A DNA stretch of 64,000 nucleotides. Source: Eubacteriaceae bacterium. Lineage in GTDB: Bacteria; Bacillota; Clostridia; Peptostreptococcales; Anaerovoracaceae. Each line of letters starts with the position of its first letter. Position 1 is the first letter of the stretch. Under the pieces are notes generated by a model. The model saw only the letters and a program-made list of their open reading frames with translations, did no database searches and had not been told where the DNA came from. The translations under genes and the position numbers were made by a program. Positions 1-64,000 of the stretch are shown in pieces. The DNA is taken from contig CABIWW010000008.1 in the NCBI GenBank assembly GCA_902362435.1, positions 72,516-136,515 of the forward strand, given 5' to 3'.

Positions 1-799
1 TTCAATTGTAGGCGAGCAGAAAGGGTTTGAAGGGAATTTTGGGCCTTTGTATACTTATGGAGTCGAAGCGCTTAAAATATATAAACCTCAGTGGTTTCTT
101 GCTGAAAATGTCGGAGGACTTGCAAGTGCAAATAAAGGAAGTGCGTTGAGGGTCATATTAGATGATTTAAAGAAAGCTGGTTATAAGATTTATCCGCATC
201 TATATAAGTTTGAAGAATATGGTATACCGCAGGCAAGGCATCGAATCATAATCGTAGGGATTCGTAAAGATTTACCTTATGAGTATAAAGTGCCTAGTAC
301 CAAGCCTTACGAAAATGTTGATAATTCATGTAAAACAGCCTTAGAAATACCTGAGATACGAAGTAATGCATATAACAATGAATTAACACGACAGTCAGTT
401 GCGGTAGTAGAAAGGCTGAAGCATATTAAGCCTGGTGAAAATGCATGGACTGCTGATTTACCTGAAGAGTTACAATTGAATGTAAAGAAAGCACGACTGA
501 GTCAGATTTACAGGCGTCTGGATCCGGATAAACCTGCATACACAGTCACCGGATCAGGGGGAGGTGGTACGCATATTTATCATTATGAAGAACCGAGAGC
601 GTTAACAAATAGAGAACGTGCACGTTTACAGACATTTCCGGATGATTATGAGTTCCTGGGCAGTAAAGAAAGTGTCAGGAAACAGATAGGTATGGCAGTT
701 CCGGTTGATGGTGCGGAAATTATTTTTGACGCCATATTAAAAACTTTTGCAGGGGAAACATATCAGTTTGTAGAATGTAACATTTCAGAGGATAAGTAA
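1..799 (+). CDS. DNA (cytosine-5-)-methyltransferase, C-terminal part
   Basis: The gene runs in from before the window; its frame is open from base 2 and ends with TAA at 797-799. It carries the later C5-methyltransferase motifs: ENV (motif VI, near base 105), QARHRI (motif VIII, near 233), a target-recognition stretch, then LTNRERARLQTFPD (motif IX) and QIGMAVP (motif X). The catalytic Pro-Cys motif IV should lie upstream, outside the window. The enzyme would methylate cytosine C5 and protect host DNA from the nuclease encoded next. The McrB-like gene begins one base after its stop, so they form an operon. LlaJI-type systems have two such methylases, so a second may lie upstream (inference). 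Confidence 0.93.
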   Translation, partial: SIVGEQKGFEGNFGPLYTYGVEALKIYKPQWFLAENVGGLASANKGSALRVILDDLKKAGYKIYPHLYKFEEYGIPQARHRIIIVGIRKDLPYEYKVPSTKPYENVDNSCKTALEIPEIRSNAYNNELTRQSVAVVERLKHIKPGENAWTADLPEELQLNVKKARLSQIYRRLDPDKPAYTVTGSGGGGTHIYHYEEPRALTNRERARLQTFPDDYEFLGSKESVRKQIGMAVPVDGAEIIFDAILKTFAGETYQFVECNISEDK

Positions 800-800
800 A

Positions 801-2729
801 ATGGAAACTATAGATATTACATCATTAAATAATATTGAAAAACAAGGCTTGGTGTGCCTGTTTTATGCAAAATTACCAAAGTCAGATTCGAGAATCAGGA
901 ATTGCTTTAAAGATTGGCAAGTACTTGAAAAAAGATTTAACCGAAAGATAAGTAGTTATAGAAAGGATCAGGAAGCATTTTACAGGTGCTTTGATGCCGA
1001 TAATAGAGAGGATGCAATAGATGAAAAGTTTCTGGATGAAAGGCAATATGGATATCAGAATATCTATGATGCATATAAAGCGTGCGATGATGAAGCATTG
1101 GAACTTGCGGTCCGGAAAATATTAAAGGAATTTTCAGATGAAGAAGTAAAATATGTCTCTATGAAATGTGGATTTCCAGAAACTGTACATAGAATACTGG
1201 CAGGCGAATCTCAAGTTACAGTTGATGGAATCTACACATTAAAAGAGGAACTGACGACCGGACAAATTGTGTTTTTCACGCTTGGTGGGGATACCGGAAA
1301 AGCGGAAGTTGATTGGGACCCTGGCTTTATAGGTATAGCACACATTATAAAAGAGCCATATGATTTTGGATATAATGGAAAGGCAAAATATTTTAAAATA
1401 GATATACTTGTGGATTGTATCTTTGATAAGCCGTTTAAAAGAGAAGATTTTATTCCTTATCTGGACGCATATGATGTAGCATATATTGGACCGGAATTAT
1501 CCCGTGATCCGTCACAGGCTATAAGTTCACTGGATGTAGTGAAAGCGGTTGCAATTATACGTGCAATAATAGACAAATATCCTGACCTGGAAAATAATTT
1601 GAGAACTGTATTCGGTGAGGATATATTAGATAGGGCAAAAGGTGCGGTTAGAAAGCTACTCCCTGTTTCGTTAAATTATGGAGAATCGAACAGTGAGATA
1701 ATAGCGTCGGTTACAGAAGAAATTGAACGGGAAGAAAAATATGATAATGACAGTATTAGTACAATAACGATAAAAGGTGGAGTGAATATTTTATATTATG
1801 GCGTCCCTGGCGCAGGTAAAAGTTATGCAATCGATCAGGAAATAAGCAGCGCAGAGTATGAGCGGATTGTTTTTCATCCTGATTACACCTATTCTGACTT
1901 TGTCGGACAGATAATGCCTCAGTTAAAGAAAGATGAGAACGGGATCGAAAAGCTGTCATACGGATTTGTTCCGGGACCATTTACCAAGGCATTAAAAGCA
2001 GCAATACAAAATAGAGGTAATATGCACTATCTTGTTATTGAGGAAATTAACAGAGGCAATGCCCCTGCTGTTTTTGGAGATGTTTTTCAGCTGCTTGACA
2101 GGAATGATGATGGAAACGGAAAATATCATATCACGAATTTTGATATCGCAAGAGAGGTATATGGTGATGAGAATGCAGAAATCAGGATACCGTCCAATCT
2201 GTCGATCCTTGCAACAATGAATACATCCGACCAGAACGTTTTTACCCTCGATACTGCATTCCAGAGAAGATGGAATATGAAGTATATTGAGAATAATATT
2301 GCTGAAGCGGAACATGCCAATGAGAAGATAGAGTACAGTGATGTTACATGGGGAGGATTTGCCAGTGCGGTCAATGCAGAAATTCTGGAGTGCAATGTGG
2401 AACTTTCAAGCGCTGAAGACAAACAGCTGGGGGCATATTTTGTAACAAGAGCTGAACTGACATCAGATAAATTCCCTGAAAAAGCACTCAAATATCTGTG
2501 GGATGATGCATTTAAACTTGAAAGGGAAAAAATATTCAGGCCTGAAATAAAATCAGTCGGTGATCTTGTTCACAGTTATGATGCTGAAATAAAGAACGAC
2601 AGGGATCCGATAAAGGGAGTCATGAGAGCGGAAGTATATAGAAAAATGATGGATATGTCTGCATCCGGTCCGGAAGAAGCGAGAGATGAATCCGAAATAT
2701 TTGAGGCGGAAATAAATGACGGAGAGTGA
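801..2729 (+). CDS. McrB-like AAA+ GTPase subunit of restriction system
   Basis: A 642-residue protein. The AAA+ core has Walker A GVPGAGKS at residues 334-341, Walker B LVIEEINRG at 411-419, and MNTSD at 473-477, equivalent to the McrB sensor motif MNTADR; these mark the McrB GTPase family that drives DNA translocation and loop formation for its partner nuclease. The N-terminal 320 residues do not match E. coli McrB. A stretch near residues 150-215 looks beta-rich and could be a PUA/EVE-like DNA-reading domain, but that is only an impression. It lies between a C5 methylase and a McrC-like nuclease, the order of LlaJI-type systems (M, R1, R2), in which R1 is the GTPase. Confidence 0.9.
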   Translation: METIDITSLNNIEKQGLVCLFYAKLPKSDSRIRNCFKDWQVLEKRFNRKISSYRKDQEAFYRCFDADNREDAIDEKFLDERQYGYQNIYDAYKACDDEALELAVRKILKEFSDEEVKYVSMKCGFPETVHRILAGESQVTVDGIYTLKEELTTGQIVFFTLGGDTGKAEVDWDPGFIGIAHIIKEPYDFGYNGKAKYFKIDILVDCIFDKPFKREDFIPYLDAYDVAYIGPELSRDPSQAISSLDVVKAVAIIRAIIDKYPDLENNLRTVFGEDILDRAKGAVRKLLPVSLNYGESNSEIIASVTEEIEREEKYDNDSISTITIKGGVNILYYGVPGAGKSYAIDQEISSAEYERIVFHPDYTYSDFVGQIMPQLKKDENGIEKLSYGFVPGPFTKALKAAIQNRGNMHYLVIEEINRGNAPAVFGDVFQLLDRNDDGNGKYHITNFDIAREVYGDENAEIRIPSNLSILATMNTSDQNVFTLDTAFQRRWNMKYIENNIAEAEHANEKIEYSDVTWGGFASAVNAEILECNVELSSAEDKQLGAYFVTRAELTSDKFPEKALKYLWDDAFKLEREKIFRPEIKSVGDLVHSYDAEIKNDRDPIKGVMRAEVYRKMMDMSASGPEEARDESEIFEAEINDGE

Positions 2730-2735
2730 TAATAT

Positions 2736-4022
2736 ATGGCACATGTATCATTGCGAGACAAGTGCAGCATAAATACAAATATTGATACGGATACATTCGT
2801 AGGGGTTAAAGCTGTAGATGGAGATGTATCGGTGAATTTTCCGCTAGGATTCAGATTGTCTGAAGATGATAAGGGACTCAGGAAAGATATCCTTCTTCTT
2901 ATGAATGTACTTTCAAAAAATACTGAACGGAAAGACTCAGAAATCAACTATAATCCTGCTTATAATTCGGTGGAGATGCCGGTACAGGCATATCTGTATA
3001 TAATTTCGGATTATTATGCAAGAGGATATTACAGAGAACGGGAAGTATCATATGAGGTTTCACGAAACGGAAAAATAAACTGGGGAAGAACTGTTAAAAC
3101 ACAGCGTGCGTATCTTCAGGATGATGAAATATATTACCTTGATTTTATTACCAAGAAGAAAAATATCAATGAAAATGAGCTGATAACTCTTATTCATGAA
3201 TTCTGTGTATATGAAAGTTTCGATAAGATGGGCTGGCTTTTTACATCTGCAGTACCGCCCCGTCCGAACATCAGATTTAACAGAAGACTGTTTCATGGGA
3301 CAGTGCGGAAGAAAATATCCGAAACCTTCAACGACAGAAACAGGCAGCTGTTCATCAACATGCTTGCCGTTATAGATTTTCTGGGTGATGATGATCCGGC
3401 TGGAGACTACAGATATGGCACCTATCGGTTTGAGTATGTCTGGGAATCAATGATAGACAAAGTCTACGGAATCAGGGACAAAGAAAACTATTTCCCGAAA
3501 ACAAGATGGTTGCTCGGAGGACAATTGCATGACAATGCCTGTCTTGAACCGGATACAATCATGCTCGTGAACGGAGACAGAAGCAGGATCTACGTTCTTG
3601 ATGCAAAGTATTATAAATATGGATGGACAGGAAATCCGGGACATCTGCCGGAGTCCACCTCTATCAACAAACAGATTACTTATGGGGAGTACCTTGCTGA
3701 GAACGAAAAGTTCCGGGACGAAAATGGAAACAGCCCGCATGTATATAATGCATTTCTTATGCCGTTCAGTTCTTCGAATGATCGCTTTGCGTCAGATGAT
3801 GAACTGTATTACATCGGAAGTGCTGTGAGTGACTGGAAAATTACGGATGGAAGCAGACCATATGAGCAGGTGGCCGGAATCCTTGTAGATGTCAAGACTC
3901 TTATGAAAAACAGTTCTCATAATGAGGATCGTATTCTGAGACTGGCAAAGCTAATTGAAGATAAAGTAAGAGAATACAGGACGGGTTTAGAATATGGCAG
4001 ACAGAATCACTCCGGAACATAG
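2736..4022 (+). CDS. McrC / LlaJI-family restriction endonuclease subunit
   Basis: A 428-residue protein starting 6 bases after the GTPase gene. A PD-(D/E)xK-type nuclease core is visible as D273, then D289-A-K291 in VLDAKYYKY, preceded by EYVWESMIDKVYG, typical of McrC and LlaJI R2 proteins. It should be the DNA-cleaving subunit that acts with the upstream GTPase. Its neighbours (C5 methylase and Vsr) favour a LlaJI-like modification-dependent-protection system, where unmethylated DNA is cut, over a true McrBC system that cuts methylated DNA. The recognition sequence cannot be read from the protein. Its 3' end overlaps vsr by 29 bases, indicating translational coupling. Confidence 0.85.
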   Translation: MAHVSLRDKCSINTNIDTDTFVGVKAVDGDVSVNFPLGFRLSEDDKGLRKDILLLMNVLSKNTERKDSEINYNPAYNSVEMPVQAYLYIISDYYARGYYREREVSYEVSRNGKINWGRTVKTQRAYLQDDEIYYLDFITKKKNINENELITLIHEFCVYESFDKMGWLFTSAVPPRPNIRFNRRLFHGTVRKKISETFNDRNRQLFINMLAVIDFLGDDDPAGDYRYGTYRFEYVWESMIDKVYGIRDKENYFPKTRWLLGGQLHDNACLEPDTIMLVNGDRSRIYVLDAKYYKYGWTGNPGHLPESTSINKQITYGEYLAENEKFRDENGNSPHVYNAFLMPFSSSNDRFASDDELYYIGSAVSDWKITDGSRPYEQVAGILVDVKTLMKNSSHNEDRILRLAKLIEDKVREYRTGLEYGRQNHSGT

Positions 4023-4419
4023 AAGCTGGAATATGAGCCGGATAAAAGGAAAAGATACAAAAATAGAAGTGAAGGTAAGGAGCTGGCTGTTTGCGAACGG
4101 GTTCAGATTCAGAAAGAACGACAGACGATATCCGGGAACTCCGGATGTTGTTCTTCCGAAGTACAGAACGGTTATTTTTATCAACGGCTGCTTCTGGCAT
4201 AGACATGAAGGCTGCAGATATGCAACAACACCCAAAACAAGAACTGAGTTCTGGCAGAAAAAGTTTGACAGGAACGTAGCCAATGACATAAAGCATAAAG
4301 AGGAGATGGAAGCAATGGGGTGGAATGTAATCACATTATGGGAATGTGAACTGAAGAAGAAGCAGTTTGAAGAAACGATGCAGGGGTTAGCAGAAAAAAT
4401 AAATAACAATATAATATGA
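3994..4419 (+). CDS. vsr: Very short patch repair endonuclease Vsr
   Basis: A 141-residue protein with the complete Vsr signature: SRIKGKDT near residue 15, YPGTPDVVL with D51, and FINGCFWHRHEGC with H69 and the zinc-binding Cys/His cluster (C66, H71, C74). Vsr nicks 5' of the T in T:G mismatches that arise when 5-methylcytosine deaminates, and so limits the mutational cost of the neighbouring C5 methylase. The start is inside the nuclease gene (29-base overlap). The length is normal for the family. The last 22 codons are AT-rich and Lys/Asn-rich, which is common at family C-termini. Confidence 0.96.
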   Translation: MADRITPEHRSWNMSRIKGKDTKIEVKVRSWLFANGFRFRKNDRRYPGTPDVVLPKYRTVIFINGCFWHRHEGCRYATTPKTRTEFWQKKFDRNVANDIKHKEEMEAMGWNVITLWECELKKKQFEETMQGLAEKINNNII

Positions 4420-4484
4420 AGAACAGAATGTATGTCAACCGATAGCATTATGTCTGAAAGAACATAGCCGGGAGGTGAAAAGAC

Positions 4485-7400
4485 ATGACCTTTTCTGAAT
4501 ACAGGGATTTAACACCAAGTGATAATCTTGAGAATTGTGGTGAATATATTAAGGCACTGAACTGGGCATTAAAAAACAAAAAAATAAAAAATATCGCCTT
4601 GACAGGTCCTTATGGCTCCGGTAAGAGCAGCATTATTGAGACCTTTCTTTCGGAAAATGAGAAAACGTGTGGCAAGGATAAGTCTATCAGAAAAAACGCA
4701 TTAAAGATTTCTATGGCGACATTTTTGGATGGAAATAGTAATGAGAGAATAGATATCGGATTGGATGAAATAGAACCAGGAATTTTAAAACAGCTTTTTT
4801 ATAAGGTTAAACCTGAAAAAATCCCGCAAAGCCGTTATAGAAAACTCCATAAGGTTAGTCGGTGTTCAGTTTTTCTACGCAGTTTATCGGGGGTTGTTTT
4901 ATTATGCTTTGTATGTGCAATTTTATTTCCTGATATGGTTGAAAAAAGTGTGGAGCATATAAGAAATGTTTTAACTCAACCGCAACCTGTTTTGGTTTAT
5001 ATAGCGGTTATAGTTGTAATGTGTATCATCCTTTCAATAGTATGTACATATGTATATTTTTCAATTTTTTCAAAAATACGGGTCAAAGAAATAAAAATGC
5101 CCGCAGATACTGTTATTCAAACTGGAAAGGACGAAACCGAATCGATTTTTAATAAAAACCTTGATGAAATTATGTATTTCTTTGAAGTAACTAAATACAG
5201 GATCGTTTTCTTTGAAGATCTGGATCGCCTGTCTGATTCCAAGATATTTGTGCATCTTAGGGAATTAAATAATCTTTTAAATAATGATGATGCAATAAAG
5301 AAAAAGCCGATAGTCTTTGTATATGCGGTGAAGGATGATATTTTTTCAAAAGATGACAGAACAAAATTCTTTGATTTTATTATTCCGGTGATTCCCTTTA
5401 TCAATTCAACCAATTCAGGAGAAGAACTGCTCAAGATGATTCATGCATCGAAAAGCAATGGCATAAATCATGACGTTTCACAGAGTTTTATTCTCGATGT
5501 AGCACCGTATATTTCTGATATGCGCATTCTTATAAATATTTATAACGAATTTGCGATTTATAAAAGAACTTTATCTGTTTTTCAGGATCTGATGCTATCT
5601 GATGAACAGATGTTAGCCATGATTATTTTTAAGAACCTTTATCCAGATATATTTTCAGCAATTCAGAATGAAAATGGAATAATAAAAGATGCATTCCATG
5701 ATAAGCAGAATTTTATATTAAAGGAAAAGAATACACTTCAGAGAAAAATTGACAATCAGGCTGAACTTATACATAATGCTCAGGAAGATGTGATCAAGTC
5801 CATCCGTGAGTTAAAGTATGCTATGGTTGCGACATTTATGGGTGAACCCTATTTATTTCAAGCTTTTATAACATCCGGCCGGGGCGAAATTCAGGCGACT
5901 TCTGTTATGAGTGATGATTTTGATATGACAGAACTTCTTAAAAAGAATTGTACTCAGATCAGATTTTCAGATCCTGGTATGTCAGGAAAGCAAAAGTATA
6001 TTAATACCGATGATCTGGATTCATATATAGAGCGTTGGCAGGTCATAAAAACTCTTGAAAATGAAGGAAAAGAGAATATCAAGAATGAAATACAGGAATT
6101 CAGACAGCGGCAGCATGATTTGTCAGGGATGACACTGAAAAGAATTTTAGAATTATATTCTGCAGAAGAGGTCTTATCAGAAGAGGTGTATAAGAATAAA
6201 CTGCTTGTGCTCCTGTTGAGAAGGGGATATATTGATGAAACCTATGCGAACTATATTAACTATTTTAAAGGTACCAGTATCACTACAGATGATATGAATT
6301 TCATTTTGTCTGTGAAGAATCAATCGCCATTGGATTTTGACTATAAGCTTACAAGGACGCCAAATGTTATTGACAGGCTGCAGGAATATGAATTTGAAGA
6401 AAAAGCAGTCTATAATTTTGATTTGACAGAGAGTCTGCTGACTGCAGGAGCTTCAGAAAAACTGAACATATTAATACAACAGTTGTCTGATGAAAGTGAA
6501 ACTAGCTGGAAATTTATTGATGAGTTTGTAGATAGAACAAAATATCCGGAACTTTTTATTCAAATGCTGACGGCAATCTGGAATTCAATGTGGCTATATA
6601 TTGTGACAAATGAAACTTTAACTTATGATCGGCAGATTTTTTATTTGCAGAAAATGATGGATGTTTCGGCGGATTTTGAGGCACAGAATGTGAATGCTTC
6701 GGTATCATGGTTTTTTGAGGAACACGAAGATATTCTTCAGAAACTGCGAATTTATGATGCCTCCAAAGTCATATCAATTATAAAGTGTACGGATGTAAAA
6801 TTCAATAAGCTATCAACAGATGGAGTTTCGCATGAAGTACTGGATCCCGTATTTGATGGCAATTATTACAATTTAAATAAAACAATGATAAAAATCATAG
6901 TAGCATATAAATGCAATGAACTGGTTAAAAGGTTAGAAGTAAAGCCTTATTCGACTATTGTTACATTGGGATATCTCCCTATGCTGGAATATATTCATGA
7001 GAATATTGTCGATTATGTTAGAAATAATATTCTTATACAGGAGGGGGATTTTTCTGATGATAAAAAAGATATCGTAGATCTGATTACTCGTCTGAATGAT
7101 CACGGAGACATACAAAGAAAACTGATTATAAAAGAAAATTTCTGCCTGGATAGCATTCAAGATTGTGCCGGAAGTCTGGTTCGAGATGATAGCGAGACCT
7201 GGCGAAGCGCATGGAATACACTTTTAGAAGAAGATAAACTATCTGTAAACTGGGAAAATGTTATAGCATATTGGAATGTGTATGAACTCAGCGCAGAATT
7301 AAGCCAATACATATCGATACACGTCGAGAAATTGAGGACAGGGGATGTATCGGGGATTAATGATGAATTTATTAAAGCTTTCATTTTATCAGATTCTGAA

Positions 7401-8078
7401 ATCGAGGTTAAAGAAAAACTTATTCCTGTTCTCAGAACGGATGCTTTTGATATTGATCTGTCTCTGATTGAAGAATCAACATTAATGATTATGATCGACT
7501 GCGGCTATTTCGAATTCACGACAGAATACTACCTGGCGATTGCAGAGCGTTCTCTGGAGATGGCGGTTGAGTTTATTCTTAATAATCAGGAAGATTATAT
7601 GGAACAGAGAGAAAATATTTCCATGTCTGCTGATCTCCTGGAACGCTTGTTGTTGAACACGCGGTTTTCTCAGCAGTTCAAGAAAACTTTGTTTGAAGAA
7701 TATGCTGAACACTATATGACCGAAAAAGTCGCCCTTGGAATGCATGATTGGGATTTCATGATAACAGTGAGTATTTTTGAAGCTGCATGGAATTCTGTTG
7801 ATCCGGAAAACCGCAGTGAGCTGTTATTGGATAATTGTAAAGCATTAGACTCTGATCAGCTCGCGAGGTTCTTTGGCGAACTCGGTGGTAAATTTAAAGA
7901 ACTTGCAGATAGAACACGGCTTCACACAGTGACTTTGCCGGCAACTCAAAAGAACAAGGTGTTAGCAGAACATTTACAGGAAATTGGTTACATTACCAGA
8001 ATGGAAGAGCATGAGCCTGATAATGGGAATAGATCGGATTTGAAAACTTTAGACTTACGTGTAAGGAGAGCTAGATAA
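4485..8078 (+). CDS. YobI-type P-loop NTPase, large membrane protein
   Basis: A 1197-residue protein with Walker A GPYGSGKSS at residues 41-49 and a Walker B-like strand VFFEDLDRLSD near 241-251. Two strongly hydrophobic helices near 133-152 and 170-194 interrupt the NTPase domain, as in KAP-like and YobI-like ATPases anchored to the inner membrane. The C-terminal 700 residues are helical and have no motif I recognise. YobI-type ATPases occur mainly in prophages and defence islands; no activity is established from sequence. It follows vsr by 65 bases with its own site GGGAGGTGA, so it may be an additional defence gene co-inherited with the restriction cluster. The AT-rich codon use matches that cluster rather than the core genes further right. 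Confidence 0.8.
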   Translation: MTFSEYRDLTPSDNLENCGEYIKALNWALKNKKIKNIALTGPYGSGKSSIIETFLSENEKTCGKDKSIRKNALKISMATFLDGNSNERIDIGLDEIEPGILKQLFYKVKPEKIPQSRYRKLHKVSRCSVFLRSLSGVVLLCFVCAILFPDMVEKSVEHIRNVLTQPQPVLVYIAVIVVMCIILSIVCTYVYFSIFSKIRVKEIKMPADTVIQTGKDETESIFNKNLDEIMYFFEVTKYRIVFFEDLDRLSDSKIFVHLRELNNLLNNDDAIKKKPIVFVYAVKDDIFSKDDRTKFFDFIIPVIPFINSTNSGEELLKMIHASKSNGINHDVSQSFILDVAPYISDMRILINIYNEFAIYKRTLSVFQDLMLSDEQMLAMIIFKNLYPDIFSAIQNENGIIKDAFHDKQNFILKEKNTLQRKIDNQAELIHNAQEDVIKSIRELKYAMVATFMGEPYLFQAFITSGRGEIQATSVMSDDFDMTELLKKNCTQIRFSDPGMSGKQKYINTDDLDSYIERWQVIKTLENEGKENIKNEIQEFRQRQHDLSGMTLKRILELYSAEEVLSEEVYKNKLLVLLLRRGYIDETYANYINYFKGTSITTDDMNFILSVKNQSPLDFDYKLTRTPNVIDRLQEYEFEEKAVYNFDLTESLLTAGASEKLNILIQQLSDESETSWKFIDEFVDRTKYPELFIQMLTAIWNSMWLYIVTNETLTYDRQIFYLQKMMDVSADFEAQNVNASVSWFFEEHEDILQKLRIYDASKVISIIKCTDVKFNKLSTDGVSHEVLDPVFDGNYYNLNKTMIKIIVAYKCNELVKRLEVKPYSTIVTLGYLPMLEYIHENIVDYVRNNILIQEGDFSDDKKDIVDLITRLNDHGDIQRKLIIKENFCLDSIQDCAGSLVRDDSETWRSAWNTLLEEDKLSVNWENVIAYWNVYELSAELSQYISIHVEKLRTGDVSGINDEFIKAFILSDSEIEVKEKLIPVLRTDAFDIDLSLIEESTLMIMIDCGYFEFTTEYYLAIAERSLEMAVEFILNNQEDYMEQRENISMSADLLERLLLNTRFSQQFKKTLFEEYAEHYMTEKVALGMHDWDFMITVSIFEAAWNSVDPENRSELLLDNCKALDSDQLARFFGELGGKFKELADRTRLHTVTLPATQKNKVLAEHLQEIGYITRMEEHEPDNGNRSDLKTLDLRVRRAR

Positions 8079-8138
8079 GAAAATCAGGAGTGTGACTGAA
8101 ATAAAAATGTTCTACCTGCAGCAGGAGAAGAAATAATC

Positions 8139-9119
8139 ATGAAATCAGAACCGAACACGATGAAGCGGAGGTTGCTCCTTGTTCAGAAACTCCTGTACGA
8201 GACCACGGACGAGCAGCACCCGCTCAATACATTTGAAATACTGGACTACCTGCAGGAGCAGGGGATCGTCACTAACAGGAAGACGTTAAAAGGCGACATC
8301 GACCTGATGGTGGAGTGCGGCATGGATATCATAACCGTGCAGAGCAAACCCAACAGGTACTTCTGGGGGGCCAGAAGCTTTGAACAGGCGGAGCTGAAAC
8401 TGCTGATCGATGCGGTGTCCTCTTCCAGATTCATCACGCTGAAAAAGAGCAAAGACCTTTGCAGGAAGATCATGGCACTTTCCAGTACCAGCGGAAAGAA
8501 GGAACTGCAGCGTAATATATACGCGACGAACCGTATCAAGTCTAAGAATGAGAGCCTGCTTTACATTGTCGATACGGTCAATGAAGCGATCATCCGGAAG
8601 AAACAGATCACTTTTCAGTACACGGAATATGCTCCGGATAAAAAGAAGATCCTCCGAAATGACGGCGAGATCTATACGTTGAGTCCGTATGCGCTTTTCT
8701 GGAATGAGGATTTCTACTATGTCGTGGGGCATTCGGAGAAGCACGATAATATTTCGTCTTTCCGTGCGGACCGTATCTGCCATATCGGGCTTTCTGAGGA
8801 AAATGCTGCAAAGAAGCCTGCGGGCTTCGATCTTGACCGGTATTCCCGCCAGATCTTTGAGATGTACGATGGAGATACGGTAAGAGTCAAGCTGGAGTGC
8901 AGGAATGAGCTTATGAAATACGTGATCGACCGGTTCGGGGAGACCGTGGAGACGGAGATCGCGACCGAAACGACGTTCTACGCATATCCCGAAGTGGCTC
9001 TCAGCCCGAACTTCTATAGCTGGCTGTTCAAGTTCGCAGGTGAGATCCAGCTACTGTCTCCGGAAAAGGCGAGGGAAGAATACATAAGGAAAGCGGAAAG
9101 TGTTTTGCGGGAGTTTTGA
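8139..9119 (+). CDS. WYL-domain transcriptional regulator
   Basis: A 326-residue protein with an N-terminal winged helix (residues about 10-75, ending TNRKTLKGDIDLMVECG), a WYL-type sensing domain (about 145-225, including ITFQYTEY and LSPYALFWNEDFYYVVGH) and a C-terminal WCX-type extension. WYL regulators near phage-defence genes (BrxR/CapW-like) usually repress or control those operons in response to nucleic-acid ligands. It lies 60 bases after the YobI-type ATPase on the same strand, so it may control the island. Codon use is clearly more GC-rich than in the genes before and after, pointing to separate acquisition. The site GCAGGAGAAG supports the start. Confidence 0.88.
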   Translation: MKSEPNTMKRRLLLVQKLLYETTDEQHPLNTFEILDYLQEQGIVTNRKTLKGDIDLMVECGMDIITVQSKPNRYFWGARSFEQAELKLLIDAVSSSRFITLKKSKDLCRKIMALSSTSGKKELQRNIYATNRIKSKNESLLYIVDTVNEAIIRKKQITFQYTEYAPDKKKILRNDGEIYTLSPYALFWNEDFYYVVGHSEKHDNISSFRADRICHIGLSEENAAKKPAGFDLDRYSRQIFEMYDGDTVRVKLECRNELMKYVIDRFGETVETEIATETTFYAYPEVALSPNFYSWLFKFAGEIQLLSPEKAREEYIRKAESVLREF

Positions 9120-9148
9120 GTTTCGGGGTTGAGTCCTGGACGATCGAT

Positions 9149-9195
9149 GCTCATATTTAGATGAGCAGATTGTGAACACATGCGTTCACAATCTG
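9149..9195. repeat. Two tandem perfect hairpins
   Basis: GCTCAT/ATGAGC (9149-9166) is followed directly by a 12-base perfect inverted repeat CAGATTGTGAAC/GTTCACAATCTG (9166-9195) with a 6-base loop. No T-tract follows, so this is not an obvious terminator. It may be an operator for the WYL regulator just upstream, an mRNA-stabilising structure or the scar of an insertion. Confidence 0.6.
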
Positions 9196-9212
9196 AATTG
9201 GACACATTTTAG

Positions 9213-9344
9213 GGTGATTTTACGCGTGCCGGATATCTGCCGATAAAGGAGCAGGTGAAAGCAGAGATAGAAAGGCAGAAAGAAATATTTTATATGCAGC
9301 ATCCTGCATTGTCTGAAAAAGATAAAGAAGATAGGGAAGAATAG
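9213..9344 (+). pseudogene. C-terminal remnant of a lost gene
   Basis: A 43-codon open frame with coding-like, charged composition (GDFTRAGYLPIKEQ, then EIERQKEIFYMQ) ends at TAG 9342-9344. It begins right after an in-frame stop at 9210-9212 and has no credible start codon or ribosome site. It reads like the tail of a protein whose upstream part was deleted at the hairpin region. The parent family was not recognised. Confidence 0.4.
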
Positions 9345-9385
9345 TATAGTGTTTAATACAATTCAGCTGTATTCATACAAACGCG

Positions 9386-9434
9386 ATTGACTTTTATGCT
9401 CTTAAATATTATAATAAAGGGCATAAAAGTCAAT
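9386..9434 (+). promoter_or_regulatory. abiE promoter overlapped by inverted-repeat operator
   Basis: TTGACT (9387-9392), a 17-base spacer and TATAAT (9410-9415) form a near-consensus sigma-A promoter. A perfect 14-base inverted repeat (attgacttttatgc at 9386-9399, gcataaaagtcaat at 9421-9434) covers both the -35 box and the likely transcription start. AbiEi antitoxins are known to repress their own operon through inverted repeats, so this is the predicted AbiEi operator. Confidence 0.8.
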
Positions 9435-9458
9435 TTTCTATTTAAAGAAGGTGGTAGG

Positions 9459-10052
9459 ATGAATGTTTCGGATAAAATAATAGAGCTGGCAAAAGAAAAC
9501 AATGGCATTATTACAACAGCGGTTCTTTCTGAAAATGGAATATTACGCGGGAACTTAAAAAAGCTTGTTGATGATAGCAGGCTGGAAAAAACTGCAAGAG
9601 GAGTATATATTTTGCCAGAAATATGGGAAGATGAATTTGTCAATCTGCAGGCGAGATTTAAAAAAGGTATTTTTTCCAATGAGACAGCACTTTTTTTATG
9701 GGATTTGACAGATCGAACACCGAATAAGTATGATATGACATTTCCAAATAATTATAATTTAACTAATGCAAGGACCGCAGGAGTAAACTGCTCCAGAGTG
9801 AAGCGGGAGTGGTATCTCGAGGGAAAAACTCAAACTGAATCTCCGGGTGGGAATAAAATAGCAGCATATAATATGGAGCGAACCTTATGTGATATTTTGC
9901 GTAAAAGAGGGGGAACAGATACGGGTATTATTACAGAGGCGTTCAAACGGTATGTAGCTAGAAAAGATAAGAACATCCCGCTTTTGTCAGAGTATGCGAA
10001 GAAATTTCATATTGAAGAAAAAGTAAGAGTTTATCTGGAGGTGCTGCTATGA
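9459..10052 (+). CDS. abiEi: AbiEi-type antitoxin / autorepressor
   Basis: A 197-residue protein, taking the ATG at 9459 that follows AAGAAGGTGGTAGG; a longer frame from 9387 would start inside the -35 box. The N-terminal winged helix (residues 1-50, KIIELAKENNGIITTAVL, then a RLEKTARGVYIL wing) and the following antitoxin region are typical of AbiEi. It neutralises the AbiEii nucleotidyltransferase toxin (type IV system) and represses the operon. Its last four bases overlap the toxin start (ATGA-type), so translation is coupled. It is a phage-defence abortive-infection module within the island. Confidence 0.88.
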   Translation: MNVSDKIIELAKENNGIITTAVLSENGILRGNLKKLVDDSRLEKTARGVYILPEIWEDEFVNLQARFKKGIFSNETALFLWDLTDRTPNKYDMTFPNNYNLTNARTAGVNCSRVKREWYLEGKTQTESPGGNKIAAYNMERTLCDILRKRGGTDTGIITEAFKRYVARKDKNIPLLSEYAKKFHIEEKVRVYLEVLL

Positions 10053-10891
10053 AAAATGCAATGCAGCTTAAAGCTGTCATTAAGAATATATCGAAAGATA
10101 AACACATCTCGGCACAACTTGTGATGCAAAACTATATGCTGGAGCGTCTGCTGGAAAGAATCTCCATTTCAAAATATCGTCAGAACTTCATATTAAAAGG
10201 TGGTTTCCTGATTGCCGCAATGGTAGGTTTAGATACCCGTGCCACTATGGATATGGATGCAACGATTAAAGGCTGGCCTGTTAATGAAGAGAGTATTCAG
10301 AAGATGTTTTTGGATATCTGTGAAATCGATCTGCATGATGATGTGACTTTTGAACTTAAGAAAATCGGTGAGATCCGTGAGGGCGATGAATACACAGGGT
10401 ATCGTGTTTCGTTGTCAGCGAATTATCCACCAATGGCTGTGCCTTTGAAACTCGATATCACCACAGGCGATAAAATCACGCCAAGGGAGATAGAATACCG
10501 TTTTAAACTGTTACTGGAAGACAGAGAAATTTCTGTTCTTGCATATAACCTGGAAACAGTTATGGCAGAAAAGCTGGAAACTGTTGTTTCAAGAGGTGAT
10601 CAGAATACAAGACCGAGAGATTACTATGATATTTATATTCTTGATAAACTGCAGTATAAAAATATTGAAATCGGAGCTTTGAAAGCGGCACTGGATGCGA
10701 CATCTGAAAAGCGTGGTTCTAAAAAGCTTTTAAAAGATTATAAGAACATAATTGATGTTGTAAGAAACAGCGACGTGATGATAAAGCAATGGCAGATTTA
10801 TCAGAAAGATTTTGAATATGCCGCACATATCAGCTTCACTCAGGTTTGTGAAGCTGTGGTACAGATGATGGATTTGTGTGTTGGAGATTGA
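10049..10891 (+). CDS. abiEii: AbiEii-type nucleotidyltransferase toxin
   Basis: A 280-residue protein of the AbiEii/AbiGii family. The nucleotidyltransferase signature is FILKGGF (about residues 48-54), then the catalytic TMDMDATIKG with paired aspartates (near 70), and later a lysine-containing ETVMAEKLETV and RPRDYYDIYIL. AbiEii-type toxins (MenT relatives) attach nucleotides to tRNA acceptor stems and stop growth during phage infection. It is the second gene of the abiE operon, followed by a strong terminator. Length and motif order look intact, so the system is probably active. Confidence 0.9.
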   Translation: MKNAMQLKAVIKNISKDKHISAQLVMQNYMLERLLERISISKYRQNFILKGGFLIAAMVGLDTRATMDMDATIKGWPVNEESIQKMFLDICEIDLHDDVTFELKKIGEIREGDEYTGYRVSLSANYPPMAVPLKLDITTGDKITPREIEYRFKLLLEDREISVLAYNLETVMAEKLETVVSRGDQNTRPRDYYDIYILDKLQYKNIEIGALKAALDATSEKRGSKKLLKDYKNIIDVVRNSDVMIKQWQIYQKDFEYAAHISFTQVCEAVVQMMDLCVGD

Positions 10892-10962
10892 GATGAGGAA
10901 AGGGGTTTCAGCATAGGTTTACTTTTTCATTTAACCTGTGGTTTGAAAACTTGATTGGTACT

Positions 10963-10987
10963 AAAGAGGCGAAAAACGCCTCTTTTT
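10963..10987 (+). terminator. abiE operon terminator
   Basis: AAAGAGGCG-aaaaa-CGCCTCTTT followed by further T residues: a nine-base perfect stem with a T-tract, about 70 bases after the toxin stop. Confidence 0.85.
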
Positions 10988-11007
10988 ATTTTGCAGTCAT
11001 TTCCCTG

Positions 11008-11060
11008 TTGCATAAAAAAGAACATATGTTTATAATACAAATACAGGAACAAAATGTTCC
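11008..11060 (+). promoter_or_regulatory. Promoter with two LexA-like operator boxes
   Basis: TTGCAT (11008-11013), a 17-base spacer and TATAAT (11031-11036). One LexA-like box GAACATATGTTT (11020-11031) sits between the -35 and -10 boxes. A second, perfectly palindromic GGAACA-aaa-TGTTCC (11046-11060) overlaps the early transcript. Both resemble the Gram-positive SOS box GAACNNNNGTTC and lie in front of a LexA-family gene, so autoregulation is likely. Confidence 0.75.
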
Positions 11061-11078
11061 GGATAGAAAGGAGGCAGC

Positions 11079-11675
11079 ATGAGGTCAAAGGATCCGGATA
11101 TAATGAAGAGGATCGTGGACTTTGTGGAGGCGTATCATCTTGATTACAATTCATCGCCGTCGCTCCGGGTGATAGCGGATGGCGTGGGGATCGGCAGCAC
11201 GACGGTCTACCGGTATCTGATGGAGATGAATGAACGCGGGATGATATGCTACGACGGAAAGACGATCCGAAATGAGAAGATCGATAAATCACAACGCGGG
11301 ACGATACGGGCAGCGGTCATAGGGCGGATTGCATGCGGGATCCCGAATCTGGCGGAACAGCATGTCGAGGGATATGTGAACCTGCCGGAGTCACTGTTCG
11401 GACAGGGGAACTTCTACATCCTGCGAGCGAGCGGATGTTCCATGACAGAAGCCGGGATCGATGATGGGGACCTGGTGGTGATCCGGGAACAGAATACTGC
11501 AGAGGACGGGCAGATCGTCGTGGCACTGGTGGATGATGAAGCCACATTGAAACGTTTTTTCCATGAAGGTGACAGGATAAGACTCCACCCGGAGAACCCG
11601 CGGATGAAGGATATCTTCGTGACGGACTGCCGGATACAGGGCGTGGCGGTCAAGGTCATACATGACCTGATGTAA
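11079..11675 (+). CDS. LexA-family self-cleaving repressor of the integrated element
   Basis: A 198-residue protein with an N-terminal winged-helix domain (residues 1-70) and an S24 peptidase domain. The Ser-Lys dyad is S121 (RASGCSMTEAGI) and K158 (ATLKRF). The scissile position is C86-G87 (IACGIP) instead of the usual Ala-Gly. Members cleave themselves on RecA filaments and release the SOS genes or, in elements, excision functions. The start follows AAAGGAGG with good spacing. It heads the module that ends in excisionase and integrase, so it probably links DNA damage to element mobility (inference); it could also be a second cellular LexA. Confidence 0.85.
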   Translation: MRSKDPDIMKRIVDFVEAYHLDYNSSPSLRVIADGVGIGSTTVYRYLMEMNERGMICYDGKTIRNEKIDKSQRGTIRAAVIGRIACGIPNLAEQHVEGYVNLPESLFGQGNFYILRASGCSMTEAGIDDGDLVVIREQNTAEDGQIVVALVDDEATLKRFFHEGDRIRLHPENPRMKDIFVTDCRIQGVAVKVIHDLM

Positions 11676-11717
11676 TACGGACAGTACAGAGATATTCCGT
11701 TCAGAGGAGGGAAGAAA

Positions 11718-11897
11718 TTGGATAGAAAAGATGAAAAATCCTATGCGATGTGTCCGAAATGCGGCACAGAGCTTTTCAAGGCAAGGACAGCAGACGGTGC
11801 AGAAGTATGCTGCAGGAAATGCAAGAGAAAATACGAAGTGAAGCTGCAGACAGGATCCCTTCAGCTCAGGGAGATCACTGCAACGTACAGCGCATGA
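11718..11897 (+). CDS. Com-like zinc-ribbon protein, 59 residues
   Basis: Translated from TTG at 11718 behind GGAGGG (no ATG start fits). It contains CPKCGTELF and CCRKCKRKYEVKL, a two-CxxC zinc ribbon with the spacing of phage Com-type RNA/DNA-binding regulators. It follows the LexA-like gene by 42 bases. Small Com-like proteins are common in prophages and integrated elements, where they may act as translational regulators; the function here is unknown. A possible 22-codon frame overlaps its stop (ATG at 11894) but has no support. Confidence 0.6.
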   Translation: MDRKDEKSYAMCPKCGTELFKARTADGAEVCCRKCKRKYEVKLQTGSLQLREITATYSA

Positions 11898-12059
11898 ACG
11901 TAAGGCTGATGCAGCTGTGGAAACAGACGAGCATGTATCAGAATGAAAATCGAATAAGATGAGGATACCACGGGAGTGTCATATTCGGGAGTCGCCGTCA
12001 GAGACACCGGATGGTATTCGGGAGTTTGCAGAGACTGGATTTGAGAATCGTCATCAGGA

Positions 12060-12115
12060 GCCTGGCAGAACATTAGTGATCCTTTAACAGGATGATGTTT
12101 TGCCGGGCTTTTTTT
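12060..12115 (+). terminator. Terminator with long stem
   Basis: GCCTGGCAGAACAT (12060-12073) pairs with ATGTTTTGCCGGGC (12095-12108) with few mismatches, followed by seven T residues. The 11898-12256 stretch is otherwise without genes; it ends the LexA/zinc-ribbon unit. Confidence 0.8.
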
Positions 12116-12127
12116 GTACTCTTTTTC

Positions 12128-12178
12128 AGCTCTTTACCGGATCACTGATGTGAGCCAGCACCGGTAAGGAGCTTTTTC
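12128..12178 (+). terminator. Second stem-loop with T-tract
   Basis: AGCTCTTTACCGG (12128-12140) pairs with CCGGTAAGGAGCT (12161-12173), followed by TTTT. It lies just behind the previous terminator, giving tandem terminators, or it is an attenuator for the gene at 12257. Confidence 0.6.
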
Positions 12179-12256
12179 ATGAAGAGGATCAGAGGACCGT
12201 GACCAGCGGATTTTGAAGAAGTCATATCACTACATTCAGAATTCGGAGGTTACAGA

Positions 12257-12673
12257 ATGAAAATCACATATAGATTCATCAATGGAGATATCGTGGAGAT
12301 CGAAGCGGATCAGGAGATCGGAGAAGTGATCCTGGAACTCGAACGGCAGGAAAGATGCAATGATCATACGGAAACAAGGAGACACAGCAGGCTGGACTGT
12401 AATGATGACAAGAGCAGCTGGCAGATCGATGAGCGGGCACTGGAGGAAGGAGCAGAGTGCCTCATCAGATGTGGTGGCAGGACATTCTGTCACGGAGACA
12501 GAAGGCTGAAGGATGCCGCATCGAAACTGACAAACAGGCAGAAAGAACTTCTCACGGAGCATATCATCGGAGGCGTTTCTGTGGAAGAATATGCGAAAAA
12601 ACGAGGCCTCACAGAGCGTGCTGTATGGAGCCTGAAAAAAAGGACTTTGAAAAATTTAAAGAATAATTTGTAG
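12257..12673 (+). CDS. Sigma-70 region 4-like helix-turn-helix protein
   Basis: A 138-residue protein. The C-terminal part LTNRQKELLTEHIIGG...VEEYAKKRGLTERAVWSLKKRTLKNL is a sigma region 4-like helix-turn-helix. The first 60 residues are acidic and unlike sigma region 2. Such short region-4 proteins are regular passengers of integrative elements in Firmicutes. The site TCGGAGGT precedes the start. The DNA target and the role (alternative sigma factor or transcription activator of transfer genes) cannot be told. Confidence 0.65.
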   Translation: MKITYRFINGDIVEIEADQEIGEVILELERQERCNDHTETRRHSRLDCNDDKSSWQIDERALEEGAECLIRCGGRTFCHGDRRLKDAASKLTNRQKELLTEHIIGGVSVEEYAKKRGLTERAVWSLKKRTLKNLKNNL

Positions 12674-12794
12674 GAAATGTTCAGTTTTCGGACTTTTCGT
12701 GGACCTTATATGAGAGGAGAAATTCCCTCTTGAGTATGAAAGTGGATACACATTCATTCGGGTACCTTACTGACCGGTGCGAGCATGGATACGA

Positions 12795-13115
12795 TGCGCC
12801 AGGACCCCCGCAGGGGCGAGCGGAAATGTCTTCGTCTGAAATGCAGGACAGCAACCTGCAGATGCAATGACCTCCGGCAGGGATAATGATACTCCCGTCC
12901 AGTCACAGTCCGAGCGGCCACGGCCGCCGCAGGCAATGAGGGCGGCTCTGTGAAAACCACAGAGGGGGCAGATCCCCGTGAGACGGTGTTCGCTGACCGT
13001 CGCCTGAATGTTTCCCGATGATCCCGGGGTGTCGTGGACAAATGCAGGATCCAGAAATGATAGTAAACGGTGCTGCCGTCAGGGTCTCTGCCGGTGCACC
13101 GTTCTACATGGAGTT
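12795..13115. other. Hairpin-rich GC-rich non-coding stretch, candidate structured RNA
   Basis: The gap 12674-13164 holds no convincing gene. Within it lies a run of small perfect stems: CCCC/GGGG (12806-12816), TGCAGG/CCTGCA (12842-12860), GGGA/TCCC (12880-12896), GCGGC/GCCGC (12914-12927), CTCTGTG/CACAGAG (12946-12964), GGGG/CCCC (12964-12977), and GACGGT/ACCGTC (12982-13001). The strand is unknown; both neighbours are on the plus strand. I know no RNA family that matches. Confidence 0.4.
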
Positions 13116-13164
13116 CTGCACGGGATATCAGAGAAAATCTGTGTGTTCACGGAAAGTGAGGAGA

Positions 13165-13470
13165 ATGATGAACAATGAGTACGATCAGGCTTATGAAGAT
13201 TATGGAAGGATGATCGATAACCTTTTAGCTGCGTCTGATGTAAAAAAGGCTTTTCTTACAAAGGGAAGCCGGAGATGGACCGGAAAGGTGAGCGATGAGT
13301 TCCTTCGAGAAGGATTGTCACATCTGACGGACAGACAGCTCAGGATCATCGAGATGATCCTGTTTGAAAACAGATGTGTCGAGGACGTGTGCAGGAGCAT
13401 GGATCTGATGATGTCGGATTTTAGAAGCGAACTTCAGGAAATGAGAAGGACACTTATTAGGTACATATAG
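13165..13470 (+). CDS. Small sigma-like DNA-binding protein
   Basis: A 101-residue protein taking the ATG at 13165 behind GTGAGGAGA; the frame is open further upstream but that part overlaps the hairpin region and has no ribosome site. LTDRQLRIIEMILFENRCVEDVCRSMDLMMSDF resembles a sigma region 4 helix-turn-helix, and EYDQAYEDYGRMIDNLL an N-terminal helix. It precedes the MazF-like gene by 12 bases, so the two are cotranscribed. It might replace the usual MazE-like antitoxin, but that is only a positional inference. Confidence 0.55.
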   Translation: MMNNEYDQAYEDYGRMIDNLLAASDVKKAFLTKGSRRWTGKVSDEFLREGLSHLTDRQLRIIEMILFENRCVEDVCRSMDLMMSDFRSELQEMRRTLIRYI

Positions 13471-13482
13471 AGGAGGCTTGGA

Positions 13483-13875
13483 ATGATCGATAAAGACAGA
13501 ACAGTAAAACGGGGAGATGTATATTATGCGGATCTTTCAGATCGCAAAGGAAGCCTGCAGAAAGGGATAAGACCGGTGGTGATCACTCAGTCCGACCACC
13601 TGAACAGATCATCCACTACATATATCGGAGCAGCGATAACGAGCATACTGAAAAAGCAGGATGCATCCTATCATGTGGTGCTGCCGATGATAAAGGGACT
13701 TCCGAAAAAGAGTATGGTGCTGGCGGAGCAGAGATGGACATTTGACAGAAGTGAACTGATCGAATACAGATGCACGCTGAATGAAAATCTAATGAAAAAA
13801 GTGAAGCACGCATGTGATTTGGCGGAGAGATCTGATATCCGATACAGACACAGAAGGAAATCTGTATCAAAATAA
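13483..13875 (+). CDS. MazF/PemK-family mRNA interferase
   Basis: A 130-residue protein with the family opening KRGDVYYADLSDRKGSLQKG, then IRPVVITQSD and later SMVLAEQRWTFDRSEL, which align to the MazF/PemK fold of SH3-like beta-barrel ribonucleases that cut mRNA at short sequences. MazF-type toxins usually sit behind an antitoxin; here the preceding gene is the small sigma-like protein and no MazE-like gene is visible, so either an atypical antitoxin is used or the protein has another role in the element. The last 15 residues are basic. Confidence 0.82.
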   Translation: MIDKDRTVKRGDVYYADLSDRKGSLQKGIRPVVITQSDHLNRSSTTYIGAAITSILKKQDASYHVVLPMIKGLPKKSMVLAEQRWTFDRSELIEYRCTLNENLMKKVKHACDLAERSDIRYRHRRKSVSK

Positions 13876-13909
13876 AACAGATCCATGCAGGATGGAAGGA
13901 GGAACAGAT

Positions 13910-14236
13910 ATGGCATCAAGCCCTGAAATTATAAGAAAACAGCGACAGGCACTGCAGCCTGAAAGAAAGAAAGTGGATGATAAAAATGAAAAGATAGACA
14001 CTTCAAAGATAGAGAAACCTTCCTGCCTTTCCAGTGAGGTGAGATTCTATGGTATCGCGGAGCTGGTGGAGATGCTGGGATGGAGCAGACATACGGTCCT
14101 GAAGCTGTTTGGAGATCCGGAATTCCCTGCAGTGGACTTCGGAAAAAGAAAAGTCGTGGAATCTCACGCACTGATCGAATATTTTTCCAGAAGGAGAACG
14201 AAAAAAGAGGAACGTTACTGGCGCATGAAGGCATAG
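13910..14236 (+). CDS. Excisionase-like helix-turn-helix protein
   Basis: A 108-residue protein starting at the ATG behind GGAAGGAGGAAC. Residues about 45-95 (FYGIAELVEMLGWSRHTVLKLF, then VDFGKRKVVESHALIEYF) form a MerR-like winged helix of the excisionase/Xis type. It lies 125 bases before the integrase gene, the standard place for the recombination directionality factor. The N-terminal 40 residues are charged and probably disordered. Confidence 0.75.
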   Translation: MASSPEIIRKQRQALQPERKKVDDKNEKIDTSKIEKPSCLSSEVRFYGIAELVEMLGWSRHTVLKLFGDPEFPAVDFGKRKVVESHALIEYFSRRRTKKEERYWRMKA

Positions 14237-14361
14237 TATAGTCAAGTCTGCGAATCGGAAAATGGCACAGTGGATGATATTCTCCCTGTGCCGTATTATT
14301 TTAACAGCAGCTGCAGACGTTACAGATAAATATGAAGAGAAGATACAGGAGACGACAGCAG

Positions 14362-15516
14362 ATGAAAAAACAGAAGAAAGAAAATGGATCGGGTACATTC
14401 CGGATCGTGAATGGGAAATATAACTACCGCTTTTTCTATATCGATGAATTCGGTGAGAAAAAGAGAAAATCGTTTTCAGGTGTGACGAAGGATGAATGTC
14501 TGCAGCGGGCAGAAGAATTTCTGGAAAAACAGGAGAAAAGAGCCGCTGCCGTTGATCCGGACATAACGATACCGGAACTTCTGAGAAGGAAATATGAAGA
14601 AGATTATGCGATGAATTTTGTGGGCGAGCAGGGTTATGCGAGAAATCTCGGAGGGATCGCATTGCTTGAGCGGTCCGGGTTCGGAAAAATGCCGATTGTG
14701 GACATCACGGAAATGCAGATCAAAGCATTCCTTCGCAGCATGACGAAGTATTCGGACAGTGTGATAAAGAAAACATATCAGCAGCTCACGGCAGCATTCA
14801 AAGTGGCTGTGGAAAAGGGTGTCGTTGAGAGAAATCCGATGGATGCAAGTGATATACGAAGGCCGAAGTCATCAAAAAAGCATAAGGATGTAAGAGGTCT
14901 TACACAGGAGGAACAGGCACGCTTTCTGGAAGCTCTGAGAGATTTCAAGGTCCCGCGAAACCGCAACGAGTACAAGCTGCAGCTTCTGATCGAGTTGTAC
15001 AGCGGGATGAGAATGGGAGAAATCAATGCATTGAAACCGGAAAATATAGATTTTGAAAATGGACTGATACATGTACGATCCACGGTATCAAGGGGACTGG
15101 AGTACAGGGTGTTCATCAAGGAAGGTGCCAAAACGGATGCAGGGGTAAGAGATATTCCAATCAATAAAGCCCTGGAACCTGTTCTGCAGGAGGCTATGGA
15201 GAGAAAGCGGAGAAATCCGCTCGGACTGGTATTCTACGATCATCTGAAGAATGATCTGATCACAACGAGTCAGGTGAACTGTTTCTTTCACCGTATCTGT
15301 AAAAAAGCAGGGATCAGTGTCAGAGGACAGCATGCTCTGAGACATACGTTCGCAACAAGGTGCATAGAGGCGGATGTTCCGCCGGTGGTATTAAAAAAGT
15401 GGCTGGGACATAAAGACATACATATGACACTGGATATCTATGCCGATGTATTCGACAGTATGCATAACAGTGCAATGGAAAAATTTGAAGGACATGTGCT
15501 GGACATAGGGTGTTGA
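14362..15516 (+). CDS. Tyrosine recombinase / phage-type integrase
   Basis: A 384-residue integrase with an N-terminal AP2-like arm-binding domain (GSGTFRIVNGKYNYRFF...KRKSFSG), a SAM-like core-binding domain and the catalytic domain with R in YSGMRMGEI, HALRHTFAT (HxxR) and the nucleophile in LDIYADVF. ATG at 14362 has a better ribosome site (AGGAGA) than the in-frame ATG at 14332. It integrates and excises the element whose right end should lie shortly after 15516. The left end is not identifiable in this window and may lie before base 1. Confidence 0.93.
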   Translation: MKKQKKENGSGTFRIVNGKYNYRFFYIDEFGEKKRKSFSGVTKDECLQRAEEFLEKQEKRAAAVDPDITIPELLRRKYEEDYAMNFVGEQGYARNLGGIALLERSGFGKMPIVDITEMQIKAFLRSMTKYSDSVIKKTYQQLTAAFKVAVEKGVVERNPMDASDIRRPKSSKKHKDVRGLTQEEQARFLEALRDFKVPRNRNEYKLQLLIELYSGMRMGEINALKPENIDFENGLIHVRSTVSRGLEYRVFIKEGAKTDAGVRDIPINKALEPVLQEAMERKRRNPLGLVFYDHLKNDLITTSQVNCFFHRICKKAGISVRGQHALRHTFATRCIEADVPPVVLKKWLGHKDIHMTLDIYADVFDSMHNSAMEKFEGHVLDIGC

Positions 15517-16014
15517 ATAAAAGCTGAGAATGCGTTGGTTTCAATGGATACAGCCTTTTGGTTCGCACGATCCCCGCAACCAAGAAATCACACCCGAGGC
15601 ATTTTGCCTCGGGTCTTTTAATTTCAACGTATCCCAGCGATTGCAACGGTTTCGGCGATCTGCCACCGGTGCAGGTGAGTGCAGCCAGATGCACTCAGAT
15701 AGCATTAAAACCGGTCTATGTCCAACTGCGGTTGGACATAAAAATAAAATCCATATAATATTGGTTCTATGGGAAGAGGTGGAATTCTATAAACAGATCG
15801 CCGTTATTGGAGTAAAAACCCGACTGAAAAGATATCCTGCATTCAGAAAGTGTTTATGGGAGTTGGAATCGTGTGCCTCTGCCTTACGGTAATTATGGTA
15901 GTGATCCTTTGTAGCTGTGCATAATGCAAGGAAAAGGTGTAAAATTCAGGTGGGATTGTTGAGGGGTCAGAGTTATTGGTTTTGTTCCCTTATTTCAGAT
16001 ACATGATTTAGGAG
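15517..16014. other. Gene-free stretch after the integrase, with terminator; probable att region
   Basis: A strong terminator, ACCCGAGGCA/TGCCTCGGGT plus TTTT, lies at 15592-15619. By analogy with other integrases the right attachment site should be just beyond 15516, but no direct repeat partner was found elsewhere in the window and no tRNA end is visible. The rest, including an imperfect palindrome TCCAACTGCGGTTGGA at 15721-15736, holds no convincing gene. Confidence 0.5.
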
Positions 16015-16581
16015 ATGAATATGGAGAATATATTTAAAGACATCATGGAAAGTGTATATGCAGAATTGAAGCCTTTGGGATATAAGAAAGATGGTCAGAA
16101 TTTTAGACTTTTCCAGGAGGATGGATTGTGCAAGATCATAAATTTCCAGCGCGACAGATGGAATACGAAAGAGTCCATAGCTTTCACGATGAATACAGGC
16201 ATCTATTTTGAAAAAGACGTATCTATCCAAAATAAAAAATTTAAAGAATATGAATGTCTCATAAGAAACAGATTGCTTTCTGATAAATGGTGGCACATCG
16301 ATGCAGATGCTGACTGCGATGCGGTAAAGGAGGATGTAGTCGGATCCCTGGATCTGGTGCAGGAATACTTTAATGAGTTTAAAAGCAGGGAAGAGACTAT
16401 AAAAAGAATTTTAAATAATGAAGCGCAGCAGTATTCAGATACGATAGTCATGAAGTATGATACTGCAAAAATGTTAGCGGATATGGGGTATGAGCGAGAG
16501 GTATATGATCGGATAAAAGATACTGATCCGAAATATAAATTCCTGTTTGAACTGGCAGAAGAATTAAGATCGAGGGTGTGA
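16015..16581 (+). CDS. DUF4304-type hypothetical protein
   Basis: A 188-residue soluble protein. The opening (IFKDIMESVYAELKPLGYKK, then NFRLFQEDGLCKIINFQ) and the later WWHIDADADCDAVKEDV match the DUF4304 family pattern of a GYKKxG-like start followed by a small beta-rich domain. The function of the family is unknown. It stands alone, preceded by TTTAGGAGATGA. Such proteins are common in accessory regions beside integrases. Confidence 0.6.
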   Translation: MNMENIFKDIMESVYAELKPLGYKKDGQNFRLFQEDGLCKIINFQRDRWNTKESIAFTMNTGIYFEKDVSIQNKKFKEYECLIRNRLLSDKWWHIDADADCDAVKEDVVGSLDLVQEYFNEFKSREETIKRILNNEAQQYSDTIVMKYDTAKMLADMGYEREVYDRIKDTDPKYKFLFELAEELRSRV

Positions 16582-16803
16582 TCCCGGTGTGGATGCCTTA
16601 TTATCATGTATATGAATATTTCCGGTTCCTCGTCATCATTTGTGTAGAAAAAGGCTTTCGCGGACGTGAATACACATCGGGGTGATTTTTTGTGCAATTT
16701 AGAGTGAAGAGGCTTTTCATCTGCACAAGAATTTTGCTGTAAAAGTGAAAAATGGCGATTTGCAGGCGATTTTGCGGCAGAAATCACAATATATGGAAAA
16801 AAT

Positions 16804-16949
16804 ATGTGTAATGTTTTTTTCAAGGGTGCTCATATTACACATTTGTAGCGCCGTTTGTGCAATATTTTTTGGATCGTTGCGATCATACACAAAACCGGAT
16901 ACCATTTTATTGTCGAACAATTATTATCGAACAAATTATTATTGAACAA
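16804..16949. repeat. Inverted repeat and triple 14-base direct repeat
   Basis: The gap 16582-17010 has no gene. It contains a nine-base inverted repeat ATGTGTAAT/ATTACACAT (16804-16842) and three near-identical 14-mers of the form TTATTRTYGAACAA at 16907-16920, 16921-16934 and 16936-16949. The 14-mers could be an operator array for the operon at 17011. Confidence 0.55.
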
Positions 16950-17010
16950 ACAGTAAGCAGTATGTATTATTATAGATAAAGATTTAAATCGAGCGGTAAG
17001 TAGATGTCAC

Positions 17011-17331
17011 ATGAAAGTAGAACAGTTTGTAATGGCGTACGGAGTGGAACAGGACAGGATACGGGCAATGCTCCCGGATGGGTTTGTATCGCTTCGACCG
17101 GCTGAGACTATAAATGAGAAAAAGGAGTTCTGCGACTGCGAATTTGCATGGACTTTTTCTGAAAGGGATGCACATGGCGTAAGCATCGGAAAGACGCTCC
17201 CTGCATTTGAAGAGGAACAGAAGACTCGTTATGAAAAGCAGGATTTTACACCTGAAAATGCTGCAGCGATACCATGCAGACAGGTGCTCGGATCATATAT
17301 AGTCAAATTTGAAAGAACTGAAAAGAAATGA
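17011..17331 (+). CDS. Hypothetical protein, possibly internally shortened
   Basis: A 106-residue protein (KVEQFVMAYGVEQDRIRAML at the start, then PENAAAIPCRQVLGSYIVKF near the end). From memory the start and end resemble the two ends of a roughly 200-residue family of unknown function found next to flavoproteins, which would mean that about 100 middle residues are missing after SLRP; this is uncertain. It ends 12 bases before the flavodoxin-like gene, so the two are likely cotranscribed. Confidence 0.4.
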   Translation: MKVEQFVMAYGVEQDRIRAMLPDGFVSLRPAETINEKKEFCDCEFAWTFSERDAHGVSIGKTLPAFEEEQKTRYEKQDFTPENAAAIPCRQVLGSYIVKFERTEKK

Positions 17332-17343
17332 GGGGTGAAGTTA

Positions 17344-17964
17344 ATGAAGGTACTGATGCTGAACGGAAGTTCGAATAAAAAAGGAAACACGAATCTGGCT
17401 CTTGAGGAGATCGGAAAGCAACTCGAGAATGAAGGGCTGGAGTACGAGATATTCCAGATGGGCGGAAATCCCGTCAGGGACTGCATAGGCTGCGGGATGT
17501 GTTCGGACAAAGGATGCACGTTCGATGATGACAAGGTCAATGAGTTCGTCGCAAAAGCGAAAGCAGCGGACGGCTTTATTTTCGGAACTCCGGTGTATTA
17601 TGCACATCCCAGCGGCAGAGTGCTTTCGTTCCTCGACAGAGTATTCTTCAGCAGCGGCGCGAACTTTGCATTCAAACCGGGTGCGTCGATCGCGATCGCA
17701 AGAAGAGGAGGAACGACGGCATCGTTCGATGTGATGAATAAATATTTCGGGATATCTCAGATGCCTGTCGTAGGATCCACGTACTGGAACATAGCACACG
17801 GCTGTCTGCCGGGCGAAGCGGCTCAGGATGCTGAAGGCCTGCAGACGATGCGTAACCTTGCGAGAAATATGGCGTGGATGATAAAATCCCTCAAAGCCGC
17901 CGAGGCAGCGGGCGTGCAGCTGCCTCAGACAGAGGACGGCAGTCGCACTAATTTCATAAGGTGA
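17344..17964 (+). CDS. Flavodoxin-like NADPH-dependent FMN reductase family protein
   Basis: A 206-residue protein from ATG 17344 behind GAGGGGTGAAG. It has the flavodoxin-type FMN phosphate loop NGSSNKKGNTNLAL (residues 6-19), a cysteine cluster DCIGCGMCSDKGC (about 47-59) as in iron-sulfur-flavoprotein relatives, and GTPVYYAHPSG (about 81-91) near the flavin. It probably reduces quinones, nitro compounds or other small electron acceptors in the cytoplasm. The cysteine cluster may be structural or redox-active. Confidence 0.88.
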   Translation: MKVLMLNGSSNKKGNTNLALEEIGKQLENEGLEYEIFQMGGNPVRDCIGCGMCSDKGCTFDDDKVNEFVAKAKAADGFIFGTPVYYAHPSGRVLSFLDRVFFSSGANFAFKPGASIAIARRGGTTASFDVMNKYFGISQMPVVGSTYWNIAHGCLPGEAAQDAEGLQTMRNLARNMAWMIKSLKAAEAAGVQLPQTEDGSRTNFIR

Positions 17965-17974
17965 CCGATTCACA

Positions 17975-18016
17975 AAACCCTCACTGCAGCATATCTGTAA
18001 TGCAGGAGGGTTTTTA
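17975..18016 (+). terminator. Terminator whose 3' arm contains the holin ribosome binding site
   Basis: AAACCCTC and CTGCA (from 17975) pair with TGCAG-GAGGGTTT (18001-18013), followed by TTTTATT. The AGGAGGG that should serve the holin ATG at 18019 is the 3' arm of the stem, so read-through transcripts from upstream would carry a hidden ribosome site. Confidence 0.75.
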
Positions 18017-18018
18017 TT

Positions 18019-18309
18019 ATGGACAAAGAATTTTCTAAAGCAGTCATAAGGCTCGTGGTAACAGCCTTTTTACTGATAAATGCATTACTGACGGCTAAAG
18101 GCGTCAATCCGATACCGCTGGATGAATCACAGGTGACCGATATAGCGTCCCAAGTGGCTGCGGTGGCCGCGTGCGTCTGGGTGTGGTGGAAAAACAATAA
18201 CGTGACGAACTCGGCGAGGTATGCGCAGCAGTCTCTCAAGGTGCTGAAAGGCAGTCATATAGACGACGGAGAAGAGGAAAGTGAAGAGACCGAAGAGAGC
18301 GAGCTGTGA
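18019..18309 (+). CDS. Phage-type holin (SPP1 holin family)
   Basis: A 96-residue protein with one or two hydrophobic segments (residues 8-27 and 42-58), the signature AVAACVWVWWKNNNVTNSA at 49-67, and a strongly acidic tail (EEESEETEESEL). This is the SPP1-family holin pattern, with a role in forming membrane lesions that let the endolysin through. Only the lysis cassette of a phage is present here, 13 bases before the endolysin-like gene, with no phage structural genes around; it may be a domesticated lysis or cell-wall module. Confidence 0.82.
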   Translation: MDKEFSKAVIRLVVTAFLLINALLTAKGVNPIPLDESQVTDIASQVAAVAACVWVWWKNNNVTNSARYAQQSLKVLKGSHIDDGEEESEETEESEL

Positions 18310-18327
18310 GGAAACGGAGGGATGGAT

Positions 18328-19068
18328 ATGCTTACGGTGAGACAGTATCAGATGGATCTGAAGCACTACTACGGATATTATTCGGGAGCGGCAGACGGGA
18401 TAAACGGAGCCGGGACGACGGCGGCCGTGAGAGCTTTCCAGCGCGGACACAGCATCTTTGCAGACGGGATATACGGGCCTAAGACGGATGCCAGGCTGGT
18501 TTCGGCCGTGATGTCTCTGCAGAGCAAAGTCGGCGTGAAGCAGGACGGCGTGATCGGACCGAACACTGTAGCTGCGATAAAGAAGATACAGCAGAAATAC
18601 GGACTGACGGCAGACGGGATCGCGGGAACGAAGACGTTTGAAAAGCTGAACGCGGCATCTTCAGGAAGCTCGGGCGCTTCATCAGGCAGCGCATCTTCAG
18701 GGTCATGGAAAGGCTCCGCGCACTTTACGAAGCAGGAGTTCGTATGCAGATGCGGAGGCAAATACTGCAACGGCTATCCGGCTGATGTCAGCGCGCGGCT
18801 CGTGAGCATCCTGGAAAGTCTGCGGTCGTATTACGGAAAGCCGATAACGATAACGTCGGGCCTCCGGTGCACGCGGCACAATGCACTTGTAGGCGGTGTA
18901 TCGAATTCTGCGCACAAATACGGAAAAGCTGCAGACATTTTTATTCCGGGCATATGCAGCACGGCTGAAGGCCGCAGGCAGGTCGTGGCGAAGGCGTATG
19001 CGCTCGGAGCGGCATATTCGTATGCAAACACAAAAGGCATGGGCAATGTGGTGCACATTAATGTGTAA
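18328..19068 (+). CDS. Endolysin-like protein: two peptidoglycan-binding domains and an M15 peptidase
   Basis: A 246-residue protein; ATG 18328 is 7 bases after GGAGG and is preferred over 18322. Two PG_binding_1 domains span about residues 1-55 (VRQYQMDLKHYYGYYSGAADG) and 60-115, then a Ser/Gly linker, then an M15A-type metallopeptidase (about 140-246) with ITSGLRCTRHNALVGG, a zinc-site SAHKYGKAADI and a final VVHINV. It should cut peptide cross-bridges or act as a D-Ala carboxypeptidase. It is paired with the holin. Confidence 0.88.
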   Translation: MLTVRQYQMDLKHYYGYYSGAADGINGAGTTAAVRAFQRGHSIFADGIYGPKTDARLVSAVMSLQSKVGVKQDGVIGPNTVAAIKKIQQKYGLTADGIAGTKTFEKLNAASSGSSGASSGSASSGSWKGSAHFTKQEFVCRCGGKYCNGYPADVSARLVSILESLRSYYGKPITITSGLRCTRHNALVGGVSNSAHKYGKAADIFIPGICSTAEGRRQVVAKAYALGAAYSYANTKGMGNVVHINV

Positions 19069-19083
19069 TGTGCATAAATTCCC

Positions 19084-19112
19084 TTGACTTTGCAGCACCT
19101 ACACGATAAAAT
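19084..19112 (+). promoter_or_regulatory. ileS promoter
   Basis: TTGACT (19084-19089), a 17-base spacer and TAAAAT (19107-19112), placed directly in front of the T-box leader. Confidence 0.75.
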
Positions 19113-19118
19113 TACAGA

Positions 19119-19334
19119 AGTATAAAAATCAAAACTGAGGCTGTGATGAAGACAGTAACCCCGCATAATAACCTTACAGAGAGATGCATTTTAGCTGAGA
19201 GTGCATCGGTGAAGCGGATCGTGAAAATCACTTCGGAGCCCGACACTTTAAGAGAGACGGGATGATGGTCCCGTAACTAGGGTGGTACCGCGGTTTATTA
19301 TCGTCCCTAACATCAGCTGTTGGGGGCGTTTTAT
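19119..19334 (+). promoter_or_regulatory. T-box leader, isoleucine specifier
   Basis: The invariant T-box AGGGTGGTACCGCGG is at 19279-19293, followed by a terminator (CGTCCCTAACA paired with TGTTGGGGGCG, then TTTTATTTT, ending near 19334). In stem I, GAAG near the AGTA motif pairs with CTTC at 19231-19234, placing the specifier codon ATC at 19227-19229, followed by the usual A. Uncharged tRNA-Ile should stabilise the antiterminator and switch ileS on. Confidence 0.95.
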
Positions 19335-19353
19335 TTTGAAAGGAATGCAAAAG

Positions 19354-22300
19354 ATGATCAAAAATTTATCTGAAAAACCTATCGCCGAGCTTCAGATGGA
19401 GCAGGCTGAAAACTGGGAAAAAGAAGATCTGTTAGGCAAATGTGTCAGCACGAGAGAAGGCAAGCCGTCGTTCATATTCTATGAGGGACCTCCTACTGCA
19501 AACGGCAGACCGGGAATACACCATGTCATAGCAAGAACGCTCAAGGACTCGGTGTGCAGATACAAGACCATGCAGGGTTTTGCAGTAAAGCGTAAGGCAG
19601 GATGGGATACTCACGGACTGCCTGTAGAGATAGAGGTCGAAAAACAGCTCAAGATGAGCGGTAAACAGGATATCGAGAAATACGGTATCAGGGAATTCAA
19701 TGAAAAGTGCAAGGAATCGGTGTTCACATATGAAAGCATGTGGAGACAGATGACGAAGAGGATGGGATACCTGATCGATCTGGATCACCCGTATATCACT
19801 CTCGACAACAACTACATCGAGACCGGCTGGTGGATAATCAAGGAATTCTTCAAGGCAGGACTCGTATACGAAGGTCACAAGATCCTTCCATATTGCCCTA
19901 GATGCGGAACAGGACTGGCTTCACACGAAGTTGCACAGGGATACAAGGAGATCAAGGTAAACACTATAACTGCAAAGTTCAAGAGAAAGGATGCAGACGA
20001 ATACTTCCTCGCATGGACGACTACACCGTGGACGCTCGCTTCGAACGTTGCGCTGACAGTAGGTCCTGATGTTGACTACATCAAAGTAAAGATGACAGCA
20101 GGTGACGAAGAGGGCAATGTGTTCTATGTTGCAAAGGTCCTTGCGGACAAAGTCCTCGGAGAAGGCAATTATGAGATCCTTGAGGAAATGAAGGGCAAAG
20201 ATCTCGAGTACGTGGAATATGAACAGCTCATGCCGTTCATCACTCCTGACAAGAAAGCATTCTTCGTTACATGCGCAGACTACGTAACTATCGAAGACGG
20301 TACAGGTATCGTACACACTGCACCTGCTTTCGGTGAAGATGACTACAACACAGGCAGGAGATATGATCTTCCTGTAGTGAATCCTGTAGATGAACAGGGC
20401 AAATACACAGATACTCCGTGGAAGGGCAGATTCGTAATGGAAGACGGCCTTGACATAGATATCATAAAGTGGCTCGCAGCAGAGAACAAGATCTATGCGA
20501 AGGAAAAGATGGAGCACAACTATCCGCACTGCTGGAGATGCGGCACTCCGCTCCTTTACTATGCTAAGCCTAGCTGGTATATAGAAATGACAAAGCTCAA
20601 GGATCAGCTCGTTGCAAACAACAACACGGTCAACTGGTTCCCTGATTTCGTAGGAGAAAAGAGATTCGGAAACTGGCTCGAAAACGTCAACGACTGGGCG
20701 ATATCCAGAAACAGATACTGGGGAACACCGATCCCTATCTGGAGATGTGAATGCGGCCATCTGGAATGCATAGGCAGCAGAGCTGAACTTGTTGAAAAAG
20801 CTCAGGAAAACATCACTGAGGACATCGAACTGCACAGACCGTATGTTGACGACGTGCATCTTACATGCCCTCACTGCGGCAAGACGATGACGAGAATACC
20901 GGAAGTAATGGACTGCTGGTTCGACAGCGGAGCAATGCCGTTCGCACAGCAGCACTATCCGTTTGAAAACAGCGAGAACTTCGATGAAGAGCTGTTCCCG
21001 GCTGATTTCATATGCGAAGGTATAGACCAGACCAGAGGATGGTTCTACTCGCTGATGGCTATATCCACATTCATCAAGGGCAGAGCGCCATACAAGAATG
21101 TTCTCGTAAATGACCTGATCCTGGACAAGAACGGCAAGAAGATGAGCAAGTCCAAGGGCAACACGGTAGACCCGTTCGAACTGTTCGACAAGTACGGCGC
21201 AGATGCGACAAGATGGTACCTGCTCCACGTGTCACCGGCATGGTCACCGACGAAATTCGATGAAGACGGACTGATCGAAGTAGTCAGCAAGTTCTTCGGA
21301 ACACTGAAGAACGTATACAACTTCTTCGCACTTTATTCGAACCAGGACGGAATAGATCCTGCTTCGATCGAGATCGCGTACGATCAGAGACCTGAGCTTG
21401 ACAGATGGGTCATCTCGAAGTACAACAACCTGATCAAAGAAGTGACTGACGACATGGACAGATACGATCACATGAAATCGGTAAGAAAGATACAGGAATT
21501 CGTCAATGAGGATCTGTCGAACTGGTACATCAGAAGAGCAAGAAGAAGATTCTGGGGCGAAGAACTCAACGATGACAAGAAAGCGGTATATGCAACTACT
21601 TACGAAGTGCTCGTAGGTCTTGCCAAGATGATAGCTCCGTTCGCACCGTTCATTTCAGATGAGATCTATCAGAACCTGACAGGCGAGGAATCAGTTCATC
21701 TTGCATACTTCCCTGTGGCAGACGAGAGCCTCATCGATGAAAAGGTAGAGGAGAGGATGGACCTCGTAAGAACTCTTGTAGGACTCGGAAGAGGAACCAG
21801 AGAGAAAGAGAGGATCAAGGTAAGACAGCCGCTCGCAGAGATCCTCGTTGCAGGCAAATATCAGGCTGTGATAGACGATCTGGCTCCGCTGATCATGGAA
21901 GAGCTGAACGTGAAGAAAGTAGTGTTCGAGAGCAAGCTCGACGAATACATGAACTATGCGCTCAAGCCTAACTTCAAGGTCGCAGGCCCGATGCTCGGAA
22001 AGAACATCAAGGCATTCGGCGGTGCACTGGCAAAGGCTGATCCGGCAGAGACTGTTGCAAAGCTCGAGGCAGACGGAAAGATCAACATGGAGATCGGCGG
22101 CGAGACGGTCGAGATCACAAAGGATATGGTCGATGTGAAGATATCCGCGAAGGACGGCTTTGCAGTAGCTATGGAAAACAACGTGTTCACTATTTTAGAG
22201 ACGACTCTGACGCCTGCGCTCATCAGCGAGGGTCTCGCAAGAGAGATCGTTTCAAAGGTTCAGCAGCTCAGAAAGCAGAACGATTACGAGATGATGGACA

Positions 22301-22467
22301 ACATCAGGATCTTTGTCGATGCGGACGAGGACGTTGCTGCAGCTATCGATGCGTACAGAGATTATATAATGAAGGAAACTCTGGCTGTTGCAGTTGAAAG
22401 CAAGGCAGGTATCGACACATGCGACATCAACGGACACAAGACAGGACTTGATGTGGAGAGAGTTTAA
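19354..22467 (+). CDS. ileS: Isoleucyl-tRNA synthetase, type 2
   Basis: A 1037-residue class Ia synthetase that charges tRNA-Ile. ATG 19354 lies nine bases after AAAGGA; ATG 19345 is too close. The HIGH motif is the variant GRPGIHHV (about residues 50-57), the editing CP1 domain includes WTTTPWTLASN, the KMSKS loop is KKMSKSKGN near 594-602, and a C-terminal DUF5915-type anticodon-binding region follows. HIHH and the overall layout belong to the eukaryote-like type 2 group, which is generally less sensitive to mupirocin (family knowledge). It is controlled by the upstream Ile T-box and overlaps rlmN by one base. Confidence 0.97.
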   Translation: MIKNLSEKPIAELQMEQAENWEKEDLLGKCVSTREGKPSFIFYEGPPTANGRPGIHHVIARTLKDSVCRYKTMQGFAVKRKAGWDTHGLPVEIEVEKQLKMSGKQDIEKYGIREFNEKCKESVFTYESMWRQMTKRMGYLIDLDHPYITLDNNYIETGWWIIKEFFKAGLVYEGHKILPYCPRCGTGLASHEVAQGYKEIKVNTITAKFKRKDADEYFLAWTTTPWTLASNVALTVGPDVDYIKVKMTAGDEEGNVFYVAKVLADKVLGEGNYEILEEMKGKDLEYVEYEQLMPFITPDKKAFFVTCADYVTIEDGTGIVHTAPAFGEDDYNTGRRYDLPVVNPVDEQGKYTDTPWKGRFVMEDGLDIDIIKWLAAENKIYAKEKMEHNYPHCWRCGTPLLYYAKPSWYIEMTKLKDQLVANNNTVNWFPDFVGEKRFGNWLENVNDWAISRNRYWGTPIPIWRCECGHLECIGSRAELVEKAQENITEDIELHRPYVDDVHLTCPHCGKTMTRIPEVMDCWFDSGAMPFAQQHYPFENSENFDEELFPADFICEGIDQTRGWFYSLMAISTFIKGRAPYKNVLVNDLILDKNGKKMSKSKGNTVDPFELFDKYGADATRWYLLHVSPAWSPTKFDEDGLIEVVSKFFGTLKNVYNFFALYSNQDGIDPASIEIAYDQRPELDRWVISKYNNLIKEVTDDMDRYDHMKSVRKIQEFVNEDLSNWYIRRARRRFWGEELNDDKKAVYATTYEVLVGLAKMIAPFAPFISDEIYQNLTGEESVHLAYFPVADESLIDEKVEERMDLVRTLVGLGRGTREKERIKVRQPLAEILVAGKYQAVIDDLAPLIMEELNVKKVVFESKLDEYMNYALKPNFKVAGPMLGKNIKAFGGALAKADPAETVAKLEADGKINMEIGGETVEITKDMVDVKISAKDGFAVAMENNVFTILETTLTPALISEGLAREIVSKVQQLRKQNDYEMMDNIRIFVDADEDVAAAIDAYRDYIMKETLAVAVESKAGIDTCDINGHKTGLDVERV

Positions 22468-23501
22468 TGGAAAAAACAGATCTTCTCGGGCTTACGGAAG
22501 AAGAGCTCATGGATCTTGCAAAGGCTGCGGGCGAGGCTCCGTTTCGGGGGAAACAGATCTTCAAGTGGCTTTCGCGAGGCGTCAGAGATTTTGACGACAT
22601 GACGGATCTTTCCGTAAAGCTCAGGGAGAAATTGAAAGAGACAGCATGTATGAACGGGTTGGAGACGATAGATGTGCAGCATGACAGGAAGGACGGGACC
22701 AGGAAATTCCTGTTCGGTCTTCAGGATGGCAACACGGTGGAAAGCGTATTCATGAAATACAGATACGGCAATTCGCTGTGCGTGTCATCACAGGTGGGCT
22801 GCAGGATGGGCTGCAGGTTCTGCGCATCTACGCTCGACGGTTTTGTCAGGAATCTGACTGCCGGGGAAATGCTCGAGCAGATCTTTGCGGCAGAAGCATC
22901 GACCGGAGAAAAGATCGATCACATCGTGGTCATGGGAATGGGGGAGCCTTTTGATAACTATGAGAATCTCAAAAGGTTTCTCCATATATTACACGCCAAG
23001 AACGGCAGGAACCTCAGCTACAGGAACATCACGGTATCCACAAGCGGCATCATTCCGGTGATAAGGCAGTTCGCCGAGGATTTCCCTCAGGTCAATCTGG
23101 CGATATCATTACACAGGCTGACAGATGAAGGCAGAAGTGCACTGATGCCTGTGAACAGAGCATATCCCGTCGACCGGCTGCTTGAGGCGGCAGGCGAATA
23201 TGCGGAGAAGACGGGCCGCAGAGTCACGTTTGAGTACACCCTTATAAAGGGTGAGAACGATATGCCACGGGATATGGAGCTGATGAAGAAAAAGCTCAGA
23301 GGCATGCTCTGCCATGTGAATCTGATCCCGCTCAACAGAGTCGAGGAGACCGGGCTTCACGGAAGCAGCAGGAAACGTGCTGAGGAGATCGCGGAATGGC
23401 TCGGCGACAACGGCATTGCGGCGACCGTGCGCAGAGAAATGGGCGCTGACATAGACGGTGCGTGCGGACAGCTGAGACGAAAGGTGAAGCGAGATCAGTA
23501 G
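22467..23501 (+). CDS. rlmN: 23S rRNA (adenine-2503-C2)-methyltransferase RlmN
   Basis: A 344-residue radical-SAM enzyme with CRMGCRFCAST (CxxxCxxC cluster ligands, about residues 112-122), VVMGMGEPFDNYEN for SAM binding, and a conserved C-terminal cysteine in IDGACGQLRRK that forms the methyl-transfer intermediate. It methylates C2 of A2503 in 23S rRNA and A37 in some tRNAs. Its ATG shares the last A of the ileS stop codon, so it is cotranscribed and under T-box control; pairing of rlmN with ileS is unusual. Confidence 0.96.
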   Translation: MEKTDLLGLTEEELMDLAKAAGEAPFRGKQIFKWLSRGVRDFDDMTDLSVKLREKLKETACMNGLETIDVQHDRKDGTRKFLFGLQDGNTVESVFMKYRYGNSLCVSSQVGCRMGCRFCASTLDGFVRNLTAGEMLEQIFAAEASTGEKIDHIVVMGMGEPFDNYENLKRFLHILHAKNGRNLSYRNITVSTSGIIPVIRQFAEDFPQVNLAISLHRLTDEGRSALMPVNRAYPVDRLLEAAGEYAEKTGRRVTFEYTLIKGENDMPRDMELMKKKLRGMLCHVNLIPLNRVEETGLHGSSRKRAEEIAEWLGDNGIAATVRREMGADIDGACGQLRRKVKRDQ

Positions 23502-23546
23502 AGTGAATGATTTGCGAATGTTCAGATTTTAATACTTGATTTGCAG

Positions 23547-23575
23547 TTGCTGAAAATGCGTACATGGTGTATAAT
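23547..23575 (+). promoter_or_regulatory. Promoter of the P-loop ATPase gene
   Basis: TTGCTG (23547-23552), a 17-base spacer and TATAAT (23570-23575), 51 bases before the start codon. Confidence 0.65.
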
Positions 23576-23625
23576 TATAGCTAACATAAATTCGCATATA
23601 ACAATATATCGAGGAGGGTAATATT

Positions 23626-24048
23626 ATGGTGAAATTACTTATAGGACATAAAGGTAGCGGTAAAACAGGACAGATGGTGCAGCTGGCAAACGACAGCGTT
23701 AAGGAAAGCAATGGAAGCATAATATTTATTAATAAAAACCACAGACTTACATACGAGCTGGCTCATGAGATCAGAGTCATCTGTATGGAAGACTATGAAA
23801 ACATCACTAACATTGATGAGTATATCGGTTTTGTATACGGTATCATCAGTTCAGATCACGACATCGAGACTATCTTCATCGACAGCATACTGAAGCATGC
23901 GGATGTTTCCCTCGGAGATCTTCCGGAGTTTATCGACAGACTCAAGGCTATATCGAAGCTGTTCGATCTTAACTTCGTAGTAAGCGTAAGCGCTGAAAAA
24001 GAAGAGATGATCGGTGTGAACTTTGACGGATGCGAGATCCTGAACTAA
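23626..24048 (+). CDS. Small P-loop ATPase of unknown function
   Basis: A 140-residue cytoplasmic protein with Walker A GHKGSGKT at residues 7-14 and a Walker B-like strand ETIFIDSIL near 83-91. It lacks other domains, so it is a minimal P-loop fold, perhaps a nucleotide-dependent switch. It has its own promoter and the strong site CGAGGAGGG and is followed by a terminator, so it is monocistronic. No family name can be given with confidence. Confidence 0.7.
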   Translation: MVKLLIGHKGSGKTGQMVQLANDSVKESNGSIIFINKNHRLTYELAHEIRVICMEDYENITNIDEYIGFVYGIISSDHDIETIFIDSILKHADVSLGDLPEFIDRLKAISKLFDLNFVVSVSAEKEEMIGVNFDGCEILN

Positions 24049-24080
24049 TCAACCAGAAGAAAATAATAGCAGAAAATATC

Positions 24081-24111
24081 AAAAGGCGGTGAATTCACCG
24101 CCTTTTTTAAG
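24081..24111. terminator. Perfect palindromic terminator
   Basis: AAAAGGCGGTGAA/TTCACCGCCTTTT (24081-24106) plus further T residues; a 13-base perfect stem that ends the P-loop ATPase transcript. Confidence 0.9.
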
Positions 24112-24133
24112 GATTTTTAAGGACGTGAATTTA

Positions 24134-25036
24134 ATGAAAAAAGCATATATCTGTGTAATACTTACGGCATTTCTGTTCGGTACGATGGAAGTCGCGTGCA
24201 AACTGGCGGGCAGCCAGCTGGACCCTTTCCAGCTGACATTCCTGAGATTTGCGATAGGAGGACTGATACTGCTGCCGTTTGCATTGGCGGAGCTGAAGAA
24301 AAACAACGTCAAGCTTACTGCAAAGGACTTTCTCAGACTTGCAGGTGTGGGGATCCTCGGTATCCCTGTGAGCATGGTGTTTTTCCAGCTTGGCATCATG
24401 AATTCCAATGCGGCGACAGCCTCGGTACTGATATGTATAAATCCGTGGTTCACGATGATATTTGCACATTTCTTTGCAAACGAGAAAATGAATAAAAACA
24501 AGATGATCGTGCTGGCGGTAGGACTTGTAGGGCTTATCTTCATGATAAAGCCATGGAACATACAGGAGGGCAATACGGTCATCGGTATAATATACATGCT
24601 GCTCGCAGCTGTATTCTTCGGGGCATACACTGTTGCCGGAAAAGTAAGCGTGCAGAAAATGGGAATAATGGCCCAGACAAGCATAAGCTTCATACTGGGA
24701 TCACTTATACTGCTTATAATAATACTGATAACGGGAAGACCGGTAGTGGCCGGAGTTGCAGACAATATAGCGCTGGTGCTTTATGTAGGCATATTCGTAA
24801 CAGGACTGGGATATTTTTTCTACTTTATGGCAATAAAAGCTTCGGATGCTTCAACAGGTTCGCTGGCATTTTTCCTGAAGCCGGCTATAGCGCCACTAAT
24901 GGCAGTGATCTTCCTGAAAGAGACGATACTGTGGAATACATACGTAGGTATAGGATGCATACTGCTCGCATCGTATATCAATATAAGATATCAGAGGAAA
25001 GAAAATGAAATCAGAAAGACGCCTGAAGCTCAGTGA
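24134..25036 (+). CDS. DMT-superfamily transporter (EamA)
   Basis: A 300-residue membrane protein from ATG 24134; the frame opens further upstream inside the terminator, which cannot be translated start. Ten hydrophobic helices arranged as two EamA halves can be traced, with AILVGLIFMIKPW-like ends and a second-half motif FLKPAIAPLMAVIFLKE. It probably exports a small metabolite or amino acid; the substrate is unknown. Its 3' end overlaps the Nudix gene by 32 bases, so the two are coupled. Confidence 0.9.
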   Translation: MKKAYICVILTAFLFGTMEVACKLAGSQLDPFQLTFLRFAIGGLILLPFALAELKKNNVKLTAKDFLRLAGVGILGIPVSMVFFQLGIMNSNAATASVLICINPWFTMIFAHFFANEKMNKNKMIVLAVGLVGLIFMIKPWNIQEGNTVIGIIYMLLAAVFFGAYTVAGKVSVQKMGIMAQTSISFILGSLILLIIILITGRPVVAGVADNIALVLYVGIFVTGLGYFFYFMAIKASDASTGSLAFFLKPAIAPLMAVIFLKETILWNTYVGIGCILLASYINIRYQRKENEIRKTPEAQ

Positions 25037-25679
25037 CGTGGAGCGCATTTTTGAAAACAGGGAATACGGCAGCGAAGAGTTCTTTAAGTTTTTTTCAGTA
25101 CTCGTACCGGTGGTGAAGTGCAGCGACGGACTTTATCTTCTCTATGAAAATAGGGCGAGACATATGAAAAGACAGCCGGGAGAGATATGCTTCCCGGGAG
25201 GCGAGCTGGAACCCGGAGAAACGACTGAAACGTGCGCTTTGCGCGAGACGCGGGAGGAGATCGGTATCAGTGAGGAGCAGATAAAGATCGTATGCCAGCT
25301 GGATACGATATACACATACAGCAATTTTGCAATGTACTGTTATCTTGGTATAATAGAGGAAAGCGCACTCGCGTCGATGGAGCTGAACAGCGATGAAGTC
25401 GAGGAGACTTTTCTCGTTCCGGTGGAGTGGCTGATGGAGAACGATCCGCGCGTGTACTGGACTGAGATCGTGCCGCAGCCGCCTGAGGATTTTCCGTACG
25501 ATGAAGTCACGGGAGGAGCTCCATACAAGTGGAGGAACGGCCGGGCGCCGGTGCCGGTGTATGACGAGCTTGACGGAAATGTGATATGGGGACTCACAGC
25601 CAGGATCACGAAGCGATTAATCGATGCGCTGAAGGGCGGCCTCTGTGAAAATGACCGGCAGGCACAGACTGAAGAATAA
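25005..25679 (+). CDS. Nudix hydrolase, CoA-pyrophosphatase-like
   Basis: A 224-residue protein. The Nudix box runs from GGELEPGETTETC through ALRETREEIG (about residues 65-87, with REEIG metal-binding glutamates). Just before it, ENRARHMKRQPGEICFPGG resembles the extra motif of CoA pyrophosphatases (NudL/YeaB), which split CoA to 3',5'-ADP and phosphopantetheine. The start overlaps the transporter gene by 32 bases. The region after about residue 160 (VTGGAPYKWRNGRAPVPVYD) is family-typical. Confidence 0.88.
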   Translation: MKSERRLKLSDVERIFENREYGSEEFFKFFSVLVPVVKCSDGLYLLYENRARHMKRQPGEICFPGGELEPGETTETCALRETREEIGISEEQIKIVCQLDTIYTYSNFAMYCYLGIIEESALASMELNSDEVEETFLVPVEWLMENDPRVYWTEIVPQPPEDFPYDEVTGGAPYKWRNGRAPVPVYDELDGNVIWGLTARITKRLIDALKGGLCENDRQAQTEE

Positions 25680-25772
25680 GAATGTGGAATGGGTGAGAAT
25701 GTGAAGTCCGTGTGAGGCATATGCACACGGATCAGGCAGATTATCGTAATTTGATGATATGGAGGAAGTAAT

Positions 25773-26576
25773 ATGTTCAGGATCGGATTGTGTCAGATGA
25801 AAGGTTCGTTTGACAAGACAGAGAGCATGAAAACTGCAGAAAGATTCGTTAGAGAAGCAGCGGAGAACGGAGCTGAGATAATTTCACTTCCGGAGATGTG
25901 GAACTGTCCGTACTCGAATGACTACTTCAGAGAGTACTCTGAACCGGCAGACGGCAGGACTGTAGAGTTCCTGTCAAAACTTGCATCGGATCTGGGTATA
26001 TATCTGGTGGGAGGTTCGATACCTGAGCTTGACGGAGGGAACGTCTACAACACTTCGTTTTCATTCGACAGGGCCGGCAACTTGATCGGAAGACACAGAA
26101 AGGTCCATCTGTTCGATATAGACGTCGAGGGCGGCATCAGATTCATGGAGTCGGATACGCTTACTGCGGGAAAGGACATGACCGTCATCGACACGGAATT
26201 CTGCAAGGTAGGCGTAGCGATCTGCTACGACGTGAGATTCCCTGAATGGTTCAGGAAGATGACACTTGCGGGAGCTGAGCTGATGATCCTCCCGGCAGCA
26301 TTCAATCTTACGACGGGACCTGCGCACTGGGACATCACGATGAGAGCCAGAGCGCTTGACAACCAGGTGTATTTCGCGGCAAATTCACCTGCGAGGGATG
26401 AAAACGGACCTTATCAGGCCTACGGCGGCTCGTGTATAGCTGATCCGTGGGGCCAGTTCATAGCGCATGCCGATGAAAAGGAATGCATCGTTTATGGGGA
26501 TATAGATCTTGAGCGTGTCGGAGCTGTCAGGCAGCAGCTGCCGCTTCTCAGGCACAGGAGAGAGGAACTTTACTAG
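25773..26576 (+). CDS. Carbon-nitrogen hydrolase, Nit2/omega-amidase type
   Basis: A 267-residue nitrilase-superfamily enzyme with the catalytic Glu in ISLPEMWNCPYS (about E42), Lys in GRHRKVHLFDID (about K111) and Cys in VGVAICYDVRFPE (about C151). The NCPYS and DVRFPE motifs point to omega-amidase/Nit2-like proteins that deamidate alpha-ketoglutaramate or deaminated glutathione. The site TGGAGGAAG precedes it. A hairpin TCCGTGTG/CACACGGA lies in the 90-base leader. The BMP lipoprotein follows 10 bases later. Confidence 0.9.
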   Translation: MFRIGLCQMKGSFDKTESMKTAERFVREAAENGAEIISLPEMWNCPYSNDYFREYSEPADGRTVEFLSKLASDLGIYLVGGSIPELDGGNVYNTSFSFDRAGNLIGRHRKVHLFDIDVEGGIRFMESDTLTAGKDMTVIDTEFCKVGVAICYDVRFPEWFRKMTLAGAELMILPAAFNLTTGPAHWDITMRARALDNQVYFAANSPARDENGPYQAYGGSCIADPWGQFIAHADEKECIVYGDIDLERVGAVRQQLPLLRHRREELY

Positions 26577-26586
26577 GAGGGATCGG

Positions 26587-27666
26587 ATGATGAAAAAGAT
26601 AATGATGCTACTGTCAGCTGTACTGATGATGCTCACGGTAGCCGGATGCGGAGCACCTGAAGCCGAACAGCCGGAGGATCAGGTGAGCTACGAGATCGCG
26701 ATGGTGACAGATGCCGATATGATAATGGACGGCGGATACAGCCAGGTGGCGTGGACGGCGATAAGTGAGTTCGGAGCGGACAAGGGCGTGTCGCACAAGT
26801 ATTACAAAGCGCCGGAGGCTTCAGATGAAGCTTACATGGAGACGATAGACAATGCAGTGGAAAAGGGCGCGAAGCTGATAATAGCGGACGGATCTTCATT
26901 TGCGGACGTTGTCTGCAGTGCACAGAAAGAATATAAGGATGTAAAATTCATACTGATAGATTCGGAACCGGTGGACAAGGAGTCGGGGAAGACTGATATC
27001 GGAGATAATACAGCGGTAGTGATGTTCGCATCCGAACAGGCAGGCTATCTTGCCGGATACAGCGCTGTAAAAGACGGAAAGACGCAGCTGGGCTTTATCG
27101 GCGATGAGAAAAAGTCTGTAGTGATGGATTACGGTTACGGATTCCTGCAGGGTGCTGATGCGGCAGCCAAGGAAACAGGCGCTGCAGTATCTGTGAATTA
27201 CCGCTACTGCACTTCGGATGATACGAGAGAGTCTATACTGAGCACGGCTTCGGAATGGTACGGGGCAGGCACGGAAGTGATATTCGCATGCGGCGAAACG
27301 GTAGAGCAGCCTGTGATAGAAGCTGCAGAGCTTACGGACAGGAAGGTGATCGCGGCTGAAACTGACAAGAGTGAAATGTCAGATACGGTGATGACATCTG
27401 CTGTAAAGGATATAGACGGCGTGCTTGAAGAATTGCTCAAGCAGTACAGACGAGACAAGTTCCCGGGCGGCGAAGTCCAGACATATAATGCTGAGAATGA
27501 CGGGATATGGCTGGAAATGAGCAACGGCAGATTTGCAGCATTTTCAGAATCCGATTACAACAGTGTGCTCGATACGATAAAGGACGGCAATGTGACTGTA
27601 AAGGCTCACAGCAGCGGAGATATCGCTTCGCTCGGGCTTTCGAAAGTCACAGTGACAGAGAAATAG
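26587..27666 (+). CDS. BMP-family substrate-binding lipoprotein
   Basis: A 359-residue secreted lipoprotein; ATG 26587 is behind AGGAGGGAT. The signal peptide (MMKKIMMLLSAVLMMLTVAGC) carries a clear lipobox TVAGC. The mature part has the BMP/PnrA-like fold with MVTDADMIMDGGYSQVAW, GAKLIIADGSSF and SEQAGYLAGY. Relatives bind nucleosides or related ligands for ABC import, or sense them (Med-like). No permease or ATPase gene is adjacent, so it is an orphan binding protein here. Confidence 0.9.
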   Translation: MMKKIMMLLSAVLMMLTVAGCGAPEAEQPEDQVSYEIAMVTDADMIMDGGYSQVAWTAISEFGADKGVSHKYYKAPEASDEAYMETIDNAVEKGAKLIIADGSSFADVVCSAQKEYKDVKFILIDSEPVDKESGKTDIGDNTAVVMFASEQAGYLAGYSAVKDGKTQLGFIGDEKKSVVMDYGYGFLQGADAAAKETGAAVSVNYRYCTSDDTRESILSTASEWYGAGTEVIFACGETVEQPVIEAAELTDRKVIAAETDKSEMSDTVMTSAVKDIDGVLEELLKQYRRDKFPGGEVQTYNAENDGIWLEMSNGRFAAFSESDYNSVLDTIKDGNVTVKAHSSGDIASLGLSKVTVTEK

Positions 27667-27701
27667 CGGGAGAAAAACTACAATTATTTGATGAGATGCA
27701 A

Positions 27702-27766
27702 AAAGCGCCTCTTCAGGATATCGCTGACGAATATCAGCGCACAGATCCTGAGGCGGCGCTTTTTTG
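27702..27766 (+). terminator. Long terminator after the BMP lipoprotein
   Basis: AAAGCGCC...CAGGAT with an internal CTGA/TCAG stem pairs with ATCCTG...GGCGCTTT, followed by TTTT. It is a multi-armed stem about 36 bases after the stop. Confidence 0.8.
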
Positions 27767-27808
27767 TGCGTGGATCATGCTGCGAAGACAGATAAAAGCA
27801 TCAAAAAA

Positions 27809-27837
27809 CCCCGCATATATAGACATGCGGGGCATGA
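27809..27837 (-). terminator. citrate synthase terminator
   Basis: On the minus strand CCCCGCAT/ATGCGGGG is followed by TTTTTT, about 11 bases after the citrate synthase stop. Together with 27702-27766 it separates the convergent genes. Confidence 0.85.
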
Positions 27838-27847
27838 TCGATAAAAA

Positions 27848-29314
27848 TTATTTTTTAATCGGCAGGGTAGATGATGTCCTGTCCTTGATATTGATGTATT
27901 CGCGCGGCTGCTGTACCGAGTTGTAAGCAGGTCGCATCAGCTTTCCTCCGGCAACGAGTTCCTCTATCCTGTGTGCGCACCAGCCTGAAAGCCTTGCTGT
28001 AGCGAACAGCGGCGTGGCGATGGTAACAGGTATATCAAGCGCATCGTATACGAAGCCTGAATAAAGATCCACGTTGGCAGGCATAGGCTTTTCGATGCCT
28101 GTAACTTCTGCGTAGAGCTGCGGCGTGCGTCGTTCGATGTAATCACACAGCAGGAAATCGTCTACGAGATTCTTGTTCTCTGCGAGCTTCTTGGACATCG
28201 ACTTGAGAAGCTTTGCTCTCGGATCGGACAGTGTGTATATCGCATGTCCCATACCGTATACGAGACCGGTCTTGTCGTTTGCTTCCTTTTTGAGGATCTT
28301 GACGAGATAGTCGTCGAGCTTGCCTCTGTTGTTGAAGTCAGGAACGTGAGCCTTTATATCAGCGATCATGTTGATCACGGCTATATTGGCTCCGCCGTGT
28401 TTAGGACCTTTCAGCGAGCCAATGGCAGCTGAGATGGCGGAATATGTATCGGTGCCGGTCGACGAGATCAGATGCGTCGTGAATGACGAGTTGTTTCCGC
28501 CGCCGTGCTCCGCATGCAGTATCATGGAAAGATCCAGCAGTTTCGCTTCTATATCCATGTATTCTCCCATAGGTCTGATCATCCTGAGGATGTTTTCCGA
28601 AGTGGAAAGCTCAGGTATAGGGTTATGCAGATGAAGGCTCATGTTGTCGTAGAATGAAGCCTTTGCCTGATATGCATAAGCGATCAGCGCCGGGAAATAT
28701 CCGATCAGATTTATCGACTGGCGAAGTACGTTAGGGATCGATGTGTCGTCCGGATTGTCATCGTAGCAGTACAGTGCCAGTACGCTTCGCGCCAGCTTGT
28801 TCATGATGTTGTTTGACGGTGCTGTCAGTATCATGTCACGTGCGAAGCCGTTAGGCAGTTCGCGCTTGGCACCGAGCATTTTTTTGAAAGCTTCAAGTTC
28901 AGATCTGCTCGGGAGCGTTCCGAATATCAGCAAGAAAGTGATTTCTTCGAAGCCGAAACGGTCTTCCTTTATGCAGTTTCCGACAATATCTTCAATGTTG
29001 TAGCCCCTGTAAAAGAGCTTTCCGTCGACAGGGATCTTGTTGCCCGCAGAGTCCACTTCGTATCCGCGGACGTCTCCGATTTTGGTAAGACCCACCACGA
29101 CTCCTGTTCCGTTGGAATTTCTCAAGCCTCGTTTTACGTTGTTTTTTATATAAAGATCAGATTCGATTTTATCGTTAGTTTCAATGGTTTTAGCGCTATA
29201 ATCGAGAAAATCCTGGACGAGTGTGGATTTGACAGTGTTTTTTATCTCCTCCTTCACCGCACTTTTTACGGTCTTTTTTATGTCGTGTCTTTTACTTTTG
29301 TTCCTGTTAAACAT
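27848..29314 (-). CDS. Citrate synthase (citrate/2-methylcitrate synthase family)
   Basis: A 488-residue protein, longer than the usual 370-430 residues because of a basic, lysine-rich N-terminal extension of about 60 residues (NRNKSKRHDIKKTVKSAV). Family motifs are GLTKIGDVRGYE, LHAEHGGGNNSSFTTH with a catalytic His, GPKHGGAN, and GMGHAIYTLSDPRA. It condenses oxaloacetate and acetyl-CoA and in anaerobes feeds 2-oxoglutarate and glutamate synthesis. It is monocistronic, with a promoter at 29351-29379 and the site AAGGAGG. Confidence 0.95.
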   Translation of the reverse strand: MFNRNKSKRHDIKKTVKSAVKEEIKNTVKSTLVQDFLDYSAKTIETNDKIESDLYIKNNVKRGLRNSNGTGVVVGLTKIGDVRGYEVDSAGNKIPVDGKLFYRGYNIEDIVGNCIKEDRFGFEEITFLLIFGTLPSRSELEAFKKMLGAKRELPNGFARDMILTAPSNNIMNKLARSVLALYCYDDNPDDTSIPNVLRQSINLIGYFPALIAYAYQAKASFYDNMSLHLHNPIPELSTSENILRMIRPMGEYMDIEAKLLDLSMILHAEHGGGNNSSFTTHLISSTGTDTYSAISAAIGSLKGPKHGGANIAVINMIADIKAHVPDFNNRGKLDDYLVKILKKEANDKTGLVYGMGHAIYTLSDPRAKLLKSMSKKLAENKNLVDDFLLCDYIERRTPQLYAEVTGIEKPMPANVDLYSGFVYDALDIPVTIATPLFATARLSGWCAHRIEELVAGGKLMRPAYNSVQQPREYINIKDRTSSTLPIKK

Positions 29315-29350
29315 TCAAGACCTCCTTATAATTAATACTTTACAGACTAG

Positions 29351-29379
29351 AGTATAACACATCAGAACACTAAAGTAAA
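29351..29379 (-). promoter_or_regulatory. citrate synthase promoter
   Basis: On the minus strand TTTACT (29374-29379), a 17-base spacer, then TATACT (29351-29356), 37 bases before the start codon. Confidence 0.7.
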
Positions 29380-29449
29380 TTACATAAATATGGCATGAAA
29401 GCCTATTTTATGCCGACCGCAAAATAGTACATGCAAACAGCTAGAAAAT

Positions 29450-29489
29450 GTACACATGTACACGCGTACACTGGTATATTTGTATACAA
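29450..29489. repeat. Five-fold 8-base periodic repeat GTAYA
   Basis: GTACA or GTATA begins at 29450, 29458, 29466, 29474 and 29482, exactly 8 bases apart. The array lies between the stop of the amino-acid permease and the citrate synthase promoter, about 70 bases upstream of the latter. It could be a regulator binding array or a topological feature. Confidence 0.7.
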
Positions 29490-29493
29490 TCGG

Positions 29494-30936
29494 TTAAAAC
29501 GGGTCGATAGCACCTGTAAACAGCAGTATCAGTGAAAGTATGGCAAGTGCGGTTATGATATAGGCTATGTTTTTTTCATAGCGTCTGAATACGAAGAGAT
29601 CCTTTTCGCGGCGGCCTTTCATATAGACCAGTATGCCGGGGGCGTAAAGTATGCTGGTGATCAGCACCTGGACCATGCCGGAGGATACGATCATCCATAT
29701 GCCGTACAGCGTGCCCATAAGAGCGAAGATCCTTTCCCTTACCAGAGCCCCGCCGTCGATAGAGCTGCGTATGCCGGCGCTGAACGTGAGCTTTGCATAA
29801 TAAAGCGCACTCAGCAGATAAGGAAGCATTATCATAGAAGCTCCTATTGTATAAAACGCCAGATATGATGATTCGTTCAGCAGCACGATGAGGAGGAATA
29901 TCTGGATCAGGATATTCGTTATTATCAGCGATACTGCGGGAGAGCCGTTTTTGTTGCTTTTGCCGAAGGCTCTGGTGAAGACGCCCTGCTTGGCGGCTTC
30001 GTAGGGACATTCGGCTGCGATTATCGTCCAGCCGAGCAGTGCTCCGGCGATGGAAACGATAACCCCGATGTTTACGATAGTGGCGCCCCATGGACCTACG
30101 GCGGCTTCGAGTATATGAGCCATCTGAGGATTGTCGAGGCGTGCGAGCTCTTCTGCAGGCAGCACTCCCATACTGAGGACTGCAACGATCACGTAAAGAG
30201 CGAGAAGCCCCAGGAATCCCGTAAGTGAAGCTTTTCCGACATCATCCGGCTTCTTTGCACGGGCAGACAGCACGACTGCTCCCTCGACGCCGATGAAGGC
30301 CCATACGGTCGACGAGGTGGTGGCCATGATCTGTGAATTGAGCGAAAGTGTGCCGTTGCCCCAGAAGTTGTCAAAGAATATTTCCGGGTCGAATTTTGAA
30401 GCGAGCGGAACCGCTGCGATGAATACGAAGATAGGTATCAGTTTACATATCGTCGCGACTGTGGTGACGAGCGTGGCCTGCTTTACTCCGCGGAGGACCA
30501 GTGCAACAATCATCCATACGAGCACGGAGCCGCATATCACGGATACCGTATTCGTGCCCTTTGCAAACACAGGGAAGAAATAACCCAGGGAACCGAAGAG
30601 CAGAGTGATATAAGAAACGTTGGAGATCAGCGCGCTCATCCAGTAGCCCCATGCCGAATTGAAGCCGACGAATTCGCCGAACCCTTCCTTGGCGTAGCTG
30701 TAGATGCCGTTTGTCAGTTCGGGTCTGATAGTGTTCAGGCCGAAGAACGATCTCATCAGTGTGTACATCCCTATGCCGCATATGCTCCATCCTATGAGCA
30801 CGCTGCCTGTGTGGGCTCCGTTCGACGCCATGTCTCCGGCTATCGTGAAGATCCCGGCGCCTATTGTCGAGCCGATTATCATGGCGGTCAGTCCGCCGAA
30901 CCCCAGCTGGTGCGTTTTATCCTGTTTGTTCTCCAT
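29494..30936 (-). CDS. APC-family basic amino acid antiporter (arginine/ornithine type)
   Basis: A 480-residue membrane protein with about 12-13 helices; the ATG at 30936 follows GTAAGGAG. The N-terminal MIIGSTIGAGIFTIAGDMA is the APC consensus substrate loop, and YAKEGFGEFVGFNSAWGYWMS is typical of the ArcD/YdgI-like arginine-ornithine or lysine antiporters. It exchanges a basic amino acid for its product. No arginine deiminase genes are nearby. The Crp/Fnr regulator lies directly upstream on the same strand, so it may share control. Confidence 0.88.
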   Translation of the reverse strand: MENKQDKTHQLGFGGLTAMIIGSTIGAGIFTIAGDMASNGAHTGSVLIGWSICGIGMYTLMRSFFGLNTIRPELTNGIYSYAKEGFGEFVGFNSAWGYWMSALISNVSYITLLFGSLGYFFPVFAKGTNTVSVICGSVLVWMIVALVLRGVKQATLVTTVATICKLIPIFVFIAAVPLASKFDPEIFFDNFWGNGTLSLNSQIMATTSSTVWAFIGVEGAVVLSARAKKPDDVGKASLTGFLGLLALYVIVAVLSMGVLPAEELARLDNPQMAHILEAAVGPWGATIVNIGVIVSIAGALLGWTIIAAECPYEAAKQGVFTRAFGKSNKNGSPAVSLIITNILIQIFLLIVLLNESSYLAFYTIGASMIMLPYLLSALYYAKLTFSAGIRSSIDGGALVRERIFALMGTLYGIWMIVSSGMVQVLITSILYAPGILVYMKGRREKDLFVFRRYEKNIAYIITALAILSLILLFTGAIDPF

Positions 30937-31061
30937 AAAAAACTCCTTACAGATGTCCGAGCTGCTGCGAATATGCCCGGACATGATATTTTGAATATCG
31001 TCTAATAAGGAGTATTTCCTGAAAAGCTGAAAAAAATTAGTGCTTGTATGATCATTGGGTT

Positions 31062-31736
31062 TTATTCCAGAAGGCGGAACGTGTTCCTGCTGAAATCTAT
31101 GATACCGTCTTCTTTCATATTGTTGAGCTCTCGTGTCAGCGCGCTTCTGTCCACGTTCAGGTAGCTGGCGAGCTCGACCCTGCCGAGAGGGATCACAAAC
31201 GCGTCGTTTTCATCACCGGAGCCGGACTCCTGAGCTTGAACGGAGAGATATGCCAGGATCTTCTTGCGAAGCGTCTTCTGAGACACGATGGCGAGCTTTT
31301 CCATGAGCTGTTTGTTTTTTTCGGCGATCAGCGATACCATGTTTTCGATTATCCTGTGGTGGAAAACGCAGGAAAGCGTACAGGTGTGCATTATCCTGTA
31401 GAACGGTATGGAAAGGAGCCGCGTGTTTTTTGCAGAGCGGAATGACACGGAAGCCACAGGGTCGCTCGAGCCTGCGAATGTCTCTCCGAAAAGCTGGTTT
31501 TCGCCTATCACTGAAAGGATCGTTTCGTTTCCCCATATATCGAGCTTGAGCATGTGCACGGTGCCGGAGAGCACGACATGGATCCATTTCATCTCATCAG
31601 CCTCAAGAGAAATGAACTGACCTTTGTCATACGTTTTGATCTGGCCGCCGATGCATGACATCATGCCGGGAAGATCGCTCTCTTTGATCCCGTGGAAAAG
31701 ATCGAGTTTTTTTATTTCGTTGATATCGCAGTTCAT
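31062..31736 (-). CDS. Crp/Fnr-family transcriptional regulator
   Basis: A 224-residue protein; ATG 31736 follows AGAGGTGAT. It has an N-terminal cyclic-nucleotide-binding-like beta-roll (about residues 10-120, ENQLFGETFAGSSD) and a C-terminal winged helix (VELASYLNVDRSALTRELNNM, about 180-200). No Fnr-type cysteine cluster is evident, so the signal is probably not an iron-sulfur cluster. Relatives in Clostridia respond to metabolites or redox. A palindrome overlaps its own -35 box, suggesting autoregulation and control of the divergent NimA-like gene. Confidence 0.88.
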   Translation of the reverse strand: MNCDINEIKKLDLFHGIKESDLPGMMSCIGGQIKTYDKGQFISLEADEMKWIHVVLSGTVHMLKLDIWGNETILSVIGENQLFGETFAGSSDPVASVSFRSAKNTRLLSIPFYRIMHTCTLSCVFHHRIIENMVSLIAEKNKQLMEKLAIVSQKTLRKKILAYLSVQAQESGSGDENDAFVIPLGRVELASYLNVDRSALTRELNNMKEDGIIDFSRNTFRLLE

Positions 31737-31814
31737 ATGATCACCTCTGTACATTAGTATCTGATTGTGCTGCATGCATATGCAGCATATTTTCGTGCGG
31801 ACTTTTATGTAAAA

Positions 31815-31850
31815 ATTATACGATGTTTTTGTATATGTTGCAACGGCAAC
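31815..31850 (-). promoter_or_regulatory. Crp/Fnr gene promoter overlapped by palindrome
   Basis: On the minus strand TTGCAA (31838-31843), a 17-base spacer, then TATAAT (31815-31820). The palindrome GTTGC-aacg-GCAAC (31837-31850) covers the -35 box and lies about 70 bases before the divergent gene at 31917, the expected layout of an autoregulated Crp/Fnr operator. Confidence 0.65.
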
Positions 31851-31916
31851 GTCGTGCGCCGGGACCAGGATGGTATGCTTTATGAAAAAAGAGAAATCGA
31901 AACAGGAGGAAAAGAT

Positions 31917-32405
31917 ATGAAAAGAGAAATGTATAAAAAAGACAGACAGATGAGTGCGGAGGCCGTAGAAAAGGCATTCTCCGCAGGGAATCACGGAACT
32001 CTGGCAGTCAACGGTGATGACGGTTATCCGTATGCGGTCCCTGTAAATTACGTGTATGATAACGGAAAGATATATATACATTCAGCAAAGTACGGATATA
32101 AGATCGAAGCGTTGAAGAACAGCGACAGGGTCTGCTTCTCGGCAATACTCAATTCAAGAGTGCAGCAGGATATGTTCACCGCAGCGTATCAGAGCGTCGT
32201 GGCATTCGGCAGAGCATCATTTGTTGAAGATGATGCAGAGAGAAGAAGGATACTCGAGCAGTTCATTTACAAATTATCACCTGACTTTGTCGAAGGCGGA
32301 ATGAAATTCGTCGACGCTGCGATAGGAAAGACTGCACTGATCTGCATAGACGTGGAAGAAATCAAGGGCAAGGAGAATATGGCTAAGACCTTTGATGTGA
32401 AATAA
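31917..32405 (+). CDS. Pyridoxamine 5'-phosphate oxidase-like flavoprotein (NimA family)
   Basis: A 162-residue protein from ATG 31917 behind AACAGGAGG. The pattern GTLAVNGDDGYPYAVPVNYVY (as two halves), YIHSAKYGYKIEAL and VCFSAIL belongs to the split-barrel FMN-binding family that includes Nim nitroimidazole reductases. It probably binds FMN as a dimer and reduces small electrophiles. It is divergent from the Crp/Fnr gene. Confidence 0.85.
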   Translation: MKREMYKKDRQMSAEAVEKAFSAGNHGTLAVNGDDGYPYAVPVNYVYDNGKIYIHSAKYGYKIEALKNSDRVCFSAILNSRVQQDMFTAAYQSVVAFGRASFVEDDAERRRILEQFIYKLSPDFVEGGMKFVDAAIGKTALICIDVEEIKGKENMAKTFDVK

Positions 32406-32425
32406 ATACAGCAGTATACAGTCTG

Positions 32426-32480
32426 CCGCGAACGGTGCCGGAGCTGGGGATACAGTTTTCGGAGCTGATCGCGGTTTTTT
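32426..32480 (+). terminator. Terminator after the NimA-like gene
   Basis: CCGCG (32426-32430) and CGCGG (32470-32474) enclose weaker internal pairing and are followed by TTTTTT. Confidence 0.6.
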
Positions 32481-32594
32481 GTTCTGCGGTAAAAAAGACT
32501 GTTATTATTGTGAAGTCGTGATCGCGAGGCATCCTTGATATGAAAACGCCTACTGGCTGTCGGTATTTGTCGAATAATGTCGAAATAAAACGCT

Positions 32595-32622
32595 TTTGGA
32601 TAGGAGAAGGGTGTAGTATAAT
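32595..32622 (+). promoter_or_regulatory. Promoter of the surface-protein gene
   Basis: TTTGGA (32595-32600), a 16-base spacer and TATAAT (32617-32622). It fills the 313-base gap before the surface protein together with the preceding terminator; the leader before the start at 32719 is AT-rich. Confidence 0.5.
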
Positions 32623-32718
32623 TTTTATATGGTAAAAAATAGAAAATATGAAAAATATTTTCAAACACCGGGATCATTTTATAAAATCTCAGATAAGGCA
32701 TTAAAAGGGGGAATTAAA

Positions 32719-34935
32719 ATGCAGAGATCAAGAGGACGGGTATCGGCGGCACTGCTTGCGGTGCTGCTGGCCGCAGTGAGTATCGCGGCTTCATTTTCAG
32801 CGGCTTTGACAGCGGAAGCCGCTGAGTACACTGTTGAGAACAGCGGGTATGCCTATGAAGGTTCGACCAGAGTAGGGCGCTTTTCCGTGAACGGAAAAGC
32901 GGCATTCTGCTGTGATCATGAAAAGTTCACACCACCGACAGGGACGAAGGCTTCGGCTTCGGTCGGAAAAAGTGCAGATGTTGCAAAGGTACTGTATTAC
33001 GGGTATGGAGGTCCGGAACAGTGGTCAGGGTTTGCGGACAGCAGCTCTGCGCTGGTTGCGACATCGCTTGCGCTGGATCACTATTTCAACAACGGTAACG
33101 GGGACGGCAGCGCCAGCTACAGCGCGTTCATGGACTTTCTGAGTACGAAGGATGCGACGATGTCAGGAACATCGTATATCATTTACAAGACCGGCAGGGC
33201 CTCGTACCAGCGACTGATCGCGAGGACACCGGATATCAGTGTGTCAGTGTCTGTCACGAAGGAAAGCGTGGAGAAGACGTTTACCGACGGCAATGTATGC
33301 TATTCGCTCGCAGGGGCGCAGTATGGTATCTATGTCGGCAGCAGACTTCTGACGACCGTTACGACGGACGAGGATGGGAAGGCTTCAGCTGAGATCACTC
33401 TGAATAAAGAGGTGGCAGGAAAGATCACGATAAGAGAGCTGAAGCCGTCGGAAGGATATGTACTGGATGAAAAGGAATACGTATGCGACGGCACTTCAGG
33501 AAAGGTCAGCATAACTTCGAAGGAACCGCCGGTGAAGAATCCTGTCAGAATGCTTCTCTACAAATACGATTCGGAGACTGAAAAGAAAGCGGACGCTGAA
33601 GACGGAAAAATTTATATCCCGCAGAAAGGCGGAAGTCTGGAAGGCGCTGTGTTCAGGGCGGATTTCTTCGGCATAAGACATGATGAGATGCCTGATGACA
33701 AGGACTACAGCAGTTTGAAGCCGCTGAGGACGTGGTATTTCAGCAGCGATAAGGATGGAAGGATAGAGTTTAAAAAATCATTCCTGGCGTCGGGGTATGA
33801 TCAGTCGGAGCTTTTCACTGACCCGGATGACGGCGAGTCATCGGCGCTGCCGCTTGGAGTCGTGGTGATAAAAGAAGTAAAAGCGCCGGAAGGCTATCTT
33901 GTAAATGATGATGTATATGTGTCGGAGATAAGGGCAGAAGGTACATCTGCAGAGACAGATGTATATCAGGTCTCGGAAATACCGGAACAGATAAATCGCG
34001 GGGATCTCAGGTTCTGCAAGATAGAAGAAGGATCGAATCACAGGATGGCGGGCATACCGTTCATGATAACCTCGCTGCAGGAGGACGGCAGCGATGCAGA
34101 GGATGGAGAAAGTCATATACTGGTCACTGATGAGAACGGATACGCGTCGACTTCCAGTGCTGACAATGCTCATTCATGCAGGACCAATGCGAATGACGAT
34201 GCATGGGACGGATCATCGATCGATGATGATGCGCTGGATGCAGCGGCGGGCATATGGTTCGGAGAGGGATCAGCTCTGAATGATGAGCGTGGAGCGCTGC
34301 CGTACGGCAGATACAGGATCGATGAGCTGCCGTGCAGGAACAACGAAGGATATAAGCTTCTGAAAGGCATAGAGATAAAAGTCAGCAGGGACAGCAGTCT
34401 GATCGAGCTGGGAACGCTCACGAACAGCAAAGTGAAGCTGAAGACGAGTGTGTGGGACAGTGAACTGAACAGGGAGCACGTGACATTGCCAAGAAAGGCT
34501 GTGACGCTTACCGATAGAGTGGAATACCAGGGCCTGGAGAAAGGAGAGAAATATACGCTTGAAGGCGTGCTGATGGACAAGTCCACAGGCAAAGAGCTGC
34601 TGGTGAACGGCAGAAAGGTGACTTCGACAAAGGAGTTCACAGCTGAAGCTGAAAACGGAAAGATCGATGTGGAATTCACTTTTGATGCGTCGGCGTTCGA
34701 AGACTGCAGGATCGTCGTGTTTGAGACTCTGGTGAAGGGCGGTCTGGTGATAGCGAGACATGAGGATATCAATGATACGGATCAGACGATAAGATTCCTC
34801 CGCCCTGAAACCGGATCAGCGGTTTCAACAGGAGATCGCATACCGGCTGCGATGCTGCCGGCGCTGACATTGATGACTGTATCAGCAGTGATCGCCGTGG
34901 CGGTCCTTTACAGAAGAAAACACACGCAGATGTGA
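32719..34935 (+). CDS. Surface-anchored protein: thioester-like, Cna-B and VaFE domains
   Basis: A 738-residue secreted protein; ATG 32719 follows AAAAGGGGG. It has a signal peptide to about residue 36 (AALTAEAAEY), then a thioester-adhesin-like domain with FSVNGKAAFCCDHEK and YYGYGGPEQW. The usual TQxA glutamine motif reads ATSLALDH near 114, without glutamine. Cna-B-like domains follow (YGIYVGSRLL..., FRADFFGIRHDE..., YRIDELPC), then a VaFE-type domain (LTDRVEYQGLEKGEKYTLEG). The tail RPETGSAVSTGD, a hydrophobic helix and YRRKH form a sortase-type anchor, although the LPxTG match is imperfect. No sortase gene lies in the window. It is a probable cell-wall adhesin. Confidence 0.85.
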   Translation: MQRSRGRVSAALLAVLLAAVSIAASFSAALTAEAAEYTVENSGYAYEGSTRVGRFSVNGKAAFCCDHEKFTPPTGTKASASVGKSADVAKVLYYGYGGPEQWSGFADSSSALVATSLALDHYFNNGNGDGSASYSAFMDFLSTKDATMSGTSYIIYKTGRASYQRLIARTPDISVSVSVTKESVEKTFTDGNVCYSLAGAQYGIYVGSRLLTTVTTDEDGKASAEITLNKEVAGKITIRELKPSEGYVLDEKEYVCDGTSGKVSITSKEPPVKNPVRMLLYKYDSETEKKADAEDGKIYIPQKGGSLEGAVFRADFFGIRHDEMPDDKDYSSLKPLRTWYFSSDKDGRIEFKKSFLASGYDQSELFTDPDDGESSALPLGVVVIKEVKAPEGYLVNDDVYVSEIRAEGTSAETDVYQVSEIPEQINRGDLRFCKIEEGSNHRMAGIPFMITSLQEDGSDAEDGESHILVTDENGYASTSSADNAHSCRTNANDDAWDGSSIDDDALDAAAGIWFGEGSALNDERGALPYGRYRIDELPCRNNEGYKLLKGIEIKVSRDSSLIELGTLTNSKVKLKTSVWDSELNREHVTLPRKAVTLTDRVEYQGLEKGEKYTLEGVLMDKSTGKELLVNGRKVTSTKEFTAEAENGKIDVEFTFDASAFEDCRIVVFETLVKGGLVIARHEDINDTDQTIRFLRPETGSAVSTGDRIPAAMLPALTLMTVSAVIAVAVLYRRKHTQM

Positions 34936-34991
34936 TGGTTCACGGGGGATGGGCGTGATGTATCTGTGCAAATAGAGATGTAAATAAAAAT

Positions 34992-35026
34992 GACCCGTCG
35001 GACATGAAAGTCCGGCGGGCCGTTTA
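34992..35026. terminator. Bidirectional terminator
   Basis: CCCGTCGGAC/GTCCGGCGGG (34994-35019), with T-rich flanks on both strands, separates the surface protein and the convergent symporter gene. Confidence 0.8.
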
Positions 35027-35057
35027 AAAATAGATGACCGTATTGTGATATTATCGT

Positions 35058-36602
35058 TTACTCTTCGTCTCCAAGCGAGAATCTCGCATGTACTTTTACT
35101 TCTCTGTCGTAGCATGAGAAGCAGTCCGTAACGAGCTTGTCATCAGGCTTTGGTGTTATGAGGCTGACAACAGGAACGATGATCAGTCCTGCGAGCATTG
35201 CCAGAGCACCTGCATTTATAGGAGACTGCAGTATTTCAGGGAATGAACTCTTGAAAAGGAGATTCATTATCATGAGACCGGAGCCCCATATATAACTGCA
35301 CCAGCAGGCAGCTTTTGTCGTCTTTTTCCAGTAGAGCCCGTAGAGGAGCGGAGCCAGGAACGAACCGGCCAGAGCACCCCAGGATACACCCATGAGCTGA
35401 GCGATGAATGTGATGTTGTTCTTGTACTGTATTATCGCGATGACAACTGATATCAGTATGAACAGTATGATCAGGGCGCGTATTATGAGTACCTGAGTCT
35501 TTTCGCTCATGTTCTTTATGAAATTATCTTTCAGGAAGTCAAGCGTCAGCGTTGAGCTCGAAGCTATGACGAGTGAAGATAATGTCGACATCGAAGCTGA
35601 CAGTACCAGAAGTACCACGAGACCGATAAGGATATCAGGCAGAGTTGAAAGCATCGTCGGGATTATCGAGTCGAAGCCGTCTGTTTCAACATTTATCTGA
35701 TCTGAAAACAGTCGTCCGAAGCCGCCGAGGAAATAGCATCCGCCTGAAACGACGATGGCAAAGAGCGTTGAAATGATAGTGCCTTTATGTATAGCCTTTT
35801 CGCTTTCGATCGCATAGAATTTCTGCACCATCTGAGGAAGTCCCCATGTACCGAGTGACGTGAGTATGACTACGCTCAGCAGGCCGAGAGGATCAGGCCC
35901 GAAGAATGAATTGAACACACCGGGAGTCGATGATGCGGCAGGGTCTTCGATACGTGCCAGCGAATCTATAGCTTCGGTGAAGCCGCCCTTGCTCATCAGC
36001 ACGGCAGCAATAACAGCGACGATGCCGAACAGCATGATTATGCCCTGTATGAAATCGTTGATCGCGGTCGCCATGTAGCCGCCGGCGATAACGTAGATAC
36101 CTGTGAGGACAGCCATTATGATGATACATACTGTGTAGTCTATATTGAATGCCATACCGAAGAGTCGTGACAGTCCGTTATACAGAGATGCAGTATATGG
36201 TATCAGGAATACGAATATGATTACTGAAGCACCTATTTTCAGAGATCTGCTGCTGAATCTCGAACCGAAGAATTCCGGCATTGTTGCGGAATCCAGGTGC
36301 TGAGTCATGATCCTTGTGCGTCTGCCGAGGATCACCCATGCGAGCAGCGATCCGATGAGCGCGTTTCCGATACCGATCCAGGTGGAGGCGATACCGAATT
36401 TCCAGCCGAACTGACCTGCATAGCCGATAAATATAACTGCTGAGAAGTATGATGTGCCGTAAGCAAATGCTGTGAGCCACGGACCGACGGAACGTCCGCC
36501 GAGCACGAAGCCGCTTACATCAGTTGCGTGTTTCCTGCAGTAGAGACCGATTCCGATCATCACTGCGAAAAAGATACAAAGTAGTAAGATTTTGATAAAC
36601 AT
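35058..36602 (-). CDS. Sodium:solute symporter (SSS family), Tyr T-box controlled
   Basis: A 514-residue protein with about 13 helices; ATG 36602 follows AAAGGAC. FVLGGRSVGPWLTAFAYGTS and AGGYMATAINDFIQG are SSS-family signatures (PutP-like fold) for sodium-driven uptake. The substrate cannot be read from the protein. The leader is a T-box whose specifier reads TAC (Tyr), so tyrosine or an aromatic precursor or peptide is the inferred cargo. It is the only gene of its transcript. A tail of about 25 cytosolic residues includes CFSCYDREVKVHARF. Confidence 0.88.
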   Translation of the reverse strand: MFIKILLLCIFFAVMIGIGLYCRKHATDVSGFVLGGRSVGPWLTAFAYGTSYFSAVIFIGYAGQFGWKFGIASTWIGIGNALIGSLLAWVILGRRTRIMTQHLDSATMPEFFGSRFSSRSLKIGASVIIFVFLIPYTASLYNGLSRLFGMAFNIDYTVCIIIMAVLTGIYVIAGGYMATAINDFIQGIIMLFGIVAVIAAVLMSKGGFTEAIDSLARIEDPAASSTPGVFNSFFGPDPLGLLSVVILTSLGTWGLPQMVQKFYAIESEKAIHKGTIISTLFAIVVSGGCYFLGGFGRLFSDQINVETDGFDSIIPTMLSTLPDILIGLVVLLVLSASMSTLSSLVIASSSTLTLDFLKDNFIKNMSEKTQVLIIRALIILFILISVVIAIIQYKNNITFIAQLMGVSWGALAGSFLAPLLYGLYWKKTTKAACWCSYIWGSGLMIMNLLFKSSFPEILQSPINAGALAMLAGLIIVPVVSLITPKPDDKLVTDCFSCYDREVKVHARFSLGDEE

Positions 36603-36644
36603 AGTTTTTTTGTCCTTTCCTTTCTTTTTTGAAGGACAGTGCAT

Positions 36645-36948
36645 AAAAAAACTGCCCTCCGAACTATGTTCAGAGGGCAGATATTACCGCGTTACCACCT
36701 CTGTTTACCGCAGCTTCACAGCTGCAGCCTCACTGAGTTCTTGATAAAACTCGCTCACTGTTACGGGTGAACCCGTTCCAACCTATTTAGCTCTGAAACG
36801 ATTTAACAACAGATACGTTTCATCACTGTTCAGCGGACTGCTCTCAGAATGTATTCAGTCAGTTTCCTCCCTGCGCCTCTCACCACCCGGCAACTCTCTG
36901 TTGGATTCGTAAAGACTTACTGCTTTCCGGTCTTCGCATTTGCCAAAT
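36645..36948 (-). promoter_or_regulatory. T-box leader, tyrosine specifier
   Basis: On the minus strand the T-box AGGTGGTAACGCGGTA lies at 36685-36700, followed by the terminator CTGCCCTCTGAAC/GTTCGGAGGGCAG plus seven T (36645-36680). In stem I, GAA next to the AGTA motif pairs with TTC, and the loop reads GAA-TAC-A, giving specifier TAC at 36851-36853. TAC is tyrosine. The leader switches the SSS symporter on when tRNA-Tyr is uncharged. Confidence 0.9.
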
Positions 36949-36977
36949 ATTATCGCACGTATTCATATCCATGTCAA
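36949..36977 (-). promoter_or_regulatory. Promoter of the Tyr T-box transcript
   Basis: On the minus strand TTGACA (36972-36977), a 17-base spacer and GATAAT (36949-36954): near-consensus. Confidence 0.85.
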
Positions 36978-36982
36978 TAGTA

Positions 36983-37019
36983 AAATTCATAAAAATCCAT
37001 ATAAATTCATAAAAATCCA
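36983..37019. repeat. 20-base-period direct repeat upstream of the Tyr T-box promoter
   Basis: AAATTCATAAAAATCCA occurs at 36983-36999 and 37003-37019, two helical turns apart, with a weaker third copy at 36961-36971. It abuts the -35 box of the symporter promoter and may be a regulator site; it could equally be a simple AT-rich repeat. Confidence 0.6.
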
Positions 37020-37073
37020 CAAAAGTCCGCTGTAACCTTGTCGGCCGACTAAACCGCTGCATGTTTTTTTATG

Positions 37074-37102
37074 TTGATATATGCAGGGGAAGCGAATATA
37101 AT
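37074..37102 (+). promoter_or_regulatory. Promoter of the dipeptidase gene
   Basis: TTGATA (37074-37079), a 17-base spacer and TATAAT (37097-37102), about 60 bases before the start codon. Confidence 0.75.
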
Positions 37103-37164
37103 TACAATGAACTTTTCAGGACTGTTAAATTATGACAGATCAGGTACAGACAGAATGGAGATAT

Positions 37165-38520
37165 ATGATGAATGAAAAATCACTTGCAGCGTTTATAGAT
37201 AATGATGCGATGCTTCAGACCTTATGTGAATGCATAGCGATAAAAAGCGTCAGCGGCAAGCCGCAGGAGGGCATGCCCTTCGGGAAAGGCGTAGCTGAGG
37301 CACTTGGATTCATACTTGCAAAGGGCAGGGAGCTGGGATTCAAGGCTGTGAATGTCGACGGATATGCGGGATATGTCGAATACTGCCCGGAAAACTGCAC
37401 AGATGACAGCGAAATGATCGGTGTTCTGGGGCACATGGATGTTGTTCCGGCAGGCGACGGGTGGAATACGGATCCGTTCGAAGGTGTGATAGCTGACGGA
37501 AGGATAACGGGAAGAGGAGCCCTCGATGACAAAGGGCCGGTGATCGCAGCGCTTTACGCGATGAAGGCGTTAAAAGATTCGGGAGCTGAGCTGAAGCGCC
37601 GGATAAGACTCATCGTAGGCACTGACGAGGAGACCGGCAGCACAGATATGGAGCGTTACAAAAAAACTGAGGAACTGCCTGTATATGCATTTACTCCTGA
37701 TGCGATGTTTCCTGTCGTGAATTCGGAAAAGAGTATGGTCGTGTTCAGGATATCAAAGCGCTTTTCGGACAGATCAGGTGCGGGAAAATACACACTTGTG
37801 AGCGCGTCGGGCGGACTTGCGGTCAATCAGGTGCCGGATAAGGCTGAGATGATTTTGAAATTCGGAGAAAAAACGGAGATCATCAGAAATACCGAAGGAC
37901 GTGCGGCTCATGGAAGCACGCCGGAAGCAGGTGTCAACGCGATAGACAGCCTGTTGAAAGAAGTCGCTGCAGACAGCAGATATGCGGGATTCCCGGCAGA
38001 GCTCAGGCAGTTCATTGAGTTCTACAATGAATATATGAGCGGTGATACAAGAGGGATAAAGCTCGGAGCAGGATACAGCGATGAAAAGCTCGGAGGATCC
38101 ACTTTCAATGCGGGAGTGCTCGGCGCCGATCAGGAGCATATCGAAGTTCTCGTGGATTACAGGTGCCCTGCGAATGAAGACTGTGAACCGTATCTTGAAA
38201 AGATCGCGCAGGTCTGCAGTGCAGAGGGTCTTGAGTTCGAGGTCGTAAAGAAAAAGCAGGGGCTATATTTTCCTGAGGACCATGAGCTCGTAAAGACACT
38301 GATGGGAGTATACGAGGAGGAAACGGGAGAGAAGGCTTCGCCTGTAAACATGGGCGGCGGAACATACGCAAAGAGCCTGCCGAATACGGTGGCTTTCGGA
38401 TCGATCTTCCCGGGGCGTGAGGATACGATGCACCAGGCCAACGAATATATCGATATCAAGGATCTTCTGGCAAGTAGCCGTATCTATGCAAAGGCTATGA
38501 TGAAACTGGCAAATCTGTAA
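37165..38520 (+). CDS. Sapep/PepV-family M20 metallo-dipeptidase
   Basis: A 451-residue peptidase; ATG 37165 follows ATGGAGAT. M20 motifs are GVLGHMDVVPAGDGW (metal His and Asp), GRGALDDKGP (bridging Asp), VGTDEETGSTDM (general base and metal Glu), AAHGSTPEAG and a C-terminal MHQANEYI metal His. PepV and Sapep enzymes split dipeptides in the cytoplasm. It is the first gene of a plus-strand run that also has an OPT importer and a dipeptide epimerase, so it probably handles imported or recycled peptides. Confidence 0.93.
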   Translation: MMNEKSLAAFIDNDAMLQTLCECIAIKSVSGKPQEGMPFGKGVAEALGFILAKGRELGFKAVNVDGYAGYVEYCPENCTDDSEMIGVLGHMDVVPAGDGWNTDPFEGVIADGRITGRGALDDKGPVIAALYAMKALKDSGAELKRRIRLIVGTDEETGSTDMERYKKTEELPVYAFTPDAMFPVVNSEKSMVVFRISKRFSDRSGAGKYTLVSASGGLAVNQVPDKAEMILKFGEKTEIIRNTEGRAAHGSTPEAGVNAIDSLLKEVAADSRYAGFPAELRQFIEFYNEYMSGDTRGIKLGAGYSDEKLGGSTFNAGVLGADQEHIEVLVDYRCPANEDCEPYLEKIAQVCSAEGLEFEVVKKKQGLYFPEDHELVKTLMGVYEEETGEKASPVNMGGGTYAKSLPNTVAFGSIFPGREDTMHQANEYIDIKDLLASSRIYAKAMMKLANL

Positions 38521-38658
38521 AAGCGGATCGACTGCTTTCGGACCGGTCGCGTTTTTTCGGTTTTTTCGATGCTTGCATTTTTTGGTTTTTTGATGTGGAT
38601 ATTTTGCTGAAAATATGTTAAAATACGGAAGTGTCAACGTATCGTTATGAGGTAAAAC

Positions 38659-38979
38659 ATGTATAAAGATACTACAGTTTATGTTGTCGGACATGGCAGG
38701 ACAGGCAGTGACAATGCCATAACAAGCAATTTCAAGATTTTTTTCATAGGCTTTGTCATAGATCGTGAAACTGACGAGATCGTGGATCTTGAGTGTTCGG
38801 CAACGATAGATATAACGAAAAGATTCGTTTACGATCTTTTTATAGGAAAGAAATTTTCAGGGTACGATGAAAAACTCGTGGCAGATATAGGCCGCCGGTA
38901 TTTCGGCTCGTCTCAGAAGGCTATAGTGATAGCATACAAGGATGCCCTGAAAAAGTACAGTGAGATAAAAAATATATGA
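38659..38979 (+). CDS. DUF3870-type small protein
   Basis: A 106-residue protein (TVYVVGHGRTGSDNAITSNF, then FFIGFVIDRETDEIVDLECS and FVYDLFIGKKFSGYDE). The pattern matches the DUF3870 family, whose members often lie in amino-acid or peptide catabolic clusters; their function is not known. No membrane segments. It follows the dipeptidase by 138 bases with a weak hairpin between them. Confidence 0.72.
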   Translation: MYKDTTVYVVGHGRTGSDNAITSNFKIFFIGFVIDRETDEIVDLECSATIDITKRFVYDLFIGKKFSGYDEKLVADIGRRYFGSSQKAIVIAYKDALKKYSEIKNI

Positions 38980-39053
38980 AAGCTTTATACCGAAACTGCT
39001 TTATTCAATATGCTGCAGCATAGATATGGACTGCTGTGGCTCCGTGAGTGAAA

Positions 39054-39097
39054 TCCAGTATGGGTCTGATTTGTGTCGGGCCCGTACTGTTTTTTTG
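39054..39097 (+). terminator. Stem-loop terminator or attenuator
   Basis: CAGTATGGG (from 39055) pairs with CCCGTACTG, followed by seven T residues, between the DUF3870 and serine hydrolase genes. Confidence 0.75.
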
Positions 39098-39136
39098 TTT
39101 CGGATCACATAAAAATTCGACAGGAGAGATTGTATT

Positions 39137-39904
39137 ATGAGAGAAAAACTGATCGCATATCTGCAGCGCGAAGGGGTAAGCGGCGCTTTTGCAGTAAAAG
39201 ATCTGAGAAGCGGAGAGATCTGTTCTTTCAATGAAGACGAAGTCGTGGCATCGGCAAGCCTGATAAAAATGTTCATACTTATCAGGGCTTTCCAGAAAAT
39301 AAGGGCCGGAGAGATGACGCTGGATGATCAGATCGAAGTCAGAGCAGAAGATGTCGTGGATTTCAGCGTACTGCTGTTTCTCGATCCGAGAAAGTACAGC
39401 CTGAGAGAGCTGCTGAAACTGATGATCGTGTACAGTGACAACACGGCTACGAATGTACTGATAGATCTGTTCGGAATGGACGGGATCAACAGCACTATCA
39501 GAGAGCTGGGATACAGCGATTCCGTACTGCAGCGAAAGATGATGGACTTCAGGGCTGCCGAAGAAGGACGCCAGAACTTTACATCTGTGAAGGAAATGCT
39601 GGATCTGATGGAAAGACTCTATGAGGACAGACTTCTGGGATCGCCTTACGACGGACAGATGCTGGATATAATGAAGGGTCAGGCAGATGAGACGATGATG
39701 AGGCAGGAGCTGCCGGATGAGCTTGTGATAGCCCGCAAGAGCGGAGAACTCGATGCTCTCGATCATGACATTGCCATAGTTTATACAGAAAAGGGGAATT
39801 ATATATATATATTCTTTGCATGGGATGCAAAGGACAACAATCATGCTCGAAAGATATTATCTGAAACGTCGAAGCTGGTTTTCGATGATTTTATGAGTAA
39901 ATAA
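39137..39904 (+). CDS. Class A beta-lactamase-like serine hydrolase
   Basis: A 255-residue protein with the penicilloyl-serine motifs SLIK (S41-K44), YSDNTATN (SDN, about 101-103) and RKSGEL (KSG in place of KTG, about 197-199). There is no signal peptide, so it probably acts in the cytoplasm and on cell-wall peptides or related amides rather than as a secreted antibiotic-resistance enzyme. The omega-loop EPELN-type glutamate is not evident. It is in the peptide-utilisation run and ends 19 bases before the OPT gene. Confidence 0.85.
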   Translation: MREKLIAYLQREGVSGAFAVKDLRSGEICSFNEDEVVASASLIKMFILIRAFQKIRAGEMTLDDQIEVRAEDVVDFSVLLFLDPRKYSLRELLKLMIVYSDNTATNVLIDLFGMDGINSTIRELGYSDSVLQRKMMDFRAAEEGRQNFTSVKEMLDLMERLYEDRLLGSPYDGQMLDIMKGQADETMMRQELPDELVIARKSGELDALDHDIAIVYTEKGNYIYIFFAWDAKDNNHARKILSETSKLVFDDFMSK

Positions 39905-39923
39905 TCAAATGAGGAGGAGAAAA

Positions 39924-41885
39924 ATGGAGAGTAATGAAAACAAGCGGACTGCTGACTTTTCATCAAAGGTGAGCGGCGAAAACTACAAGCCGTATGTTTC
40001 GCCTGATGAAAATATCAGGGAGTTCACGGTAAGGGCTGTCGTGATCGGCTGCATACTGGCATGCCTGTTCGGGGCGGCAAATGCATACCTTGCGATGAAG
40101 ATCGGTATGACGATATGCGCGTCGATACCGGCAGCGGTAATAGGTATGGCGGTGCTCAAGGGATTGAAGGGCAGTACAGTTCTGGAAAACAATATCGTAC
40201 AGACTGTAGGTTCATCGGGAGAAGCCCTTGCTGCAGGTGTGGCATTCACGCTGCCGGCACTGCTGTTGATGGGTGTGAATGTCAAGATGATAACGATTTT
40301 CACCATTGCAGCACTTGGCGGACTGCTGGGGTGCATACTCATGATACCGATCAGGAAGTTCCTTATAAAGGATGAGCACGGTAAACTGCCGTATCCTGAA
40401 GGCACTGCGTGTGCAGAAGTTATAGTTGCGGGGAAAGAAGGTGGGACCACTTCGAAGATGCTGTTCAAAGGCATCGGTATAGGCGGAGTGTTCAAATTCC
40501 TTACTAACGGATTCTGCCTTTTCCCTGAGGAACTCGATATACCGCTCAAAGGATATCTCAAGGGCGGAGCTGTAGGTATGGACGTGTATCCGTCACTGCT
40601 GGGTGCAGGATTCCTGGTAGGACCGAGGATCGCGGCGATGTCGCTGGCCGGATCAGTCATCGGATGGTTTGTGATACTTCCTGTGATATATTTCATCGGA
40701 CAGTATGCGCCGGATGCAATAGGTCTGGCAGACGTGCCTATCGCAGAGCTGGATCACTGGGGACTGTGGACATACTATCTCAAGTACATAGGAATAGGAT
40801 CGGTCGTAATGGGCGGATTCATAAGTCTGTTCAAGGCGATACCTATCATAGTAAGATCATTCAAGGGAACGTTCGCTGCATACAAGCTCAAAGATGAAGA
40901 GATCAAAAGGACTGACAGAAACGTATCTCCTAAGCTCTTAGTGATAGCAGCGATAATAATACTGGGGATCATCGCATTCCTGCCGGTATTCCCTAATGCG
41001 ATGGCAGGAAGCCTCGGAGCGATACTTGTATTGATATTCGGATTCATATTCGTTACGGTTTCCGCTCATCTTGTAGGTTTCGTGGGAAGCTCGAACAATC
41101 CTATCGTAGCGATGTCTATAGGAGGACTCCTCGTTACTGCTGTGCTCTTCAGAGTGATGGGATTCAGCGGAACGAGCGGAGCGATCGCTATCGTTATCGT
41201 GGGTTCGATAATCTGTATATGTATAGGTGTATCAGGAGATATGGCACAGGATCTTAAGACAGGATTCCTTCTTGGAGCTACTCCAAGAAGCCAGCAGTAC
41301 GGTCAGATGATAGGTGTCATCACATCAGCTGCAGTCATGGGTGCTGTAATAATCATGCTGGACAAAGTATACACTATAGGAAGTGAAAAGCTGGCTGCAC
41401 CGCATGCTACAATGATCAAGTCGCTGGCAGAGGGCGTAATGGAAGGAAACCTTCCGTGGTCGCTGATCCTCATAGGAATGGGCATTGCCGTTGCCGTATG
41501 GCTCATGGGCGGCGAAGTGCTGCCGTTCTCTGTAGGGCTGTACCTGCCGATACATCTCAGTGTGACTATGATGATAGGCGGAGCTATCAGAGGAATAATA
41601 GACAGCAGAAAGAAATACAGCGAAGAGACCAGAGCGAAGAAGATCGAAAAGGGAACGATGTATGCATCGGGCTATATTGCCGGAGATGCGCTTATAGGCG
41701 TAGTCGCTACAGTGCTGATATATCTCGGCACAGGAGTCGATTCATGGGGATTCCTCGATTTCCTCAGAACGGATAATGCATGGGTATCATTCGCACTGTT
41801 CCTGATTGTTATCGCATACTTTGTATACAAGATCTTCAGCAGGAGCGATGAAGACAAACTTGACGGCAGAGATCTCAAGATGTAG
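39924..41885 (+). CDS. OPT-family oligopeptide transporter
   Basis: A 653-residue membrane protein with about 16 helices; ATG 39924 follows GAGGAGGAG. ANAYLAMKIGMTICASIPAA, then GLKGSTVLENNIVQTVGSSGEA and GKLPYPEGTACAEVIVAG are OPT signatures. OPT proteins import small peptides or metal chelates using the proton gradient. Gene order with a dipeptidase and a dipeptide epimerase indicates peptide uptake. Confidence 0.94.
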   Translation: MESNENKRTADFSSKVSGENYKPYVSPDENIREFTVRAVVIGCILACLFGAANAYLAMKIGMTICASIPAAVIGMAVLKGLKGSTVLENNIVQTVGSSGEALAAGVAFTLPALLLMGVNVKMITIFTIAALGGLLGCILMIPIRKFLIKDEHGKLPYPEGTACAEVIVAGKEGGTTSKMLFKGIGIGGVFKFLTNGFCLFPEELDIPLKGYLKGGAVGMDVYPSLLGAGFLVGPRIAAMSLAGSVIGWFVILPVIYFIGQYAPDAIGLADVPIAELDHWGLWTYYLKYIGIGSVVMGGFISLFKAIPIIVRSFKGTFAAYKLKDEEIKRTDRNVSPKLLVIAAIIILGIIAFLPVFPNAMAGSLGAILVLIFGFIFVTVSAHLVGFVGSSNNPIVAMSIGGLLVTAVLFRVMGFSGTSGAIAIVIVGSIICICIGVSGDMAQDLKTGFLLGATPRSQQYGQMIGVITSAAVMGAVIIMLDKVYTIGSEKLAAPHATMIKSLAEGVMEGNLPWSLILIGMGIAVAVWLMGGEVLPFSVGLYLPIHLSVTMMIGGAIRGIIDSRKKYSEETRAKKIEKGTMYASGYIAGDALIGVVATVLIYLGTGVDSWGFLDFLRTDNAWVSFALFLIVIAYFVYKIFSRSDEDKLDGRDLKM

Positions 41886-41909
41886 CGGCGGCAGAAGAAG
41901 GTAACAGAG

Positions 41910-42998
41910 ATGAAGATAACAGATATTCAGCTGAAACGCATAGATATACCATTGAAAAAGACTTTCAAGACAGCGCTCAGGACTGTGAGCGTCGCTGAAA
42001 ACGTGATCGTTCTGGTGCAGACGGACAGCGGAGCGACGGGATTCGGATGTGCGCCGCCTACAGCTGCGATAACTGGGGATACAGTCGAGTCGATTGTTTC
42101 AGCCATACGCGGGTATATAGCGCCTGCGATAATCGGTATGGACATCGAGAACACAGACGGGATCATGAATGCGATACAGGATGCGCTCCCGGGAAATACG
42201 AGTCCAAAAGCAGCATGCGATATGGCAGTCTATGATCTTGTCGGAAAACATTACGATATACCTTTGCATAAATTCCTTGGAGGATACAGAAAAACTCTTG
42301 AAACGGATCTTACGATAAGTATGAATCAGCCGGAAGAAATGAAAGCTGATGCACTCGATGCGCTCGCGCAGGGGTTTGATGCATTAAAGCTCAAGGTCGG
42401 TCTCGATCCCGAGCTTGATGTAAAGCGTGTGCAGGCCGTACGGGAAGCAGCGGGGGATAAGATAAGGCTCAGGCTCGATGCAAACCAGGGGTGGACGCCT
42501 GAACAGGCGATAGATGTGATAAACAGGCTGGACAGACTCGGCATGAACATAGAGTTCATCGAACAGCCTGTAAAGGCTCGCGATTTTGAGGGACTGAAGA
42601 AGGTCAGAGACAATGTCGATACGCTCATCATGGCAGACGAAAGCGTGTTTTCACCGCAGGATGCGATGCGGCTTCTGCAGATGGACGCTGTCGATTTCCT
42701 GAACATCAAGCTGATGAAATGCGGCGGGATATACAATGCGCTGAAGATAGCCGGTATCGCGGAAAGCTTCGGCGTGGAGTGCATGCTGGGATGCATGGTG
42801 GAGAGCAAGGTAGGGCTTGCTGCCGCTGCGCAGCTTGCTGCTGCAAAGAAGAACATCACGATGGTGGATCTCGATGCGGCCATACTGCTGGCGGAGGATC
42901 CGGTCGACGGAGGATATGAAAAGCGAATTCCGTTTTTTGATGTGACGGATGCACCGGGACTGGGGATAAGCGGTATCAGGGGGATGAAGGATATCTAA
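41910..42998 (+). CDS. Dipeptide epimerase (enolase superfamily, L-Ala-D/L-Glu type)
   Basis: A 362-residue muconate-lactonizing-type enzyme. Catalytic lysines K160 and K162 (LKLKVG), metal ligands D190 (RLDANQGW), E218 (EFIEQP) and D243 (ADES) and the opposing K267 (NIKLMKCGG) are all present. Dipeptide epimerases invert the second residue of L-Ala-D-Glu from peptidoglycan so that peptidases can split it, which fits the upstream dipeptidase and transporter. It ends at a strong terminator with a group II intron directly behind. Confidence 0.92.
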   Translation: MKITDIQLKRIDIPLKKTFKTALRTVSVAENVIVLVQTDSGATGFGCAPPTAAITGDTVESIVSAIRGYIAPAIIGMDIENTDGIMNAIQDALPGNTSPKAACDMAVYDLVGKHYDIPLHKFLGGYRKTLETDLTISMNQPEEMKADALDALAQGFDALKLKVGLDPELDVKRVQAVREAAGDKIRLRLDANQGWTPEQAIDVINRLDRLGMNIEFIEQPVKARDFEGLKKVRDNVDTLIMADESVFSPQDAMRLLQMDAVDFLNIKLMKCGGIYNALKIAGIAESFGVECMLGCMVESKVGLAAAAQLAAAKKNITMVDLDAAILLAEDPVDGGYEKRIPFFDVTDAPGLGISGIRGMKDI

Positions 42999-43020
42999 CA
43001 GGCAGGATCGGAGAGAATAT

Positions 43021-43085
43021 ACAGAAACGATCTCTGGAGAGAAACGCCGCAGCGCGGGGCTCTTTCGGGGATCGTTCTGTTTTAT
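43021..43085 (+). terminator. Terminator of the peptide cluster; group II intron target
   Basis: ACAGAAACGATC (43021-43032) pairs with GATCGTTCTGT (43070-43080) with one bulge, enclosing a smaller CTCTGGAGAG stem, then TTTTAT. The intron begins two bases after the T-tract. Confidence 0.85.
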
Positions 43086-43086
43086 G

Positions 43087-44973
43087 GTGCGCCCGGCGGC
43101 GCACGTTTCTAAAGGGTTAAAGTCCCGAATTCGCCCGGTAGCGGGAAGAAGATAGCTGAACACCAAGGGTGTCTGTCGTGAGGCAGAATCTGAAGGAAGG
43201 TGCAGGCAAATCTCCGGTCTGACGAACAGAAATCTCATAGAAGGTCATGCATGAGGGTGAGGCTGCCATACAAGTCAAAGCCCAAAAGCTACACGGGATC
43301 ATGCAGGATAGATGAGGCAGACAGATGGAGAGGAAGAAACGTGTGGTACCCGGGGAGACCTGTGCGGCACGCTCTGAAAGGAGCAACCACTGCCCAAAGC
43401 AGTGCTGAACGCACAGGGGTCAGCAGAGGTCATAGTAGTTGGAAAGAACAATGAAGGACCGAATCAACAGGAGTCTTGAGTATGACCCGGAAAGGAGGAA
43501 TGAGCATATGAGTGCAGAAAACAACAAAGAAAGCTGCTTGCAGAGAGATAGCGCGGAACGTAAAGGGTATGTAAGAGCGCACCGCTCATTCAACCGGATA
43601 TGGAAAGAAAGAGACAGTGCAGAGCCAGATCTCCTAGGCAGTATACTCGAAAGAGATAATCTCAATCGAGCATACAAAAGAGTGAAGGCGAACAAAGGAG
43701 CGCCGGGAGTAGATGGTATGACTATCGAAGAAGCCCTCCCATGGCTCAAGGAACACAAAGTCGAATTGCTGGAAAGAATCAGGAAGGGGCACTATACACC
43801 CTCCCCAGTAAGACGAGTCGAAATCCCAAAGCCGGACGGTGGAATGCGAAAGCTTGGTATTCCAACTGTTGTAGACCGTATCATCCAGCAGGCAATCGCA
43901 CAGAAGCTGATACCGATCTATGAACCGAAGTTTTCGGAAGGGAGCTACGGCTACAGACCGGGAAGAAGCGCAAAAGACGCCGTTCTGAAGATAAAGGAGT
44001 ATGCAAAGCAAGGTTACACAAGAGCAGTTGTTCTTGACCTGTCAAAATACTTCGATACGCTGAATCATGTATTGCTATTGAATATCTTACGCAGAGACGT
44101 AAAAGATGAAAGAGTGATACAAATGATAAAGAGGTATCTTAAGAGCAGAGTCATGGAAAACGGAGTGGTAGTCAGAACAGAGGAAGGTTCACCACAAGGC
44201 GGAAATCTTTCGCCGTTACTGGCAAATATCTATCTAAATGAATTTGACCAGGAATTCCAAAGACGAGGAGTGCCTTGCATCCGCTATGCCGACGACATCG
44301 TACTGCTTGCAAAGAGTGAAAGAGCCTCGAAACGGTTACTGGAAAGCAGTACGAAATATCTGGAAGAGACACTGGAATTAAAAGTGAACCGAAAGAAAAG
44401 CCGCACGGTAAGTGTATTTGCGATCCGAAATTTTAAGTATCTTGGTTTTTGTTATGGGAAGAACGGAAAAGGAATCTATATCCGTGTCCATGCAGATGCA
44501 TGGAAGAAAGCCAAGGATAAGCTGAGAAAGCTCACTTCCCGGAGCAGATGCGGAAATATCAGGAAAGCAATGGAAAGAATTAAAATATTCATGCGGGGAT
44601 GGCTGAACTATTTCAGCATTGCGGATATGAAGAACAACATAGAGGCAATGAATGGATGGCTATATCGAAGGATACGAATGTGTATCTGGAAACAGTGGAA
44701 GCTGCCGAAGACAAGGAAGCGGAAGCTGTTAGGACTAGGTCTGCCGGAATGGGCGGCCTGTGAAGGAGCCTACAGTCGTAAAGGCTACTGGAGAATGGCT
44801 GGAAGCGGAGTGGTACAAAGAGCGTTAACAAAAGAAAGACTGATACGCTGGGGATGTTACGATTTATCCATGGCATATCAGTCCCTGCACGTCAACTGTT
44901 GAAACCGCCGTGTACCGAACGGTACGCACGGTGGTGTGAGAGGACGGCGGCTAGTCACCGCCTCCTACTCGAT
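43087..44973 (+). mobile_element. Group II intron, probably class C
   Basis: The 5' end GTGCGCCCGG (43087) fits the GUGYG rule; a domain I-like region with GGTTAAAGTCCCG follows. Downstream of the reverse transcriptase lies domain V (CCGCCGTGTACC-gaac-GGTACGCACGG, from about 44907) and a domain VI hairpin with a bulged A near 44967; the 3' end is set at 44973. Insertion right behind a terminator and a reverse transcriptase without an endonuclease domain are hallmarks of class C introns. Boundaries are accurate to a few bases. Confidence 0.88.
43508..44902 (+). CDS. Group II intron reverse transcriptase/maturase
   Basis: A 464-residue protein from ATG 43508 behind GGAAAGGAGG. The reverse transcriptase has PGVDGMT, RRVEIPKPDGGMRKLGIPTV, GYRPGRSAKDAV, the active site CIRYADDIVLL and GNLSPLLANIYLNEFD; the maturase X domain follows (MKNNIEAMNGWLYRRIRM). 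No HNH/endonuclease zinc domain follows, as in class C. It promotes intron splicing and retrohoming. Confidence 0.93.
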   Translation: MSAENNKESCLQRDSAERKGYVRAHRSFNRIWKERDSAEPDLLGSILERDNLNRAYKRVKANKGAPGVDGMTIEEALPWLKEHKVELLERIRKGHYTPSPVRRVEIPKPDGGMRKLGIPTVVDRIIQQAIAQKLIPIYEPKFSEGSYGYRPGRSAKDAVLKIKEYAKQGYTRAVVLDLSKYFDTLNHVLLLNILRRDVKDERVIQMIKRYLKSRVMENGVVVRTEEGSPQGGNLSPLLANIYLNEFDQEFQRRGVPCIRYADDIVLLAKSERASKRLLESSTKYLEETLELKVNRKKSRTVSVFAIRNFKYLGFCYGKNGKGIYIRVHADAWKKAKDKLRKLTSRSRCGNIRKAMERIKIFMRGWLNYFSIADMKNNIEAMNGWLYRRIRMCIWKQWKLPKTRKRKLLGLGLPEWAACEGAYSRKGYWRMAGSGVVQRALTKERLIRWGCYDLSMAYQSLHVNC

Positions 44974-45009
44974 CCTGTCAGGGCTTATGCTTTCTGAGTT
45001 ATGAACACC

Positions 45010-45038
45010 TTGACATACATGGGACACATCAGCATAAT
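45010..45038 (+). promoter_or_regulatory. Promoter of the DUF2752 gene
   Basis: TTGACA (45010-45015), a 17-base spacer and CATAAT (45033-45038), 37 bases downstream of the intron end. Confidence 0.65.
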
Positions 45039-45087
45039 GATAGTGAAAGCATAAACGGGTCCATGGAAGAAAGAGTACGACAGTCTG

Positions 45088-45459
45088 ATGATGAAGCTTG
45101 ATAATGTACAGAAAAAAATACTTTTGATATATGGGGTGCTGATCGCGATCGGGATCACATACACTGTGCTGATATATACGACCGGATTTGGTATACCGTG
45201 TATGTTCAATCGCTTTACAGGGTATCTGTGTCCCGGATGCGGGACGTCAAGGATGGCGCTTGCCTTGCTCAGGTTTGACTTTTACTCGGCGTTCAGGTTC
45301 AATCCTGTAGCGTTCGTTACAGTGATCATGTGGCTGATGATAAGTATAGGATGCTTTGCAGGCCGACCGGCAGTGCTGAGAAATGAACGGGTGCTGCTCG
45401 GGGCGGTCTATGTGAATATAGCGGCATATCTGATCTTCGCGGTGCTGAGGAATCTGTGA
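45088..45459 (+). CDS. DUF2752 membrane protein
   Basis: A 123-residue protein with three hydrophobic segments and the DUF2752 signature FTGYLCPGCGTSRMALALL at about residues 43-61, including CPGCG. Family function is unknown; the cysteines suggest metal binding at the membrane. The ribosome site is weak. It stands alone between the intron and the Gln-rich protein. Confidence 0.8.
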   Translation: MMKLDNVQKKILLIYGVLIAIGITYTVLIYTTGFGIPCMFNRFTGYLCPGCGTSRMALALLRFDFYSAFRFNPVAFVTVIMWLMISIGCFAGRPAVLRNERVLLGAVYVNIAAYLIFAVLRNL

Positions 45460-45649
45460 TATGCCGGTATGCAAAGTCGTGGCAGCAGTGTCGGTTACGG
45501 CAGTTGTGCAGACATGCCAGACATATCAGAGCAGCTGCATGTTTGTGGAATGTATCTTCTATGGATAGCGGATTGACTTTTGTTCAGTATCAATATAAAA
45601 TGACCATATAAGCATATCTGCAGGGGCAGATACGGAAAGGAATATTTCA

Positions 45650-46633
45650 ATGGATAATAATATGAATAACAGTAATGATATGAACAATAGTATTAATAAT
45701 ATGAACAATAACGTGATGCCTGACAAGAGTACGGCAGAAGGCGAGGGGCTGTATACGGAAGCAGTGCAGATGCACAGCGAAAGTGAAGCTGCCCGGCAGG
45801 GATTCGTACAGCCTCAGGAAGCTGCAGCAGAAGCGGCGGCACCTGCAGAGGCTGCATGGAACGATACACCTGCGGGTGTCGCAGGAACTGACGGAACTGC
45901 AGGGATCGGACAGACACCGCAGCAGATGAATGAGGTGCCGTATACAGGTACAGGCAGGCAGATATACCAGGTCGGCGATCAGTGGCAGATAGGAAGTCCG
46001 CAGACGGGGCAGCAGTATACCCAAGGCGATGCACAGCAGGGGAGTCCGCAGACGGGACAGCAGTATACTCAAGGCGATGCACAGCAGGGAAGTCTGCAGA
46101 CAGGGCAGCAGTATACTCAAGGCGATGCACAGCAGGGTGTTTACGGTACAGGAGCTGATCAGTGGCAGACAGTCAAAGAGCAGCAGCCGTACGGAGCAAG
46201 CCAGTATGATCAGAACAACGGTAACGGCGCATGGCAGCAGAATAGCACGGCACAGTATCAGAACCAGAGCAGCGGTCAGTGGCAGCAGAATGCCGGTCAG
46301 TATCAGACACAGCACAATGAACATCCTAATTATACATATGATCAGAACAGCACGGGAGGTCAGTATCAGCAGTACACGACACAGCAGGCGCCGGCACACG
46401 GCAAAGCAGTTGCTTCGCTGATACTCGGTATCGTGGGAACAGTATGCTGTGCTATAGGCGTTTGCGGAGTCGTGGGACTTATTCTTGCGATAATGGCTAA
46501 AAAAGAAGGAAATAATGAAGGGATAAGAACTGTAGGATTCATTCTGAGCATAATCGCGACAGTTCTGTGGGGAGTATTCATGATAATGATGATAGCCGGC
46601 ATAGCCTCGGATCCGTATTACTATTTGTATTGA
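45650..46633 (+). CDS. Gln-rich repeat protein with C-terminal DUF4190 membrane domain
   Basis: A 327-residue protein. The N-terminus is low-complexity Asn/Met, followed by about 200 residues rich in Gln, Gly, Ser and Tyr with three copies of GSPQTGQQYTQGDAQQ (residues about 115-162), and a C-terminal DUF4190 pair of helices (AVASLILGIVGTVCCAIGV and TVGFILSIIATVLW). The soluble part should be disordered. Related DUF4190 proteins are small membrane proteins of unknown function; here the long Q-rich tail may expand or contract by repeat slippage. The start is 11 bases after GGAAAGGA. Confidence 0.8.
   Translation: MDNNMNNSNDMNNSINNMNNNVMPDKSTAEGEGLYTEAVQMHSESEAARQGFVQPQEAAAEAAAPAEAAWNDTPAGVAGTDGTAGIGQTPQQMNEVPYTGTGRQIYQVGDQWQIGSPQTGQQYTQGDAQQGSPQTGQQYTQGDAQQGSLQTGQQYTQGDAQQGVYGTGADQWQTVKEQQPYGASQYDQNNGNGAWQQNSTAQYQNQSSGQWQQNAGQYQTQHNEHPNYTYDQNSTGGQYQQYTTQQAPAHGKAVASLILGIVGTVCCAIGVCGVVGLILAIMAKKEGNNEGIRTVGFILSIIATVLWGVFMIMMIAGIASDPYYYLY
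45992..46135 (+). repeat. Three in-frame 48-base tandem repeats
   Basis: The 16-residue unit GSPQTGQQYTQGDAQQ is encoded three times with few silent changes (third copy GSLQ). The DNA is nearly identical between copies, which means recent duplication or gene conversion. Confidence 0.9.
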
Positions 46634-46679
46634 GAAAGAAAGTTTCAGTAGGCTGGAACGAATAAGAATGAGAAAAAAC

Positions 46680-46716
46680 ACGGGTGTGTGCGTTTTACAG
46701 CATGCACCTGTTTTTT
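46680..46716 (+). terminator. Terminator between convergent genes
   Basis: CGGGTGTGTGC pairs with GCATGCACCTG using G-T wobbles, followed by TTTTTT. It separates the Gln-rich protein and the CoA-transferase. Confidence 0.65.
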
Positions 46717-46782
46717 ATGGTGCCGGCAAACAAAATACCGCATCCCGGGCATCACAGTATTGCCCGGAACGCGGAGCTTTTA

Positions 46783-48117
46783 CTATCTCTTGTTCGAACG
46801 TCTCCAGATATTCTGTTTCTCAGCGTCTTTTATAAGCTCGTCTCTGAAATCAGGGTGCGCTATGGATATGATCATCTCGGCGCGTTCCCAGGTGCTCCTG
46901 CCGACGAGGTTTACAGCACCGTATTCCGTCACGAGGTAATAGAGCTGACTTCTCGGAGAAGTGACTATATCCCCCTGAAAAATAGGCTTGATATTGGATT
47001 CGAGCGTGCCGTCCTTTTCCCTGAATACGGAAGGCATGCAGATGAACGCTTTGCCGCCTTTTGACATCGCGGCACCGGTGAGGAAGTCCAGCTGGCCTCC
47101 TGTACCGCTGATCTGCCGAGTGCCTGAGCTTTCCGCACATACCTGACCGTAAAGGTCGGTAGAGATACAGCTGTTTATCGAAATCATATTATCGATCTTT
47201 GCTATGATCTCAGGCGAGTTCACGTACTCGAGCGGGTAGGAGATCACACCGGGGTTTTCGTGTACCCATTCATAGAGTGTGTCAGTCCCGAAAGCTATGC
47301 CGAACACGCCTTTGCCCGGACTGAGCGCAGAGTATCTGTTTTTCAGCTTTCCAGCCTTGTGTATATAGTAATATGCGTCGGAGCAGAGCTCTGTGTGCAT
47401 CCCGAGGTCTTTCAGATCGGAGTCGGCGATCATCTTGCCGATGATGCCGGGAAGACCGCCGATGCCGAGCTGGAGAGTGGCACTGTCTGGGATGTACGGC
47501 ATTATGTGTTCCGCGATCTTTATTTCTGCTTCGGTGGGTTCTTCGAGGTGTACCTGGAACAGCGGGCCGTGCTTGCCTTCGACCACCATGTCGACTTCTG
47601 ATATGTGGATGCTGTCGCCGATCCCTCCGTATACACGTGGCAGATTTTCGTTGACCTCGACTATCACGATGTCGGCCTTGTCGAGGATGCCCTTTGCTAT
47701 ACCGGTCGAGGTCGACAGGTTGAAATATCCGTGCGCGTCCATCGGTGTGACTGATATCATTGCTACGTTTATCTCAAGGAAATTCTTGTAGTATTCGACG
47801 ACATTTCGGAAAATCATCGGTATATAGTTGCACAGGCCTTTGTCGCAGAGTTTGCGTTCGTATGCGGAGCAGTGCCAGCTGTTGTATATGAAATGTTCGC
47901 GCTGGGGGTCGCATTCGACGACTTTGATAGGGCCGAAAATCAGGTTTCCTCGGATCTTGACGTCGCTCAGCTCGTCCTTTCGCGCTGCGAGAGCTTCATC
48001 GAGAAGTGCGGGGAATCCGTTTGAAGTGGTGTATTCCACCCAGTCGCCGCTTTTTACTGCTTTCACGGCTTCCTCAGGTGTGCGAAGTTTAGATTTGTAC
48101 TGATCGTAATATGACAT
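46783..48117 (-). CDS. Butyryl-CoA:acetate (or 4-hydroxybutyrate) CoA-transferase family
   Basis: A 444-residue family I CoA-transferase. [16 protein letters not shown] opens it; the catalytic glutamate lies in [18 protein letters not shown], and [12 protein letters not shown] forms the oxyanion/CoA loop. The length and motif layout resemble But/4HbT enzymes that swap CoA between butyryl-CoA and acetate in butyrate fermentation; the acetyl-CoA hydrolase family is the alternative. It is monocistronic, with GGAGG before the start. No other butyrate-pathway gene lies in the window. Confidence 0.9.
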
Positions 48118-48394
48118 TGTAAATCCTCCGGTAAATGTTTTCTATTATGATTTTACAATAGTATCGGCGATTTTCAAAGGAAAAATAATATGGTGCGGGA
48201 TAGCCGGAGGCGTGTATAATATATCTGTCTGCCGTGACTTTCATGCAAAGGGCTGCAGATGCTTATGTAAAGAGTTGCAGCTGTGTGCATCACGCACACC
48301 TGCGTTTTGCAGCAGACCTCAGGTCTCTACGCAGCGTTGATTAACAGACATGATCTGATCTGCTATCATATGCAGTGAAAGGAGCATGGTAATT

Positions 48395-48532
48395 ATGGAT
48401 CAGTATGTTACAGGAGAAATAATAAGGAAACTGCGTGAAGAGAAAAAAATGACGCAGGCAGAGCTGGCGGAGAAGCTGAGCGTCAGCGACAAAACAGTAT
48501 CAAAATGGGAAAACGGAGTTTCCCATAGTTAA
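48395..48532 (+). pseudogene. 5' part of XRE-desulfoferrodoxin regulator, cut by mobile element
   Basis: ATG 48395 follows AAAGGAG. The 40 intact codons encode a full XRE helix-turn-helix (IIRKLREEKKMTQAELAEKL, then SVSDKTVSKWENG). After GG at 48515-48516 the frame leaves the gene and meets TAA at 48530-48532. The continuation is at 62768, where the frame resumes with R-G-Y-P-D. Joined at the GG, the protein would be about 195 residues. Confidence 0.92.
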
Positions 48533-48591
48533 AGATACCACACCAAATATGATGAACCCACGCTTATACACTACCAGCTATAATAAACCGC

Positions 48592-48628
48592 AAGGACAGC
48601 AATTTGATGATACTGCTGTCCTTTCTTT
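48592..48628 (+). terminator. Terminator at the left end of the element
   Basis: AAGGACAGCA/TGCTGTCCTT (48592-48623) plus TTTCTTTT. It shields the cargo from transcription entering from the disrupted gene. Confidence 0.85.
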
Positions 48629-48681
48629 TATAAAATTGCAGTACACATAAAAAAGCTGTAAAATGATAAATATATTTGTCC

Positions 48682-48715
48682 TTGTAACAATTCTCGGACA
48701 TTTGCCTGTTATACT
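48682..48715 (+). promoter_or_regulatory. Two-component promoter with response-regulator box, copy 1
   Basis: TTGTAACAATTC (48682-48693), one base, CGGACATTT (48695-48703), six bases and TATACT (48710-48715). The same layout, base for base in spacing, stands before the ABC transporter. The boxes occupy the -35 region, as expected for sites bound by an OmpR-type activator. Confidence 0.75.
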
Positions 48716-48743
48716 ATCTGCAAAAAGCAAAGGAAGTGAGAAT

Positions 48744-49436
48744 ATGGAGCAGATTTTAATTGTCGAGGACGACAGTTTTTTGAATAAGATGTTGGCCTAT
48801 AACCTGACCGCAGACGGCTACGGCGTGACTTCTGCCCTAAATGCCAGAACCGCAGCCGAAGCCATCCGCCAGCGGGAATTTAATTTAGTGCTGCTGGACA
48901 TCAACCTGCCGGACGGGAACGGTTTTGAACTGTGCAAGCTGATAAAGCCCCAGCACCCGGATACCATCGTGATTTTCCTGACCGCCAACGATCAGGAGAG
49001 CGACCAGATACGGGGCTATGAGGTGGGCGCGGTGGATTACATCACAAAGCCCTTTGTGATCGGGGCCTTGCAGCGGAAAATCAAAGCCATGTTCGCCATG
49101 CTGGAACACCACAAACCGGCCAAGGACATTTACGACGACGGGCGGCTGTTTCTGGACTTCTCGGAACAGACGGCTTCCTTAAATGGCAAGCCCCTGACCC
49201 TATCCCCGATGGAGTACAAAATGCTGAACCTGTTCCGCAAAAATCCCCGGCAAGTGCTGACCCGTGGGCAGCTTTTGGAAAAGCTGTGGGATATAGACGA
49301 AAGGTTTGTAGACGAACACACCCTGACAACTTCTATCAGCCGGATTCGCAGCAAGATTGAATCCGACGGCGGCGCGCCCTACATCAAGACCGTTTACGGC
49401 ATGGGCTATCAATGGACGGGAGGCGAGGCAAAATGA
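48744..49436 (+). CDS. OmpR-family response regulator
   Basis: A 230-residue protein; ATG 48744 follows GGAAGTGAG. Receiver domain with acidic D9-D10, phosphorylation site D52 (LVLLDINLPDG) and Lys in YITKPF, then a winged-helix domain with RGQLLEKLWD and LTTSISRIRSKI. It partners the kinase whose ATG overlaps its stop, and is predicted to activate its own promoter and that of the ABC transporter. GC-rich codon use unlike the host chromosome. A VanR/BceR-like role in sensing envelope-acting antimicrobials is likely but inferred. Confidence 0.93.
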   Translation: MEQILIVEDDSFLNKMLAYNLTADGYGVTSALNARTAAEAIRQREFNLVLLDINLPDGNGFELCKLIKPQHPDTIVIFLTANDQESDQIRGYEVGAVDYITKPFVIGALQRKIKAMFAMLEHHKPAKDIYDDGRLFLDFSEQTASLNGKPLTLSPMEYKMLNLFRKNPRQVLTRGQLLEKLWDIDERFVDEHTLTTSISRIRSKIESDGGAPYIKTVYGMGYQWTGGEAK

Positions 49437-50464
49437 AATTTCAAAACCTCTCGGTAAAGCGGCTGTTTGGCCGGGTGGCAATAGGGTTTGCCCTCTCCAT
49501 GTCCGGGATCACCATAGCCCTTTTTCTTGTGACAAAACAGACGGCGGTGCTGCTGACGGGCGGGGCGCTGCTGTTGTGCGCCCTTGTAGGGATTTTTGTA
49601 CTGACGCAGGCGTTTGGAAAACGGTTATCACAGTTTACCGCTGACCTGTGCCAGACCTTAGACCACATGATTGCCGGAAATGAAGCGCCCCAGCGGCCAG
49701 AGGACAGCGAAACCCAGCTTGCCAGAATCGGACACCGGCTGGCAAGGCTTTACCAGATCATGCAGGAGAACCGCCGCCGGGTGGACGAGGAACGGCAGGA
49801 GTTACAGACCCTTGTATCGGATATTTCCCATCAGGTGAAAACGCCGGTAAGCAATCTGAAAATGGCGACGGACACCCTGCTGGAAAAGCCTATGGCCGAG
49901 GCAGAGCGCACCGACTTTATCCGGGGAATCCGCAGCCAGACGGATAAGCTGGACTTTCTCTTTCAGGCCCTTGTGAAAACCTCCCGTCTGGAAACAGGCG
50001 TGATCCAGTTGGACAAGAAACCGGGCCGCCTCTTTGATACCGTGGCACAGGCCATGAGTGGGATCGTGTATGCAGCGGAGAAAAAGGAAATCGCCGTGTC
50101 CGTGGACTGCCCGGAGGATTTGACCGTTTCCCATGACAGCAAGTGGACATCGGAAGCCCTCTTTAACCTGCTGGACAATGCGGTGAAGTACACCCCGGCA
50201 GGCGGGAAAATCGCTGTGTCTGTGGTGCTGTGGGAAATGTATGTGGAAATCAAAGTGACCGACACTGGCAAGGGCATTTCCGAAAGCAATCAGGCCGCTA
50301 TCTTCCAGCGCTTCTATCGTGAGGAAGAAGTACACGAACAGCAGGGTGTGGGCATTGGCCTGTATCTGGCCCGCGAGATCGTAACGCGGCAGGGTGGCTA
50401 TATCAAAGTGGTTTCGGAGCCGGGCAAGGGTTCGGAATTTTCCATTATGCTGCCTACAAAATGA
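49433..50464 (+). CDS. Sensor histidine kinase
   Basis: A 343-residue protein with two membrane helices (about 13-34 and 41-60) and almost no extracellular loop, then a HisKA domain with phosphoacceptor H133 (DISHQVKTPVSNLKM) and HATPase_c boxes (N box LLDNAVKYTPAGG, GKGISESN, GVGIGLYL). The tiny sensor loop is typical of intramembrane-sensing kinases that detect drugs through a partner ABC transporter, as in Bce-type modules; the transporter genes follow. ATGA overlap with the regulator gene. Confidence 0.92.
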   Translation: MKFQNLSVKRLFGRVAIGFALSMSGITIALFLVTKQTAVLLTGGALLLCALVGIFVLTQAFGKRLSQFTADLCQTLDHMIAGNEAPQRPEDSETQLARIGHRLARLYQIMQENRRRVDEERQELQTLVSDISHQVKTPVSNLKMATDTLLEKPMAEAERTDFIRGIRSQTDKLDFLFQALVKTSRLETGVIQLDKKPGRLFDTVAQAMSGIVYAAEKKEIAVSVDCPEDLTVSHDSKWTSEALFNLLDNAVKYTPAGGKIAVSVVLWEMYVEIKVTDTGKGISESNQAAIFQRFYREEEVHEQQGVGIGLYLAREIVTRQGGYIKVVSEPGKGSEFSIMLPTK

Positions 50465-50490
50465 AAGTAAACAAGCGAGGTGTTTCTATT

Positions 50491-50910
50491 ATGAATGAAC
50501 GAGAAAAAATAATCCGACTGTGGTTTGATATGTGGCTTTATCAGAAAGATATGGGCATTGATGATATTTTTGCGGAAGATGTACTCTATACAGAAAGTTG
50601 GTGTCCCCAGTATAGCAATCGTAAAACAGTAAAACATTGGTTTCAGGAGTGGAATACCCGTGGAAAGGTGGTAGTTTGGGAAATCAAGCAATTTTTCCAT
50701 AAAGAAAATCAAACGATTGTAGAGTGGTATTTCAAAAATGGAATGAACAATGGGGATATAGAGGAATTTGACGGTATTTCTTTGATTGAATGGACAGAGG
50801 ACAATAAAATAAAATCATTAAAAGAGTTTGGGTGTAACCGTAATACCTACAATCCTTATCAAGAAAGCGATACTCCTCAATTTAGAAATCAAAAGGCGAA
50901 TTGGTTTTAG
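50491..50910 (+). CDS. SnoaL/NTF2-like small protein
   Basis: A 139-residue protein; ATG 50491 follows GCGAGGTG. It reads as a cone-shaped NTF2-like fold (EKIIRLWFDMWLYQKDMGID, then FAEDVLYTESWCPQY and IVEWYFKNGMNNGDIEEFDG). Such folds serve as enzymes or ligand-binding proteins; the function here is unknown. It lies between kinase and ABC transporter, and is much more AT-rich than both, so it was added to the module separately. Confidence 0.6.
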   Translation: MNEREKIIRLWFDMWLYQKDMGIDDIFAEDVLYTESWCPQYSNRKTVKHWFQEWNTRGKVVVWEIKQFFHKENQTIVEWYFKNGMNNGDIEEFDGISLIEWTEDNKIKSLKEFGCNRNTYNPYQESDTPQFRNQKANWF

Positions 50911-50968
50911 AACAGATCATGAGCTACGGCGGACGGCCATTTCCGGCTGCCCGCCGTAAATTTTTTTG

Positions 50969-51057
50969 AAATGTCCGAGCGTTGTAACATTTCACCCCGA
51001 TTTTCAATGAAATTTTTGGGCCGCTGTAACATTTCGCGGACATTTGGGTTTTACAAT
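50969..51057 (+). promoter_or_regulatory. ABC transporter promoter with response-regulator boxes, copy 2
   Basis: AAATGTCCG (50969-50977), TTGTAACATTTC (50982-50993), then CTGTAACATTTC (51024-51035), one base, CGGACATTT (51037-51045), six bases and TACAAT (51052-51057). The last part repeats the spacing of the promoter at 48682-48715 exactly; the first part repeats at 54371. Confidence 0.75.
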
Positions 51058-51099
51058 ACCCTTATCAGCAGGCAGAAAGCCTTGGAAGGAGTTTTGAGT

Positions 51100-51765
51100 A
51101 TGAGTATTTTACAGACTATCGACCTGAAAAAGTATTACGGCACAAAGCCGAATATCACCCGCGCCCTTGACGGCGTGAACTTCTCCGTAAATGACGGTGA
51201 GTTTGTGGCCGTTGTGGGAACCTCCGGAAGCGGCAAGTCCACCCTGCTTCACATGATGGGCGGGCTGGACACTCCCACCAGCGGAACCGTGATTGTCCGG
51301 GACAAAGAGCTGTCGAAAATGAACGACGAACAGCTCACCATCTTCCGCCGCCGCAACATCGGCTTTATCTTCCAGAACTATAACCTTGTTCCGATCCTGA
51401 ATGTGTATGAGAACATCGTCCTGCCGGTGGAGCTGGACGGGGACACGGTGGATCAGAAGTTTTTGGACGAGATCGTTCATCTGCTGGGGCTGGAAGATAA
51501 ACTGAAAAACATGCCGAACAATCTTTCCGGCGGACAGCAGCAGCGTGTGGCTATCGCCCGCGCCTTGATTACCAAACCGGCTATTGTGCTGGCCGACGAG
51601 CCGACCGGCAACCTTGACAGCAAGACCAGCGCCGAGGTGCTGGGGCTTATCAAGCGCACCAGTGCAGAGTTCCGGCAAACTGTTGTGATGATTACGCACA
51701 ATGACGACATTGCCCGCCTTGCAGATCGGATTGTCCGCATTGAGGACGGCAGGATTGTGGAATAA
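51100..51765 (+). CDS. ABC transporter ATP-binding protein (MacB/BceA type)
   Basis: A 221-residue ATPase; ATG 51100 follows GGAAGGAG. Walker A GTSGSGKST (40-48), Q-loop FIFQNYNLVP, signature LSGGQQQRVAIARAL, Walker B IVLADEPTGNLDS. The family pairs with FtsX-like permeases to remove or sense antimicrobial peptides. It ends 14 bases before the permease. GC-rich, like the two-component genes. Confidence 0.95.
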   Translation: MSILQTIDLKKYYGTKPNITRALDGVNFSVNDGEFVAVVGTSGSGKSTLLHMMGGLDTPTSGTVIVRDKELSKMNDEQLTIFRRRNIGFIFQNYNLVPILNVYENIVLPVELDGDTVDQKFLDEIVHLLGLEDKLKNMPNNLSGGQQQRVAIARALITKPAIVLADEPTGNLDSKTSAEVLGLIKRTSAEFRQTVVMITHNDDIARLADRIVRIEDGRIVE

Positions 51766-51779
51766 GGAGGTGGCAAGCT

Positions 51780-54272
51780 ATGACATGGCCTTTTGAAAAT
51801 GATACCAGTGACATTGAAAAGAAGCTGGCAAAGCGCAGTTTGCATCGTGAACGGCAGCGTAATTTATTTGCAATCATTGCTCTTGTGCTAACTGCATTTA
51901 TGATAACTGCGACATTCAGTATTGGTTTTAGTTACTTTGAAACCTACCAAATGCAACAAATTCGGTTAATGGGAACTACCGCTGATGTCGGAATCACAAA
52001 TGTAACAGAAAATCAGTTGGTTGAAATTTCAAAATCAAACCTTGTCCTTGACGTAGGTATACAGCAGCGTTTAGGCAGTGTTGATACAGAGCAACTGCAA
52101 AATGCGAGATTAGGTATAGTTTGGATAGATGATACCGAGTGGGGAACCCACCGTCTGCCTACTATATCAAGTGTTGTAGGAAATTACCCATCAAGTAAAA
52201 ACGAAATTATGCTACCTACATGGGTGCTTGAACAGATGGGCATTTCTGATCCGCAAATAGGGATGGAGATTGTGTTGTCGTACCAAATTGGCGATAGCTA
52301 TAATTATGTCTCAGACACCTTTTTGCTGTCGGGCTACTATACGGACTACATTCCAATGCGCACAAATAATCGTGGTTATGTTTATGTTTCATCCGCTTTT
52401 AAGGATAGCTTAAATGTATCACTGGATAATAGTGTTACGGCAATGATCCGTTTTCAAGGCAATGATAATGCTGACAAAAACTGTGAAAGATTGCGGCGTG
52501 AGATTGACTTTACAGAAGGGCAAACATTTGAAATTGTACCATTAGAACAGGCAAATGGTGGAACTATTATTTTAGCTGTAATAATTTTAGCAGTTTTTAT
52601 ATCCTTTAGCGGCTATCTGCTGATTTATAATATTCTTTATGTCTCTGTCGTAAAAGATGTGCAATTCTATGGCCGTCTTAAAACGATTGGAATGACCCAA
52701 AGGCAGATAAAGAGAATTATCTATAAGCAGGCAATCAGAATCTCTTGTATTGGTATTCCGATTGGTCTGTTACTTGGTGCGGTTGTTTCCTTTGGCATTG
52801 TTCCTTACTTCCTGAATATGATGTATTCAACAAATTCTGATGTGGGAACAAAAGTATCTTTTTCGCCGTTTATTTTCATAGGAGCGGCCATATTTACGTT
52901 CATTACCGTTATGATTGCAAGCATGAAGCCCGCCAAAATTGCCGGAAATGTTTCACCAATAGCAGCACTCCAATATACAGCAGCCAGCACAAAGAGCAGC
53001 GCCAGAAATTGTAGCAAAATGAAGTTGTCCAGAATGGCATGGAACAATGTCTTTCGTAATGCTAAGAGTACAACCCTTGTTTTTGCATCGCTTTTTTTCG
53101 GCCTTTCCTTGTTCCTTGTCGTCACAGGGCTATTACATGGTTTAAGCCCGGAGAATTATGTGAGCCAATGGGGAGTAAGCGATTTTGCACTCACATATAG
53201 TATCCACGAAAGAGAAGATTTAATTTCCAGCGAAATGGTTTCAGAGATTGGTCAGCTTGACGGCATTGAGAATTTGAGGTTGACCTATGCACCTTATCCT
53301 CAAGTAGCAGCAGATGTTGTATATGACGATGCTGTATTTCACGAGTTTCTTGCGTCATTAGACGGAGTAAACGGCATTGATTTTTCTGATCCGGCAAAAT
53401 TAGAAAATTATCAGCAAAACTTTTTTAGCGGGGTTTTTGGAATTGACAGTGCATATTTGGAAGAAATCAATAAAACCTTAAACTTGCCTATTGACACGTC
53501 TGCCTTTGAACAAGGAAAGGTTGTGCTGCTGTCCAAAACAGTAGAAGGCCTTATTCAGCCAGGGCAGGAAATAACAATCCAGACGCAGAACGGACAGCAT
53601 TCCTTTATTGTAGCGAACGGTTATTTGAATGAAGGGTTTCGAGCAGGAGGAGGCAATGAGAGAGGGACGGCTCCTGATTTGTATATTAGTCAAACAGCTT
53701 TGAAAGAACTCTTTCCGCAATATAGAGTGTTCCGCGTGGCCTTTGATACGGATGGTCAACATGACGAAAGTATACTGCAAGAATTAAAGCAAATCACCGC
53801 ATCACAAGCTAACATTGATATTATATCCCGATATGAACGGCGAGAAGAAATGCAGGAATATCTCATTACAGCAAAGGTTTTAGGAACAGGGTTGTCCGTG
53901 ATCCTGCTGCTTGTTGGTGTCATGAACTTTGTCAATACAATGGTTGTCAATGTAAATACTCGGCGCTATGAATTAGCTGTTCTTGAAAGCATTGGAATGA
54001 CAAAGCGACAAATCAAACGAATGCTATTTATGGAAGGTTTCTATTATTGGGGCGTTTCCCTTTCCCTTGCAGTCACCATTGGAACAGCAATCTTCATCTT
54101 GCTATATATGATTTTTAGTAAAGTGGCCTATTATGCTGTTTTCTCCTATCCATTTATCCCACTGGTGCTGGTGTCTGGACTGGTGTTGCTAATCTGCCTT
54201 ATTGTGCCTATATGGGTCTACAAAACTGACGTTAACCTTCCAGTTGTGGAGCGATTGCGGTTGACAGAGTGA
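51780..54272 (+). CDS. FtsX-type ABC transporter permease
   Basis: An 830-residue membrane protein with an N-terminal helix (ALVLTAFMITATFSIGFSYF), an extracellular domain, three helices with an FtsX motif (RLKTIGMTQRQIKRIIYKQA), a second helix and extracellular domain, and a final FtsX triplet (VLESIGMTKRQIKRMLFMEG). It works with the preceding ATPase. The layout (two FtsX repeats, two outside domains) resembles drug- or bacteriocin-resistance permeases. The gene is strikingly AT-rich beside its GC-rich ATPase partner, which suggests permease replacement or mosaic assembly. Confidence 0.92.
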   Translation: MTWPFENDTSDIEKKLAKRSLHRERQRNLFAIIALVLTAFMITATFSIGFSYFETYQMQQIRLMGTTADVGITNVTENQLVEISKSNLVLDVGIQQRLGSVDTEQLQNARLGIVWIDDTEWGTHRLPTISSVVGNYPSSKNEIMLPTWVLEQMGISDPQIGMEIVLSYQIGDSYNYVSDTFLLSGYYTDYIPMRTNNRGYVYVSSAFKDSLNVSLDNSVTAMIRFQGNDNADKNCERLRREIDFTEGQTFEIVPLEQANGGTIILAVIILAVFISFSGYLLIYNILYVSVVKDVQFYGRLKTIGMTQRQIKRIIYKQAIRISCIGIPIGLLLGAVVSFGIVPYFLNMMYSTNSDVGTKVSFSPFIFIGAAIFTFITVMIASMKPAKIAGNVSPIAALQYTAASTKSSARNCSKMKLSRMAWNNVFRNAKSTTLVFASLFFGLSLFLVVTGLLHGLSPENYVSQWGVSDFALTYSIHEREDLISSEMVSEIGQLDGIENLRLTYAPYPQVAADVVYDDAVFHEFLASLDGVNGIDFSDPAKLENYQQNFFSGVFGIDSAYLEEINKTLNLPIDTSAFEQGKVVLLSKTVEGLIQPGQEITIQTQNGQHSFIVANGYLNEGFRAGGGNERGTAPDLYISQTALKELFPQYRVFRVAFDTDGQHDESILQELKQITASQANIDIISRYERREEMQEYLITAKVLGTGLSVILLLVGVMNFVNTMVVNVNTRRYELAVLESIGMTKRQIKRMLFMEGFYYWGVSLSLAVTIGTAIFILLYMIFSKVAYYAVFSYPFIPLVLVSGLVLLICLIVPIWVYKTDVNLPVVERLRLTE

Positions 54273-54312
54273 GTTTAATCAAATAGCAAAACATCCTTAG
54301 ATCAATCATATC

Positions 54313-54349
54313 GAAGCGGAGCAGATTTTAGCTGCTCCGCTTCTTTAGT
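54313..54349 (+). terminator. Terminator after the ABC transporter
   Basis: GAAGCGGAGCAG/CTGCTCCGCTTC (54313-54343), a 12-base perfect stem followed by a T-rich stretch. Confidence 0.85.
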
Positions 54350-54370
54350 ATTTTTCAAAAAATTCTTTTG

Positions 54371-54436
54371 AAATGTCCGAGCTTTGTAACAATTCAGCCT
54401 GTTTTTCTGTCGAAATCAAAGGCACCTCGGACATTT
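54371..54436 (+). repeat. Response-regulator box, copy 3 without a promoter
   Basis: AAATGTCCG (54371-54379), TTGTAACAATTC (54384-54395) and CGGACATTT (54428-54436), matching the ABC promoter in order and mostly in sequence. No plus-strand gene follows; the next gene is convergent. Probably the relic of a deleted gene regulated by the same two-component system. Confidence 0.65.
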
Positions 54437-54528
54437 ATAGTTCTTCCAAAAGTTTGATGATAATATTACCATTCATGGAAGAAGCAATCTGTTATTGCAA
54501 TAATGCGAAATTGACGATAGAAAGTTTT

Positions 54529-55569
54529 TCATATCTCGGTCAGCTCAACAATTACATTACTCTGCTGATACAGCCAGTCCGTAAATTCTTTCGGGCTGGC
54601 CGTTCCTGTTTTTACAGCCTTTTTTCTCTGTAAGGCTTCTTTCTTAAAGTCGGAAAAGGAAGCCTGTATTTTTTCCAGACGGTCAGCCGGAAAGCCTGCG
54701 GTATTTTTTACCCGGTTTATTTTGTTGCGCCAGTTCTGGCATTCATTTTTATAAAGCAGGTCATAGTTATTTTCTCTTGACCTCTCGTCAAATTCCCGCT
54801 TGTTTTGAAGCGCCTGTGCTTTTCGGCACTTGTCGCTGCACAGCTCATACCGCTGGCTCTTTGCCAGAAAATATTTTCCACAGACCTTGCACCGCCGGAA
54901 GCAAAGCCCCCAGTCATTCAGCCTGTTCAGATAATAGGTAATCAACGGGTAGAGGGACGCATAGGCAGACACACATTCTTCTGTGCGCCGGTTGTCCGGG
55001 AACCAGAGGTCAAGCCGGGTATCTTCTGACGGTGCGCCTTTGAAATAAAGGCTGCCAGCTTGAAATTGTTTCGGTTTTCCTGTCTCCCTGTCAAAGCTCA
55101 TGGTTTCGTTTTGGAATACCCCGGTCAGTCTGCTCATTTTATCCATGAAGCGGTCACAGGCAGCGTTACGGTCACGGGGTTCTCTGGCAAGCAGATAGCT
55201 GTTCCAGATACGGAACGCCACATACATTTTCAGAGGGTCGTTGCTAAGATATTTCTCCCAAAGAAATTCGCTTGCCGCCTGCTCCAGCTCCGGCTGTTTC
55301 CATCGGTTGGAGTGGAGAGCTTGCCGCAGCGGAGAAAGCCCGTATAAGTTCCAGTCTCTGTCCGTGTCACGCTCAAAGTTTATCAAAAAAGTTCCCAGTG
55401 GGCGTGTCATATCACAAAGCACCTCTGCGTTTTGGCTCCCGTTCAGACGGAAGCGGATCTGCTGTTCTTCCCCAATCAAAATCCGCTCTTTCATTTTCTT
55501 CCTGTCCAGCGTCAGGACAAACAAAATCCTCTCAAAACATGGCTCATGCCGTATAAACTGATTCTCCAT
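54529..55569 (-). CDS. DUF6076-like protein with C-terminal zinc finger
   Basis: A 346-residue protein; ATG 55569 follows GGGGATAGG, while the in-frame ATG at 55629 lacks a site. Residues about 240-280 hold a zinc-finger CKVCGKYFLAKSQRYELCSDKC, which resembles the CGNR/DUF6076 zinc ribbons of mobile-element proteins; the C-terminus is basic and helical. A DNA- or RNA-binding role is likely. It is the only minus-strand gene of the element. Confidence 0.65.
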   Translation of the reverse strand: MENQFIRHEPCFERILFVLTLDRKKMKERILIGEEQQIRFRLNGSQNAEVLCDMTRPLGTFLINFERDTDRDWNLYGLSPLRQALHSNRWKQPELEQAASEFLWEKYLSNDPLKMYVAFRIWNSYLLAREPRDRNAACDRFMDKMSRLTGVFQNETMSFDRETGKPKQFQAGSLYFKGAPSEDTRLDLWFPDNRRTEECVSAYASLYPLITYYLNRLNDWGLCFRRCKVCGKYFLAKSQRYELCSDKCRKAQALQNKREFDERSRENNYDLLYKNECQNWRNKINRVKNTAGFPADRLEKIQASFSDFKKEALQRKKAVKTGTASPKEFTDWLYQQSNVIVELTEI

Positions 55570-55737
55570 CCCTATCCCCTGCCTTTGTTTATGGTAATTA
55601 TATAATTCAGTTATATCCGTTACACTCATGGTATCGCAGAATCATTGTTTTGTCAAGGATAGTACGCTATGATGATTGCGGTTGGTAATTTCGTACCGCA
55701 CAGTACCTTGACAAGTGAATGACCGTCCAAAAGGGAT

Positions 55738-55845
55738 ATGACCGGCAGGAGAAGTGACGCATTCGGCGCACCAATGCAGGGAAACACCGCAGGAATGGGG
55801 CAGGAAAACGGCTTTTGGGGAGAACGGCAACAGGAAGCATTTTAA
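55738..55845 (+). CDS. Short ORF, perhaps the tail of a lost gene
   Basis: A 35-residue frame from ATG 55738 (behind AAAAGGGAT) with the Gly/Gln-rich end MGQENGFWGERQQEAF. The composition looks like a real protein end, and elements of this kind often carry a larger gene here, so it may be a C-terminal remnant. No function. Confidence 0.3.
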   Translation: MTGRRSDAFGAPMQGNTAGMGQENGFWGERQQEAF

Positions 55846-55871
55846 CCTATTTGATTTATGGGAGGAACAGA

Positions 55872-56096
55872 ATGAACGATAAAAAGAGATTGAACAGCTA
55901 CGAGGATTTACCGCTGGTTCTGGATGTGGCGGACATTCAGCGGATTATGGGAATTTCAAGAGCGAGCGCCTATGAGCTGGTACACACACCCGGCTTTCCA
56001 GCGTTCCGCAGGGGCAGACTTATCAAGGTCAGCAAAATTGCTTTCTTTGAATGGATGGCAAAAGGCTCCGAAACCGTACCGGGAAGCGACAAATAA
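55872..56096 (+). CDS. Excisionase-like helix-turn-helix protein
   Basis: A 74-residue protein; ATG 55872 follows GGGAGGAAC. LVLDVADIQRIMGISRASAY and a wing (FRRGRLIKVSKIAFFEWM) form a MerR/excisionase-type helix-turn-helix, common in Firmicute mobilizable elements. It may be the directionality factor for the serine recombinase or a regulator of transfer genes. Confidence 0.75.
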   Translation: MNDKKRLNSYEDLPLVLDVADIQRIMGISRASAYELVHTPGFPAFRRGRLIKVSKIAFFEWMAKGSETVPGSDK

Positions 56097-56243
56097 GCGT
56101 GAGGTATCATTCCCTGACTTGCAATACTGCCGCACTTTCCAAAGGGGCATACAGAGGGAAAAAAACTTAAAAATGATACCGAGACGCTACATCAAAACAG
56201 CCTATCTGCGTACATCAGATAGAAACGGAGAAAGGAGCCGGTT

Positions 56244-56447
56244 ATGGCAAGAATGAGTAACAAGCGGCGGTTGGAATGGTCTTTCTTCTTAAATGACCGC
56301 AGCCGTATCACTTACAACGAACTGTGCCGGAAATGCCAGCACGAATGTAAACAGAGCTTCCGGGCGGTTGTGGTTGACTGCCCGAAGTATCTTTCCAAGC
56401 GTTCCAAGAAAAAGGACAAGACTGCCGGAAACGGCAAAATCCCTTAG
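56244..56447 (+). CDS. Small cysteine-containing element protein
   Basis: A 67-residue basic protein (ARMSNKRRLEWSFFLNDRSR, then YNELCRKCQHECKQSFRAVV). CxxC-x3-C suggests a small metal-binding site. Similar proteins regularly precede the relaxase operon in these elements; function unknown. The site GGAGCCGG precedes it. It ends just before oriT. Confidence 0.6.
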   Translation: MARMSNKRRLEWSFFLNDRSRITYNELCRKCQHECKQSFRAVVVDCPKYLSKRSKKKDKTAGNGKIP

Positions 56448-56450
56448 GAA

Positions 56451-56496
56451 CTAAGGGCGCACTTCTATACATAGTCTAAAGACCATGTATCGTGCG
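56451..56496 (-). other. Origin of transfer (oriT), RSF1010/pIP501-like nick site
   Basis: On the minus strand, GAAGTGCGCCCTTAG (56451-56465) matches the MOBQ nick consensus TAAGTGCGCCCTTA of RSF1010 and pIP501-type plasmids. On the 5' side is an 11-base inverted repeat ATACATGGTCT/AGACTATGTAT (56467-56490, one mismatch, two-base loop), the standard relaxase-binding hairpin. The nick is expected near 56453-56455. The relaxase operon begins 240 bases downstream. The rest of 56497-56733 holds further hairpins and no gene. Confidence 0.85.
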
Positions 56497-56733
56497 TCCT
56501 GCGGAGCTTACCTCTGCCGCTGATAAAATCAGCAATCCGAGGTCTGCGTTCGCTTCGCTCCGACAAGGTGGCTACACCCCCTTGCGCCGCTAAAGCGGCT
56601 ATCCCCTGTGTACCCGCCGCAAAGAGAAATCCGCTCTGCGGTTTTCCCTTTTCATCGGGTTTTATAGAAGCACTGACACACGGACTGTCTGCGGATGGTC
56701 TTTCTTTATCTTATCAGCAAAGGATGTGAGAAC

Positions 56734-57051
56734 ATGGAAAAATCTTTGGAACAGTTGAAGCAGGAATATGAAAAAACCACTGTCCTGCTGGAACAGGAAA
56801 AACGGAAAATGCAGCGTTTGAAAAACCGGCAGGCGTATCTGGAAAGCGGTTCCCGGAAACAGAGGACGCACCGGCTGATTACCCGTGGGGCAGCTATTGA
56901 GAGCATTGCACCACAGACAAAGGAGCTATCCGAAGCGGAATTTTATTCCCTCATGGAAAGCATTTTGAATCTGCCGCAGGCGGAGCATTTCATCCGGTCT
57001 GCCACAGAGAACCACGCCCGTATTTCCGGGCAGGAGAAAGGCGGTGACTAA
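56734..57051 (+). CDS. DUF3847-type accessory mobilisation protein
   Basis: A 105-residue protein; ATG 56734 follows AGGATGTGAG. The N-terminal half is a coiled coil (EKSLEQLKQEYEKTTVLLEQ) and the middle has RTHRLITRGAAIESI, the DUF3847 pattern. It stands immediately before the relaxase, ending two bases before that gene, and is probably a relaxosome accessory protein binding oriT. Confidence 0.75.
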   Translation: MEKSLEQLKQEYEKTTVLLEQEKRKMQRLKNRQAYLESGSRKQRTHRLITRGAAIESIAPQTKELSEAEFYSLMESILNLPQAEHFIRSATENHARISGQEKGGD

Positions 57052-57053
57052 GG

Positions 57054-58526
57054 ATAGCACTTTATCATTTTTCAATCGCACAGATCAAGCGCAGCGCCGG
57101 TCAGAGCGCCATTGCCAGCGCAGCCTATCGAGCCGGGGAGCGTCTTTACAGCAGCTACTATGGAGAAGTCAGCGACTACACCAAAAAGGGCGGCGTGATC
57201 GCTTCGGAAATCATGCTGCCGCCCCATGCGCCGGAAATATATCTTGACCGGGCGACCCTCTGGAATGCTGTGGAGAACTGCGAGAAACATCCAAAAGCAC
57301 AGCTTGCCTATTCCTTTGATATTGCCATGCAGAATGAATTGACGCTGGAAGAAAACATGGAGCTGGCGAGGAAGTTCGTACAGGAGCAGTTTGTGACAAA
57401 AGGCATGATTGCCGACCTTGCTTTTCACAGCCCGGAGAAAGAGGACGGCGGCATCCCTAACCCGCATTTTCATGTGATGACAACCATGCGCCCTTTGAAC
57501 CCGGATGGCACATGGGGACAAAAACAGCGTCGGGAATATCTTCTTGATGAAGATGGAAACCGAATCCGGGATAAAAACGGCGATTATATGTTTAACGCTG
57601 TCCATACAACAGACTGGCATGAGCCGGAAACGCTGGAACACTGGCGGGAGCAGTGGGCGGCTGCCGTTAATACAAAATTTGAGGAAAAAGGGCTGGATGT
57701 GCGTATCGACCACCGTTCCTATGTGCGGCAGGGGCTTGACCTGATACCTACTGTCCACGAGGGAGCTAATGTCCGGCAGATGGAAGCAAAGGGCATCCGC
57801 ACCGAGAAAGGGGAACTGAACCGCTGGATTAAAGCCACCAACCGGCTCATGCAGGATGTGAGGAAGAAGATCAAAGCCCTGTTTGTCTGGATGGCAGAGG
57901 TAAAAGAAGAACTTTCCAAACCGCAGACACCGAGCCTTGCCGACCTGTTGATCGCTTATTACAACCAGCGCAACGCAGGGGCATGGAGCAATAAAGCCAG
58001 AACCGGAAACTTAAAGCAGTTTGCCGAAGCCGTCAATTATCTGACGGAAAACAAGCTGCTCACATTAGAGGATTTGCAGGAGCGTCTTTCCTCTGTCAAC
58101 GAAGAATTTGAAGCGTTAAGCGACTCCATGAAAAAGAAATCTGCCCGGATAAAGGAATTGCAGGAATTGATACGGGAGGGCGAGAATTACCAGCGGCTAA
58201 AACCTGTTCATACGGAATTGAACAATATCAAGTTTAAGAAACAGAGGGAGAAATTTGAAACATCCCACGATGCGGAGTTACGGCTGTTTTATGCCGCCCG
58301 CCGTATTTTGAAAGAAAAACTGGACGGAAAACCCATTGCCCTGAAAGCATGGAAACAGGAATACGCACAGTTAAAAACAGAGTATGCCGAACTGTCTCCG
58401 CAGCACAAGCCACTCCGGGAGGAAGTCATACGGCTACGGCAGGTGCAGAACGCCGTAGATACCGCACTGCGCCGGAGGGAGCAGCCACAGGCAGTACAGA
58501 GAAAGAAACATGAGATGGAGCTATGA
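57054..58526 (+). CDS. MobA/MobL (MOBQ) relaxase with apparent ATA start
   Basis: A 490-residue protein if begun at ATA 57054. In this frame the family N-terminus is intact: x-A-L-Y-H-F-S-I, QSAIASAAYRAGERLY with the catalytic Tyr at position 25, as in RSF1010 MobA, then SDYTKKGGV. The HUH motif NPHFHVM is near residues 138-144. The first ATG/GTG in frame (57195) would drop the catalytic Tyr. An in-frame stop at 57045-57047 excludes any upstream start, and the DUF3847 stop is two bases before. It nicks oriT at 56451-56465. The C-terminal half is coiled coil. Confidence 0.85.
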   Translation: MALYHFSIAQIKRSAGQSAIASAAYRAGERLYSSYYGEVSDYTKKGGVIASEIMLPPHAPEIYLDRATLWNAVENCEKHPKAQLAYSFDIAMQNELTLEENMELARKFVQEQFVTKGMIADLAFHSPEKEDGGIPNPHFHVMTTMRPLNPDGTWGQKQRREYLLDEDGNRIRDKNGDYMFNAVHTTDWHEPETLEHWREQWAAAVNTKFEEKGLDVRIDHRSYVRQGLDLIPTVHEGANVRQMEAKGIRTEKGELNRWIKATNRLMQDVRKKIKALFVWMAEVKEELSKPQTPSLADLLIAYYNQRNAGAWSNKARTGNLKQFAEAVNYLTENKLLTLEDLQERLSSVNEEFEALSDSMKKKSARIKELQELIREGENYQRLKPVHTELNNIKFKKQREKFETSHDAELRLFYAARRILKEKLDGKPIALKAWKQEYAQLKTEYAELSPQHKPLREEVIRLRQVQNAVDTALRRREQPQAVQRKKHEMEL

Positions 58527-58573
58527 TATAACCGGCAGCTTTACCGCTACCAGTATTTTTATGGAGGGAGCAT

Positions 58574-59314
58574 TTGAATGTATTTGAAGCGGTGAAACAG
58601 TCTGTTACCACCCGGCAGGCTGCTTCATTCTATGGAATCCGGGTGGGGAGAAACGGCATGGTCTGCTGTCCATTCCACAATGACCGCACGCCCAGCATGA
58701 AAGTGGACAGCCGCTTTTACTGCTTCGGCTGCGGGGCTTCCGGGGATGTGATCGACTTTGCCGCTTTGCTGCATGGATTGGGGAAACGGGAAGCTGCGGT
58801 CAGGCTTGCGGAGGACTTCGGCGTTTCCTATGAGAAATCCGGCAATGCGCCGCCAGATAGGAAGCGTCACAACAGGTCACAGCCCCGACAAAAATCAGCG
58901 GAGCAGAGATTTCAGGAAACGGAACGGTATTGTTTCCGGGTGCTATGCGATTATCTGCGCCTGCTGGAGCATTGGAAAACAGCACACGCCCCACAGCCGC
59001 AGGATGCCATCTGGCATCCTCTTTTTGTGGAAGCGTTGCAGAGGATAAGCTACACAGAATACCTTTTGGATATTTTGTTATACGGAGAAATAGAAGAAAA
59101 AGCGGCATTGATCGCCGCACAGGGAAAGGAGGTGTTGCGGCTTGAACAGCGAATTTCAGAGCTTGCCGCCGGAAACGCAGGAAGCGGTCAAAAGGACGAT
59201 GGACACAATGGAACCGGCGCAGACACCGGAAGAAATCCGGGAGACATTAGAGGGGACGCAGAAAGGCGGCGTGAAGAACAGCATCCGAAACTGCCTGACG
59301 GTGTTCCAGCGTGA
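58574..59314 (+). CDS. DNA primase-type CHC2 zinc-finger protein
   Basis: A 246-residue protein from TTG 58574 behind TATGGAGGGAG. The CHC2 zinc finger is complete (C32, H35 in CCPFH, then C50 and C53 in FYCFGCG), followed by SGDVIDFAALLHG. The TOPRIM catalytic domain is missing, so it recognises DNA for the element's replication rather than being a complete primase. It overlaps the VirE-like gene by 173 bases in another frame. Confidence 0.85.
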   Translation: MNVFEAVKQSVTTRQAASFYGIRVGRNGMVCCPFHNDRTPSMKVDSRFYCFGCGASGDVIDFAALLHGLGKREAAVRLAEDFGVSYEKSGNAPPDRKRHNRSQPRQKSAEQRFQETERYCFRVLCDYLRLLEHWKTAHAPQPQDAIWHPLFVEALQRISYTEYLLDILLYGEIEEKAALIAAQGKEVLRLEQRISELAAGNAGSGQKDDGHNGTGADTGRNPGDIRGDAERRREEQHPKLPDGVPA

Positions 59315-60539
59315 CCCTCTGTTTCGCGGGGCGCTGCGCCTGAACCTTTTGACGGAGCAGATTGACATTGTGAAGCCGCTGGGCTGGGAGCGCACCAGTA
59401 CCACGCTGACCGACATGGACATGAACTACCTGCTTTTGTATCTGGAAGAAAATTACGGGCTTACCAGCGAGAAAAAGGTGCAGAGCGCCATCAAGATTGT
59501 TGCCAATGAAAACCGCTACCATCCAGTCAGGGATTACCTGAACAGCCTGCAATGGGACGGCACAGAGCGCATCCGTTACGCCCTGCATCACTTTCTGGGA
59601 GCCGATACGGACGAATACACCTATGAAGCCTTGAAACTGTTCCTGATGGGAGCCATCCGGCGGGTATTCAGACCGGGGAGCAAGTTTGAGGTCATGCTCT
59701 GTCTGGTTGGTGGTCAGGGAGCCGGGAAATCTACCTTTTTCCGGCTGCTGGCAGGCAGGGACGAATGGTTTTCAGACGATTTGAAAAAGCTGGACGATGA
59801 AAATGTGTACCGCAAGCTGCAAGGGCATTGGATTATCGAGATGTCGGAGATGATTGCCACAGCCAACGCCAAGAGTATTGAGGAAATCAAGTCATTCTTA
59901 AGCCGCCAGAAAGAAACCTACAAAGTGCCGTATGAGACACATCCGGCAGACCGGCTGCGGCAATGTGTATTTGGAGGGACGACCAACCGGCAGGACTTTT
60001 TGCCCCGTGACCGCACCGGCAACCGGCGCTTTCTCCCCGTGACGGTGTACCCGGAACGGGCGGAGGTTCACATACTGGACGATGAAGCGGCGGCGAGGGC
60101 GTATATCGAACAGATGTGGGCGGAAGCCATGACGGTTTATCGCAGTGGGAAGTATAAGCTGTCATTCAGCATGGAAATGAACCGATACCTGAACGCCCAC
60201 CAGCAGGACTTTATGCAGGAAGACACACAGGCCGGCATGATCTACGCCTATTTGGAGGACTACACCGGCGACAGGGTATGTTCCAAGCAGCTTTATGAGG
60301 AAGCGCTGGGGAACTTAAATTCCCCGGCAGACTGGGAGACACGGGCAATCTGCGAGATTATGAATACCGGCATTGCGGGCGGCATCATACAGGGCTGGGT
60401 AGCCTACAAAAGCCCGAAGCGGTATAAGAAATACGGTTCTCAAAAAGGCTGGGAGCGTGTCAACCAAGCTCCGCCGGAGGGGGACGGTTTTCAGGAAATC
60501 ACGGAAGAAGAAGCCCGGCAAATGGAACTTCCATTCTGA
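59142..60539 (+). CDS. VirE/VapE-family P-loop protein (replication helicase-like)
   Basis: A 465-residue protein from TTG 59142. Walker A GGQGAGKSTFFRLL is at about 189-202; downstream is WIIEMSEM (Walker B-like) and the FGGTTNRQDFLPRDRTGNRRF motif typical of the virulence-associated E/phage primase-helicase family. With the CHC2 protein it probably lets the excised circle or transferred strand replicate. A cluster of GGTTGAC repeats starts inside its 3' end. Confidence 0.88.
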   Translation: MNSEFQSLPPETQEAVKRTMDTMEPAQTPEEIRETLEGTQKGGVKNSIRNCLTVFQRDPLFRGALRLNLLTEQIDIVKPLGWERTSTTLTDMDMNYLLLYLEENYGLTSEKKVQSAIKIVANENRYHPVRDYLNSLQWDGTERIRYALHHFLGADTDEYTYEALKLFLMGAIRRVFRPGSKFEVMLCLVGGQGAGKSTFFRLLAGRDEWFSDDLKKLDDENVYRKLQGHWIIEMSEMIATANAKSIEEIKSFLSRQKETYKVPYETHPADRLRQCVFGGTTNRQDFLPRDRTGNRRFLPVTVYPERAEVHILDDEAAARAYIEQMWAEAMTVYRSGKYKLSFSMEMNRYLNAHQQDFMQEDTQAGMIYAYLEDYTGDRVCSKQLYEEALGNLNSPADWETRAICEIMNTGIAGGIIQGWVAYKSPKRYKKYGSQKGWERVNQAPPEGDGFQEITEEEARQMELPF

Positions 60540-60733
60540 AAAGCCACCGGTTGACAGTTTGGTTGACGCTTTGGTTGACAGCCGGTTGACGGGGAAAAGC
60601 CTGATATTTGGGGCATTTCTCTCCTTTGTCAACCATGTCAACCAAGAAATCAAAGAAAAAGTAAAAAGTAATAATAGAGCGCCTATGGATTGTTTTCAAA
60701 GTCTTTTCTGCCGGTTGACACGGTTTGGTTGAC
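60459..60733. repeat. Nine copies of GGTTGAC, possible replication origin
   Basis: Direct copies at 60549, 60561, 60573, 60584, 60713 and 60727; inverse copies (GTCAACC) at 60459, 60628 and 60637. The four at 60549-60590 are spaced 12, 12 and 11 bases apart, near one DNA turn. This pattern is iteron-like. It begins in the VirE-like gene and fills the gap before tnpW. Confidence 0.75.
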
Positions 60734-60809
60734 ACGGAGACAGTCTGCGGCTGTACACCTGTCTGACATTCCCTTGTCGGGCATATTTCATTTATGGAGG
60801 TAACTGCCT

Positions 60810-60995
60810 ATGGCAAAAAGCAAAAACGAGAGCAATAACAAAAACAGCGGCACCCTGCTTACCGAAAAAGACGGCACCCAGTATTTTGTCATGGGGAAAG
60901 TCCGTATCAAGGTATCGGAGCATTTCGCACAGGATGGGAAGCCGCTTGACAGCCTGCTGGAAGATGTGATCCAGCACGCTGCCGCCGCTTCCTGA
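60810..60995 (+). CDS. tnpW: TnpW-like transposon protein
   Basis: A 61-residue protein (GTLLTEKDGTQYFVMGKVRI, then SLLEDVIQHAA) of the TnpW family found in Tn4451-type elements just before the recombinase gene. The role is unknown; it is thought to be dispensable or regulatory. The site TGGAGGTAA precedes it. Confidence 0.8.
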   Translation: MAKSKNESNNKNSGTLLTEKDGTQYFVMGKVRIKVSEHFAQDGKPLDSLLEDVIQHAAAAS

Positions 60996-61024
60996 AAAAA
61001 TACGGAATAACGACTGTCAATCAG

Positions 61025-61082
61025 CCCACGCTTATGATATACTTGTACCAGCGAGTATTGTATAAGCGTGGGTTGTTTCTTT
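61025..61082 (+). terminator. Inverted repeat with T-tract before the recombinase
   Basis: CCCACGCTTAT (61025-61035) and ATAAGCGTGGG (61062-61072) are a perfect 11-base inverted repeat, followed by TTGTTTCTTTT. It may end tnpW, act as an attenuator, or bind the recombinase; a third copy of the 11-mer lies at 48557 near the left end. Confidence 0.7.
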
Positions 61083-61102
61083 TAGAAGGAGGATTTTTAA
61101 CC

Positions 61103-62725
61103 GTGAAACAACCATACAATACAACGATTTATAACACTGCACTATATTTGAGATTGAGCCGTGACGATGAATTACAGGGGGAAAGCGGCAGTATCCAGAC
61201 CCAGCGCATGATGCTTAGACAGTATGCCGCAGAGCATGGGCTGACCGTTGTAGACGAGTACATTGACGACGGATGGAGTGGGACAAATTTCGAGCGTCCA
61301 AGTTTCCAAAGGATGATTGATGACATCGAAGACGGGAAAATCAACTGCGTTGTCACAAAGGACTTATCCCGTCTGGGAAGAAACTATATCCTGACCGGTC
61401 AGTACACGGAAATCTATTTCCCCAGCAAGGGAGTACGCTACATTGCCATCAATGACAATGTGGACACCATCAACGGAGAAAGCGAGCTTGCACCGTTCTT
61501 AAACATCCTGAATGAAATGCACGCCCGACAGACCAGCAAAAAGGTCAAGGCTGCCATGCACACAAGATTTGCCAATGGCGCACACTATGGAGCCTATGCA
61601 CCGCTGGGCTATGTAAAAGACCCGGACAAAAAAGGTCATCTTCTGATCGACCCGGAAACACGCTGGATTGTAGAGAAGATTTTTGACCTTGCTGTACACG
61701 GGCGTGGAGCCGCCAGCATTACACGGATTCTGGTGGAGGAAAAAGTACCTACCCCCGGCTGGCTGAACTATGAAAGATACGGGACTTTCGCCAATATCTA
61801 CGCCGGTGCGCCCGCAGAAAAAGCCTATGCGTGGACGATAGCACAGGTCAAGAGCATTTTGAAAGAGGAAACCTACATCGGTCACAGCATTCACAACAAG
61901 CAGAGCAACATTTCATTCAAGAACAAGAAAAAGGTGCGGAAGCCGCAGGAAGAATGGTATCGTGTGGAAAATACCCACGAAGCCATCATTTCTGAAGAAG
62001 TGTTCCAAAAAGTTCAGGAGCTGATTGCAAGCAGACGCAGGAAACGCAGAAACGGTACGACACAGATTTTCGCAGGATTGATAAAATGTGCAGACTGCGG
62101 ATGGTCTTTAGCCTATGGGGAAAACAAGCAGAATAAGAACCCATACGGGTACTACCATTGCAGCAAGAACGGGCAGGGATTACGCCAGTGTTCCATGCAC
62201 TATATCCGCTATGATGTACTGTATGCCTATGTGCTTGCAAGACTGCAATACTGGTCTATGCTGGCACAGAAAGACGAGGACAAGCTGCTGAAACGCCTGC
62301 TCAATGCCAGCGACAGGGAAAGAAACTCTGCGAAGAAAAAGCAGGCTGCGGAGCTGAAAAAGGCAGAGAAGCGTAAAGCCGAGGTTGACGGGCTGTTTGC
62401 TAAAATGTATGAGGACTGGTCTGCCGGACGCATAACCGAGTATAACTTCAATATGCTGTCCGAGAAGTACCAGAACGAGCAAAAGGAGCTTGAAACAAAA
62501 ATAAGACAGCTTCACGAAACGATGGAAGCCGCCGTACAGACCGCAGCGGATGCTGAAAAGTGGATTGCCCTGATGAAACAGTATGTCAACCCTGTGGAGC
62601 TGACCGCCGAACTTCTGAACACTCTAATTGAAAAAATAACCGTCCACGAAGCTGTCAAGGGCGAGGACGGAAGCCGTGAGCAGGAAGTAGAAATCTACTA
62701 CCGCTTCATCGGCAAAATCGACTGA
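61103..62725 (+). CDS. Large serine recombinase (TnpX family)
   Basis: A 540-residue protein from GTG 61103 behind GAAGGAGG. The resolvase domain has nucleophile S19 (LYLRLSRDDE), TKDLSRLGRNY and the following GGSTVDTIN-type loop; the recombinase domain includes GAYAPLGYVKDP, then a zinc ribbon CADCGWSLAYG...YYHCSKN, and a coiled-coil motif near 410-470. It excises and integrates the element at GG (or similar) dinucleotides. It is 44 bases from the right end. The putative circular form would bring left-end DNA upstream of the other cargo. Confidence 0.95.
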   Translation: MKQPYNTTIYNTALYLRLSRDDELQGESGSIQTQRMMLRQYAAEHGLTVVDEYIDDGWSGTNFERPSFQRMIDDIEDGKINCVVTKDLSRLGRNYILTGQYTEIYFPSKGVRYIAINDNVDTINGESELAPFLNILNEMHARQTSKKVKAAMHTRFANGAHYGAYAPLGYVKDPDKKGHLLIDPETRWIVEKIFDLAVHGRGAASITRILVEEKVPTPGWLNYERYGTFANIYAGAPAEKAYAWTIAQVKSILKEETYIGHSIHNKQSNISFKNKKKVRKPQEEWYRVENTHEAIISEEVFQKVQELIASRRRKRRNGTTQIFAGLIKCADCGWSLAYGENKQNKNPYGYYHCSKNGQGLRQCSMHYIRYDVLYAYVLARLQYWSMLAQKDEDKLLKRLLNASDRERNSAKKKQAAELKKAEKRKAEVDGLFAKMYEDWSAGRITEYNFNMLSEKYQNEQKELETKIRQLHETMEAAVQTAADAEKWIALMKQYVNPVELTAELLNTLIEKITVHEAVKGEDGSREQEVEIYYRFIGKID

Positions 62726-62767
62726 CCTTTCTTTTTTACCCAACAATATCTTTAATTAAGGGAGACG

Positions 62768-63235
62768 GGCAGAGGATATCCGGACATAACCCTGATAGAA
62801 CCGATAGCGCAGGCGCTGGGGATTTCCATGATAGAACTGCTGTCAGGCAGCAATATCGTGAATGAAAACCGCAATGCCAATATGCTGAGGACGAAATGGT
62901 ATGTATGTCCGGTCTGCGGCAATGTGGTGAATGCCACGGGCGAAGCTGTGATAAGCTGCTGCGGTATCACGCTGCCGGCATTCGATATGGTCGAGGCGGA
63001 TGCGGATCATCCGGTGAGCATAGAGCGGGTGGAGGACGAGTATTACGTGACGATAGATCATGAGATGACCAAGACGCACTATATATCGTTCATCGCTGCG
63101 CTGTCCGGCCAGGAGAACCATATCGTGAAGCTGTATCCGGAAGGGCCGGCAGAGGCGAGATTCAAGACGCGTCTGGTAAGGAAGATAATTTTTTACTGCA
63201 ATCATCACGGCCTGTTCGAGGTCAGGGTAAAGTGA
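62768..63235 (+). pseudogene. 3' part of XRE-desulfoferrodoxin regulator
   Basis: Resumes at the second GG with R-G-Y-P-D and continues the helix-turn-helix tail (IEPIAQALGISMIELL). Then comes a desulforedoxin-like domain YVCPVCGNVV...ISCCG (four cysteines) and a superoxide-reductase domain whose five expected ligands are all present: His in ADHPVSI, DHEMTK, KTHYISF, and Cys plus His in YCNHHGLF. The original was a fusion of XRE and full desulfoferrodoxin. As separated here the 3' half could at most be made from ATG 62828, lacking the DNA-binding part. Confidence 0.9.
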
Positions 63236-63280
63236 CAGAAGCATGTATGCTTTTGGATAAATCAAAACGACAGAGATAAA

Positions 63281-63400
63281 AACGCAACGTGCGCCGCGAC
63301 GGCGTGCCAGAGCCGGTAGGTAGCCCGGCCGTCCTGCGGATCGCAAGGAAGAGGAGATCGCAGGGTAAGTAACCTGCCCCTCCGGGTTGTCCGTTCTTTG
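63281..63400 (+). promoter_or_regulatory. yjdF-type riboswitch
   Basis: A GC-rich structured leader with GTGCGCC-gcgac-GGCGTGC, the GCCGG-TAGGTAG-CCCGGC stem and GATCGCAGGGTAAGTAACCTGCCCC. The conserved GGTAGGTAGCC and GTAAGTAACC segments and the position right before yjdF match the yjdF RNA motif, known to respond to azaaromatic compounds. The fit is from memory of the motif, not from an alignment. Confidence 0.75.
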
Positions 63401-63429
63401 TCCATTTCGATCAGTGAGGAGGGATAGTT

Positions 63430-63846
63430 ATGGGCGATGTAAATGGCAGACTTACGGTGTATTTTGAGGATCCGTTCTGGGCAGGAGTGTTCGAACGTGT
63501 CTCGGAAGGAAAGCTTTCGGCGGCGAAGGTGACGTTCGGAGCGGAGCCGAGAGAGCAGGATGTATACGGATTCATCCTGGATCACTACTATGATCTGCAG
63601 TTCAGCCCGGCTGTAGCGGCAGCAGTGAAAAAGCCTGCGAAGAATCCGAAGCGGATACAGAGAGAAGTCAGTAAACAGCTTCGGGAAACCGGAATAGGTA
63701 CGAAATCGCAGCAGGCCCTTAAACTGCAGCACGAGCAGAACAAACAGATGCGCAAGGCAAAGAGCCGCGATAAAAAGCGAGCAGAAGCCGAGCACAGGTT
63801 TGAACTGCGGCAGCAGAAGAAAAAGGCAAAGCACAGGGGACACTGA
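63430..63846 (+). CDS. yjdF: YjdF-family protein (DUF2992)
   Basis: A 138-residue protein. The N-terminal half (GRLTVYFEDPFWAGVFER, then AKVTFGAEPREQDVYGFIL) is the DUF2992/YjdF domain, and the C-terminal third is a highly basic helix (Lys/Arg/Gln rich). Thought to deal with toxic azaaromatic compounds, as its leader is a known riboswitch of that kind; the mechanism is unknown. Start ATG 63430 follows GAGGAGGG. Confidence 0.9.
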   Translation: MGDVNGRLTVYFEDPFWAGVFERVSEGKLSAAKVTFGAEPREQDVYGFILDHYYDLQFSPAVAAAVKKPAKNPKRIQREVSKQLRETGIGTKSQQALKLQHEQNKQMRKAKSRDKKRAEAEHRFELRQQKKKAKHRGH

Positions 63847-63866
63847 CCCTCTGTGCGCTGATACGG

Positions 63867-63900
63867 AAAAAGTCTGGCCTTGTAAAGGTGCAGGCTTTTT
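63867..63900 (+). terminator. yjdF terminator; second group II intron target
   Basis: AAAAAGTCTG...CCTT pairs with AAGG...CAGGCTTTTT. A group II intron begins seven bases after it. Confidence 0.75.
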
Positions 63901-63906
63901 CTGCGT

Positions 63907-64000
63907 GTGTGCCAGGCATGGCATAAGTCTTACGGGTGAAAGTCCCGTCACGGGTATTTACCGCCAAGTGTAGCGAACCACAAGCCGAAGACAACAATGT
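63907..64000 (+). mobile_element. Group II intron 5' end (cut by window end)
   Basis: GTGTGCCAGGCATGGC at 63907 obeys the GUGYG rule; TACGGGTGAAAGTCCCGTC and GCCAAGTGTAGCGAACCACAA are the typical domain I start. Its sequence differs from the intron at 43087, so it is another lineage. Only 94 bases are in view; no reverse transcriptase can be seen. Confidence 0.8.

Follow-up and report, generated by a model that had tools for sequence, protein, structure and literature searches.

An integrative mobilizable element interrupting an HTH-Dx-SOR gene at a W-E-x-G glycine codon, and the apparent preference of its recombinase for this site in XRE genes

Within the window (the whole 64,000-nucleotide stretch that was analyzed, from a Eubacteriaceae bacterium), the start of an XRE helix-turn-helix (HTH) gene at 48395-48516 (+) and its in-frame desulforedoxin (Dx)/superoxide reductase (SOR) remainder at 62770-63235 (+) lie on either side of a 14.25-kb integrative mobilizable element. 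The 5' part, delimited with the help of intact relatives, carries the XRE HTH up to W-E-N-G (HTH_3, E 1.7e-12); its frame, read from the sequence, runs from ATG 48395 to K-W-E-N-G and then, within the element, through V-S-H-S to a stop. The 3' part, whose open reading frame spans 62771-63235, supplies the end of the XRE domain, a four-Cys desulforedoxin-like site and the SOR domain (PF01880). Both halves, which were read and searched as separate pieces, are free of stops. An earlier note on this DNA had proposed that they rejoin as a single XRE-Dx-SOR frame, and intact relatives indeed have one frame over the same K-W-E-x-G/GYPDI stretch. The join point that it gave is exact to the base: it coincides with the recombination core, GG 48515-48516, which recurs at 62768-62769, a placement based on the register shared by other insertions. 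The interruption by a mobilizable element was likewise upheld, and it is virtually certain that a gene has been split here by an inserted element. As the insertion would part the half with the recognition helix from the remainder of the regulator, the interrupted protein is very probably inactive; exact excision could in principle restore the gene.

The element (48517-62769, +; ends placed by comparison with other insertions) has a GG core at both ends and is 14,253 bp long, one core copy included. Its left end (48515-48537, +) consists of the GG core and the arm AGTTTCCCATAGTTAAAGATA, which introduces the stop in the host frame, and its right end (62747-62769, +) of the arm TATCTTTAATTAAGGGAGACG and the GG core, both taken from the sequence and from other insertions. 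GGGA was tried as the core, with W-E-T-G as the site, and rejected: the GG register joins the frames of the L062 ends and of L087/L065, L072/L091 and L094/L076, each of these three being paired ends on one contig. GG was chosen over GGGA because paired ends then continue each other's frame and both arms are equally long. The cargo, all on the plus strand, comprises a response regulator (48744-49436; PF00072, PF00486), a sensor histidine kinase (49412-50464; PF00512, PF02518), a SnoaL-like protein (50461-50910; PF12680), an ABC transporter ATPase (50971-51765; PF00005) and an FtsX-type permease (51780-54272; PF02687). A DUF6076 protein (54529-55629, minus strand; PF19553) is followed, again on the plus strand, by a MobA/MobL relaxase (57195-58526; PF03389, E 1.5e-72; NCBIfam MobQ, 188.9 bits, just below the cut-off of 200), a primase-type zinc finger protein (58574-59314; PF01807), a VapE-like replication protein (59142-60539; PF05272, E 2.5e-71) and a large serine recombinase (61034-62725; PF00239, PF07508, PF13408, PF14287). 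The Resolvase, Recombinase, zinc ribbon and DUF4368 domains of the latter all score over cut-off, which places it in the DUF4368 recombinase group, and the presence of both an integrase and a relaxase accords with an integrative mobilizable element; no conjugation machinery of its own was found among the element proteins scanned, which represent part of the open reading frames.

The right half of the split gene matches PF01880 (Desulfoferrodox) with an E-value of 7.5e-05 and 23.6 bits (cut-off 22.2), scores 43.5 bits against NCBIfam dfx_rbo, far under the cut-off of 146.9, and matches the desulfoferrodoxin structure 1vzg in the PDB (E 2e-08). All of the ligands listed in the earlier note are present in the window, namely the four Cys of the Dx site and the four His and one Cys of the SOR site. 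A class termed HTH-Dx-SOR, with 19 proteins, was named in SORGOdb in 2011 (PMC3116461); the XRE-Dx-SOR fusion singled out in the earlier note is real, although it is not new. The likeness to that class lies in an N-terminal HTH (HTH_3 in the window; full domain in the relative L002, E 3.3e-15) ahead of a Dx-SOR module, here a four-Cys Dx site followed by the SOR domain. Both the window gene and L002 space these Cys as CX2CX13CC, whereas SORGOdb (PMC3116461) gives CXXCX15CC for Dx, longer by two residues, so the gene is filed in the class by architecture only.

Uninterrupted homologs, which the earlier note had suggested seeking, do exist: 36 of the 42 relatives fetched are full-length and contain the redox domain. 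Three others run off contig ends (L011, L013 and L026), one stops in its Dx part at the end of its contig (L041), in one the XRE and SOR parts share a frame devoid of Dx (L039), and the last is an XRE protein lacking the redox domain (L042). In the alignment of the 36 intact relatives, the invariant positions (36/36) are three of the Dx-site Cys, two of the SOR-site His and the axial Cys, while the remaining ligands and Lys48 vary; the full set of four His and one Cys, present in the window, is not retained by every relative. The Dx site has four Cys in 27/36 and Cys-Cys-Cys-His in 9/36. The exchange of the fourth Cys for His, together with His118 to Asp, was considered as a repeated coupled change and rejected; eight of nine Asp118 rows carry this His, but these rows group as a single clade (UFBoot 97). 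An AlphaFold model of an intact relative (pLDDT 89.7) has desulfoferrodoxins and HTH regulators as its structural matches. The fold (E 2e-09 to 4e-08), the core SOR ligands and the four-Cys site are shared with desulfoferrodoxin (1DFX, 2JI1, 1VZG), from which HTH-Dx-SOR proteins differ in the HTH in front, the absence of Lys48 from most members, and the variable His118 and fourth Cys. No conserved gene neighborhood was found, the widest neighbor cluster covering 5 of 40 loci.

Intact HTH-Dx-SOR genes have a conserved inverted repeat, TCTAC-N4-CGTAGGT, over their own promoter, and this candidate operator is consistent with 31 of the 32 relatives inspected. Among 34 genomes, all 26 exact copies are located 62-70 nt upstream of an HTH-Dx-SOR gene, with none elsewhere that would indicate a wider regulon; eight of the genomes have no exact match. 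The string alone is not rare, because its backward control has 16 matches in the same 34 genomes. In the window, a degenerate copy (consensus TCTACNNNNCGTAGGTTG) lies at 48326-48343 (+), with three substitutions in its right half and its spacing to the ATG kept; a 4-bp deletion was ruled out, as the distance to the ATG is unchanged. Since every exact copy sits just before an HTH-Dx-SOR gene, private autoregulation is suggested, and control of the gene by its own product through the repeat appears likely. DNA binding by the protein thereby gains support: it probably binds CTAC-N5-GTAG, which overlaps the -35 region of the gene's promoter, and would regulate mainly itself. The state of the Dx and SOR iron sites may set this binding. 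The pattern of invariant ligands fits an iron- or redox-responsive self-regulator, and sensing of redox state or iron is about evenly poised as a proposal. The portion of SORGOdb available gives the class no operator or function (PMC3116461), and the conserved operator looks new; with this candidate, the sensor question may be reduced to a gel-shift experiment.

It could instead be that the intact protein is mainly a superoxide reductase that limits its own expression, with the HTH as feedback control only. The retained SOR fold and core ligands would suit such an enzyme, as would the occurrence of just one operator per genome, next to the gene itself. Lys48 is important for superoxide reductase catalysis. 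However, this residue is kept in only 3 of the 36 relatives, His118 is replaced by Asp in nine and His49 is kept in 32, and three related HTH-Dx genes are missing several SOR ligands, which makes a chiefly enzymatic role somewhat less likely than not.

Comparison of the element with other insertions indicates that the DUF4368 recombinase group has a favored target, namely the Gly codon of the W-E-x-G motif of XRE genes. Right ends could be read in 30 cases, with recombinases at least 58% identical, and 25 of them lie at this codon (XRE being read here from frame and motif, not from a Pfam match), as do 16 of the 20 left ends, window included, with an HTH_3 match in 16/16; five right and four left ends lie outside XRE genes. 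The same arms and register recur across unrelated insertions (the L129 arm was matched with four errors), and conservation extends into the DNA to the left and right of the core, giving the consensus aaTGGGA...GG-N10-CCgGAtat. The right ends of L054 and L122 have GA in place of the GG core, both still in XRE genes, and that of L126 follows the motif only briefly and then runs into stop codons. As a base rate, TGGGAR plus 3 nt precedes 61 of 65,236 GG sites in L001-L042, a figure that is inflated because these loci were retrieved by way of their HTH-Dx-SOR genes. Potential targets are numerous (27-77 HTH_3 matches per genome in eight genomes), and HTH-Dx-SOR genes have been struck by these elements in the window and at three further loci. 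The recombinase, like its nearer relatives, would prefer sites made up of codons of the W-E-x-G...P-D motif of XRE regulators and, to judge from the many insertions compared, recombine at the GG with which the Gly codon begins. A recombinase that needs only a GG-rich core, with XRE insertions merely tolerated, would account for the GG in 20/20 left ends and for the nine ends elsewhere, among which L063 and L113/L098 each represent both ends of one element; yet the insertions share one codon of one motif rather than being scattered through XRE genes, and core-flanking DNA is conserved on either side. Such an indifferent enzyme is improbable, and a preference for XRE W-E-x-G sites, based on these alignments, highly probable.

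The group shares its domain content and its many target genes with the DUF4368 multi-targeting large serine recombinases of PMC10083194, from which it differs in that target choice here follows the codons of one protein motif. Sixteen different XRE starts, along with other sites, are counted as unclustered targets, compared with clusters at 50% identity in that study, where Pfam enrichment of targets omitted the DUF4368 clade and where the main text has no match to helix-turn-helix, HTH or Xre (PMC10083194). Serine-recombinase elements of the Tn4451 type likewise have a single serine recombinase, a mobilization gene and very short direct repeats; Tn4451 is called low-specificity, and most serine-recombinase elements in that source use one specific gene (PMC5704250). 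Other C. difficile elements are described in PMC6814731, with XRE targeting unmentioned in the sections available. Titles and abstract openings among the literature matches listed mention neither an XRE-targeting serine recombinase nor an HTH-Dx-SOR operator, and the W-E-x-G Gly-codon preference of this recombinase group looks new.

The earlier note had also raised the possibility of a switch restored on excision, which gained little support. Since the element group generally favors the XRE W-E-x-G site, the insertion is best seen as a generic XRE target and not as a dedicated switch. A domesticated element, excised by program when the regulator is needed, would be compatible with the stop-free gene halves and with a GG-to-GG recombination that would be scarless. 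Against this, recombinases 97.6-100% identical to this one are found in XRE genes of further genomes and also in a plasmid from Subdoligranulum, the cargo and relaxase resemble those of an ordinary mobile element, and no excised circle junction was detected in viral_contigs or in 26 genomes holding the arms or the recombinase, although assemblies rarely keep such forms; programmed excision is very unlikely. Equally remote is the idea that translation from ATG 62828 still yields the right half as a free Dx-SOR protein. A 135-aa open frame covering the Dx and SOR parts does begin there, but by eye this ATG has no clear ribosome-binding site, and the element separates it from the native promoter.

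Taken together, these data are best explained by an HTH-Dx-SOR gene that was cut by an element preferring XRE sites and whose intact relatives regulate themselves through the repeat, a joint reading with a probability of roughly 0.8. It is plausible, if less firmly so, that this recombinase clade has evolved to use the codons of the XRE W-E-x-G...P-D motif as its attachment site, which would make the elements targeted inactivators of a regulator family and HTH-Dx-SOR a privately autoregulated iron/redox sensor caught thereby. If so, a single genome would hold numerous regulator genes at which such elements could land, and a "multi-targeting" recombinase could be both promiscuous and orderly, reading DNA that is held constant by protein function. 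This would define a testable site and predict element landing sites and regulator rewiring in Clostridia.

Both pieces of the gene described in the earlier note, an XRE helix-turn-helix (HTH) piece at 48395-48516 and a piece at 62770-63235 with a desulforedoxin-like four-Cys site (Dx) and a superoxide reductase domain (SOR), were confirmed in the window and share one frame. The left piece terminates in W-E-N-G, while the right piece starts with R-G-Y-P-D and continues through a CX2CX13CC site into the SOR domain. Uninterrupted homologues were sought with the right piece as query against genome_contigs; 36 of the 42 loci retrieved carry HTH, Dx, and SOR as a single open frame across the same place. 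Because these loci keep the three domains in one frame there, the window gene is, by sequence comparison, a genuine split gene. The intact loci made up the alignment of relatives, and six loci were left out: L011, L013, L026, and L041, whose frames run past contig ends; L042, an XRE protein without Dx or SOR; and L039, in which one open frame (2135-2524) passes from XRE straight into an SOR end without Dx and which may be a variant or a decayed gene.

The integrative mobilizable element between the two pieces (48517-62769) carries a two-component system, a SnoaL-like protein, and an ABC transporter with an FtsX permease, together with a DUF6076 protein, an HTH_17 protein, a MobA/L relaxase, a primase-type protein, a VapE-like protein, and a DUF4368 serine recombinase. 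The element's two arms, TATCTTTAATTAAGGGAGACG and AGTTTCCCATAGTTAAAGATA, match in length, flank GG, and are nearly inverted repeats of each other. On a Subdoligranulum plasmid, 65% of the element is present at 97.7% identity, sited in a different XRE gene. Elsewhere in the window, an azaaromatic (yjdF) riboswitch (Rfam, 63.1 bits) lies directly upstream of a DUF2992/YjdF gene at 63430-63846 (together 63266-63846), and a group II intron with a reverse transcriptase/maturase occupies 43172-44902 (Rfam group-II-D1D4-3, D1D4-1; RVT_1, GIIM). By eye, the window end (63900-64000) looks like the 5' end of a second group II intron, which neither Rfam at gathering score nor comparison with the first intron confirmed, and 47-4022 appears to hold a cytosine methyltransferase and McrB/McrC-like genes (by eye, ORF list).

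The HTH-Dx-SOR fusion is already known, as the SORGOdb account drawn on here has a class of this name with 19 proteins (PMC3116461). With an intact relative as protein query, 8000 candidates were scored, every one at E ≤ 0.001; among the best 120 of these, three have source names along the lines of 'XRE family transcriptional regulator/desulfoferrodoxin.' The AlphaFold model of an intact relative (pLDDT 89.7, pTM 0.72) gave desulfoferrodoxins as its top Foldseek matches (2ji2, E 2.3e-09), with HTH proteins such as ClgR and C.BclI at lower ranks. In desulfoferrodoxin numbering, Cys1-3, His69, His75, and Cys115 are invariant among the 36 relatives. The fourth Dx Cys is replaced by His in 9/36, SOR His118 by Asp in 9/36, and His49, within a loosely aligned stretch, is retained in 32/36; Lys occupies position 48 in three. 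Eight rows with His4 and Asp118 together (L015, L020, L028, L031, L033-L036) form one clade, in which the metal sites of both domains are possibly altered. Three HTH-Dx genes (L065, L066, L130), all split by the same recombinase group, keep the four Cys and lack several SOR ligands. The metal-site pattern leans towards a putative regulatory role, short of proof.

A candidate operator was sought in the 130 bp upstream of 33 starts, those of the window gene and of 32 relatives. The repeat form C[TC][AC]C-N4-[CG]GTAG[GA]T occurs in 31 of the 32 relatives, and among the 33 regions it was not matched by L008 or the window. Its consensus is TCTAC-N4-CGTAGGTtG, with TAtnnT about 17 bp further on, and therefore the repeat overlaps the -35 region. 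The exact string TCTACNNNNCGTAGGT has 26 copies in 26 genomes among the 34 scanned that hold HTH-Dx-SOR genes, every copy lying 62-70 nt upstream of an HTH-Dx-SOR start, and its backward control string was matched 16 times in this genome set. A shared gene neighbourhood of the HTH-Dx-SOR loci was looked for and none was seen. The conserved repeat is read as private autoregulation of these genes by putative DNA binding; the window copy, whose right half carries three substitutions, may be weakened.

Protein searches for related recombinases covered viral contigs, 391 genomes of one class, and 392 genomes of one order, and a DNA search covered plasmids; many of the surveyed genomes are drafts. 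At ≥ 58% recombinase identity, 35 loci besides the window (L053-L059, L062, L063, L106-L131) formed the right-end set, of which 30 are readable (all except L057, L058, L110, L119, L131). In 25, the frame continues into the remainder of an XRE protein, with x-x-x-P-D/E following the split codon; the other five are non-XRE (L055, L063, L108, L113, L123). By eye, L123 is histidine-kinase-like and the L063 end lies within a direct repeat resembling a CRISPR repeat; the L063 element (11300-16560) is on a Lactobacillus amylovorus plasmid. The core position is GA in L054 and L122 and GG in the other 28. The order search gave three more matches at ≥ 58% identity without a locus of their own; for L069 and L101 the right end was reached by way of other loci and is XRE in both cases, and the third (G293:C82) was left out of this reading.

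As an independent approach, an arm pattern was searched and matched 39 times in 22 of the 392 genomes (backward control, 3). Its last bases lie in the arm and therefore exert no selection for XRE; L077 was judged spurious and dropped. GG stands at all 20 distinct readable left ends, window included. Sixteen encode an XRE start as far as W-E-x, all with an HTH_3 match and one (L072) with a stop upstream, and four are non-XRE (L063, L064, L074, L098). Across the XRE ends (16 left, 33 right), the site consensus aaTGGGA...GG-N10-CCgGAtat corresponds to the codons of W-E, Gly, and P-D. As a base rate, TGGGAR plus 3 nt precedes 61 of 65,236 GG sites in L001-L042, and eight genomes have 27-77 HTH_3 matches each. 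One genome (G379: L070, L089, L095, L096) has four XRE flanks with the same arms, two on each side, and contig G381:C38 (L099, L100) starts and stops at arms; these ends may reflect multiple copies or mixed states.

A quick tree built from 48 recombinase rows (L059, L111, L125, and L131 excluded as too short) places the XRE-hitting ones within one 32-row clade (SH-aLRT 99; 23 XRE, five other, four unread). The 16 distant rows (≤ 43% identical) fall outside it, and no comparable arm was found for them. The DUF4368 clade has been described as multi-targeting, and the target-family enrichment of that study omitted it (PMC10083194). Among the papers listed by the literature searches, none addressed XRE targeting by such recombinases, supplements and subscription journals being outside the scope. 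Judged from these sequences, the window insertion is one case of the recombinase group's habit of entering XRE genes: as an XRE gene that contains a K-W-E-x-G stretch, the HTH-Dx-SOR gene offers such a target, and no fewer than three further HTH-Dx loci have been hit as well.
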